A stretch of DNA of 40,533 nucleotides from a virus. The number at the start of each line of letters is the position of its first letter. Within the stretch, counting starts at the first letter, position 1. Below, piece after piece: positions 1-40,533 of the stretch. The notes beneath the pieces are model-generated. The model saw only the letters and a list, made by a program, of their open reading frames with translations, did not search any database and was not told the DNA's origin. The position numbers and the translations under genes are program-made. The stretch spans positions 1-40,533 of IMG/VR virus record IMGVR_UViG_3300030419_003062, one strand, 5' to 3'.

Positions 1-2279
1 ATAAAGGTGGAAAAGTAAAGGTATGGATACCTCATATTTCTCCTACAGTATATAAAAACTGGGACGAAAAAGATGAATCAAAGTCGTTTAAGTTTATAGG
101 TAAAAATATTAATAGTGATCTTACTGATATTATAGAAGATCTTAAAAAAATATTACCATGGGCTGAAAGTGCATCTCCTATTATAGGTAGTATTGCTCCT
201 GGTCGGTATAATGCTTACGAACAAAAAGCTACAATATCAGATTCAAATAGATTAGATACTGCTTACCCTGAAGAAATAGAAAGTAAGTATAAGCTTAATA
301 GTGATGGTATTGGAGAAAAACCAGCGCATAAATATGAAGTTCATTCATTAAAAGTATCTGATGCATTTACTGATAAAGATAAAGTTAAGTTTAATAACTT
401 AAATAAGTTTGCTTATAATTATGTACCGAGTTCATATTCTAATAGTGCTAAAGGTAGCTTTAGTATACCTAATGTTGGTTCATATGTATGGTGTTTTTGT
501 GTAGGAGGTGATCCTAACTCATTAGTTTATTTTGCTACTACTCATGGAGCTGACGAATGGAAATCTATTTATAAAAACTTCGATTGTGATGGTTTAGATT
601 ATCCTGGTTCATATGAAAATAAATCTAAAGACTCAGACCCTAATTATAATCACAATACCGAGACATATAGAAACAAATATGTTATAAATCAAAAAGGTGG
701 TACAATTGAAATTGTTAGTAGCGATAATAGAGAGGCATTAAAACTTACTCATTACTCTGGTTCATTTAAAGAGTTTAATAATGACGTTAATATTGAGCTT
801 GCAACAAATAATAACCAAAAATTAGTACAAGGAGATGAATTTTTTACAGTTAAAGGTACTAAAAATGATTATGTAGGGAGAGATTTTGATCAAATAATAA
901 ATGGAGATTACTATAAAAAAATTGGTAATTTAAATTCAGATGTTCAAATTCAATGGAGAGATTTAATGGAGTCTATAGCAGATGCTAAACAGTTGTTTGA
1001 GATTAAACGAGCTCGTTCTATAACTGATAGAAATGATTTTATTAAAAAGACTAGTGGTAATCAAAGTAGAAGTGGTACGTTCGGTCCGTGTCCTCTCTGT
1101 ACTGCTCCTAGTACTAGAGATCAAATATGGGACAATATATATGCATTTACATCTGTAACTCAAGATTTTGAATATACTAGTTCTGTTAGTACCTTTACTC
1201 ATAGTAGTGATGTCACATCTACTAACTCTGATACTGATAGTGTATTAATTTATCCTACAAGTTCTGGAGGTTTTTTTGGTAACACATCTTGCCCTGTGTG
1301 TGGTGGAGATAATCTCAGTCCATCTAGTTTTAACGGTACATGGAATCCTGAGGATAAAGATTCGTTAATTATTAGTAACTTTAGATTAAAGGTAAAAGAT
1401 TTAATTGAATTAGAAAAGCAATTAGGGTTAGGTGGTAGTGAAATTATTAATATTACAAAACATAAAGTAGAGAATATTGGTTTAATTTATAATGATTTTC
1501 CTTCTACACGAATTGATGAAATAGGTAAGATGGATAATTATGAGGTTGCTGTCTTTAAAAAGGGTGTCGTTAAAACTAAAATACCGTCTGCTCTTATAGA
1601 GTATGTACATGTAGATGATTTCCCTGGTGGAGATTGTACGCAGAATATTGGTAACAAGTGGAATGTATTAGTTGGTAGTGGTGGTGTTAGTATTAAGTCT
1701 ACAGGTGGTGTTGATATTGGTGGTACAATTACTAACATTGCTGGTCAGCAAATTAATGTTGCTTCTGAGTATGAAACTAACATCTCCTCTAAGAAGGTTA
1801 CTATTGCAGCTGAGATGTTAACTCTACGCAATAAGAACAACAGACAAGTGTTGGTTGATGGTAATTTGGGGGTCAGTCAGAATGTAGTTATAGGTGGTGG
1901 TATGCATGTAGAAGGAGAATTATCTGTTCAACATATTACTGCTCCTGTTGAAATTCAAGAAACAGAACCTATTGTTGTTTATAGTAAATTATTAAATGGA
2001 TTGAGTTTCGATGTTAACCTTAGCGGGTTTGATAAAGACTCTGATGGTGCTATTAAAGATGGTTCTTCTGGAACAGCAACCTTACAATCTGATAGTAATG
2101 ATGATCTTGTACGAGCTTATCCACATACTCATCCATTTAAGAATGTACCTCTAAAATTAATGAAAGATAAAGATGAAGTACGTAAGGTTGCAAATAAGAC
2201 AACAGACAATCAAGGACCCACAGCCCCTATTCCAGTAGTTCATGAAAAGAAGAGTGGTGAAACTGGTCCTAGTAATTAG
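1..2279 (+). CDS. T4 gp5-like baseplate central spike protein (5' truncated by window)
   Basis: The reading frame is open from base 3 to the TAG at 2277-2279, so the gene starts before the window. The first ~190 visible codons look like the OB-fold of gp5/VgrG-type spike proteins: a GGKVKVWIPHISP segment near the start and, around 470-545, PNVGSYVWCFCVGGDPNSLV, the usual turn and strand of that fold. A VgrG-like segment follows (NQKGGTIEIVSSDNREALKL), then a repetitive Gly/Ile/Val-rich stretch (about 1680-1950) typical of a beta-helical needle. The C-terminus has a PHTHPFKN motif often seen at the end of phage spike proteins. T4 gp5 carries a lysozyme domain between OB-fold and needle; none is recognisable here. 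Two CPxC motifs (CPLC near 1096, CPVC near 1294) could bind a metal. The role is inferred from fold-level similarity: membrane-piercing spike under the tail tube. Confidence 0.75.
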   Translation, partial: KGGKVKVWIPHISPTVYKNWDEKDESKSFKFIGKNINSDLTDIIEDLKKILPWAESASPIIGSIAPGRYNAYEQKATISDSNRLDTAYPEEIESKYKLNSDGIGEKPAHKYEVHSLKVSDAFTDKDKVKFNNLNKFAYNYVPSSYSNSAKGSFSIPNVGSYVWCFCVGGDPNSLVYFATTHGADEWKSIYKNFDCDGLDYPGSYENKSKDSDPNYNHNTETYRNKYVINQKGGTIEIVSSDNREALKLTHYSGSFKEFNNDVNIELATNNNQKLVQGDEFFTVKGTKNDYVGRDFDQIINGDYYKKIGNLNSDVQIQWRDLMESIADAKQLFEIKRARSITDRNDFIKKTSGNQSRSGTFGPCPLCTAPSTRDQIWDNIYAFTSVTQDFEYTSSVSTFTHSSDVTSTNSDTDSVLIYPTSSGGFFGNTSCPVCGGDNLSPSSFNGTWNPEDKDSLIISNFRLKVKDLIELEKQLGLGGSEIINITKHKVENIGLIYNDFPSTRIDEIGKMDNYEVAVFKKGVVKTKIPSALIEYVHVDDFPGGDCTQNIGNKWNVLVGSGGVSIKSTGGVDIGGTITNIAGQQINVASEYETNISSKKVTIAAEMLTLRNKNNRQVLVDGNLGVSQNVVIGGGMHVEGELSVQHITAPVEIQETEPIVVYSKLLNGLSFDVNLSGFDKDSDGAIKDGSSGTATLQSDSNDDLVRAYPHTHPFKNVPLKLMKDKDEVRKVANKTTDNQGPTAPIPVVHEKKSGETGPSN

Positions 2280-2287
2280 TAATATGT

Positions 2288-2746
2288 GTGAAAAATATAA
2301 TTAATATTAATAATAATATAGTACATAAAACTAACACCCGAAGCAAACTACATTACTTAACAGAAAGAGACACATTACTTATATTACAAAATAATTATGT
2401 TGATTATTTTAGTGTAAATTACTATCCATTTCCAAAAATTGTTTCATATAATAATGATAAATTAATTTTAACTTTAAGTTTTTGTGGTGATAGTTTAGAT
2501 AATTTATCAGTTATAAATGTAGACAATAAAGAATTATATATTAAAAATATTTTACTTAATATAAAAAATAATAATATTAATTATACAGATTTACGAGAGT
2601 CAAATATATGTATTATGGATAATAAAATTTATTTAATAGATTTTGAGAATGTAGTTTTAAATGAACAATTTAATTATATATCAAATTACCATCATTTTAA
2701 TTTTATTACAGATAAAAAAACCGGTGAGACTAGTCCCACCGGTTAA
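2288..2746 (+). CDS. Minimal kinase-like protein (152 aa, GTG start)
   Basis: Starts at GTG 8 nt after the spike stop codon; the nearby ATG at 2284 is in another frame and closes at once, so translation is probably coupled to the spike gene. The C-terminal half reads like a protein kinase/aminoglycoside phosphotransferase active site: YTDLRESNICI (residues 99-109, matching HxDLxxxN with D101 and N106) followed by YLIDFE (115-120, D118 in the DFG/DFE position). Upstream, PFPKIVSYNNDKLILTLSF (48-66) followed by CGDSLDNL resembles the hinge of such folds, and K14/E27 could be the beta3-lysine and helix-C glutamate. The catalytic HxD histidine is Tyr and the N-lobe has no glycine loop, so it may be a pseudokinase. 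The protein is far shorter than normal kinases and ends with KKTGETSPTG, encoded by the terminator of the opposing gene. Function inferred from motifs only. Confidence 0.5.
   Translation: MKNIININNNIVHKTNTRSKLHYLTERDTLLILQNNYVDYFSVNYYPFPKIVSYNNDKLILTLSFCGDSLDNLSVINVDNKELYIKNILLNIKNNNINYTDLRESNICIMDNKIYLIDFENVVLNEQFNYISNYHHFNFITDKKTGETSPTG
2714..2744 (-). terminator. Rho-independent terminator of the hsp20 unit, inside the 3' end of the opposing CDS
   Basis: Inverted repeat 2719-2730 / 2733-2744 (12-bp arms, one mismatch that becomes a G-U pair in the minus-strand RNA). On the minus strand it is followed by a run of seven T (2720-2714). It lies just past the Hsp20 stop codon and overlaps the last codons and TAA of the kinase-like gene. 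On the plus strand there is no U-tract after the stem, so it should act mainly on minus-strand transcripts. Confidence 0.85.
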
Positions 2747-2767
2747 CTAAAATCAATGTAAGAGGAA

Positions 2768-3196
2768 TTAACCTACTGCTACATCAATCACTTTATGCTC
2801 TTTAGGCTGTAAGCGCGGAGCAGTAATAGTTAGAACCCCATCAGTTAGTTTGGATGAGATTTGATCACCATCAAAATCACCACCATTGATTCTAAATGAT
2901 CTAGTATATGTTTCTTCTTTAGAACCAGTCTTATTAGTAATGGTTCTTTTAGCTTCAACAAATGCTACATCAGTATCATCATTGTATGTGACCTTAAGGT
3001 CTGCTTTCTTTACACCTGGTAGATCGATTTCTACATGCAAGTTTTCTTTACTCTCGTTAAAACGAATATTATCGTTAGAGAACGAAGCATACTGCGGAGC
3101 AAAATCTCCACCAAATGCAGTGTTGAATAAGTCAACGACTGGACTGACCGACCCCGTCCGAGGGCTTGTTGTTAAGTAATTAAATAAGTTAGACAT
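2768..3196 (-). CDS. hsp20: Small heat shock protein (Hsp20/alpha-crystallin family)
   Basis: 142 aa, the usual length for the family. The alpha-crystallin domain spans about residues 44-129: beta-rich start (IRFNESKENLHVEIDLPGV, 44-62), then ETYTRSFRI (95-103), and the diagnostic DGVLTITAP motif (119-127, matching GxLxxxxP). The C-terminal VIDV resembles the I-x-I/V tail that docks into neighbouring subunits. The first ~40 residues are a variable N-terminal arm. Known for the family: ATP-independent holdase that keeps unfolding proteins soluble; Hsp20 is a common gene of T4-like marine phages, where it may help virion assembly or protect host proteins. It has its own late-type promoter (3205-3212) and a terminator at 2714-2744, so it forms a self-contained minus-strand unit facing the kinase-like gene. 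Confidence 0.95.
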   Translation of the reverse strand: MSNLFNYLTTSPRTGSVSPVVDLFNTAFGGDFAPQYASFSNDNIRFNESKENLHVEIDLPGVKKADLKVTYNDDTDVAFVEAKRTITNKTGSKEETYTRSFRINGGDFDGDQISSKLTDGVLTITAPRLQPKEHKVIDVAVG

Positions 3197-3204
3197 AACG
3201 TAAG

Positions 3205-3212
3205 TATTTATA
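3205..3212 (-). promoter_or_regulatory. T4-type late promoter for hsp20
   Basis: Perfect TATAAATA on the minus strand, 8 nt before the Hsp20 ATG. With the T4 late geometry (octamer about -13 to -6) the leader would be about 3 nt. Confidence 0.75.
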
Positions 3213-3246
3213 CGCTATTTTTCAGGAAATGCAACTTTTTTTTGTT

Positions 3247-3483
3247 TTAGAGAGGTCTCTCTACTTTTGAACCTGTTTTAATGTTCTGGATAATCATTTT
3301 CTTATAGGCTCCTATAGATATAGTAAAGTTGACTGTATCCCCTGACATAACTGGAGAGCCCTCAATCTTCCCGGGGTATCGATAGTTTTTGACAATATTA
3401 CCCTTAACCGTTTCACGTATTTCAAGCTTTACAGAATTACCTTGTTGAGTGGCTATAGCATAATATGTCTCATTTTTGTTCAT
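3247..3483 (-). CDS. Hypothetical 78-aa protein
   Basis: No family recognised. The sequence is polar and strand-rich (YYAIATQQGNSVKLEIRETV; later VNFTISIGAYKKMIIQNIKT), with no signal peptide, membrane segment or cysteine, suggesting a small soluble beta-rich protein. It lies upstream of hsp20 on the same strand with 50 bp between them, and each has its own late-type octamer. Its ATG sits 6 nt behind the octamer at 3490-3497, which supports the start chosen. Its promoter is divergent from that of the fibre-like gene at 3538. Confidence 0.75.
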   Translation of the reverse strand: MNKNETYYAIATQQGNSVKLEIRETVKGNIVKNYRYPGKIEGSPVMSGDTVNFTISIGAYKKMIIQNIKTGSKVERPL

Positions 3484-3489
3484 TTTAAT

Positions 3490-3497
3490 TATTTAAT
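3490..3497 (-). promoter_or_regulatory. T4-type late promoter for the 78-aa gene
   Basis: ATTAAATA on the minus strand, 6 nt before the ATG. It forms a divergent pair with the octamer at 3524-3531. Confidence 0.6.
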
Positions 3498-3523
3498 AAT
3501 ACTTGTATTAATGTGATTAATAT

Positions 3524-3531
3524 ATTAAATA
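3524..3531 (+). promoter_or_regulatory. T4-type late promoter for the 3538 gene
   Basis: ATTAAATA, 6 nt before the ATG at 3538. Predicted leader about 1 nt on T4 geometry. Confidence 0.6.
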
Positions 3532-3537
3532 TTTTAT

Positions 3538-4656
3538 ATGGCAGAGGTAAAGAAAGCTAGGCTGTTTTTACGGCGTGGTTCTGATACAGATAGAAAACTT
3601 ACTACATTATGTGAAGGTGAATTAGGTTACTCTACAGACGCTTTCAGAGTCTTTGTAGGTGATGGAAGTACCGCAGGAGGAAAAACGTTAGGTCTTTCTG
3701 CATTTATGACCACAGGTAATGTAGGGTCGTTTCATACTACATTAACAGAAGCGTCAGCAGCAGGGTTAGCTCATAAAGGAGACTTATCTTTACATAATGC
3801 TTGGCCATATAATAACGCAGCTGGTGTTTCAGTAACTGTCGCTAATAGTGCAACAGTCGTCATGGTACTTACAGGTACGGCTCCTGGAACAGCTAGTAGC
3901 TGGGTAGCTGTTAACTCTGGTATTCCTTGGGGTAATTTACACGTAGCCGATGATGATATTTCTGGTGATAAAATTCATGGTGGTACTATTTCTGGAGATA
4001 TAAGTTTTACTGGAACGTTAACTACTATGGCTGTATCAACTCAAGGGTCATTAACAGTTGCTTCTTGTTCTGGTACAGGGTTAAGACAGGTCGCTTGTAC
4101 TGCTGCTGGCCAGCTGACTGCTATAGATGTAACTGAAGTTGTAGCCTCTGGCGCAACTGGTGGTGTATTAGCTATGGTTACATTTGGTCAAACTGGTAGT
4201 AGTGGAACTATAACACCAAAATATAGCTTTGGAGTTACATCAGTAACAGAAAAGTTATATAGTTATGCTAATACTAATGGTGTTGGTGCAATTGGTACAC
4301 ATGTTGCAAACAGTGGTACTATTGCTTCTTATACTGATCCGTCAATAGCTGTTGATAGTGGTACTGGTGTGTATGAAATTGTATTTTCTCAAGCAGTAGA
4401 TGGTCATGCCAATCGCCCTGTCATTATTCAGGCTTCTAATTGGAGAGGTAGAGACTATGAAGATCGGAAAGTAGAAGATCATACTACAACTGCTACAATA
4501 GATTACAAATGGAAAAACTCTACTACTTTAATAGTTGTATTTTCGTCTGCATTTTATAATGATAGTGATAGAAAATCGCATGGTAGTTTAAAGAATTTAT
4601 ATCCTAATAGTGGGCATACAGATTCTCGTACATTGTTTACTGTACAAGTATTTTAA
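3538..4656 (+). CDS. Tail-fibre-like virion structural protein (372 aa)
   Basis: Residues ~5-52 (ARLFLRRGSDTDR, then CEGELGYSTDAFRVFVGDGS) match the short N-terminal module found on many phage fibres and on Mtd-type tropism proteins: a ligand-like RRG, an 'EGE.GY.TD' turn and a 'VGDGS/T' end. The middle (about 150-230) is a low-complexity Gly/Ser/Thr/Val stretch with alternating hydrophobics (GDKIHGGTISGDISFTGTL) like fibre shafts. The C-terminal ~140 residues look like a compact beta domain (VYEIVFSQAVDGHANRPVII and following), possibly a host-contact tip. Its stop overlaps the stop of the opposing phosphoribosyltransferase gene by 4 nt. Function inferred from the N-terminal module and context. 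Confidence 0.7.
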   Translation: MAEVKKARLFLRRGSDTDRKLTTLCEGELGYSTDAFRVFVGDGSTAGGKTLGLSAFMTTGNVGSFHTTLTEASAAGLAHKGDLSLHNAWPYNNAAGVSVTVANSATVVMVLTGTAPGTASSWVAVNSGIPWGNLHVADDDISGDKIHGGTISGDISFTGTLTTMAVSTQGSLTVASCSGTGLRQVACTAAGQLTAIDVTEVVASGATGGVLAMVTFGQTGSSGTITPKYSFGVTSVTEKLYSYANTNGVGAIGTHVANSGTIASYTDPSIAVDSGTGVYEIVFSQAVDGHANRPVIIQASNWRGRDYEDRKVEDHTTTATIDYKWKNSTTLIVVFSSAFYNDSDRKSHGSLKNLYPNSGHTDSRTLFTVQVF

Positions 4657-5138
4657 TTTTCCCAAGGAAATACTATCCATTCATCATTATCAAATTCTTT
4701 AACTGTATAATCAGGGACGAAGATTGTTTTTGGTTTATAATATATTGTAGCATATACCCATGTTTTTTTATCTGATCTCTCCCAATTAATAATTTTCTCC
4801 ATTTTTTTTATTTTTTGAAGAGTTAATCCGGTATCTACTAAGTCATCTACGATAAGAACTTTATCTTCATTTTGCAAATCTCCCCAACTAGGAAAACTAA
4901 TTACTTTAACTATATCCTCAGTCGAGTGAGCTCCATTTCGCGGTACATCTTCTTGATAGGATTTTAAATTAGCAGATAGTAATTTATTTACTTTTAAGTG
5001 TTTAGCTAAGAGAGTAGCTGGAATCATACCACCGTTCGCTATTCCTACAATACAAGAGAAATTAAAACTTTTAAGTTTATCTCCTAAAATTTTTGTATCT
5101 TCTTGTATATTTTCCCAAGTTAAATATGTTTTAGACAT
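4653..5138 (-). CDS. Xanthine/guanine-type phosphoribosyltransferase
   Basis: 161 aa, close to E. coli Gpt (152 aa). The PRPP-binding motif is intact: VLIVDDLVDTGLTL at residues 94-107, with the acidic pair D98-D99. The N-terminus YLTWENIQED, the IVGIANGGMIPATLLAKHL segment (30-48) and the C-terminal WIVFPWE all parallel Gpt (TWD, 'ISRGG', 'WIEQPWD'). Family reaction: transfer of a purine base onto PRPP to give the nucleotide, i.e. purine salvage; with nrdA/nrdB in this window it fits nucleotide supply. Which base it prefers cannot be told from sequence. It is on the minus strand and overlaps the stop of the 58-aa gene by 8 nt, so the two are one operon. Confidence 0.85.
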   Translation of the reverse strand: MSKTYLTWENIQEDTKILGDKLKSFNFSCIVGIANGGMIPATLLAKHLKVNKLLSANLKSYQEDVPRNGAHSTEDIVKVISFPSWGDLQNEDKVLIVDDLVDTGLTLQKIKKMEKIINWERSDKKTWVYATIYYKPKTIFVPDYTVKEFDNDEWIVFPWEN

Positions 5139-5307
5139 TTGCTAAATCAACTACAATTTCTTTTCCTATATATTTTATTAACTCTTTTAATTTTTCAACT
5201 GTTTGTTGTTTTTCAGTTGGTTCCATTTTTTGAGCTTCTTTATATAAATCTAGAATAAAATCGTGTGTAATTTTATGCTTATTCAATTGTGCTGATTTTC
5301 TCGGCAT
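5131..5307 (-). CDS. Hypothetical 58-aa protein upstream of the phosphoribosyltransferase
   Basis: A short minus-strand frame from ATG at 5307 to TAA at 5131-5133, starting MPRKSAQLNKHKITHDFILD and ending KEIVVDLANV. It is helical and charged, with no recognised family. Support: it overlaps the phosphoribosyltransferase start by 8 nt in the way of a translationally coupled pair, and a late-type octamer (5314-5321) lies 6 nt before its ATG, while the phosphoribosyltransferase has no octamer of its own. It is therefore probably the first gene of that operon. Confidence 0.7.
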   Translation of the reverse strand: MPRKSAQLNKHKITHDFILDLYKEAQKMEPTEKQQTVEKLKELIKYIGKEIVVDLANV

Positions 5308-5313
5308 TCTAAA

Positions 5314-5321
5314 TATTTACT
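5314..5321 (-). promoter_or_regulatory. T4-type late promoter for the 58-aa/phosphoribosyltransferase operon
   Basis: AGTAAATA on the minus strand, 6 nt before the ATG at 5307; divergent from the octamer at 5363-5370. Confidence 0.5.
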
Positions 5322-5362
5322 TTTATTATTGTAACTTCAATCTGTTAAATTAAGATAAATTT

Positions 5363-5370
5363 GTTAAATA
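5363..5370 (+). promoter_or_regulatory. T4-type late promoter for the 1239-aa gene
   Basis: GTTAAATA, 7 nt before the ATG at 5378; predicted leader about 2 nt. Confidence 0.55.
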
Positions 5371-5377
5371 ATTAATA

Positions 5378-8300
5378 ATGGCTATTTCAGTATATAGTGA
5401 AGTAACTGCAGTATCAACTAATGGGTATGAAAGGGATAGGGTTTTAGATAAGCTAAGACTACCCAAAACTAGTTTACCATATACGGTTGACGAAATTACC
5501 ATAAGTCATAATGACTTTGCTGTCTCAGATGTTTATAATGATAGTATACGTAAATTATATAGTAATTATCTATATCTTATAGCTAATGCGGAAATAGCTA
5601 CAAAAAACCCTCCTACCTCAGGTGCGCCTAATTTTGTTAGTGTGATATCAGGTGGTGGTCACCAGGGAGCTGTATCTGCTGTAACTACCCAATCAGATGC
5701 TTTCACTCATCTTAATAGTTTATCTGGTTTACAAGAAACTCATTTAACCCTTAAAACTGACGGTACAGAAAAATTCTTATTATTTAATTATAGTAGAGAT
5801 TATTCTTGTGTAGGTGAAACTGATATACATATTACATCCTTTATAACATTATTATCAGGTAATGAAGTAGAATTTAATAAGTCATTTAAATTTAAAAATG
5901 TAGTTAGTGTTGATATAAAAGATAATATATTATTTGTTTTAGATAAAGGATCAAACACAGTTTTTAAATTCGATATTACTGGCCTTATAACTGATGATAC
6001 AGCTATGAGACGAACAGGGGTAGATGATAGTGAGCACCCTGGTAGGTGGTTATTAAAGACTATTGGAGGTGAGGGTATTTCTCAGACTAAAAATAAATTA
6101 CTCAACCCAACTTCTTTATCTGTATATAAAGATAAAGTTTATATATTAGACAACGGTCATAACAGTCTTAAAGTATTTGATTTAGATTTTAATTTTATCC
6201 GTGAAGTAAGTGCTCCAAATTTATTTAATAATGAAAATTCTGGTTCGTTAGTTTCGATTGTTGTAGATCAATATTCAGATACTAATGAATCAGTAGTTGG
6301 TTATATTCTATCTTCTAAAGGCAAAATTTTAGAATATAATACTGAAACAAATACAATAGGACAACCACAAGCTTTATTTAAATATTATGATACTAAATTA
6401 TATACCTTATCTGGATTAAATGAAAACGATTCTTTTAAAAAGATAGTTAATAGTAAGGCACAAAAAAATATTTTATATACTTGTAATAATGGTAAGATTT
6501 ATAAATATTACAAATCTAATTTAAACCAATATATATCTGTATTAGATTTAACTATTAACTCTTCTGCTATTAGAGTAAGTGGTCGTGACTATGATCAACA
6601 AATTTTATCGTTTGACACTGCATTATATAATGATAGAGATTATATAGCTGTTACTACTAGAGTAAATCATGGAGATGTTGATTTACAAAAAGTACAAACT
6701 TATTTTTATTATGACGAACACACTACAACTAAATTATATTCAGAGAATTTCTATACTAATTATTTTACATTATCTGATATTTTAGTATTGCCTCAAGAAA
6801 TTGTTAATAATATTACATTTAATAAAACTACTAAAAAATTAATATACAATCATTATTCTTTTTTTGAGAGTTTAAATAAAAAGATTTATAGTTTTTATAA
6901 TACTGCTTCTGGTTATGCCGCTGTGCCTACATTATGTACAATAAATGCTCATGAATTTAGTAAACCGTCATCTTTTAATGAAAATAGTAATATGTTTATT
7001 GGAGTTAATGAGCCGTTATTAACTGATGTTGTTAATCGTCCATTAAAATTATTGTACACTCAACAAGAAGATTTATTTAATTTAATTAAAGAAGAGTCTC
7101 TTAATAGTAATCCACCGCGTAATGTACCTGTAAGGTTACCAGCAAACACAGAAGGATTTCCTAATGTTTTATCTCTATCCGCTAGTACGGCTACGGTCTC
7201 GGCTGGTGACGATATTGCTTTTGTTGTTACTAAGACTAATGTATTAACAGGTTCTAAAGGATGTAGTTTTAAATATTATACTACATTAGGAACTGCGCAA
7301 AGTGGAGATATTCAATATATCGACCCTGTTGATCCTAGTATTGCATTATTCGCAGACGATGACACTACTAGAACTCTATATGTAGATACTTTAAAATTCT
7401 TCGGGTACACTACAAAGACTTTTGATTTTGTAATAGAACAAAATACTAACTGTATTGTAGATCCTGATCTAACTAAAACTACTGTAACTATTACACCTGC
7501 TGCTGATTATTATACTATTAGCATGTCAGCGACTAATTCAAATATTAATGAAGGTACTAGAGGGCAGATTGGTATAGTTAGGAGTACTATTGCAGATGGT
7601 GTAACTGGTATTATAGATACAAATTTAGAAAGTGCAGTTAATATTAAATTGACACCACTAGAGAACGCTACATCAGATAGCTATACTCCTAGTGTTACTG
7701 GTAGAGATGAACATGTTGTAACAGAAGATTCTGATAGGTATAGTGATTTCCCAGGAACTAGTGTAACTCAACAGACATCAGCTGCTGAAGTAGGTAGTAC
7801 AAGTACTATATATTTTACTGATACAATTACATCTGTTGTATTTGATGTTAGTGCTATACAAGATTCAGCTGAAAATACTGCAAAGAGTATAGGTGTTACA
7901 ATTTACAATCCAACTGCTGGATCTATTATTGGTACATCACATCAAACAGTAACAATTGGTCAGGAGTATAAAACTACTAATTTATATTTATCTTCAATCT
8001 CTGCTAGTTATGTTGTACCGAGTACTGTTAATACATTAAGTTGTGTTAATATATGGGAAGCTTTATCTGCTAGTACAGCTGATAGTAACACAACTGCTTT
8101 TTCTACATTCTCAGCTACTAACCCATATGAAGTTAATTTTACTGTACATGCCCCTCTTACTTCTTTCTCTGTATCTACATTATCTGCTGCTATACAATTC
8201 TGGCCAGATCACGATTTAGTGTACAATTCTAATAAACTCAACCTTATTGTTGAGGGTAATATTGGTGGAGATAATACTCCCGGGACATTATCGGGTGATG

Positions 8301-9097
8301 ATGCTGCATTAATAGGTAAAGGTGGTCGTGGAGGACATGGTGCTGCATGGTTAAGTGGTAGTGATTTTAGAGCTGTTACAGGTTCAAGTGTTCCAATAAG
8401 TGCTAATTATTGGATAGGTGAAGATGGAGGACCTGCTATAGGAATTGATAGTACATATTTCTCACAAGTATCGGTAGCTAATTATGGTATTGTTTGTGGT
8501 GGTGCTGGAGGTGGAGGTGGAGGTTTATTAGGTCTTAGTGCACAAATTGACACAGTAGTATCTAAGTTATCTGCAGGTGGTGGTGGAGGTGGCGGTGCTG
8601 GTATTCATGCAGCTAATTACGGGTTAGGTGGTATCGCTGGAGCATCATCACATGAAGATGATACTACAGATTTAATTGTTCAATTACCTAATTTTAGACA
8701 TGTGTTTGTTAATAATGGTTCTAGTGGCACTATTGATGGAAGTGGCTTGCTTGGTAATGTAGGTGGAGGTGGAGCTGGTGGAGGTTTTTCTGATTTTACT
8801 AATGGTACTAATACTTGGCCAAACGTGGCCTTAGATGGTAATCTTGATATTAGAACCAAGTTCCCGATGATGACTGGCTTATCAGGTGGTTCGTTAGGAG
8901 CAGCTGGTGCATCTGATCCGTATGCTATATATGGTGCAGGTATTACTGTTGATTCAACATTTGCAAATATAAGCGCAGAGTATGGTTTACGTGAAGGCGG
9001 TGAAGCTGGTCTTATTGTTGACACAGAAGCGCAAGTATTGACTGCTGATGTGGGTGGATTATATAAGGGAACATTACCTTTAAATCTAGATTCATAA
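5378..9097 (+). CDS. Large virion protein with propeller-like repeats and a polyglycine adhesin-like tip (1239 aa)
   Basis: Probably a tail/baseplate-associated host-contact protein. Three regions are visible. Residues ~150-560 contain NHL/beta-propeller-like units (VVSVDIKDNILFVLDKGSNT; LSVYKDKVYILDNGHNSLKV). Residues ~595-860 resemble Calx-beta-type modules (ATVSAGDDIAFVVTKT; NINEGTRGQIGIVR). Residues ~960-1215 are strikingly glycine-rich, with three or more poly-Gly runs (about 8500-8525, 8575-8600 and 8760-8790) separated by short loops, ending EGGEAGLIVDTEAQVLTADV. This pattern is like the polyglycine-II sandwich of T-even gp38-type adhesins (for example phage S16), where loops between Gly strands bind the receptor. 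No signal peptide or membrane segment. Function inferred; domain borders are approximate. Confidence 0.65.
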   Translation: MAISVYSEVTAVSTNGYERDRVLDKLRLPKTSLPYTVDEITISHNDFAVSDVYNDSIRKLYSNYLYLIANAEIATKNPPTSGAPNFVSVISGGGHQGAVSAVTTQSDAFTHLNSLSGLQETHLTLKTDGTEKFLLFNYSRDYSCVGETDIHITSFITLLSGNEVEFNKSFKFKNVVSVDIKDNILFVLDKGSNTVFKFDITGLITDDTAMRRTGVDDSEHPGRWLLKTIGGEGISQTKNKLLNPTSLSVYKDKVYILDNGHNSLKVFDLDFNFIREVSAPNLFNNENSGSLVSIVVDQYSDTNESVVGYILSSKGKILEYNTETNTIGQPQALFKYYDTKLYTLSGLNENDSFKKIVNSKAQKNILYTCNNGKIYKYYKSNLNQYISVLDLTINSSAIRVSGRDYDQQILSFDTALYNDRDYIAVTTRVNHGDVDLQKVQTYFYYDEHTTTKLYSENFYTNYFTLSDILVLPQEIVNNITFNKTTKKLIYNHYSFFESLNKKIYSFYNTASGYAAVPTLCTINAHEFSKPSSFNENSNMFIGVNEPLLTDVVNRPLKLLYTQQEDLFNLIKEESLNSNPPRNVPVRLPANTEGFPNVLSLSASTATVSAGDDIAFVVTKTNVLTGSKGCSFKYYTTLGTAQSGDIQYIDPVDPSIALFADDDTTRTLYVDTLKFFGYTTKTFDFVIEQNTNCIVDPDLTKTTVTITPAADYYTISMSATNSNINEGTRGQIGIVRSTIADGVTGIIDTNLESAVNIKLTPLENATSDSYTPSVTGRDEHVVTEDSDRYSDFPGTSVTQQTSAAEVGSTSTIYFTDTITSVVFDVSAIQDSAENTAKSIGVTIYNPTAGSIIGTSHQTVTIGQEYKTTNLYLSSISASYVVPSTVNTLSCVNIWEALSASTADSNTTAFSTFSATNPYEVNFTVHAPLTSFSVSTLSAAIQFWPDHDLVYNSNKLNLIVEGNIGGDNTPGTLSGDDAALIGKGGRGGHGAAWLSGSDFRAVTGSSVPISANYWIGEDGGPAIGIDSTYFSQVSVANYGIVCGGAGGGGGGLLGLSAQIDTVVSKLSAGGGGGGGAGIHAANYGLGGIAGASSHEDDTTDLIVQLPNFRHVFVNNGSSGTIDGSGLLGNVGGGGAGGGFSDFTNGTNTWPNVALDGNLDIRTKFPMMTGLSGGSLGAAGASDPYAIYGAGITVDSTFANISAEYGLREGGEAGLIVDTEAQVLTADVGGLYKGTLPLNLDS

Positions 9098-9100
9098 ATA
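9093..9100 (+). promoter_or_regulatory. Possible late promoter for the Clp-like gene
   Basis: CATAAATA overlapping the stop codon of the preceding gene, 38 nt before the ATG at 9139. The spacing is longer than at other genes, so it is less certain. Confidence 0.4.
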
Positions 9101-9138
9101 AGTAGCGATCAACAAGTTACTTAATAAGTATTATTACA

Positions 9139-11514
9139 ATGAAGTTCAGTACTACCGCACAAGATGCTCTAGCGCTATCTAAAAATTATGCTGAAGAGTT
9201 TAAATGTAGATATGCAGGTACAGAACATTTATTATTAGGTTTAATAGAGAGTGAAGATATATTTTTAGAGCAAACTTTTAATCAATTAAAAGTTGATGTC
9301 ACTCATCTCAAAGATGTTGTAACTAGTATTTTAAATATAGAAGAAAACAATAAGTTATATAAACATGGTAAGTCTCCAAATTTTACACCTAGAGTTTTTC
9401 GTATAATTGATTTCGCTAAAAACTTAGCCCAAAAACTAAATAAACAAACAGTTGATGTTATTCATTTATTTTTATCTTTATTATATGAAAATGATGGAGT
9501 TGCAACTTCTATATTAACAGAGTATGGATTAAATTTTGATAATGTAAAAAATGCAATTAAAAAGGAATTAGGTGATATTGAACCAAAAGTACAATTAGTT
9601 TCTAATTTACCTGAGAGCTTAGAGTCTTATTTTATAGATTTAACTCATCAAGCTGCAACTAATGAGTTACAGAGTACCTTTTCAAGAGATGCAGAGTTTG
9701 AAAAAATATATTTAATTCTGGGCAAGAAACATAACACTAATATTATTATTACAGGTGAGCCTGGTGTAGGTAAGCGGTCTGTTGTATATGAATTAGCTAG
9801 ACGTATAACTCAAAAATTAACACCATTACATTTACAAAACAAAAGAATACTTGAATTAAAACTTAAAACATTAATTAGTGGTACAAAGTTTAGAGGAGAT
9901 TTTGAAACACGAGTTGATATTCTTCAAGAATATCTTAAGGAGAATAGTGATGTAATTTTATTTATTAATGATATTGCTCTTATTACTCGTATTGATGGTA
10001 CATCTAATATTGAGGAATACTTTAGCGAACTGTTTAGTAGTGATGATATTAATTTTATTGGTACATGTACATCAGATGATTATAAAAAATATATAAATGA
10101 CATTACTACTATTAGTTCTAATTTTGAAAATATTATTGTACGTCAAACAAGCTTAAATGAAACAAAAGGTATTTTAAATAAAATGATTCCTTTTTATGAA
10201 AAGTTTCATGATGTAAAATATCAAAGAAATATAATTGAAGAGATAGTAAAATTGTCTAGTAGATTTATTACAGATAAAAGTCAACCCTCGAGTGCTTTAG
10301 ATTTATTAGATGAATGTGGTTCATTTATTAAAAATCAATCAGGTAATACATCTGAACAATTAATTCAATTACAACAAAAAATTGATGATATTAAAAAACA
10401 AAAAAATAATTGTGTTGAAAGTTTTAAATTTGATGAAGGTTTAAAACTTAAAAAGAAGGAAGTTACTTTATCTAATAAATTAAAAAAAGAATTAACAGTT
10501 AGTAAACAAGAAGAGTTTGAAAAAATTATTACTAGTCAGATAGTAAGAAAAATTTTAAGTACTAAAACTGGTATACCTGTTACAGATCTTAATGGTAGTA
10601 GTTTACCAGATTTGAATAAGGTTGAAAAGTCTATAAAGGAAAATTATGTATCTCAAGATAAAGCTATTAGTTCAATTATATATCATTTTAAACGAGTAAA
10701 AACTGGATTACAAGATCCTAGTAGACCTTTAGGCTCATTTCTGTTTATAGGTCCAACAGGTGTAGGTAAAACATATTTATGTGAATTAATATCTCATCAC
10801 TTTTTTTATAATAAGCAGAACTTCTTAAAAATAGATATGTCTGAATTTATGGAACCACATTCAGTTAGTAAGCTTATTGGTTCACCTCCCGGGTATGTAG
10901 GTTATGGAGATAGATCTATATTATGTGACTTTGTTAAAACAAACCCATATTGTTTAATATTATTAGATGAGATTGAAAAGGCACATCCTGATGTAGTTAA
11001 TATTTTTCTTCAAGTATTAGATAAAGGAGAACTTACTGATAGTGTTGGTCGTAAAATTAATCTTAAGAATTGTATTATTGCTTTTACTAGCAATATTGGT
11101 TCTGATTTATTTGATAAAACTTCTATTGGTTTTGGAGGATCTGCTATAAGCACAGTAGATTTAGAAAACTCTTTACAGAAATTTTTTAAACCTGAGTTTT
11201 TAAATAGATTAGATGAAATTATTAGATTCGAACATTTGACTCAAGAAGACATATATAGCCTCGTTGACATCCAGACGAAGATTTTTGTTGCAAAATTACA
11301 GGAAAGTAATAATATTACGTTTGTGTTGAGCGATGAAGCTAGATCATTTATTGCTGAACAAGGTTACAGTCGAAAATATGGAGCTCGTTTCTTAAAAAGA
11401 TTTTTCGAGAAACATATTGAGACAGAAATCGCAACATTGATAATAAGAAAAAAGGAAAAACCAGAACAAATAACTTGCAAAGTTAAAAATAATAAGTTAA
11501 TATTTACGTCATGA
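9139..11514 (+). CDS. Clp-family AAA+ unfoldase (ClpC/ClpA-like), degenerate first ATPase domain
   Basis: 791 aa with the full Hsp100 layout. A Clp N-domain (1-145, starting KFSTTAQDALALSKNYAEEF and LLLGLIESED) is followed by AAA+ domain 1 (~180-400), a UVR-like coiled linker (~405-455, QKIDDIKKQKNNC) and AAA+ domain 2 (~495-790). Domain 2 is intact: Walker A GPTGVGKT (538-545), pore loop GYVGYG, Walker B ILLDEIE (D610/E611), sensor TSN, and an arginine in FLNRLDE. Domain 1 is altered: Walker A reads GEPGVGKR (Arg replaces Ser/Thr at 213) and Walker B reads ILFINDI (Asn-Asp replace Asp-Glu at 277-278). An IGF tripeptide (663-665) sits where ClpA/ClpC carry the ClpP-docking loop. Family role: ATP-driven unfolding and threading of proteins; no ClpP gene is in the window, so a host ClpP would be the partner. 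Confidence 0.9.
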   Translation: MKFSTTAQDALALSKNYAEEFKCRYAGTEHLLLGLIESEDIFLEQTFNQLKVDVTHLKDVVTSILNIEENNKLYKHGKSPNFTPRVFRIIDFAKNLAQKLNKQTVDVIHLFLSLLYENDGVATSILTEYGLNFDNVKNAIKKELGDIEPKVQLVSNLPESLESYFIDLTHQAATNELQSTFSRDAEFEKIYLILGKKHNTNIIITGEPGVGKRSVVYELARRITQKLTPLHLQNKRILELKLKTLISGTKFRGDFETRVDILQEYLKENSDVILFINDIALITRIDGTSNIEEYFSELFSSDDINFIGTCTSDDYKKYINDITTISSNFENIIVRQTSLNETKGILNKMIPFYEKFHDVKYQRNIIEEIVKLSSRFITDKSQPSSALDLLDECGSFIKNQSGNTSEQLIQLQQKIDDIKKQKNNCVESFKFDEGLKLKKKEVTLSNKLKKELTVSKQEEFEKIITSQIVRKILSTKTGIPVTDLNGSSLPDLNKVEKSIKENYVSQDKAISSIIYHFKRVKTGLQDPSRPLGSFLFIGPTGVGKTYLCELISHHFFYNKQNFLKIDMSEFMEPHSVSKLIGSPPGYVGYGDRSILCDFVKTNPYCLILLDEIEKAHPDVVNIFLQVLDKGELTDSVGRKINLKNCIIAFTSNIGSDLFDKTSIGFGGSAISTVDLENSLQKFFKPEFLNRLDEIIRFEHLTQEDIYSLVDIQTKIFVAKLQESNNITFVLSDEARSFIAEQGYSRKYGARFLKRFFEKHIETEIATLIIRKKEKPEQITCKVKNNKLIFTS

Positions 11515-11735
11515 CTGCATACAAATTCTTAGTTAAGGATATTTACACGAATGAAAAAAGAGAGTTTGAACATGTTTCAGATAGTGCAGACTCTCGAGTG
11601 GCTCATAAAGAAGGGATGCGTCACATTAAGTACGAAGAAGATATCGAAAAGGTGTATACTGATAAAAACAAAACACCTACTGCGAAGTCTTTTGATCGTT
11701 TAGTTTATGATAAAAGGAAAGGATTTTTAGATTAA
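11511..11735 (+). CDS. Hypothetical 74-aa protein
   Basis: Overlaps the Clp-like gene by 4 nt (ATGA), so it is translationally coupled to it. It is highly charged (FLVKDIYTNEKREFEHVSDS; EEDIEKVYTDKNK), with no cysteine, signal or membrane segment, and no recognised family. Its position directly behind the unfoldase makes an adaptor or substrate role conceivable, but nothing in the sequence shows it. Confidence 0.75.
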   Translation: MTAYKFLVKDIYTNEKREFEHVSDSADSRVAHKEGMRHIKYEEDIEKVYTDKNKTPTAKSFDRLVYDKRKGFLD

Positions 11736-11974
11736 TGAATGATACAGGTGAAAAAATAGTAAATGCATTAGAATCAATCTTTGCAGGAGAAGAGCTCAAA
11801 GCAGAAGCAAACCTAGACAATTATTTAAATAATGCTGCTGGTATTGGAGAGCATCCAGATGTGGTCGCTGAAGCAAAGAAGTTAGTAGAACAAATTGAAC
11901 ATGCTCGACATTGTAAAGAAATTGTTCAATCACTTAAGATTGAATCGATTGATCCGGTCAACCAGGTAATGTAG
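11735..11974 (+). CDS. Hypothetical 79-aa acidic helical protein
   Basis: Starts one base into the stop of the 74-aa gene (TAATG), forming the third gene of the Clp-like operon. Predicted mostly helical (EKIVNALESIFAGEELKAEA; VVAEAKKLVEQIEHARHCKE) and acidic. No family recognised. A strong terminator follows 35 nt after its stop. Confidence 0.75.
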   Translation: MNDTGEKIVNALESIFAGEELKAEANLDNYLNNAAGIGEHPDVVAEAKKLVEQIEHARHCKEIVQSLKIESIDPVNQVM

Positions 11975-12008
11975 ATATACAAATTTCCCCTTATGTATTA
12001 GTAGACCT

Positions 12009-12030
12009 AAGCGCCTTCGGGCGCTTTTTT
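12009..12030 (+). terminator. Rho-independent terminator with UUCG tetraloop
   Basis: GCGCC-TTCG-GGCGC stem-loop (12011-12024, extended by A-T pairs) followed by six T (12025-12030). It ends the Clp-like operon and abuts the next late promoter octamer at 12031. Confidence 0.95.
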
Positions 12031-12038
12031 ATTAAATA
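12031..12038 (+). promoter_or_regulatory. T4-type late promoter for the 142-aa membrane protein
   Basis: ATTAAATA directly after the terminator T-run, 6 nt before the ATG at 12045. Confidence 0.6.
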
Positions 12039-12044
12039 CTTATA

Positions 12045-12473
12045 ATGATACCCGCAGAAATAATGACTATGTTTGGAGGGTCAGTTGTAGGTTTCTTCTT
12101 TAAGTTAGTCGCAAAACGTGCTGAAAACGAGCAAAAGCGTTTTGAAATGATGATGAAAGAAAAGAAGATGGCTGACGAATCCGCAGATAATGCAGTTAAA
12201 CGTGTGAGTGTGGATGCAGGTAAATGGGTTCGTCGATTAATTGTTGTTAGTGTTTTATTTGGTGTTATATTAGCTCCTTTTGTAGTTACATTTTTTCATC
12301 ATCCAATTGTTGTAGAAGAATTAGTTACAAGAAAAATTTTATGGGGTTTACTCGGTACTAAGACTGAACCTGTCTTCGTAGAGATAGAAGGATATTTACT
12401 AGTACCTGAGATTCGACAAGCTTTAACTGCTATTATTGGGTTCTATTTCGGACAAGCGACTGTAAAACGTTAA
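12045..12473 (+). CDS. Membrane protein, possible 3-TM holin-like protein
   Basis: 142 aa with three hydrophobic stretches: residues ~5-22 (IMTMFGGSVVGFFFKLVA), ~65-84 (LIVVSVLFGVILAPFVVTFF) and ~122-137 (EIRQALTAIIGFYFGQ). A long charged helix (AKRAENEQKRFEMMMKEKK) lies between the first two, and a WVRR basic cluster precedes TM2. The 'TM - charged helix - TM - TM - basic tail' plan resembles the 3-TM holins of phages and gene transfer agents, but similar proteins in marine T4-like phages are simply called membrane or structural proteins. It is monocistronic, with its own terminator-bounded promoter, and lies 4.5 kb from the lysozyme. Confidence 0.6.
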   Translation: MIPAEIMTMFGGSVVGFFFKLVAKRAENEQKRFEMMMKEKKMADESADNAVKRVSVDAGKWVRRLIVVSVLFGVILAPFVVTFFHHPIVVEELVTRKILWGLLGTKTEPVFVEIEGYLLVPEIRQALTAIIGFYFGQATVKR

Positions 12474-12488
12474 ACTTGATATTCATCA

Positions 12489-12496
12489 AATAAATA
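12489..12496 (+). promoter_or_regulatory. Possible late promoter for nrdA
   Basis: AATAAATA, 18 nt before the nrdA ATG at 12515. In T4 the nrd genes are expressed earlier than late genes, so this site may be fortuitous. Confidence 0.35.
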
Positions 12497-12514
12497 TTAA
12501 AATAATTATTACGC

Positions 12515-14764
12515 ATGAATGTAGTTAAACGTGATGGAAGAACGGAAGAATTTGACGCTAATAAGATCCACGAGGTATTATTTTGGGCTACTAAAGATAT
12601 CAAAGGAGTTAGTGTTAGCGATATTGAAATAAATGCTAAGCTACAGTTATTTGACGGCATTAAATCCGATCGTATACATCAATTATTAATTCAATCTGCT
12701 GGTGATCTTATTTCAGAAGATAATCCTAACTATCAAATTGTAGCCGCAAATTTATTAAACTATTTTTTACGTAAGCAAGTCTTTGGTGTATCTGATAATA
12801 TGCCACCTTTAATCGATGTTATTAAGGATAATATAAAACATAATGTATATGATCCAGAGATAATGGATTTATATTCTGAAGAAGAAATCGATCAATTAGA
12901 TAATTATATTAAGCATAATAGAGACTATCTTTTTGTATATGCAGGTCTTCAACAATTAGTAGACAAATATCTATTAAAAGATAGGCATACTAATAAGGTG
13001 TACGAGACTCCACAATATATGTATATGCTTATCTCAATGGTTCTATTTAGTGATCAGCCAAAAGATATACGTTTACGTAAGATCAAAGCTTTTTATAATG
13101 ACATAAGTACATTTAAAACCTCTTTGCCTACACCTGTTATGTGTGGTGTTCGAACTCCATCACGTCAATACAGTTCATGCACCCTGATAGATGTAGGCGA
13201 TTCTTTACCTTCTATATTTCATTCTAATACTGCAGTTGGTTATTATACAGCTAATAGAGCTGGTATTGGATTGAACATGGGAAGGATTAGATCCGTAGGG
13301 TCAAAAATAAGAAACGGTGAAGTTGTTCATACAGGTGTTATACCTTTTCTTAAAATGTTTGAATCTACTACTAAATGTTGTACACAGAATGGAGTACGTG
13401 GTGGCTCTTCTACAACACATTTTCCTTTTTGGCATAAGGAGATTCAAGAAATATTAGTGCTTAAAAATAATCGAGGTACTGATGATAATCGAGTTAGAAA
13501 AATGGATTATTCTATCCAGTTTAACAAATTGTTTTATAAGCGATTTGTTGATAATAAACCTATTACATTATTTAGCCCTCATGAAGTACCTGATTTGTAT
13601 GATGCGTTTGTAAGTGATACAAATAAATTTGAAGAATTATATGAACAATATGAATCTTCTAGGAAAGTTTCTAAAGTAAAGATACCTGCTAGAAAATTGT
13701 TTATGCAATTCTGTCAAGAAAGAATTGAAACTGGTCGTATGTATGTAATGAATATGGATCATGTTAATGATCATAGTTCGTTTCTTGATAGTGTACGTAT
13801 GTCAAACTTGTGTCAAGAAATTACACTTCCAACTACACCCATTACTCATATTGATGATAAAGAAACTGGCGAGATTGCTTTATGTGTCTTATCTGCTATT
13901 AATGTTGGCGCTATTAATAAATTAGATCAATTAGAAAAATTGTGTGAAAATATTATTACAGCTTTAGATTATGTAATTGAGCATCAACTGTACCCAGTGA
14001 GCGCTGCTCTTAATATGAAAAAGCGAAGAAGTATTGGAGTAGGTATTACTAATTTTGCATATTATTTAGCTAAGCATGGTGTTACATATGAAGATACAGA
14101 AGCTCTTACTGTCGCTGATGAGCTTGCAGAAGCAATTCAATACTATCTATTAAAAGCTTCTAACAAACTCGCTCAAGAAAAGGGTAAATGTGAATGGTTT
14201 GATAGAACAAAATATAGTAAAGGAATATTACCTATTGATACATATTGTAAAGAAGTAGATAAATTAGTAAAAAGAAAACTGTCTTATGATTGGGAGGCTC
14301 TTCGTAAAGATATTAAAAAACATGGCTTACGAAATAGTACATTAACTGCATTAATGCCATGTGAGAGTTCTTCTCTTGTTACTAATTCTACAAATGGTAT
14401 TGAACCTCCACGGAGTTTAGTTACTATTAAAAAATCAAAGCAAGGACTTATCCCGCAGGTTGTTCCAGAAATACAAAAATTAAAAAATAAATATTCATTA
14501 GCATATGAAATGGAAAATAATAATGGATATATAAACATTTGCGGAGTACTTCAAAAGTATTTTGATCAAGCTATTTCTGCAAATCATTATTATAATTTTA
14601 GTAAGTATGAGGAAAACAATTTACCGATATCTGTTGTTGCAAAAGATATATTACAATCATATAAAGTTGGATTGAAGACTCTATATTATGCAAATACAGA
14701 TGACGGAAAAACAGATGCAGTTCCTGAAGAAAGTGATTGCCCTGGAGGTGCATGTAAACTATAA
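12515..14764 (+). CDS. nrdA: Class Ia ribonucleoside-diphosphate reductase, alpha (large) subunit
   Basis: 749 aa (E. coli NrdA is 761). An ATP-cone-like allosteric domain occupies residues 1-~92 (VVKRDGRTEEFDANKI). The catalytic barrel has the expected residues: C222 in SSCTLIDVGDS, the N431-x-C433-x-E435 triad in NLCQEI, and C457 in ALCVLSAINVGAIN as the redox partner. The C-terminal CPGGACK (C742/C747) is the mobile dithiol re-reduced by thioredoxin or glutaredoxin. Known reaction: NDP to dNDP, using the radical made by NrdB. nrdB follows 9 nt downstream. No intron or intein is present. The phage makes its own deoxynucleotides, as is usual in T4-like phages. Confidence 0.97.
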   Translation: MNVVKRDGRTEEFDANKIHEVLFWATKDIKGVSVSDIEINAKLQLFDGIKSDRIHQLLIQSAGDLISEDNPNYQIVAANLLNYFLRKQVFGVSDNMPPLIDVIKDNIKHNVYDPEIMDLYSEEEIDQLDNYIKHNRDYLFVYAGLQQLVDKYLLKDRHTNKVYETPQYMYMLISMVLFSDQPKDIRLRKIKAFYNDISTFKTSLPTPVMCGVRTPSRQYSSCTLIDVGDSLPSIFHSNTAVGYYTANRAGIGLNMGRIRSVGSKIRNGEVVHTGVIPFLKMFESTTKCCTQNGVRGGSSTTHFPFWHKEIQEILVLKNNRGTDDNRVRKMDYSIQFNKLFYKRFVDNKPITLFSPHEVPDLYDAFVSDTNKFEELYEQYESSRKVSKVKIPARKLFMQFCQERIETGRMYVMNMDHVNDHSSFLDSVRMSNLCQEITLPTTPITHIDDKETGEIALCVLSAINVGAINKLDQLEKLCENIITALDYVIEHQLYPVSAALNMKKRRSIGVGITNFAYYLAKHGVTYEDTEALTVADELAEAIQYYLLKASNKLAQEKGKCEWFDRTKYSKGILPIDTYCKEVDKLVKRKLSYDWEALRKDIKKHGLRNSTLTALMPCESSSLVTNSTNGIEPPRSLVTIKKSKQGLIPQVVPEIQKLKNKYSLAYEMENNNGYINICGVLQKYFDQAISANHYYNFSKYEENNLPISVVAKDILQSYKVGLKTLYYANTDDGKTDAVPEESDCPGGACKL

Positions 14765-14773
14765 TATCTACCG

Positions 14774-15847
14774 ATGAAGAGTATCATTAATAAAAATAAT
14801 GTCGACACTACTAAACAGCCATTGTTTTTTGGAGAAGGTTTAAATTTACAACGTTATGACAAATATCGTTATAAAAAAATTTATGATCTATTTCTTCAGC
14901 AATTGAGTTTTTTCTGGCGACCAGAGGAGGTTGATTTATCTGGTAAGGAGAAAAATGACTATGAGTTATTAACCGATCATCAAAAATTTATATTTACTAA
15001 AAATTTAGGTTATCAGATCTTATTAGATTCCGTACAGAGTAGAGGTATTAGTCATTTATTAGAAGATTGTAGTAATCCAGAGTTTGAAGCATTCGCAAAG
15101 ACATGGGAATTTTTTGAAACTTTACATAGTTATTCATATACTTATATTATTAAAAATGTATACCCTAACCCATCAGATGTTTTTGATAATATTCTTTCTG
15201 ATCCAGAAATTATTAAACGTACAACTTCTGTTACAAAATACTATGATGATTTGATAGATAAGATTCCTAATGAATCTATAGATGATAAGAAAAAGAAATT
15301 ATATCTTACATTAGTTAGTATTAATATTCTCGAAGGTATTCGGTTTTATGTTTCGTTTGCATGTTCATATTGTTTTGCTCAAAATAAAACTATGGAGGGT
15401 AATGCAAAAATTATTTCTTTAATTAATAGAGATGAGAACTTACATTTAGCTTCTACACAAATTATTTTAAAAGTTCTTAGAGATAATAAAGATGAAGGTT
15501 TTCAGCATATAGTAAAAGAATGTCAACCTATTGTACAGACAATGTTTGAAGATGCAGCTAAAGAAGAGATGGAATGGGCTAAGTATCTGTTTAAAGATGG
15601 ATCTATGCTTGGGTTAAATGATGAGATCTTAATTCAATATATGAAGCATTTGTGTAATCGTAGGACTAAAGCTATAGGAATAAAGAATGTATTTGAAGAT
15701 ACACCTAACCCTATTCAATGGATTAAAAATTGGACAGAGAGTAAACACGTACAGGTTGCTCCTCAGGAAACGCAGATAGAGACATATAAAGTTGGTTCTT
15801 TTAAACAAGATGCATCTGAAACTGATTTTTCAGACTTTAACTTTTAG
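14774..15847 (+). CDS. nrdB: Class Ia ribonucleoside-diphosphate reductase, beta (radical-generating) subunit
   Basis: 357 aa, against 376 in E. coli. All metal ligands and the radical tyrosine are present: D54 (RPEEVDLS), E115 and H118 (FFETLHSYSYT), Y122, E188 (NILEGIRFYV), and E221/H224 (NRDENLHLAS). The acidic C-terminal tail with DFSDFNF is the peptide that docks into NrdA. Family role: a di-iron-oxo tyrosyl radical cofactor that starts catalysis in NrdA. It lies 9 nt behind nrdA with no promoter of its own, so it is co-transcribed. Its 3' end overlaps the opposing MscS-like gene by 11 nt, with no terminator visible between them. Confidence 0.97.
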   Translation: MKSIINKNNVDTTKQPLFFGEGLNLQRYDKYRYKKIYDLFLQQLSFFWRPEEVDLSGKEKNDYELLTDHQKFIFTKNLGYQILLDSVQSRGISHLLEDCSNPEFEAFAKTWEFFETLHSYSYTYIIKNVYPNPSDVFDNILSDPEIIKRTTSVTKYYDDLIDKIPNESIDDKKKKLYLTLVSINILEGIRFYVSFACSYCFAQNKTMEGNAKIISLINRDENLHLASTQIILKVLRDNKDEGFQHIVKECQPIVQTMFEDAAKEEMEWAKYLFKDGSMLGLNDEILIQYMKHLCNRRTKAIGIKNVFEDTPNPIQWIKNWTESKHVQVAPQETQIETYKVGSFKQDASETDFSDFNF

Positions 15848-16220
15848 TACTCTTTGAGCCATTGAATCTAGTTAGGTCTAATTGAGGTAATGGTTTTTCT
15901 ATTTTAAGCTTACCTAACCATTCATTTTGTACTACTAATTTACTACCACCTATAATTTTACCTTCATGTACATCATAAATAAAAAATGTAGTTTTAGTAA
16001 TTCCTACGCGTATAATTCTACCAGGCTTTCCATCTACAAATACAACATCATCTGTTTTATAATCACTTCCCCAAAATACAAATATCCCTGCAGCTAATTT
16101 TTTAATACTTGATTGGAATATTACTATTATTAAACCAGCAATAAACATCCAACCATAAGCACCGACAAGATGTTCGACTGTCTTCTCTAGATCTCCAGGT
16201 TGAATACTTAGTGGCTCCAT
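15837..16220 (-). CDS. Small MscS-like membrane protein (127 aa)
   Basis: The start at 16220 (MEPLSIQPGDLEK) is preferred to a longer frame from 16280, because a late octamer (16226-16233) sits 5 nt before it and the longer frame would run across the divergent promoter. One transmembrane helix is clear (YGWMFIAGLIIVIFQS, about 22-37). It continues into IKKLAAGIFVFWGSDYKTDD and VVFVDGKPGRIIRVGITKTT, then IGGSKLVVQNEWL. This order parallels the pore-lining TM3 and beta domain of mechanosensitive channel MscS (LAAGV... VDLGGVAGTV... IIVIPN). The outer MscS helices TM1-TM2 and the C-terminal vestibule are missing. Role unknown; an ion or osmotic channel, or a membrane scaffold, is inference. Confidence 0.6.
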   Translation of the reverse strand: MEPLSIQPGDLEKTVEHLVGAYGWMFIAGLIIVIFQSSIKKLAAGIFVFWGSDYKTDDVVFVDGKPGRIIRVGITKTTFFIYDVHEGKIIGGSKLVVQNEWLGKLKIEKPLPQLDLTRFNGSKSTKS

Positions 16221-16225
16221 ATAAT

Positions 16226-16233
16226 TATTTAAT
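16226..16233 (-). promoter_or_regulatory. T4-type late promoter for the MscS-like gene
   Basis: ATTAAATA on the minus strand, 5 nt before the ATG at 16220, so the predicted transcript begins at or next to the start codon. Only 9 bp separate it from the divergent octamer at 16243-16250. Confidence 0.65.
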
Positions 16234-16242
16234 TGGGTTGAA

Positions 16243-16250
16243 TATAAATA
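16243..16250 (+). promoter_or_regulatory. T4-type late promoter for the holin-like gene
   Basis: Perfect TATAAATA, 7 nt before the ATG at 16258. Confidence 0.75.
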
Positions 16251-16257
16251 ATTACAC

Positions 16258-16548
16258 ATGAAAAAAATAATTAATTTCATTAGAACTTACAAAAAAGAAT
16301 TAGGTGGTTTGCTTCGCCATGCTGCTACTATTGCTGGTGGTGTGTTAATTGCGAAAGGTACATTAGACTCTGAGACTTTTCATATGATTTTAGGTGCTTC
16401 TGCTAGTATTGCTGGTACAGGTTGGTCGTTTGCAAATAAATTAAACCATAAGAAAGAAATTAAAGTTGCACTTTCAACAGATCCTGTATCTGGAGAGCAA
16501 ACTCGTAAGTTTAACGAAGAAACAAAAGCTTGGGAAAGCGCTGCATAA
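16258..16548 (+). CDS. Putative holin (Pam3-gp28-like)
   Basis: 96 aa. A basic N-terminus (MKKIINFIRTYKKE) is followed by LLRHAATIAGGVLIAKG (about 18-34), a short loop, and MILGASASIAGTGWSFANKL (43-62), then a charged tail. The 'LLRH..T..GG.L...G' start and a second Gly/Ala-rich helix ending in W-S resemble the small two-helix putative holins of the Pam3-gp28 group. Family role: inner-membrane lesions that release or activate the endolysin. The lysozyme gene is two genes downstream, which fits. The helices are only moderately hydrophobic, so this is a family-level guess. Confidence 0.6.
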   Translation: MKKIINFIRTYKKELGGLLRHAATIAGGVLIAKGTLDSETFHMILGASASIAGTGWSFANKLNHKKEIKVALSTDPVSGEQTRKFNEETKAWESAA

Positions 16549-16560
16549 TTACATTTCCGG

Positions 16561-16568
16561 TATAAATA
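16561..16568 (+). promoter_or_regulatory. T4-type late promoter for the GIY-YIG gene
   Basis: Perfect TATAAATA, 5 nt before the ATG at 16574; on T4 geometry transcription would start at the A of the start codon. Confidence 0.75.
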
Positions 16569-16573
16569 TTTTT

Positions 16574-16924
16574 ATGTCCCCGGGCTACTTGTATATTATT
16601 ACTAATAAGTCATGGCCAGGATGGATAAAGATAGGAACAACCCGTAATTTAAAGACCCGTCTGCAAACGTATCAGACGGGTTCTCCTTTTAGAGATTATG
16701 ATGTTATATATTCTATCAAACATCCCGAATACCTTAAGGCTGAACAGAATATAAAACTGCAAATGAAACATTTTGCTAAACAAATCAAAAACGAATGGTA
16801 TGAAGTTGATTTAGAAATCGCTAAAGTTAGATTATTAGAGCAATTAGATAATTATTTTTACGGAGAGTGTGATTATGACGAGGATTATGAGCGAGTACCA
16901 TTGAGAGACTTCATTTATAAGTGA
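16574..16924 (+). CDS. GIY-YIG nuclease-like protein (T5orf172/MUG113 type)
   Basis: 116 aa from the ATG at 16574, chosen because a perfect late octamer ends 5 nt upstream and the GIY-YIG fold begins there; a longer frame from 16466 would overlap the preceding gene. GYLYIITN (4-11) and GWIKIGTTRNLKTRLQTYQT (16-35) match the 'GYVYV.. / vKIGkT.....Rl..l..g' signature of T5orf172 domains. K-A-E-Q-N (the region near residue 57) holds the expected glutamate, and EWYEV (74-78) is the typical end of the domain. Family role: metal-dependent single-domain endonucleases, some homing, others of unknown use. There is no separate DNA-binding domain. It lies between a holin-like gene and the lysozyme. Confidence 0.8.
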   Translation: MSPGYLYIITNKSWPGWIKIGTTRNLKTRLQTYQTGSPFRDYDVIYSIKHPEYLKAEQNIKLQMKHFAKQIKNEWYEVDLEIAKVRLLEQLDNYFYGECDYDEDYERVPLRDFIYK

Positions 16925-16930
16925 TAATCA

Positions 16931-16938
16931 TATAAATA
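16931..16938 (+). promoter_or_regulatory. T4-type late promoter for the lysozyme gene
   Basis: Perfect TATAAATA, 6 nt before the ATG at 16945. Confidence 0.75.
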
Positions 16939-16944
16939 ATTATA

Positions 16945-17763
16945 ATGACATTTGATCAGTTAACAGAGGCAAATGAAATAATATTGCAAGAGGGACCATT
17001 TACTAATGCTTTAGCAGCATTAGGAATTATAGGTGCCACTTTAGGTGGCGCCGGGCAAGTACAAGCCAGAATGCCTACTCCAATAACTCAAGCTATTAAG
17101 CAGGATCAGTCATATTATGAGTATATTGCTCCGAGTGAAGGTAAAGGTAAAGACGGTCGACCCGGGTATGCGTACAAAGATCATAAAGGTTACTTAACCG
17201 TTGGAGTAGGCCATCTTGTACTTAAAAATGATAGAGCATTACAACAGGTGGCAGGCAAGCATTATTCTAATGTTGTAAGAGGTCGCACCCCTCTTACTGA
17301 TAAACAAATGGAGCAATTGTTTAATATTGATGTCAAACAAAAGATTTCAGCAGCAAGACGTGCATTACCAGCATTTGATTCTTATCCTCAATATTTACGT
17401 AATGCTATTGTAGATGGATTCTTTAGAGGTGATCTTTCTGGTAGTAAAGATACATTAGCTCTAATGAATAAGGGTGACTTTAAAGCAGCTGCAAAAGAAT
17501 ACTTAAATCACGCTGGTTATAGGAAGTCAAAGGAGGAAGGTACTGGAGTTGCTGGTAGAATGGAGCGTAATGCTGCAGTCTTTGCTACATTTGGTGGAGA
17601 TATACCTCAACAACCAGTTAAAACTGACTTCTATGTAGTTAAACCTGGTGATACATTGAGTAAAATTTCTAAATTAACAGGTAAGTCTATAGAAGACTTA
17701 ATGAGAAGTAATAATATTAATAATCCGAATAAGATTAACGTCGGGCAACGGTTATCTATATAA
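16945..17763 (+). CDS. GH24 (T4-type) lysozyme with LysM domain and capsid-signal-like N-terminus
   Basis: 272 aa. The lysozyme domain covers about 50-215 with the T4-lysozyme catalytic triad in place: E65 (APSEGKG), D79 (YKDHKGYLT) and T85 (LTVGVGH). A LysM cell-wall-binding module closes the protein (229-272, FYVVKPGDTLSKISKLTGKS). Ahead of the enzyme is an unusual N-terminus: MTFDQLTEANEIILQEGPF, resembling T4 capsid-targeting peptides (MKTYQEFIAE/A) and offering two L-x-E sites (LTE/A after residue 8; LQE/G after 16). A weakly hydrophobic stretch follows (19-38, NALAALGIIGATLGG). It is either the endolysin (SAR-type or holin-released) or a virion-packaged lysozyme. The spike protein at the start of the window lacks a lysozyme domain, so an entry role is possible. 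Muramidase assignment is strong; location is inference. Confidence 0.88.
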   Translation: MTFDQLTEANEIILQEGPFTNALAALGIIGATLGGAGQVQARMPTPITQAIKQDQSYYEYIAPSEGKGKDGRPGYAYKDHKGYLTVGVGHLVLKNDRALQQVAGKHYSNVVRGRTPLTDKQMEQLFNIDVKQKISAARRALPAFDSYPQYLRNAIVDGFFRGDLSGSKDTLALMNKGDFKAAAKEYLNHAGYRKSKEEGTGVAGRMERNAAVFATFGGDIPQQPVKTDFYVVKPGDTLSKISKLTGKSIEDLMRSNNINNPNKINVGQRLSI

Positions 17764-17768
17764 TTTTG

Positions 17769-17776
17769 CATAAATA
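17769..17776 (+). promoter_or_regulatory. T4-type late promoter for the 17782-21595 operon
   Basis: CATAAATA, 5 nt before the ATG at 17782. No further octamer sits before the four downstream genes, which all overlap. Confidence 0.65.
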
Positions 17777-17781
17777 CTTAT

Positions 17782-18099
17782 ATGCAAACAACAGCTGATA
17801 AGTTAAATAAGTATCTAGACCAATATACCGTTTGCGACGCTCAAGAAAAGTCAGAACCTGATGGTGCAAGAATGTCTAAAAATGAACTATTTCATATTGG
17901 TGAACTAGCTAATGAACTTCATGACTTACTTACTGATGATTACCCGTTAGACGATTGGATGGAAGCAAAATTGACTAAAGCGGCTGATTATGTCAGATCG
18001 GTACATCAAGCTGTTACGTATGATGTAACAGGAGAAGATAATGAGAGTACTAATGAACATGTAACAGTTCATATAACTACTGTAAACCAGGATGCCTAA
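17782..18099 (+). CDS. Hypothetical acidic helical protein (105 aa)
   Basis: First gene of a five-gene overlapping operon. The core segment (NELFHIGELANELHDLLTDD, then LDDWMEAKLTKAADYVRSVH) has the 'helix - W - K-I/L-x-x-A - dY' pattern of a small helical domain that recurs in marine T4-like phage proteins, often joined to head or structural proteins. No catalytic motif, signal or membrane segment. Its 3' end overlaps the nucleotidyltransferase gene by 8 nt. Function unknown. Confidence 0.75.
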   Translation: MQTTADKLNKYLDQYTVCDAQEKSEPDGARMSKNELFHIGELANELHDLLTDDYPLDDWMEAKLTKAADYVRSVHQAVTYDVTGEDNESTNEHVTVHITTVNQDA

Positions 18100-19036
18100 G
18101 AAATTAAAACGATGTGTTAAAGCAGTAAAAAAGCAAGGTAAAGATACCTCTGCTGCGTATGCTATTTGTAATAAGAGTATTAAAAAAGAAAATTTTAAGA
18201 AATATTTTGAAAATCAAAACTATTATAATGACACATTGCATCCAAATTTTTGGGATGAGTTTGAATTTAAGGAAGATGTATTAAAGCCTGTTTTAAAAAT
18301 TGTAAATGATTTTGTTAAAGATGATGATCATGTATCACCTGAAATGGTCGAAGATATACAACTAACAGGTTCGTTAGCCAACTATAATTACTCTGAGTAT
18401 TCAGATTTAGATGTTCATATCTTATTAGATTTTGCTGATATCAATGAAGATGAGTCTATAGTAAAGAGAGCGTTAGATGGAAAGAGATTTATATGGAATT
18501 TAAGACACGATATAAGATTTAATGGCCATGAAGTTGAGTTATATTTTCAAGATATTCATGAACCTCATGTGGCTTCCGGTCTATTTAGTTTATCTGGTAA
18601 TAGATGGATTAAAAAACCTAAACACCAAGCACCGGAGGTAGATCATCAAGATGTTCAAAAAAAGGCTGCTTCATTTAAAAAAGAGCTTGACCTTTTACAA
18701 GATGCATTAGATAATATTAGCGATGAGAAAGAATTTAGTCTCGTTAATAAACGTGCAAAGAAATTAAAAGACAAGCTTATGAAAATGCGTAAGGAAGGTC
18801 TTGCAAGTAAAGGAGAGTTTTCAGTAGAAAACTTAGCATTTAAAACATTACGTAATGATGAGACTATAGCTAAATTAAATGACTTGATTATTAAGTCATA
18901 TGATCTTATGTTCTCTAAAGATGACTTAGAAGAGAAGGCTGGGTTAGATAAATGGGCCATGTCTTTATTGCACGCTTTATATACAAACAATCCATCACAA
19001 CAAGATAAACCGGAAAGGTACCCAGCAGGAATATGA
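18092..19036 (+). CDS. Pol-beta-superfamily nucleotidyltransferase
   Basis: 314 aa. The nucleotidyltransferase signature is at 90-110: QLTGSLANYNYSEYSDLDVH, with G93-S94 and the metal-binding pair D105/D107; E149 in HEVELYF is a likely third carboxylate. Residues 1-30 (MPKKLKRCVKAVKKQGKDTS and AAYAICNKSI) form a basic segment with two cysteines that recurs in phage head-associated proteins. Residues 33-43 (ENFKKYFENQN) resemble the start of the next gene's product. The C-terminal half is a charged helical region (about 185-300) with no known motif. Family members add nucleotides to RNA, DNA, proteins or small molecules; the substrate cannot be read from sequence. It overlaps its neighbours by 8 and 4 nt. 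Confidence 0.75.
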   Translation: MPKKLKRCVKAVKKQGKDTSAAYAICNKSIKKENFKKYFENQNYYNDTLHPNFWDEFEFKEDVLKPVLKIVNDFVKDDDHVSPEMVEDIQLTGSLANYNYSEYSDLDVHILLDFADINEDESIVKRALDGKRFIWNLRHDIRFNGHEVELYFQDIHEPHVASGLFSLSGNRWIKKPKHQAPEVDHQDVQKKAASFKKELDLLQDALDNISDEKEFSLVNKRAKKLKDKLMKMRKEGLASKGEFSVENLAFKTLRNDETIAKLNDLIIKSYDLMFSKDDLEEKAGLDKWAMSLLHALYTNNPSQQDKPERYPAGI

Positions 19037-20142
19037 AGACATTTAAACAGTATTTTTTTGAATCTTATTCTATTTTTCCAAAAACAGCAGAAGAGATCTC
19101 TGCGTTAGGGTTTCCAAGTCATAATGTAGAAAACTTATTTAATATTATTAAAAGCTATCCCAATATTAATATCGAAGACCCTATAGGTCTTGATACTTCA
19201 AATTTTAATAATATAAAAATTACACGAACCCTTGGGAGGGATGTTAATTTTATAAATTACTTACAAGATAAATTAGGAATTAATATTAATACTAACGGTG
19301 TCACTAGATGGAATAATGTTAAAATAAGTTTCGGTGAAGGTTCGAGAGGTGGTCGTGGTTCACTCTCCAAAGGTGCATCTTTTGAAAAAGAATTAGAACA
19401 AGATTTAAATAATTTTAATGCTGGTAATGAAGAAATAAAATATATAGACCTAGTCAATTCTATTGTTTCACGCTTTCAGCTTGAGCCTGGTAATTTCGAA
19501 ATTATACCTGAAGGTTTTGAAAACAAATCAAGACCATTACAATTTACTAGCTCTGGTCCTGTTATAGGTCATTCAGGAAGGTCTGTAGCAGATACATTAA
19601 CTGACATAACTATAAAAAAAGGAGATGAGTATATTTATCTATCTCTTAAATATGGTAATCAAGTTACATTTTTCAATAGTGGTATAGCAAAGATTTTACC
19701 TGCAAAAGAAATACAGCAAGGAGCTGTAAAAAATAAAAATGGTATTTTATTATTAGATACATTAGGTATAGATAATGAATTGTTTTGTAGAGTTTTTAAC
19801 GAATATGGAGACACTGATTTTTCTGAGTATAATATTCCAAGTCAAGATTACGATAAACAAATGTTATTTAATTTAGTATCTTCTGGAGTTGGTGAGGGAT
19901 ATTATATGGTTCATTGTAAAAAACAAGAACAATGTAAGTTTGAACTTGTTGATAAATCATATAACATTAAAGCTTCTACAATTACTACACCTGTTTCTAT
20001 TTTATATGGCGGGATTAAGGGTACAGGTAAACGATTAGATTTAGTATTTGAATCTGAAATATATAAATTTAAAGTTAATATAAGAAATAAAGGTGGTAAA
20101 TTATATCCAACACATCTGATGTGTGATTATGTACAAAAATGA
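19033..20142 (+). CDS. Possible PD-(D/E)XK nuclease with capsid-signal-like N-terminus
   Basis: 369 aa. The N-terminus MKTFKQYFFESYS closely resembles T4 internal-protein targeting peptides (MKTYQEFIAE/A), although the putative cleavage tripeptide FFE is not the preferred I/L-x-E. The centre has the spacing of a restriction-enzyme fold: a helix with E118/E120 (SFEKELEQDLNNF), D191 in ADTLTDITI, and S204-L-K206 in YIYLSLKYGNQ, i.e. E...D...SxK. The GSRGGRGSLSKG loop before the helix is Gly/Arg rich. The last third is beta-rich with a CKKQEQC pair. Start is fixed by the ATGA overlap with the previous gene. Nuclease function is inference from motif spacing. Confidence 0.5.
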   Translation: MKTFKQYFFESYSIFPKTAEEISALGFPSHNVENLFNIIKSYPNINIEDPIGLDTSNFNNIKITRTLGRDVNFINYLQDKLGININTNGVTRWNNVKISFGEGSRGGRGSLSKGASFEKELEQDLNNFNAGNEEIKYIDLVNSIVSRFQLEPGNFEIIPEGFENKSRPLQFTSSGPVIGHSGRSVADTLTDITIKKGDEYIYLSLKYGNQVTFFNSGIAKILPAKEIQQGAVKNKNGILLLDTLGIDNELFCRVFNEYGDTDFSEYNIPSQDYDKQMLFNLVSSGVGEGYYMVHCKKQEQCKFELVDKSYNIKASTITTPVSILYGGIKGTGKRLDLVFESEIYKFKVNIRNKGGKLYPTHLMCDYVQK

Positions 20143-20357
20143 ACGCAGTAGGGTTATATGATACACATATTATGGGGTTTAGAGTTAAAATACAACCCTA
20201 TAAGATTAGTATCTTTGATGATGATAATAATATTATTGGAGAGAAAATACCTAATAAAATAGTAAAGTATATAATTGAAGAAGGTTTTTGTGATACATGG
20301 TTAAGAAATGCTATGGGTATAAAAGTAAATGTATATAGGCAAAGAGAAGAATGTTAG
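20139..20357 (+). CDS. Hypothetical 72-aa protein
   Basis: Overlaps the previous gene by 4 nt and the next by 7 nt, so it is a coupled member of the operon. It has a short beta-rich start (GFRVKIQPYKISIFDDDNN) and a C-terminal helix (VKYIIEEGFCDTWLRNAMGI). No family recognised, no membrane segment. Confidence 0.7.
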   Translation: MNAVGLYDTHIMGFRVKIQPYKISIFDDDNNIIGEKIPNKIVKYIIEEGFCDTWLRNAMGIKVNVYRQREEC

Positions 20358-21595
20358 AATATAAAGAATATTTTCAATTATACGAATCCGCTGGACCAAA
20401 TAAACACTTAACTCACTTAGAGGAGTTAATATTAACTAATGGTAAAGATGGTGCTACACGTGCTGTACAATACCTACAAGCTCTTACAGAAGTATTAGAT
20501 AGTGATACTCCTAAAGCAATTAATACTACTGTTAAGTATGATGGAGCTCCTGCTGTAATAATTGGAAATGATCCTAATGGTAATTTCTTTGTCGGTAGTA
20601 AATCAGTATTTGCTAAGACACCTAAGTTAAATTATTCTATTGAAGACATTAAACAGAATCATGCACAATCACCTGGTCTGGTAGATAAGTTAGTTCAAAC
20701 TTTTGTACACTTTAAAAATGTAAATTTTAATTCTACCTATCAAGGAGACTTTTTATTCGATGATCAGATTAAAGAATTGAATACTATTGATGGAGTAGAG
20801 CATGTTATCTTTAAACCTAATACAATTGTATATGCAGTTCCTACTGACAGTGAAGAGGGCCGAGAAATTGTGAAAGCAAAAATTGGAGTTGTTTTTCATA
20901 CTGAGTATGATGTTAATTTAGATGAAGAAGGTTTACCAAGATTTACAACTAAAAAGTTTGGTGTAGATGTTACAAATATTAATCCTGGACCTGATGTTTA
21001 TGTTAAGGATGCTTACTTTGAGAACGACGCAGGTCATGTTACTTTAACGGAAGAGGAGACTAAATTAGTAAATGTGTCTATCAATAGCGCAAAACAATCT
21101 ATTAGTAATATAGATTTTAATATGGTCACTGATCAAATGCTCTCTAATATGAATACATATATTAATACAGAGATCCGTGGAGGAGAGTTTTTAGGTGACA
21201 GTGCTGTATCATATGAGAATTTTGTTGAATGGTTTACTGGTAGAGTAGATAAAAAAATAAGCACATTAAAAAGTGATGCTGGTATAGCAAGAGCAACTAA
21301 AACAAAAGAAACATTACTATCTTTAATAGCAGAAGCTCGAGAAGATATTTTAAATGTATTTGAATTTCAAAAATCAATTAAACAAGCTAAAGATATATTC
21401 ATACAAAAATATAATAATATGATGCAAGGAGTTAACATGAAGCATTATTTATTTGAACCTAATGGTGATTTAGTTGTCACAGAACCTGAAGGTTATGTTG
21501 CTATAGATACTACCGGTAATGCTGTAAAGTTTGTTGATAGGTTAGAGTTTAGTAGAGCTAACTTCGCTATTGATAGTAAATTCAAAACTGCATAG
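20351..21595 (+). CDS. Ligase-like (KxDG) protein with capsid-signal-like N-terminus
   Basis: 414 aa, of a type that recurs in T4-like marine phages as a protein of unknown function. The N-terminus MLEYKEYFQLYESAGPNK carries an L-Y-E/S tripeptide (10-13) like a T4 prohead-protease site. Residues 60-69 read TVKYDGAPAV; K62-x-D64-G65 matches motif I of covalent nucleotidyltransferases (DNA/RNA ligases, capping enzymes). Further parallels in order are VGSKSVF (81-87), YQGDFLF (130-136, like the 'GE' motif III) and two lysine-containing strands, HVIFKPNTIVYAVP (151-164) and VKAKIGVVFHTEYD (174-187, like motif V). The C-terminal half (about 225-365) is helical. If correct it would adenylylate K62 and join or modify nucleic-acid ends; this is inference from motifs. 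Confidence 0.55.
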   Translation: MLEYKEYFQLYESAGPNKHLTHLEELILTNGKDGATRAVQYLQALTEVLDSDTPKAINTTVKYDGAPAVIIGNDPNGNFFVGSKSVFAKTPKLNYSIEDIKQNHAQSPGLVDKLVQTFVHFKNVNFNSTYQGDFLFDDQIKELNTIDGVEHVIFKPNTIVYAVPTDSEEGREIVKAKIGVVFHTEYDVNLDEEGLPRFTTKKFGVDVTNINPGPDVYVKDAYFENDAGHVTLTEEETKLVNVSINSAKQSISNIDFNMVTDQMLSNMNTYINTEIRGGEFLGDSAVSYENFVEWFTGRVDKKISTLKSDAGIARATKTKETLLSLIAEAREDILNVFEFQKSIKQAKDIFIQKYNNMMQGVNMKHYLFEPNGDLVVTEPEGYVAIDTTGNAVKFVDRLEFSRANFAIDSKFKTA

Positions 21596-21614
21596 TGGTT
21601 TCTTAAAATAATTC

Positions 21615-21622
21615 CGTAAATA
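21615..21622 (+). promoter_or_regulatory. Late-type promoter for the glycosyltransferase-like operon
   Basis: CGTAAATA, 10 nt before the ATG at 21633; the three genes that follow overlap by 4 nt each. Confidence 0.5.
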
Positions 21623-21632
21623 TTTCAGCGGA

Positions 21633-22211
21633 ATGACTATCGTTTTTAATCTATTTGACTTAGAATATAGTGGTGAGTTTCTCAGGTCTTGGGTAAATTT
21701 GACTACATATTTAAATCAAACAGGTATTCAATATCATGTATCTCATCATTCAAGTTGTAATGCATTTTATGCAAAACAAATGTGCTTAGGAGGTAATGTT
21801 TTAGCTGGACCTAAACAGGTACCATTTCAAAAGACAATTAGATATGATATATTAGTTTTCTTAAGTAATAAGATATCATTTTCTCCTACTCAATTTGTTA
21901 AATTATATAATAAATTTGAAGATTATAAATTTTTATCTGGTAAGTTTGATGGTAGATATAAAATGTTATCAGAAGATGATGAGTATATTAATGCAGAATA
22001 TTTAGAATTTGATATGGTATTTGTTCGTAAGGGTGTGTTTGAGAAGATAACATATCCATGGTTTAGACCATATAAATGTACTAATGAAAAAGAGCAACAG
22101 TTTATTGATATTGATATATGTAATAGAATAAAGGAACAAGGTATTCCTTTATTAATAGATAAACAAATTGATTTACATGAAGGTAATTTTAATTTTGTAA
22201 AGGTTGTATGA
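21633..22211 (+). CDS. Degenerate glycosyltransferase-like protein (paralogue of the next gene)
   Basis: 192 aa. It aligns along its length with the product of the next gene: YDILVFLSNKISFSPTQFVK (71-90) against YDYILWIDDDIVFTPDDFEK, and VFVRKGVFEKITYPWFRP against LLFKRGVFEKIKYPWFEP. In the paralogue the first segment carries the DDD that binds metal and nucleotide-sugar; here it is SNK, so the enzyme is probably inactive or uses another mechanism. A C-terminal D...H pair (QFIDIDICNRIKEQG, then DLHEGN) is kept. Possible role: partner subunit of the active paralogue. The assignment depends on the paralogy. Confidence 0.6.
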   Translation: MTIVFNLFDLEYSGEFLRSWVNLTTYLNQTGIQYHVSHHSSCNAFYAKQMCLGGNVLAGPKQVPFQKTIRYDILVFLSNKISFSPTQFVKLYNKFEDYKFLSGKFDGRYKMLSEDDEYINAEYLEFDMVFVRKGVFEKITYPWFRPYKCTNEKEQQFIDIDICNRIKEQGIPLLIDKQIDLHEGNFNFVKVV

Positions 22212-22864
22212 ATAAAAGAGTAGTCATATGTAGTCCGGGTAATACTTTTTCTGGTAAGTTTTTGACGTCCCTTACTTATCTTATTAGGCATCTAACAAGT
22301 AAGGGTTTTAGTGTTAGGTTTTGTAATACATATTCTCGTAACATTTATGAAGTTAGAAATAAATGTTTACTAGGTATACCAGAGGGTGGAGAAGATCAGA
22401 AACCATTTGACGGTATTGATTATGATTATATTTTATGGATAGATGATGATATAGTTTTTACTCCAGACGATTTTGAAAAATTATATAAAGAAGATAAAGA
22501 TGTAATTTCTGGTTTATATCTTATGGCTAACAATATTAACTTCGCAGCAGTAGAAATTTGGAATGAAGATTATTTTGAGAAACATGGAACGTTTGAGTTT
22601 TTACATAAAGAAGATATTAAAACAAGAATGTTACCATTTAAGGTCGAGTATGTTGGATTTGGTTTTTTATTATTCAAACGTGGTGTATTTGAAAAAATAA
22701 AATATCCGTGGTTTGAACCGACATATTTACAAATTAAAGACTGTAAAGATTTTTCTATGGAAGATGTCACATTATGTCTTAAGCTTAATAAGCTAGATAT
22801 ACCTGTATATGTACACCCAGAGGTTGTCGTGGGTCACAATAAAGCAGTAGAAATGCGTTTATGA
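22208..22864 (+). CDS. GT-A-fold glycosyltransferase
   Basis: 218 aa. The start VVICSPGNTFSGKFLTSLTY is a nucleotide-binding-like strand-loop-helix. YDYILWIDDDIVFTPDDFEK (72-91) holds the DxD motif (D79-D81) typical of GT-A enzymes. A Y-V-G-F-G-F segment (about 148-153), ME-DV (acid near 187, catalytic-base position) and VVVGHNK (His late in the domain) follow in the usual order. Family role: transfer of a sugar from a nucleotide-sugar; acceptor unknown (phage DNA, virion protein or host surface). It overlaps both neighbours by 4 nt. It lies immediately upstream of the giant fibre gene, so glycosylation of the Asn/Thr/Ser-rich fibre is a reasonable but unproven idea. Confidence 0.75.
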   Translation: MNKRVVICSPGNTFSGKFLTSLTYLIRHLTSKGFSVRFCNTYSRNIYEVRNKCLLGIPEGGEDQKPFDGIDYDYILWIDDDIVFTPDDFEKLYKEDKDVISGLYLMANNINFAAVEIWNEDYFEKHGTFEFLHKEDIKTRMLPFKVEYVGFGFLLFKRGVFEKIKYPWFEPTYLQIKDCKDFSMEDVTLCLKLNKLDIPVYVHPEVVVGHNKAVEMRL

Positions 22865-23232
22865 GCGCGGAGACACCAGAAGAATTTTGGTACGAGAACT
22901 TAGCTAAGTACCATAATATAGATCCTGTTGACGTTTTTCCACAAAACGTCACAGTTATTCTATTATCTAAAATGTCTAATAATGATGTAGCAGTTTTTAA
23001 AGGTTACTTAAAAAATGGTGATTCTATAGTTATAACATATCCATGTTCTAATCAACTTCTTAAAAATTTTGTCGGTATTGGTATAGGGGATTGTGACTAC
23101 AAAGCTGAGAATAGAGTACAAGTATTTGATTTAGATTATAATATGCCTATGGATGATGATTTTTTATTTAGTTTACTTGTTGATAGTCATGCTTGGGAAA
23201 TAAAAGAGTATGTGGATCTATCCGCTTATTAA
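22861..23232 (+). CDS. Hypothetical 123-aa protein
   Basis: Overlaps the glycosyltransferase by 4 nt (ATGA). Sequence MSAETPEEFWYENLAKYHNI at the start, then a beta-rich middle (VTVILLSKMSNNDVAVFKGY) and an acidic end. No known domain, signal or membrane helix. It ends 46 nt before the giant fibre gene; as last gene of the operon it could be an assembly or modification partner for the fibre, but nothing in the sequence proves that. Confidence 0.75.
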   Translation: MSAETPEEFWYENLAKYHNIDPVDVFPQNVTVILLSKMSNNDVAVFKGYLKNGDSIVITYPCSNQLLKNFVGIGIGDCDYKAENRVQVFDLDYNMPMDDDFLFSLLVDSHAWEIKEYVDLSAY

Positions 23233-23243
23233 CCTATAAAAAT

Positions 23244-23251
23244 CATAAATA
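23244..23251 (+). promoter_or_regulatory. T4-type late promoter for the giant fibre gene
   Basis: CATAAATA, 27 nt before the ATG at 23279, leaving room for a leader of about 22 nt that contains a ribosome-binding site. Confidence 0.6.
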
Positions 23252-23260
23252 ATTATATCA

Positions 23261-23268
23261 AAGGAAAG
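23261..23268 (+). promoter_or_regulatory. Shine-Dalgarno-like site of the giant fibre gene
   Basis: AAGGAAAG, ending about 10 nt before the ATG. It is the clearest purine-rich ribosome-binding site seen ahead of a late promoter-driven gene in the window; the other such genes have almost no leader. Confidence 0.6.
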
Positions 23269-23278
23269 TGAATTTGAT

Positions 23279-26200
23279 ATGGTTAATAAAGATTTTATTG
23301 TAAAAAAGGGTCTTGTTGTAGGAGGTTCTTCAGCAAATGGTAGTATATCCGCAGGAACAGCTACATTTCAAACAAGTTTAAGTACAGCTTCATTATCAAC
23401 TACATCTATAACTACTACCAGTGACAATGGTTTCACTGTATGTAGTAACGGTAGTGTTGGTATAGGAACAACTGTACCAACAGAAGCCCTAACCGTATCA
23501 GGTAACATAAGCGCATCAGGTACAGTATGTGCAGATGCCTTTAATTCCGTTACAGGTGGAGAATCTATATCATTTAATGATCCTGTTTTAGTAGTAGCTA
23601 ACTTATCTGCTCAAGAAGTATTTGGTTCTACATGTGTATGTACTCCTTTAGTTAGAGGTACATCTTGTGTTACATCTCCTATCTTAGAAGGTACCACTTG
23701 TGTAGATTCTCCATTCATTAAAGGTAGTGAGTGTGTATGTTCAGAAGTATTACACGGTACTGTTTGTGTTAATACGCCATTAGTTAAAGGATCAACATGT
23801 GTTGACACACCGGTGGTTTGGGGTAGTACTAAAGTTTGTTCACCATCAGTATGTGGTACTACAAGTGTATTATCTCCATTATTAAGTGGTACATCAATGT
23901 GCGCTGTTAGTGGTTACTTTACAGGTACTGGTGCAGTTCTAGTACCAGTTGGTACAACAGCACAAAGACCAACAGCTCAAGATGGTTTGTTACGTCTTAA
24001 TACAACTACTAATTCATTTGAAGGTTACCAAAATAGTAACTGGCAAGGCTTAGGTGGTGTTATTGATGTTGATCAAGACACATATGTTAGTACTGAAAAG
24101 ACATCCGATGATGATACTTTATTTTTCTATACATCTGGTGCAGAGAGAATGCGTATACTATCAGGTGGTAGTGTTGGTATAGGTACTAGTGCTCCTAATG
24201 AAGCTCTTACAATATCTGGTAATTTAAGTGCAAGTGGGGATATAATTTTATCTGAAGACCAAAGAATATATTTTGAAACAGATAAAACAACTTGGATTGA
24301 AACAGATTCTGTTGATAGATTAAGATTCGTTGCTGGTGGTCAGCAAATGTTACTATTAGACCAAGATGACAATAGAGTAAACATTGGATATGGAAGTAAA
24401 TTAGGGGTAGGGTTAGGTAATCATACAGCACCAAATGAAGCTTTAACTGTGTCGGGTAATATTAGTGCTGATGGTATAGTATATGCTGATGCATTTAATT
24501 CAAAGACAGGTGGTAGTGAGATTACTTTTAATGATAATGTTACATTGAGCGCTAATTTAACTGGAACTACTTTATGCGCTAGTACTAGTTTACTTTCACC
24601 GTTAGTATGCGGTACTACTAAAGTTTGTACACCATTAGTAGATACCACTTGCACTACAACTGCTGTATTATCTAGTTCTAGTGTATGTGGAACTGGTACA
24701 TCTTTGATATGTGGAGGGGCAATTTGTTCTACGGCAAGCGTTACAACACCTTTATTATCAGCTACAAATGTATGTGGTTACAGTAGTGTATGTGGTGCAA
24801 TAGTTAATGGTAGTACGTGCGTTACAACACCTTTATTATCATCTACTAATATTACTACTAGCGGTACACTCTCAGCAGATAAAGTATATGCTGCGGATGG
24901 TTTTTATCATTCTGATAATCAGAATAATTCCTATTTAAAGTTTCCAACTGGTGATAAAGTTCAGATAAATGCTGGTGGTGTAAACTTTCTATATGCATGG
25001 CAGAAAGATGCTGATGTTAATAAACTTATCTTCAATGATGATAATACTGATACTGATATTGTATTCAGAAGTGCTAATGGTTCAAATAATAAATTATTAT
25101 ATCTTGATGCAAGTGCAGATGCGATAGGTATAAAAACAGGTACTCCAAATGAAGCTCTTACGGTATCAGGTAATATAAGTGCGTCGGGTATAGTATATGC
25201 TGATGCATTTAATTCAAAGACAGGTGGTAGTGCAATAGAATTTAATGACCCAGTTACATTAAGCGGTAGTTTAACTGGTGTTACTGTGTGTGGTACTACT
25301 AGTTTACTTTCACCGTTAGTATGCGGTACTACTAAAGTTTGTACACCAACAGTACACGGTACAACATTAGTATGTGGTGCGACGGTATGTGGTAGTACAG
25401 CGGTTCATTCTCCATTAGTATGTGGTACGACAAGCGTTAACACGCCAATATTAAATGGTAGTAGTTGTGCTGTAGCACCTCTATTATCAGCTACAAATGT
25501 ATGTGGTTACAGTAGTGTGTGTGGTGCAATAGTTAATGGTAGTACATGTGTTACAACACCGCATCTATCAGCAACTAGCCTGTGTGTAGGTACTCTCAGT
25601 GGAGATGGTAGCGCTCTTACTAATATTGCTACTACATTAAGTGCAGCAGGTGATTCTGGTACAGGCTCTATATGCTTAAAAACACAATCATTTACAATAG
25701 CTGGTACATCAAATGAGATTGAAACTAGTGCATCTAGTCAAACAGTAACAATTGGATTACCAAGCGCTGTATCAGTTACTACTAGCCTTTCATCGCCAAT
25801 TATTGGTGGTAGTACTTGTGTTGATTCGCCGTTAGTAAAAGGTACGACTTGTGTAACATCTCCTCTTGTATGTGGTACTACAAGTGTTAACACTCCTATA
25901 TTAAATGGTAGTAGTTGCGCTGTAGCGCCTTTATTATCTGCAACAAATGTTTATACTGGAGGTAGTGTTGGTGTTGGTACAACTACACCAAATGAGGCTC
26001 TTACGGTATCAGGTAATGTTAGTGCTACTGGTACAGTATATGCTGATGCATTTAATTCAAAGACGGGTGGTACTGCTATTAATTTTAATGATGATATTAC
26101 ATTAGCAGGTGATATAACTGGTACAACAGGAAACTTTACAACAAGCTTAAGTGCTGCAGCCCTCAGTGGTGCAGCTGGTGCTGGTGTTACAACTGGGGCA

Positions 26201-29200
26201 ACAATTTCACTTGCTGGTGATCTAGGTGGTTCGGTTAATTTAGATACATTAGATGGTACAAAGACATTAACAGCAACTATACAAGCTAATAGTGTTGCTC
26301 TCGCGACAGACACTACAGGTAATTATGTTCAATCGTTAGCTTTAAATACAACAACACCTTCATTGACAGGTTCTAGTTTAGCAGCAGCTGAAGGTAATAC
26401 TATAACAGGTCTTGGATTATCTGCTACAGGAGTTACTGCTGGTAGTTATGGTAGTACAACTGCCATTCCAGTTGTTACTGTATTAGAAGATGGTAGATTG
26501 TCAAGCATAAGTACATCGACAATTTCAACTACACTCAGTGCTGCAGGAGATTCTGGTACTGGTACAGTAGGGTTAGGTTCACAATCACTTACAATAGCTG
26601 GTACATCGAATGAGATTGAAACTAGTGCGTCAGGACAAACTGTTACAGTTGGATTACCAAGTGCAGTTTCGGTTACTACTAGTCTTTCATCACCGGCTTT
26701 ATCTGGTACTAATGTGTGTGGTAGTACATCTCTTCTTTCACCGTTAGTATGTGGTACAACTAAAGTATGTACACCGACAGTGCACGGTACAACGTTAGTA
26801 TGTGGTGCAACAGTTTGTGGTAGTACAGCTGTACATTCACCGTTAGTATGTGGTACGACTAAAGTATGTACACCAACAGTGCATGGCACTACATTAGTCT
26901 GTGGTGCAACAGTTTGTGCTAGTAGTAATCTTTATACAAATGGTAAGGTCGGTATATGTAATACTAACCCTAATCATGCATTATCAGTTACAGGTAATCT
27001 TAGTGCTACAGGTGATGCGTTTATTGATGGCGACTTAACTGTATGTGGAGAAGTTGAATATACAAACAGTACAGTTACATCTACTACAACAGCTTTTGAA
27101 GATAACTTCTTATTACAATCTACCGACTCTGGTTCAAGTGGTGCACCTGATATTACATTGTATAGAAATTCATCTACACCAGCTAATGATGATGACTTAG
27201 GTAACATTTTATTTAGAGGTAGGAATGATAATTCACAAGATGTAGAGTATGCTCAGATTTTAACTGATATTGTTGACGTTGCTGATGGTAGTGAGGATGC
27301 TAAGATTAGATTCTTAACTATGAAGGCTGGTACTCTGACTGATACCTTAGCAATGGATAGAGGCTTAGTTGGTATTGGAACTACCTCTCCAAATGTTAAT
27401 TTTCATGTTGAAACGAGTGTAGCAGACGTTCTCTCTAAATTTATTAACACAGATACAACAAACGGGCATGGGTTACTAATTAAGGCTGGTGGTTCTGCAA
27501 GTGATAAATACATAGCTACTTTTAGAGATGCTGCAAATAATACTAGATTACATTTATTAGCTGACGGTAGTGTTGGTGTTGGTACTACTGCACCAAATGA
27601 AAAGCTTACAGTGTCAGGTAGCTTGAGTGCTAGTACATCTGTTCTTTCTCCATTAGTATGTGGTACGACTAAAGTATGTACACCGACAGTGCATGGCACT
27701 ACATTGGTGTGTGGTGCTACAGTTTGTGGTAGTACAGTTATGGTGGCACCTAGTGCTTGTGTTACTACTTTATCAGCTACTAATGTTTATACAGCAGGTA
27801 GTGTTGGTATAGGAACTGCTACCCCGGGAGCCACTCTACATGTTAGAAGCGCAGCTGAGCTAAACGCCACATTTGAAAGTAGTGATAGCGGATCAAGAAT
27901 ATTAGTAAAAGATGACGATACCAATACCTATATTAACGCTGCGGATAATGTTGCTTCTATAGGTCAAAATGTTGGGCTCAATACTTCTAACCTAAATATT
28001 TTATCTAATGGTAGTGTTGGTCTAGGAACGATTAATCCTAATGAGAAGCTCACTGTCTCAGGAAATATTAGTGCAAGTGGTATAGTATATGCTGATGCAT
28101 TTAATTCAGTAACAGGTGGTACTGCAATAGATTTTAATGACAATATTGACTTAGCAGGTAACCTTACATTGAGTGGTCATGTTAGCGCTAATGGTGGTTA
28201 TTGTAGCGATAGTGTTTATAGTACTAAATTTGGTACAAATGCTTTATGCTCTCAGACCGGTGGTCTACAAAATTCTGCTTTTGGTCACCAAGCTTTAGAA
28301 GCAACAAATTCTGGTAAGTATAATGCTGCAGTAGGTTATAAGACTTTATCTTGTAACACAACAGGTTGTCATAATACCGGTGTTGGTATGAATTCTTTAA
28401 GAGCTAACACAACAGCTAAGTATAATACTGCTGTTGGTTCTTATTCCTTAACTGCTAACACAACAGGTGAGCGTAATGTTGCGGTGGGTTATACAACTTT
28501 AAAATGTAACACAACAGGTGCTAAGAATACTGCTCTTGGTAATAAAGCTTTATGTCTTAACACAACCGGTTATGAGAATACAGCTAGTGGTTATAAAGCT
28601 ATGTGTTTAAGTACAACGGGTATTAGAAATACTGCTAGTGGTTCTTATGCTTTAGCATATACTTCAACCGGTTCTTGTAATTCTGGTTTTGGTGCGTATT
28701 CTTTAAAAACAAACACAACAGGTAATTTTAATACTGCTAGTGGCTATCGAGCATTATTTTCCAACACAACATCCTCATACAACGTAGCAGTTGGTGGGTG
28801 TGCTTTATATACTCAAACAACTGGTTGTCGCAATGTTGGTGTCGGCTATTGGGCTTTAAGATATAACACAACAGGTTGTCATAATACTGCTAGTGGTAAC
28901 TACTCTTTACATTCTAATACAACTGGTTGCGAGAATGTAAGTACTGGTTATAAATCTCTAAAATCCAACACAACAGGTAATAGAAATACAGCGAGTGGTT
29001 ATCTTGCTTTATGTTCTAACACAACAGGTGCTAATAATACTGCGAGTAGTTATGCTGCTTTAAAATTTAATACGACAGGTTGTTTGAATGTTGCTACTGG
29101 TTATCAGGCTTTAATAAACAACACAACGGCTTCATCCAACACAGCATTTGGTGCATGTACTTTATATGCTAATACAACAGGTGCTAAGAATGTTGGTGTT

Positions 29201-32200
29201 GGTTTTAGAGCTTTAAAATCTAACACAACAGGTAGTTTTAATATTGCTACTGGTGTGGATGCCATGTACAATAACACAACCGGTAGTAATAATACAGCTA
29301 GTGGTTATTATGCACTAGGAAATAACACAACCGCTTCTAACAACACAGCTGTTGGTCATATTGCTTTAGCTAAAAGTACAACAGGTGCTTGTAATGCTGC
29401 GTTCGGTCGTAGTTCTATGTACTGTAATACAACAGGTGCTCTTAATACTGCTAGTGGAGCGTATTCCTTAAAATCTAACACAACAGGTAATTGTAATGCA
29501 GCATTTGGTTCTTATTCTTTATATACTAACACAACAGGTACTGATAATATTGCTGTTGGTCGTAGTGCTTTAGGATCTAACACAGCAGGCTGTTTGAATG
29601 TTGCTGTTGGTAAACAAGCATTAAACCAAAACACAACAGCTTCATGTAACACAGCAATTGGTGCATGTTCTTTATATGCTAATACAACAGGTGCTAACAA
29701 TACTGGTGTAGGTTATAAAGCTTTAGTAGCTAACACTTGTGGAAATAAGAACGCCGCTTTTGGTGATTACGCTTTATGTAAAAATACAACAGGTGGATGT
29801 AATGTTGCTATGGGTTGTGTGTCGTTGCTATCTAACACTACAGGTAATTATAATAGTGCTATTGGTATTGGTGCCTTACAAAATAACACAACAGCTGCTC
29901 AAAACACTGCTATGGGATATAGGTCTTTATATTCTAATACAACAGGGGCTTGTAATACTGCTGTTGGTCCTCAATCTTTATATAGTAACACAACAGCTAA
30001 TAATAACACAGCAGTTGGTGCATGTACTTTATATGCTAATACTACTGGTGCTAAGAATGTTGGTGTTGGTTTTAGAGCTTTAAAAGCTAACACAACAGGT
30101 AGTTGGAATACTGCCAGTGGTGTTTATGCTTTAGATTCTAATACAACTGGTAATTTAAATACAGCATTTGGTTATTGTTCTACAGGTAGTAACACAACAG
30201 GTTGGGGTAATGCTGGCTTCGGGGCTAAGGCATTAATGTGTAACGCAACAGGTTGTAAAAATACTGCTAGTGGTTATGGAGCTTTATGTCTTAACACACA
30301 TAATGCTAACACAGCATATGGTTATTTAGCTATGCGCGAGAACACATCCGGTACATATAACACAGGAGTTGGTATCGAAGCTGTAAATAAAAATACAACA
30401 GCTCATTACACTACAGGTTTTGGTGCTTGGGCCTTAAAATCTAACACAACAGGAGCACAAAATACAGCTAGTGGTTATGGGTCGTTAAGAGACAATACAA
30501 CAGCTTCTAAGAATTCAGCTTTTGGTTATCAATCCATACAGCTTAACACTACAGGTCATACTAATACCGGTATTGGAAATATAGCTCTCAAAAATAATAC
30601 AACAGGTAATTATAACACTGCTGTCGGCATGGGTGCGTTAACTTTTAACACAACCGGTGCTATGAATACTGCTAGTGGCCGGTATGCTTTAAGAACTAAT
30701 ACAACAGGTGCATGTAACACTACCCATGGTAGTCACTCCTTATACAGTAATACGACAGGTTGTCTGAATACTGCAAGTGGTGCTTATGCTTTAAGAGCTA
30801 ACACAACAGCCTCATACAACACAGCATATGGTGCATGTACTTTATATGCTAATACTACAGGTGCTAATAATACAGCAGTTGGTTTTAGGGCTTTAGTAGC
30901 TAATACCTGTGGAAATAAGAACGCCGCTTTTGGTAATTGTGCTTTATGTAGTAATACTACAGGTTCAAATAATGTTGCGATGGGTTGTGTAGCGTTACTA
31001 TCTAACTCGACAGGTAGTTATAATAGTGCTGTTGGTGTTGCGTCGCTTGAGGCTAATACTACAGGTGCTTGTAATACAGCTAGTGGTTATAGGGCTTTAT
31101 ATGTCAACACAACAGGTACTAGAAATACTGCTTTTGGAACTTTATCTTTACTTAGTAACACAACAGCCAGTTACAACACAGTAGTAGGTGCATGTGCTTT
31201 ATATGCTAACACAACAGGCCCAGCTAATACTGCACATGGTTATAAGGCTTTATTATCTAATACAACAGGTGGTTGTAATACTTCTAGTGGATATCAATCC
31301 TTAAGAAATAATACAACAGGTTCTCTTAATACTGCTAGCGGTGCATGTGCCTTATATACTAACACAACAGGTGGTTGGAATACTGCTACTGGCTCAAACG
31401 CTTTAAAATCTAACACAACAGGTACAAATAATACTGCTAGTGGTTATGAGGCTTTAAGAAATAACACAACAGGTTGTTTAAATACTGCAACAGGTAACAA
31501 ATCTTTACTTAGCAATACAACTGGATGTAGTAATACTGCAACAGGTAATAAGGCTTTATGTACTAACACAACAGGTTGTGATAATACTGCAACTGGAGCC
31601 GCTGTTTTAAAACTCAACACAACAGGTTGTAGAAATACTGGTAGCGGTTATGCTGCTTTAAGGTCTAACACAACTGGTTGCTCTAATATAGCAAGTGGTT
31701 ATACAGCTTTATATACTAATACAACTGGTTATTATAATAATGCATATGGTCATGCTAGTTTGTATTATAACTCAACTGGTAATAGTAATAGTGGTATGGG
31801 TAACCATTCTCTATTTAAAAATACAACAGGTTGTCTTAATGTTGCTATCGGTCGAGATGCGTTATATGAAAACACGACAGCTAATGAAAATACAGCAGTT
31901 GGTGCATGTTCTTTATATGCTAATACAACAGGTACGAAAGTTACGGCTGTTGGTTTTAAGGCTTTAGCAGCTAATACTTGTGGTAATAATAATACTGCTG
32001 TCGGTCATATTGCTTTAAATAAAAATACAACTGGTAGTAATAATACAGCAGTTGGTCGCTATTCTTTAGAAGCTAATACAACCGGTATTCAGAACACTGC
32101 TAGTGGTACATATTCTAATGGTTATAACACAACAGGTGATAAAAACACTTCTCTTGGTTATGCCGCTTTAATGAAGAACACAACAGCGGATTCTAATACA

Positions 32201-35200
32201 GCACTCGGTCATACGGCACTGTATGAAAACTTAACAGGTCAGTATAATACTGCTAGTGGTTTTGAGGCTTTAAAGAAAAATACAACTGGTAATAATAATA
32301 CTGCTACTGGTGTTCTTGCTTTATGTTCTAACACAACAGGTTCTGAGAATACAGCGGCTGGTCAGAGAGCGCTTCTCACTAACACAACAGGAGCAGAAAA
32401 CGTAGCAATTGGTTCAAGTGCGTTGAGACTTAACACAACAGGTGATTGTAATGTTGGAGTTGGTTTTGAATCTTTAAAAAATACCACAACAGCTAATAAG
32501 AACACAGCAGTTGGTGCATGTTCTTTATATGCTAATACAACTGGTACAGATAACACAGCTAGTGGAGCTTATTCGTTACAAGCCAACACATCAGGTTGTA
32601 GAAATACAGCTAGTGGTAACGAAGCTTTAAAAAATAACACTACAGGGTGTGAGAATGTAGCAGTTGGTTATTCAGGATTACGATTATCCACAACAGGTTG
32701 TTTTAATACTGCTATTGGTTCTCAAGCTTTAGATAAAAGCACAACAGGCTGTTATAATAACGCTGGTGGTTACAAAGGTCTTTTTTGTAACACAACTGGT
32801 CATCGTAATACTGCTACTGGTGCTTTTGCGATATATGCTAATACAACAGGTTACTATAATAGTGGTACTGGTTATGCTGCTTTGTATGGTAATACAACAG
32901 GTACTCTTAATACAGCTAGTGGTTATCAAGCTTTAAGATCCAACACAACAGCTGCATATAACACAGCAGTTGGTGCATGTTCTTTATATGCTAACACAAC
33001 AGGTGATAGTAATACTGGTGTTGGTTTTAGAGCTTTAAAAGCTAATACATGTGGTAGTTGGAATACTGCTAGTGGTATGTATGCTTTAGGTTCTAATACA
33101 ACAGGTGGTAAAAACACAGCAGTTGGTTATAGAGCTTTATGTTCTAACACAACAGCTGATTACAATACTGGTATTGGTTGGCGGGCTTTACTAGCTAACA
33201 CAACCGGTGCTAGAAATACTGCTACTGGTATGTATGCTTTACACTCTAACACAACAGGTGCTTGTAATACTGCTAGTGGTAGTTATTCGTTATATGCTAA
33301 TACTACAGCCAGTTCTAATACTGCTCATGGTTATTATGCTTTAAAATCTAATACTACAGGTTCTGAGAACACAGCTGTAGGTAAAGCTAGTCTGTGTGCT
33401 AACACAACAGGTGGATCTAATACTGCTATTGGTGTAGAGGCTTTACAAAAGAACACAACAGGTAGTAATAATGTAGCTTTAGGTAAATTAGCTTTGAACT
33501 ACAATACAACAGCAGGTAGTAATGTAGCTACTGGTTATCAGACTTTAAGAGTTAATACAACAGGTGCTTCTAATACTGCTACTGGTCATGCTGTGTTGTG
33601 TAGTAATACAACAGGCACTTTGAATACTGCTAGTGGGTTTGAGTCCTTAAGAGCTAACACAACGGCCTCATACAACACAGCATATGGTGCATGTACTTTA
33701 TTTGCTAATACTACAGGTGCATCTAATACTGGTGTTGGTTTTAAGGCTTTAGTTACTAATACAACCGGTGATGATAATACTGCTAGTGGTAAGTATGCCT
33801 TACAGCTTAACACAACAGGTAATAAAAATACGGCCGTTGGTAATTGTGCTTTACAAAATAACACAACAGGTGTTAGAAATACTGCCTTTGGGCGAGGGGC
33901 ACTACTTACTAGTACAACATCTAGTTATAACACAGGGATAGGACAGAATGCTAATTATTATCAAACTACAGGTTCTCAGAATACTAGTATTGGATCTCAC
34001 GCTGCGTTTAAAACTACAACAGGTTATAATAATGTTGCTAGCGGTTTCGTTGCTTTGTGTGCTAATACAACTGGTTTTGCAAATACTGCTATTGGTAAGT
34101 CGGCCATACAAAATAACACAACAGGTTGTTTTAATACAGCAGTAGGTACGTGTGCTTTACGCGATAACACAACAGCTTGTAAAAATGTAGCAGTAGGTGC
34201 ATGTGCTTTATTTTCTAATACTACAGCTAATTCGAATGTAGCGATTGGGTACTCGAGTTTATGCTGTACTACAACAGGTGATAAAAATACTGCTACCGGT
34301 GTTTGGTCGATGTGGAAAAATTCGACAGGTAATAATAATACAGCTAGTGGTTATTATGCTTTAGCTCAGAATACGACAGGATGTCGTAATATAGCGATTG
34401 GTGCATGTTCATTATTTTCTAACTCAACAGCCAATTACAACACAGCAGTTGGTGTATGTTCTTTATATGCTAATACTACAGGTGCTAGGAATGTTGCAGT
34501 TGGCTCTTTCGCATTACAAGATAATACAAGTGGTTGTTATAATGCAGCATTTGGATACAATACCCTAGGAAATAATACAACAGGTGGTTGTAATACTGCT
34601 AGTGGTTATAAAGCTTTAGAAACTAACACAACAGGTTCTAGAAATACAGGACTGGGTTTTTGTGCTTTAGCAGCTAATACAACTGCTAATAACAATACCG
34701 CAGTTGGGGAAGCAGCTTTAAAAGCTAACACAACTGGTAGTTATAATACAGGTATTGGTAGAAATTCTTTAACATCTACTACAACAGGTACTTGTAATAC
34801 TGGTTTAGGTTATGGTTCTTTAAATGCTAATACTACTGGTTGTATGAATAATGCCATTGGAGTTAACGCAATGGAATGTAATACTACAGGTTGTCGTAAC
34901 GTCGCGTTAGGTAATAATGCTTTATATGCTAATACAACCGGTCTTTATAATACTGCTACAGGTACATGTTCATTGTACGCTAATACGCAAGGTCACAATA
35001 ATATTGGAACTGGTTTCATGTCACTGCTAAATAATACAACCGGTTGTTATAATAGTGCGCTTGGTTCGTATGTTTTATGTGGTAATACTACCGGTTGCTA
35101 TAATACAGCTACCGGTTATCAAGCTTTATTTACAAACACAACAGCTTCCCACAACACAGCAGTTGGTACATGTTCTTTATTTGCTAATACAACCGGTCAA

Positions 35201-38200
35201 CAAAATACTGCTAGCGGCTATAGTGCTTTAAAAGCTAACACAACAGGTTCAAAAAACACAGCATTTGGTGCATGTACTTTATATGCTAATACAACAGGTG
35301 CTACTAATACTGCAAGTGGTTATGCAGCTTTGTGTGCTAATACATGTGGTGATAATAATACTGCAGTTGGAGCATATTCTTTACGAGCTAATACAACAGC
35401 CTCCGGTAATACTGCTGTAGGTAGAGAAGCTTTAAGATCAGCAACGTCAGGTGGTCAAAATACTGGTATTGGTCTGCAAGCTGGTTACAGCATCACTACT
35501 GGTTATCAAAACACTGCTATAGGTGAGACTGCATTGTATGCTACTACAACCGGTCAAAGAAATACAGCAAGTGGTTATAGAGCTTTATTTAATAACACTA
35601 CTGGTAGTGGTTCTGTTGCACTCGGTGCATGTGCTTTATGTGGTACTACAACTGCTGGTAATAATATTGCTATAGGTAGAGGTGCTATGAGAAGCAATAC
35701 TACTGGTAGTATTAATAGTGCAAGTGGTTATAAATCCTTGTACGCTAACACAACCGGTACACATAACGCCGTTCATGGTTATGAAGCTATGTGTAAGAAT
35801 ACAACCGGTGGTTATAATACTGCAATCGGTACATGCGCTTTATTTGCTAATATAACAGGTGATAGTAATACTGGTGTAGGTTATAGAGCTTTAAAAGCTA
35901 ATACAACTGGTTGTTGTAATACTGCTATTGGATTATGCGCTGGGTTTGTAAATACAACCGGTCATTGTAATGTTTATATTGGTAGGGGAGCTAATCCAAA
36001 TGCATCTGGTTTAAATAATACTGTAGTTATAGGTGTTGGTGCACAAGCTACAGCAACTAATGATTTTATATTAGGGAACTCTAGTCATGTACTTGACATA
36101 CCTAGTGCTAAACTTAAGATAGGTGGTAGTGCTGGTAGTAATGGTCAGGTTCTTACTACAGATGGTGCTGGCGGTGTTAGCTGGACCACGACAGACTTTA
36201 CAGGTACTGGTACAGTAACACTTTCAGCATGTCAGAATACATCTGCTGGTACTGCAGCTGGTAGTTCTTTGAATACAAGTGGAGGTTCCATAGCATGTCA
36301 GAATACTGCATATGGTTTTAATGCTTTAAAACTTACTACATCAGGTTGTTATAATAATGCCTTTGGTGCTTGTGCATTAGATTCAAACACATCAGGTTGT
36401 AATAACACAGCAGTTGGTGCATCTGCCCTGCAAGCTAATACAACTGGTTGCTTTAATGATGCATTTGGTCATGGTAGTTTACTGTCTAATTCGACTGGTA
36501 AATATAATACCGGTATCGGATCATATGCTGTACTGGCTAATACAGATGGTTGTAGTAATGCTGGAGTAGGTTACGCTGCTTTGTATTGTAATACAACAGG
36601 AGATGCTAATACTGCTGTGGGTGAAGGCGCCATGTATAAAAATACTACAGGGTGTTATGGTGTAGGAGTTGGTCACGGTGCATTATCTTGTAACACAACA
36701 GGGGCAGAAAACGTTGCTGTTGGTCGTCGATCATTATATCTTAATACAACTGGACATTCTAATACTGCTACTGGTTCATGTGCTTTATATGACAACACAA
36801 CAGGTTGTTTCAATCAAGCGTTTGGCAAGAGAGCATTAACTAACAACACTACAGGTTGTCATAATGTAGCTATTGGTACAGATGCTTTATTTGGTAATAC
36901 AACTGGTAGTTGGAACACTGCAAGTGGTTATTATGCATTAGGTGTTGGTGCTGCTGGTTGTGAAAATACTGCTATGGGATTCAAATCTGGTATGGGTGTT
37001 AATGGTGGTAAGTATAACTCTGCATTTGGTTTTTGTTCTTTACAGGCTACTGGTACAAAATGTCTTAACACTGCTATTGGTCATAAATCAATGGCAGCTC
37101 TTACAACTGGTTGTAATAATACTGGTCTTGGTTATGGTTCGTTATGTGCTGCTACAACTGCCTGTGACAATACCGCTACTGGTTATGGTGCATTAGGTGC
37201 TCTAACAACAGGTAGTTCAAACGTCGCGTCGGGTTATAGTTCTGGTAATGCAATTACTACCGGGGTACGTAATACAGCAATGGGGCATGCATCGTTAAAT
37301 AAAAACACAACTGGTCACGATAATGTTGCAATTGGTAGACAAGCTATGGGTTGTAATACAACAGCTGCTTATAATACAGTAGTTGGGGCTTGTGCAATGT
37401 TTTGTAATACAACAACAGGTGATGCTTCAGTTGCTATAGGATTCAAAGCTCTCCATACCAATTCAACTGGTAAATGTAATACAGCTGTAGGTTTTTGCGC
37501 TTCATATTCTAACACAACTGGTTGTTATAATACAGCTAGTGGTTATGCTGCTATGAAATCCAACACAACAGGAAAATATAGCGATGCATATGGTTCATTT
37601 AGTTTAACAGCTAGTGTAACTGGTACAGAGAACTCAGCATTTGGTTATGCTTCTTTAAAATGTAATACTTGTGGTAGTTATAATGCTGCGCATGGTACTT
37701 CATCTTTATATTCTAATACAACAGGTTGTTATAATACCGCAGTTGGTCATAGCGCTGTACTCTTGAACACTACTGGTTGTTATAATACAGGTCTGGGTCA
37801 TCACGCTTTATATACTAACACAAGCGGTAATCATAATACAGCAATTGGTATGTATGCTAATAATAATAACACAACTGGTAGTTTTAATGTAGGTGTTGGT
37901 AACTATGCATTACAACTCACCACAACAGCTAGTTATAATGTCGCTATGGGTTATGGTGCTGTATTAAACAACACAACAGGTGCTAATAATACTGGAATTG
38001 GTCACAATGCTTTAGTTGCTAACACAACAGCTAGTAATAATACAGCAGTTGGTATGAAAGCTTTATGTACCGCTACAACAGGTGGTAGTAATGTTGCCGT
38101 TGGTGGTAATGCTTTAAGAGCCCTCACGACAGGTAATAGTAATACTGCTCTTGGTACAATGTCTGGGTATTACTTTACAACTGGATGTGAAAATACATCA

Positions 38201-39673
38201 GTTGGTATGAGATCTTTATATAAAAACACAACTGGTTGTTATAATACTGCTAGTGGTAATTGTTCTTTATATGCTAACACAACAGCAAGCTTTAATACTG
38301 CAAGTGGTTATGCTTCTTTAAAAGCTAACACAACTGGTTGTATGAATAATGCATTTGGTGCAGAGTCTCTAAAAGCCAACACAACCGGTTGCAGAAATGT
38401 TGCGGTTGGTTCGATTTCATTATACAAAAATACAACAGGTTGTCATAATACTGCAGTTGGTTTTCAAGCTTCAAAAGAAAATACAACTGGTAAAGCAAAT
38501 GTTAGTTTGGGTTATGTTGCCATGTATACTAATACAACTGGTTGTCGTAATACAGCTGTAGGTGCATATAATATGTATTACAATTCAACTGGTTGTCGTA
38601 ACACTGCTAGTGGTTATAACGCAATGAATGCTAATACAACTGGTTGTTATAATACTGCTATTGGTGATAATGTTCTGTATGCTAACACAACTGGTTGTGA
38701 TAATACTGGTGTTGGTAGAGATGCCTTAGATGCTAATACTGAAGGTAAGTATAATACTGCAGTTGGTGGTTCAGCATTAGGAGCTAATACAACAGCCTGT
38801 CAAGGTGTTGCAGTTGGTTTTGAGTCATTATGTAGCAATACAACAGCTAATAATAATGTTGCAGTTGGTTTTAGAGCTTTAAAAGCTACTACAACAGGTA
38901 CTAATAACACTGGTATAGGTAATGGACCATTACATGATAACACAACAGGTGCTTATAATACTGCAGTAGGTTCAGCAGCCTTAGATACTAACACAACTGG
39001 TTGTAATAATACTGCAGTTGGTTATGGTGCATTAGATGCTAGTACTACAGGTAAACATAACACAGCACTTGGTGCATGTGCTTTACTATCTAACACAACT
39101 GGTTGTCGTAATATTGGTTTAGGTGAGTCGTCGCTGAATACAAATACAGATGGTTGTCATAATATTGGTATTGGATATGATGTTGAGTTAAGTTCCGCAA
39201 GTGCTGTTAATCAAATCGTAATTGGTTATGGTGGTGTTGGATTAGGAGATAATCAAACAGTTATTGGTAATAGCAGTACAACTAACACTACAATATTTGG
39301 TACAATATCAGCTCCAGATGGTACATTTGGTGCTATTATGGAAAATAACTTAGCATCACCTGATGTAGCTACAGAGCCAGAAGGAACAGTTTTAATTTGG
39401 GAAGATGGAGTCGCGATTCCATCATATAAGGAATATGATAATAGAGTATTAGGTGTTGTTAAAGAAGATAGTGATAAACCTATAGTACTTGGCGCAGAAC
39501 CAGTGTTAATTACAGGGATTATATCAGAAGGAGACTTTATTGTGACATCTGACAAGAAAGGACATGGAAAGAAAGGATTAAGTAACAATATGTTTGGAAA
39601 AGTGATTGGACAAGCATTAGAAAACGGAGACGGTGATAGCTATACGATACGAGCTATGATTCGGAAATTATAG
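23279..39673 (+). CDS. Giant repeat-built tail fibre protein (5464 aa)
   Basis: One uninterrupted frame of 16.4 kb. Residues 1-~1655 are fibre-shaft modules: repeated GSVGIGTTxPNEALTVSGNI followed by SASGxVYADAFNSKTGG units, mixed with cysteine-rich 10-12-residue repeats of the type GTTxVCTPxV. Residues ~1659-4241 hold about 152 copies of a 17-residue rung, consensus NTTGxxNTAxGxxALxx. A linker (~4242-4335, with GQVLTTDGAGGVSWTT) separates a second block of about 57 rungs (~4336-5305). The last ~160 residues form a non-repeated tip ending FGKVIGQALENGDGDSYTIR and then AMIRKL, like the C-termini of other marine phage fibres. The rung resembles the left-handed beta-roll of YadA-type adhesin heads, so a long trimeric fibre is likely. 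No peptidase S74 chaperone is obvious. Role: host recognition, inferred. Confidence 0.85.
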   Translation: MVNKDFIVKKGLVVGGSSANGSISAGTATFQTSLSTASLSTTSITTTSDNGFTVCSNGSVGIGTTVPTEALTVSGNISASGTVCADAFNSVTGGESISFNDPVLVVANLSAQEVFGSTCVCTPLVRGTSCVTSPILEGTTCVDSPFIKGSECVCSEVLHGTVCVNTPLVKGSTCVDTPVVWGSTKVCSPSVCGTTSVLSPLLSGTSMCAVSGYFTGTGAVLVPVGTTAQRPTAQDGLLRLNTTTNSFEGYQNSNWQGLGGVIDVDQDTYVSTEKTSDDDTLFFYTSGAERMRILSGGSVGIGTSAPNEALTISGNLSASGDIILSEDQRIYFETDKTTWIETDSVDRLRFVAGGQQMLLLDQDDNRVNIGYGSKLGVGLGNHTAPNEALTVSGNISADGIVYADAFNSKTGGSEITFNDNVTLSANLTGTTLCASTSLLSPLVCGTTKVCTPLVDTTCTTTAVLSSSSVCGTGTSLICGGAICSTASVTTPLLSATNVCGYSSVCGAIVNGSTCVTTPLLSSTNITTSGTLSADKVYAADGFYHSDNQNNSYLKFPTGDKVQINAGGVNFLYAWQKDADVNKLIFNDDNTDTDIVFRSANGSNNKLLYLDASADAIGIKTGTPNEALTVSGNISASGIVYADAFNSKTGGSAIEFNDPVTLSGSLTGVTVCGTTSLLSPLVCGTTKVCTPTVHGTTLVCGATVCGSTAVHSPLVCGTTSVNTPILNGSSCAVAPLLSATNVCGYSSVCGAIVNGSTCVTTPHLSATSLCVGTLSGDGSALTNIATTLSAAGDSGTGSICLKTQSFTIAGTSNEIETSASSQTVTIGLPSAVSVTTSLSSPIIGGSTCVDSPLVKGTTCVTSPLVCGTTSVNTPILNGSSCAVAPLLSATNVYTGGSVGVGTTTPNEALTVSGNVSATGTVYADAFNSKTGGTAINFNDDITLAGDITGTTGNFTTSLSAAALSGAAGAGVTTGATISLAGDLGGSVNLDTLDGTKTLTATIQANSVALATDTTGNYVQSLALNTTTPSLTGSSLAAAEGNTITGLGLSATGVTAGSYGSTTAIPVVTVLEDGRLSSISTSTISTTLSAAGDSGTGTVGLGSQSLTIAGTSNEIETSASGQTVTVGLPSAVSVTTSLSSPALSGTNVCGSTSLLSPLVCGTTKVCTPTVHGTTLVCGATVCGSTAVHSPLVCGTTKVCTPTVHGTTLVCGATVCASSNLYTNGKVGICNTNPNHALSVTGNLSATGDAFIDGDLTVCGEVEYTNSTVTSTTTAFEDNFLLQSTDSGSSGAPDITLYRNSSTPANDDDLGNILFRGRNDNSQDVEYAQILTDIVDVADGSEDAKIRFLTMKAGTLTDTLAMDRGLVGIGTTSPNVNFHVETSVADVLSKFINTDTTNGHGLLIKAGGSASDKYIATFRDAANNTRLHLLADGSVGVGTTAPNEKLTVSGSLSASTSVLSPLVCGTTKVCTPTVHGTTLVCGATVCGSTVMVAPSACVTTLSATNVYTAGSVGIGTATPGATLHVRSAAELNATFESSDSGSRILVKDDDTNTYINAADNVASIGQNVGLNTSNLNILSNGSVGLGTINPNEKLTVSGNISASGIVYADAFNSVTGGTAIDFNDNIDLAGNLTLSGHVSANGGYCSDSVYSTKFGTNALCSQTGGLQNSAFGHQALEATNSGKYNAAVGYKTLSCNTTGCHNTGVGMNSLRANTTAKYNTAVGSYSLTANTTGERNVAVGYTTLKCNTTGAKNTALGNKALCLNTTGYENTASGYKAMCLSTTGIRNTASGSYALAYTSTGSCNSGFGAYSLKTNTTGNFNTASGYRALFSNTTSSYNVAVGGCALYTQTTGCRNVGVGYWALRYNTTGCHNTASGNYSLHSNTTGCENVSTGYKSLKSNTTGNRNTASGYLALCSNTTGANNTASSYAALKFNTTGCLNVATGYQALINNTTASSNTAFGACTLYANTTGAKNVGVGFRALKSNTTGSFNIATGVDAMYNNTTGSNNTASGYYALGNNTTASNNTAVGHIALAKSTTGACNAAFGRSSMYCNTTGALNTASGAYSLKSNTTGNCNAAFGSYSLYTNTTGTDNIAVGRSALGSNTAGCLNVAVGKQALNQNTTASCNTAIGACSLYANTTGANNTGVGYKALVANTCGNKNAAFGDYALCKNTTGGCNVAMGCVSLLSNTTGNYNSAIGIGALQNNTTAAQNTAMGYRSLYSNTTGACNTAVGPQSLYSNTTANNNTAVGACTLYANTTGAKNVGVGFRALKANTTGSWNTASGVYALDSNTTGNLNTAFGYCSTGSNTTGWGNAGFGAKALMCNATGCKNTASGYGALCLNTHNANTAYGYLAMRENTSGTYNTGVGIEAVNKNTTAHYTTGFGAWALKSNTTGAQNTASGYGSLRDNTTASKNSAFGYQSIQLNTTGHTNTGIGNIALKNNTTGNYNTAVGMGALTFNTTGAMNTASGRYALRTNTTGACNTTHGSHSLYSNTTGCLNTASGAYALRANTTASYNTAYGACTLYANTTGANNTAVGFRALVANTCGNKNAAFGNCALCSNTTGSNNVAMGCVALLSNSTGSYNSAVGVASLEANTTGACNTASGYRALYVNTTGTRNTAFGTLSLLSNTTASYNTVVGACALYANTTGPANTAHGYKALLSNTTGGCNTSSGYQSLRNNTTGSLNTASGACALYTNTTGGWNTATGSNALKSNTTGTNNTASGYEALRNNTTGCLNTATGNKSLLSNTTGCSNTATGNKALCTNTTGCDNTATGAAVLKLNTTGCRNTGSGYAALRSNTTGCSNIASGYTALYTNTTGYYNNAYGHASLYYNSTGNSNSGMGNHSLFKNTTGCLNVAIGRDALYENTTANENTAVGACSLYANTTGTKVTAVGFKALAANTCGNNNTAVGHIALNKNTTGSNNTAVGRYSLEANTTGIQNTASGTYSNGYNTTGDKNTSLGYAALMKNTTADSNTALGHTALYENLTGQYNTASGFEALKKNTTGNNNTATGVLALCSNTTGSENTAAGQRALLTNTTGAENVAIGSSALRLNTTGDCNVGVGFESLKNTTTANKNTAVGACSLYANTTGTDNTASGAYSLQANTSGCRNTASGNEALKNNTTGCENVAVGYSGLRLSTTGCFNTAIGSQALDKSTTGCYNNAGGYKGLFCNTTGHRNTATGAFAIYANTTGYYNSGTGYAALYGNTTGTLNTASGYQALRSNTTAAYNTAVGACSLYANTTGDSNTGVGFRALKANTCGSWNTASGMYALGSNTTGGKNTAVGYRALCSNTTADYNTGIGWRALLANTTGARNTATGMYALHSNTTGACNTASGSYSLYANTTASSNTAHGYYALKSNTTGSENTAVGKASLCANTTGGSNTAIGVEALQKNTTGSNNVALGKLALNYNTTAGSNVATGYQTLRVNTTGASNTATGHAVLCSNTTGTLNTASGFESLRANTTASYNTAYGACTLFANTTGASNTGVGFKALVTNTTGDDNTASGKYALQLNTTGNKNTAVGNCALQNNTTGVRNTAFGRGALLTSTTSSYNTGIGQNANYYQTTGSQNTSIGSHAAFKTTTGYNNVASGFVALCANTTGFANTAIGKSAIQNNTTGCFNTAVGTCALRDNTTACKNVAVGACALFSNTTANSNVAIGYSSLCCTTTGDKNTATGVWSMWKNSTGNNNTASGYYALAQNTTGCRNIAIGACSLFSNSTANYNTAVGVCSLYANTTGARNVAVGSFALQDNTSGCYNAAFGYNTLGNNTTGGCNTASGYKALETNTTGSRNTGLGFCALAANTTANNNTAVGEAALKANTTGSYNTGIGRNSLTSTTTGTCNTGLGYGSLNANTTGCMNNAIGVNAMECNTTGCRNVALGNNALYANTTGLYNTATGTCSLYANTQGHNNIGTGFMSLLNNTTGCYNSALGSYVLCGNTTGCYNTATGYQALFTNTTASHNTAVGTCSLFANTTGQQNTASGYSALKANTTGSKNTAFGACTLYANTTGATNTASGYAALCANTCGDNNTAVGAYSLRANTTASGNTAVGREALRSATSGGQNTGIGLQAGYSITTGYQNTAIGETALYATTTGQRNTASGYRALFNNTTGSGSVALGACALCGTTTAGNNIAIGRGAMRSNTTGSINSASGYKSLYANTTGTHNAVHGYEAMCKNTTGGYNTAIGTCALFANITGDSNTGVGYRALKANTTGCCNTAIGLCAGFVNTTGHCNVYIGRGANPNASGLNNTVVIGVGAQATATNDFILGNSSHVLDIPSAKLKIGGSAGSNGQVLTTDGAGGVSWTTTDFTGTGTVTLSACQNTSAGTAAGSSLNTSGGSIACQNTAYGFNALKLTTSGCYNNAFGACALDSNTSGCNNTAVGASALQANTTGCFNDAFGHGSLLSNSTGKYNTGIGSYAVLANTDGCSNAGVGYAALYCNTTGDANTAVGEGAMYKNTTGCYGVGVGHGALSCNTTGAENVAVGRRSLYLNTTGHSNTATGSCALYDNTTGCFNQAFGKRALTNNTTGCHNVAIGTDALFGNTTGSWNTASGYYALGVGAAGCENTAMGFKSGMGVNGGKYNSAFGFCSLQATGTKCLNTAIGHKSMAALTTGCNNTGLGYGSLCAATTACDNTATGYGALGALTTGSSNVASGYSSGNAITTGVRNTAMGHASLNKNTTGHDNVAIGRQAMGCNTTAAYNTVVGACAMFCNTTTGDASVAIGFKALHTNSTGKCNTAVGFCASYSNTTGCYNTASGYAAMKSNTTGKYSDAYGSFSLTASVTGTENSAFGYASLKCNTCGSYNAAHGTSSLYSNTTGCYNTAVGHSAVLLNTTGCYNTGLGHHALYTNTSGNHNTAIGMYANNNNTTGSFNVGVGNYALQLTTTASYNVAMGYGAVLNNTTGANNTGIGHNALVANTTASNNTAVGMKALCTATTGGSNVAVGGNALRALTTGNSNTALGTMSGYYFTTGCENTSVGMRSLYKNTTGCYNTASGNCSLYANTTASFNTASGYASLKANTTGCMNNAFGAESLKANTTGCRNVAVGSISLYKNTTGCHNTAVGFQASKENTTGKANVSLGYVAMYTNTTGCRNTAVGAYNMYYNSTGCRNTASGYNAMNANTTGCYNTAIGDNVLYANTTGCDNTGVGRDALDANTEGKYNTAVGGSALGANTTACQGVAVGFESLCSNTTANNNVAVGFRALKATTTGTNNTGIGNGPLHDNTTGAYNTAVGSAALDTNTTGCNNTAVGYGALDASTTGKHNTALGACALLSNTTGCRNIGLGESSLNTNTDGCHNIGIGYDVELSSASAVNQIVIGYGGVGLGDNQTVIGNSSTTNTTIFGTISAPDGTFGAIMENNLASPDVATEPEGTVLIWEDGVAIPSYKEYDNRVLGVVKEDSDKPIVLGAEPVLITGIISEGDFIVTSDKKGHGKKGLSNNMFGKVIGQALENGDGDSYTIRAMIRKL
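23440..28152 (+). repeat. Shaft modules of the giant fibre: VGIGTT/ADAFNS units and Cys-rich short repeats
   Basis: Units reading 'GSVGIGTT.PNEALTVSGNISASG' recur near 23450, 24170, 25125 (partial), 25965, 27565, 27795 (divergent) and 28010. Five carry the extension 'ADAFNS.TGG...FND' (23530, 24480, 25195, 26040, 28090). Between them are 10-12-residue repeats such as SPLVCGTTKVCTPTVHGTTL, near-identical in DNA at about 25310-25440, 26740-26860, 26845-26920 and 27645-27735. Confidence 0.85.
28253..36001 (+). repeat. Block 1 of 51-bp (17-residue) fibre repeats, about 152 copies
   Basis: Period 51 bp, consensus protein NTTGxxNTAxGxxALxx. Arithmetic from the first clear NTTG codon (28355) to the last (35951) gives 149 periods minus one codon, the missing codon being in the NTHNANTAYG rung near 30290. 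Copies differ mostly at third codon positions (aacacaacaggt, aatacaacaggt and aatactacaggt variants). A marker rung 'GACxLYANTTG' recurs at spacings that are whole multiples of 51 bp. Confidence 0.9.
36284..39193 (+). repeat. Block 2 of 51-bp fibre repeats, about 57 copies
   Basis: Same 17-residue rung as block 1, starting after a non-repeated linker. The register from 36335 to 39143 is 55 periods plus one codon (extra Thr in NTTTGDAS near 37406). It uses 'NTTGCYNTAxG' rungs more often and lacks most of the 'GACxLYANTTG' marker rungs of block 1. Confidence 0.9.
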
Positions 39674-39714
39674 GTATGAGATCTGAGAAAAAAATTTTTT
39701 CGGAAAACTCGGTC

Positions 39715-39736
39715 AAATTCCTATAAGGGGTTTTTT
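39715..39736 (+). terminator. Weak terminator after the giant fibre gene
   Basis: AAATTCC-TATAA-GGGGTTT stem (7 bp including two G-T pairs) running into six T. It lies 40 nt after the fibre stop and just before the next late promoter. Confidence 0.45.
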
Positions 39737-39740
39737 GTAA

Positions 39741-39748
39741 ATTAAATA
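39741..39748 (+). promoter_or_regulatory. T4-type late promoter for the second fibre gene
   Basis: ATTAAATA, 11 nt before the ATG at 39760; predicted leader about 6 nt. Confidence 0.5.
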
Positions 39749-39759
39749 ATTAAAATAGA

Positions 39760-40533
39760 ATGGCTAATAAATTAACAGTTTGTGGAGATCTTAGTGCTAG
39801 TGGCACTATTTACGGTACACTAGATCAAGTAGCATCAGGTAGTGTAAACACTGGTACAGGTACTGCTAATACATGGGCAGGATGTTGTGCTGCGAAAGGT
39901 ATACAGGCAGGCGCCACGTATAACACAGCTTTCGGTTATCACGCTCTCTCTGGCTTAACTACTGGTGATTGGAATACAGCAGTAGGTGCACTAAGTTTAT
40001 GTTCTAACACAACAGGTCAGTATAATATCGCTGTCGGTTTTTGTTCTTTAAAGAACAACACAACAGGTAGTAAGAATACTGCTTTCGGGACCTACGGTCT
40101 TACCAGTAACACAACAGGTGAGAATAATACTGCTGTAGGAATTGATTCATTATTTAATAACACAACTGGTTGTTTAAATGTCGCAGTTGGTTTTAACGCT
40201 GGTAGAAAAACTACAACAGGTAAAAGAAACACATATGTAGGAGATTCTGCAGGGTGTTGTAATACAACTTCTAGTTATAATACTGGTGTAGGTAGATTGG
40301 CTCTGTGTGGTGCAACTGGAGGTCAAAACACTGCAATTGGTAATAGAGCGTTGCAGTGTACAACAGGTATTCAGAATACTGCATTAGGTGGTGCAACTTT
40401 AAGATCTAATACATCAGGAGCATGTAATACTGCTAGTGGCTACGCTTCAATGTACAAAAATACAAGTGGTCACTTTAATACAGCGAGTGGTTATAAATCG
40501 CTGTATTGTAATACTACATGCTCACACAATACA
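39760..40533 (+). CDS. Second fibre gene with the same 17-residue repeat (3' truncated by window)
   Basis: Open from ATG at 39760 to the window end (258 codons). It starts MANKLTVCGDLSASGTIYGT, a shortened form of the 'LTVSGNLSASG' shaft module, and from about 39900 enters the same NTTGxxNTAxGxxALxx rungs as the giant fibre (for example LCSNTTGQYNIAVGFCSLKN), with frequent cysteines. The N-terminus is much shorter than that of the giant fibre: it lacks the Cys-rich GTTxVCTP region. It is a paralogue, possibly a second fibre or a partner that trimerises or stacks with the first. Total length and tip lie outside the window. Confidence 0.85.
   Translation, partial: MANKLTVCGDLSASGTIYGTLDQVASGSVNTGTGTANTWAGCCAAKGIQAGATYNTAFGYHALSGLTTGDWNTAVGALSLCSNTTGQYNIAVGFCSLKNNTTGSKNTAFGTYGLTSNTTGENNTAVGIDSLFNNTTGCLNVAVGFNAGRKTTTGKRNTYVGDSAGCCNTTSSYNTGVGRLALCGATGGQNTAIGNRALQCTTGIQNTALGGATLRSNTSGACNTASGYASMYKNTSGHFNTASGYKSLYCNTTCSHNT

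Follow-up and report, generated by a model that had tools for sequence, protein, structure and literature searches.

Enzymes exchanged behind one N-terminal label in close relatives, a set that phages probably inject with their DNA

Closest described systems

The internal proteins Ip1-3 of T4 have only a leader in common, and the restriction enzyme that is blocked differs from one to the next (PMC12373910); IPI-III inhibit variants of GmrSD. The targeting residues of the T4 leader, at positions 4 and 7, were mapped by experiment, and its cleavage by gp21 needs L/I-x-E; D at position 10 blocks this processing and leaves targeting unaffected. Phage polyvalent proteins are a second described group, predicted to be packaged and injected enzymes that include Pol-beta nucleotidyltransferases and nucleases (PMC5512222). 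A third comprises enzymes detected by MS in cyanophage virions, namely a cytidylyltransferase (T4-GC190), a SAM hydrolase, a kinase and the S-CREM2 'Cas9' (PMC3037559, PMC10665884, PMC9146016); the available portions of these reports mention no targeting peptide and leave contamination possible.

The window analysed here is the whole 40,533-nucleotide stretch of IMG/VR record IMGVR_UViG_3300030419_003062, from a T4-like marine phage, and the features given below with coordinate ranges are on its plus strand. The cluster found in it resembles T4 IPI, IPII, IPIII and Alt in having short N-terminal leaders with aromatics at positions 4 and 7 and E downstream, and the T-even IP loci in that unrelated bodies follow one leader at a locus polymorphic in close relatives (PMC9026906, PMC12373910, PMC3012670). 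Unlike the T4 internal proteins, which are small basic inhibitors, the cargo here would consist of enzymes of 270-415 aa; two of the tags in the cluster have no L/I-x-E, several tagged genes (two to four) can occupy one slot, and the hosts are marine. The enzymes also differ from polyvalent proteins, which are multidomain fusions, in being encoded by separate genes with a common leader.

Head-targeted enzyme cargo had been proposed in the preliminary description. With four revisions it remains the best explanation, drawing on published MS of S-CREM2 virions, the match to the T4 targeting residues and the enrichment of L/I-x-E in the leaders of DUF6267 proteins. It is likely that the tagged enzymes are packaged in the phage head and injected with the DNA, and that one position among them, the slot, is exchangeable by recombination. 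Enzymes made late would be sent into the head by a short T4-type N-terminal capsid-targeting peptide (CTS) and would then be injected along with the phage DNA. Two members would be constant, the nucleotidyltransferase and the DUF6267 protein, which is RNA-ligase-like, and the gene between them would be the cargo slot, at which recombination would swap whole bodies, the borders being the tag and a point just before a 72-aa gene. The slot nuclease might cut non-phage DNA on entry, and the ligase and nucleotidyltransferase might act on nucleic-acid ends. If correct, the principle of the T4 internal proteins (a single label, swappable injected proteins) would reach beyond the small inhibitors of T-even phages to large enzymes of abundant marine phages. 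More tentatively, and less probably than not, many marine T4-like phages could carry an exchangeable rack of injected restriction-enzyme-like nucleases that a common address peptide loads into the head. Delivered together with a nucleotidyltransferase and an RNA-ligase-like enzyme, these would cut host or competitor DNA at entry while the phage's own, probably modified, DNA is spared.

N-terminal peptides and late-promoter motifs

T4-CTS-like starts had been described for MTFDQLTE/A (16945), MKTFKQYFFE/S (19033) and MLEYKEYFQLYE/S (20351), and all three were confirmed. When such starts were sought across the window, the CTS-like pattern was present at 4/84 candidate starts and at 0/204 internal start codons; the fourth match, at 16466, was the over-extended start of a T5orf172 gene. 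The leader is at the extreme N-terminus of the lysozyme, the slot protein and the DUF6267 protein, and the tags of all four genes, including the nucleotidyltransferase, are kept in IMG/VR relatives. Among cultured phages, Methylophilales phage Melnitz has tagged DUF6267 and slot proteins (tagged genes 15, 16 and 18).

The DUF6267 tag (20351..20386; model pLDDT below 50 over residues 1-14) has aromatics at both T4 targeting positions (Y4/Y7) and a gp21 site, L-Y-E. The slot tag (19033..19062; residues 1-10 modelled at pLDDT about 33) has aromatics at positions 4, 7 and 8 in 50/50 distinct slot proteins, which are 76% identical over tag residues 2-9, and D at position 10 in 19/50. In the nucleotidyltransferase tag the aromatics are shifted by one (5/8). 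The weakest tag is that of the LysM-lysozyme (16945..17763; LysM E=2.5e-15; Phage_lysozyme 27.5 bits, cut-off 22.3), MTFDQLTEA, in which the aromatic/hydrophobic residues are at 3 and 6 (F3/L6) and not at 4 and 7; its T2, F3, Q5 and L6 are invariant in 8 sequences. The gp21 cuts predicted earlier fit the ligase and the lysozyme (L-T-E). The slot and nucleotidyltransferase tags read F-F-E and Y-F-E instead of L/I-x-E, so processing of the slot protein before S11 is doubtful. Among distant DUF6267 leaders L/I-x-E was found in 77/84, against 18.8 +/- 3.4 in shuffles. A gp21-family prohead protease (PF03420) is encoded by the cluster-bearing relatives G001, G005 and G010, the window being a 40.5-kb fragment. 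In the whole genomes of the distant phages HTVC008M and S-RSM4 the counts of CTS-like starts were no higher than background; the tag is therefore not universal among T4-like marine phages.

A T4-type late-promoter motif, TATAAATA, lies directly 5' of the lysozyme gene (16931..16938) and is kept in 8/8 loci compared, and further copies directly precede the holin (16243) and T5orf172 (16561) genes. The earlier statement that all of the cargo genes have late promoters holds for the lysozyme, but the window scan found no such motif before 18092, 19033 or 20351, and the window total (6, against 11.4 by chance) was not in excess. Also in the cluster is a second small, acidic gene (17782..18099), whose 105-aa product has no tag and no confident family.

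The exchangeable slot and its constant neighbours

Judged by sequence comparison, 19033 is a cassette slot in which whole bodies are exchanged behind a conserved tag. The flanks of the near-twin contig L002 are 98-100% identical in DNA to those of the window, and the slot protein between them is unrelated to the window's. On the downstream side the two DNAs are again 98-100% identical from within about 180 nt of the ligase start, and the conserved 72-aa gene (20139..20357) marks this border of the exchange. Among the 50 distinct slot proteins there are nine families, whose bodies are no more similar than shuffled sequence (identity 0.257 against 0.275). Tags were present on 49/52 slot ORFs of at least 100 aa, a count in which start choice favours tagged starts, and some loci have two to four tagged ORFs in tandem within a single slot. 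A GIY-YIG-like ORF is added in some slots, and at locus L010 the slot is near-empty without a broken gene. Most slot families matched nothing of known function in Pfam/PHROGs, and those bodies that could be recognised appear mostly restriction-endonuclease-like: with PADLOC, applied to the slot families, the type II restriction-enzyme model REase_II matched one family other than the window's (E=2e-13), and no other defence family was found. No relative of the window slot protein was found in the plasmid collection. The slot would be a naturally assembled set of varied restriction-like enzymes.

In the window the slot holds a predicted HinP1I/MspI-like PD-(D/E)xK nuclease (19033..20142; phrog_8438). 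The term 'nuclease-like' used previously is borne out by the predicted fold and can be narrowed to restriction-enzyme-like, the protein being one of many interchangeable cargoes. The best fold match of the model was HinP1I (Z 10.3/9.2, rmsd 4.3, 194 residues), followed by MspI (Z 8.4) and then Hjc, EcoRV and HincII; by Foldseek alone E was at least 0.12. It shares with HinP1I and MspI a D...x-K catalytic pair in which another residue stands in for the middle acidic one, S204 here, Q in the case of HinP1I and N in that of MspI. Unlike these enzymes, the slot protein has no recognisable sequence similarity to them (a PDB sequence search with its profile gave no credible match), and it has a further N-terminal domain (about 100 aa) plus the tag; no adjacent methyltransferase was seen near the slot.

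E118, D191 and S204-x-K206 are invariant or nearly so in 27 distant relatives, which suggests that the slot protein is active. This conservation speaks against the most probable of the alternatives, in which the packaged slot proteins would serve in anti-restriction, as decoys or dominant-negative partners for the restriction enzymes of the host, and would not be nucleases. That alternative is one of function alone and has packaging in common with the preferred explanation. Ip1-3 of T4, with similarity confined to the leader and one restriction enzyme blocked by each, are a precedent for it (PMC12373910), and the variability of the slot is like that of an arms-race locus. The window family also shows no palindrome avoidance, and its DNA may accordingly carry modifications and face modification-dependent enzymes. 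The T4 internal proteins, however, are small and have no nuclease folds, and anti-restriction is considered a minority possibility, perhaps one chance in a few.

The constant member downstream, the DUF6267 protein (20351..21595; PF19782, 291.9 bits, cut-off 27), is predicted to resemble RNA ligases. It had been called 'ligase-like'; the nucleotidyltransferase motifs agree, and in fold matching, at modest scores, RNA ligases rank above DNA ligases. In 54 sequences the residues K62-x-D-G (K62, D64, G65), G132, D133, E380-G-x-V (G381, V383) and K393 are invariant, matching motifs I (KxDG), III, IV (EGxV) and V (K) of ATP-dependent RNA ligases (Rnl1/Rnl2/Rnl5, Trl1) in order. Z was 8.1 for Naegleria RNA ligase and 7.5 for T4 Rnl1/Rnl2, against 5.2-5.4 for DNA ligases; the top rows of the fold search were all RNA ligases, yet with Z of just 7-8, and Foldseek E was at least 0.36. 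Unlike RNA ligases, the protein has a large helical insert, at approximately residues 220-360, that separates motifs IIIa and IV, and it has no sequence match, the PDB search with its profile again giving nothing credible. The family occurs in hundreds of genomes of marine phages, cyanophages among them, and no paper on it was found in the literature searched. It would gain a testable role as an RNA-ligase-like enzyme that is often virion cargo.

The other constant member is a Pol-beta-type nucleotidyltransferase (TGSLANYNYSEYSDLDVHILLD; 18092..19036; phrog_36119, E=2.7e-35), which scored 18.1 bits against PF01909, under the cut-off of 21; its profile, too, had no credible match in a PDB sequence search. 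Its segment ENFKKYFENQ (18188..18217) had been noted as an internal look-alike. It is internal in the window phage, where the module MPKKLKRCVKAVKKQGKDTSAAYAICNKSIKK precedes it, but the gene does carry the tag, which in most relatives is the very N-terminus (MSKSFKTYFED, MPNSFKTYFEE).

Virion proteins of relatives and remaining alternatives

Packaging of the window's own proteins is a reading that we infer with the backing of published MS in more distant relatives. In S-CREM2, 5/7 proteins with such N-termini were in the virion (p=0.00075 among non-structural proteins): gp6 MKDFDSFLEE, gp13 MKDLHSFLTE, gp14 (V/M)KRFDAFLTE, gp136 MQTFSMFFSE and gp154 MKNFSSFLTE, in which the targeting positions are again 4 and 7. 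These data agree with a simple sequence rule that would predict which of the many unknown proteins of marine phages are injected. The tags on published cyanophage virion enzymes were noticed in the present analysis. As with other virion enzymes of T4-like cyanophages, the homologue of the window nucleotidyltransferase, gp156 (33% identity, E=9e-36; PF01909 21.4 bits, over the cut-off), was detected in S-CREM2 virions; gp156 itself has no clear tag, and a tag may therefore be dispensable for packaging this enzyme. Unlike the tagged cluster, cyanophage DUF6267 and slot homologues are mostly untagged, and the untagged DUF6267 proteins S-CREM2 gp87 and S-SZBM1 141 were not detected in the virion proteomes. 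In the shallow S-SZBM1 proteome (30 proteins) 1/3 clear tags was detected and the perfect tags 191 and 192 were not seen; its depth is too small for a test of the tag rule.

The tagged virion proteins of S-CREM2 argue against the view that the shared peptide docks the enzymes, as unpackaged, late-acting cytoplasmic proteins, on another phage or host machine, for example a late replication/repair complex or the sliding clamp. In favour of docking, clamps are often bound by short linear motifs with aromatics, the slot tag has no canonical gp21 site, and DUF6267 genes are near replication genes in other T4-like phages. The L/I-x-E enrichment in DUF6267 leaders nevertheless fits a cleaved leader and the tag positions coincide with the T4 targeting residues, which makes docking improbable. 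Least probable is that the slot is a site of homing endonucleases or other selfish nucleases and the tag just a recombination seam, as nuclease-like bodies, exchange between near-identical flanks and the GIY-YIG-like ORF might suggest. Against this, neighbouring unrelated genes are also tagged, the bodies resemble HinP1I/MspI or type II restriction enzymes and not homing families, tagged ORFs occur in tandem, and the near-empty slot of L010 has no broken gene.

Separately, the genome of S-RSM4, which carries a slot-protein homologue, contains 0 CCGG (the MspI target) against 135 expected. Avoidance of the enzyme's own site was considered and rejected: phages free of the homologue also have no ACCGGT, a hexamer with CCGG in it, and the homologue-bearing SynMITS9220M01 keeps it; the lack of CCGG is attributed to the host.

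N-terminal tags in the window and its relatives

The window (40,533 bases) derives from a T4-like marine phage, of which it covers a fragment. The genes read in it include both subunits of ribonucleotide reductase, one holin-like gene and a cluster encoding proteins with peptides that resemble the T4 capsid-targeting sequence (CTS). Positions 23279-39673 encode a repetitive protein of 5,464 aa, made up of numerous NTTGxxNTAxG-type repeats and likely to be a tail fibre. The three tagged N-termini of the preliminary description, which belong to the lysozyme (16945), the exchangeable "slot" protein (19033) and the DUF6267 protein (20351), were found in the window sequence exactly as claimed. The CTS-like pattern matched 4 of 84 possible starts in the window versus 0 of 204 internal start codons, and all four cluster genes keep the peptide in IMG/VR relatives: MTFDQL[TNSA]EANEIILQE in the lysozyme, MSKSFKTYFED or MPNSFKTYFEE in the nucleotidyltransferase, M[KRI][TSPL]FK.FFE in the slot protein and ML[ET][YF]K.YFPLYEAAG in the DUF6267 protein. 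In close contigs that share the cluster, a prohead protease of the T4 gp21 type is encoded as well.

In the window, a small module (MPKKLKRCVKAVKKQG...) is placed ahead of the nucleotidyltransferase peptide and so makes it internal; elsewhere among the relatives, a longer form of this module or a DUF3008-like module stands before the tag. Three kinds of extra module were observed at this position (window 18092-18190; L156:3090, L157:2267, L155:2322 in related contigs), namely RCVKKVQKQGKxKSSAYAICSKS, the DUF3008-like MPAxSKxQQRFMGMVHAIQKGE, and a further insert in L153/L155. Further CTS-like starts, on proteins with no Pfam match, occur in the related genome G001 at 69003-69965 (MKTFKDFYEDNE, 320 aa), 80384-80968 (MIPFKQYIAEANPKSLIVVDVQP, 194 aa) and 112163-112672 (MSKFDTLFEEQ, 169 aa).

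The exchangeable gene at 19033

The gene at 19033 has conserved flanks, with the nucleotidyltransferase on one side and a 72-aa gene on the other. The window slot protein is 15-17% identical to most aligned relatives, and its first nine residues are near-invariant. The 60 proteins encoded after the nucleotidyltransferase (50 distinct) have bodies of nine families, which are no more alike than shuffled sequence (between-family identity 0.257 versus 0.275). By contrast, identity between families is 76% over tag residues 2-9, and positions 4, 7 and 8 are aromatic in all 50 distinct proteins. At the DNA level, the window and its near-twin contig L002 share 98-100% identity as far as the slot start; the value drops to 81% over the 27-nt tag and to 22-43% (random) over the slot body, and is back at 98-100% ahead of the ligase gene. 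Seven more pairs showed a random-level body with a conserved tag upstream and a conserved flank downstream, the ungapped comparison being broken for some of them by gaps in the nucleotidyltransferase or ligase.

In other phages, homologues of the window slot protein have another, longer leader, likewise ending in L/I-x-E, and leader and body are thus separate modules. The longer leader (MNLIDKxILEWSYRTxKGYPDxNNExDLKxFESxFGFxLxE), possibly a second class of targeting leader, precedes unrelated bodies at loci L252-L291 (e.g. L252:3881-5077, L274:3244-4407 and L283:2489-3682). Some relatives have two, three or four tagged genes per slot; the array of L156 comprises a 153-aa protein, two restriction-like nucleases and a small opposite-strand gene. 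A small tagged gene (MLSFKDFYENITIPVYE... KARYWSCRMW) lies on the minus strand inside the slot at L156:6519-6869, L158:3026-3376 and G005:120407-120787, and an untagged GIY-YIG-like ORF is inserted in some slots (L157:4376-5116, L159:2002-2742).

The closest precedent is the IP loci of T-even phages, in which Ip1-3 have the leader alone in common and block different GmrSD enzymes (PMC12373910). The principle is identical, whereas the proposed cargo here consists of large, mainly restriction-like enzymes, and several tagged genes can form an array at the locus. A limited literature search, which does not in itself prove novelty, found no paper mentioning DUF6267 and only a T4 review for "capsid targeting sequence" together with "cyanophage".

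Probable capsid targeting and published virion proteomes

In T4 IPIII, the first ten residues suffice for packaging, with targeting set by residues 4 and 7 and processing by residues 8 and 10; the protease cleaves after L/I-x-E, and D at position 10 allows targeting and blocks processing (PMC9026906). The slot tag agrees with IPIII at targeting residues 4 and 7. L/I-x-E, usually followed by A or S, was present in 77 of 84 distinct DUF6267 leaders versus 18.8 +/- 3.4 after shuffling, a comparison that overstates independence since these leaders are related. Several points count against the targeting reading: the slot and nucleotidyltransferase tags have no canonical cleavage site, position 10 is D in many slot tags, and the lysozyme tag deviates in spacing.

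The best external test came from the virion proteome published for cyanophage S-CREM2 (PMC10665884), which is not a close relative of the window phage. The N-terminal pattern, shaped by the tags of the window's relatives, occurred in 7 of 219 S-CREM2 proteins. Five are virion proteins (SAM hydrolase, kinase, cytidylyltransferase, gp13 and Lys-rich gp136) and the remaining two are ORFs encoding 55 and 66 aa. Among non-structural proteins, the association of tag with virion presence (Fisher p=0.00075) is indicative only, because the N-termini had been inspected before counting. The same peptide starts at residue 19 of gp12 ("Cas9"). The T4-CTS-like peptide is carried by the known virion-associated SAM hydrolase, kinase, cytidylyltransferase, "Cas9" and gp136 (L243, L245, L247), and the S-CREM2 paper text that was read makes no mention of it. 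The virion protein gp156 is homologous to the window nucleotidyltransferase (33% identity, E=9e-36), with no clear tag at its N-terminus. The untagged DUF6267 proteins S-CREM2 gp87 and S-SZBM1_141 were undetected in the respective virion proteomes. Against the targeting reading, S-SZBM1 191 and 192, which have perfect tags, were also missing from the 30-protein proteome of that phage.

Predicted enzymes and palindrome content

The model of the window slot protein (pLDDT 89, tag disordered) gave weak matches by Foldseek alone; its best structural matches were HinP1I (Z 10.3 and 9.2) and MspI (8.4), followed by Hjc, EcoRV and HincII. Residues E118, D191, S204 and K206 are kept across 27 relatives. 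Another slot family, that of contig L018, gave a match (E=2e-13) to a model of type II restriction enzymes. In the DUF6267 protein (pLDDT 84, residues 1-14 disordered), ligase motifs I, III, IV and V are invariant in 54 sequences, and the model ranked RNA ligases (Z 7-8) ahead of DNA ligases (5.2-5.4), which is no more than suggestive of an RNA-ligase-like protein. The window nucleotidyltransferase fell just below the Pfam cut-off and its S-CREM2 homologue above it.

The tagged enzymes would join the prohead core late in infection, might be trimmed by the gp21-type protease, and would be retained inside the head, to pass into the next cell together with the DNA. There, the slot nuclease would attack DNA lacking the phage's protection, and the two constant enzymes, ligase-like and nucleotidyltransferase, would have nucleic-acid ends as their substrates, e.g. 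those of tRNAs cut by host defence.

The window family (window, G001, G005 and G010) hardly avoids 4-base palindromes, if at all, unlike the marine T4-like phages HTVC008M and S-RSM4, the genome G003 and S-CREM2, in which many palindromes are strongly avoided. Low avoidance hints at modified phage DNA or at hosts with little or no restriction. The S-RSM4 genome (L028-L031) has 0 CCGG sites versus about 135 expected, a loss that is probably host-driven, since the hexamer ACCGGT is missing from most other cyanophages tested.
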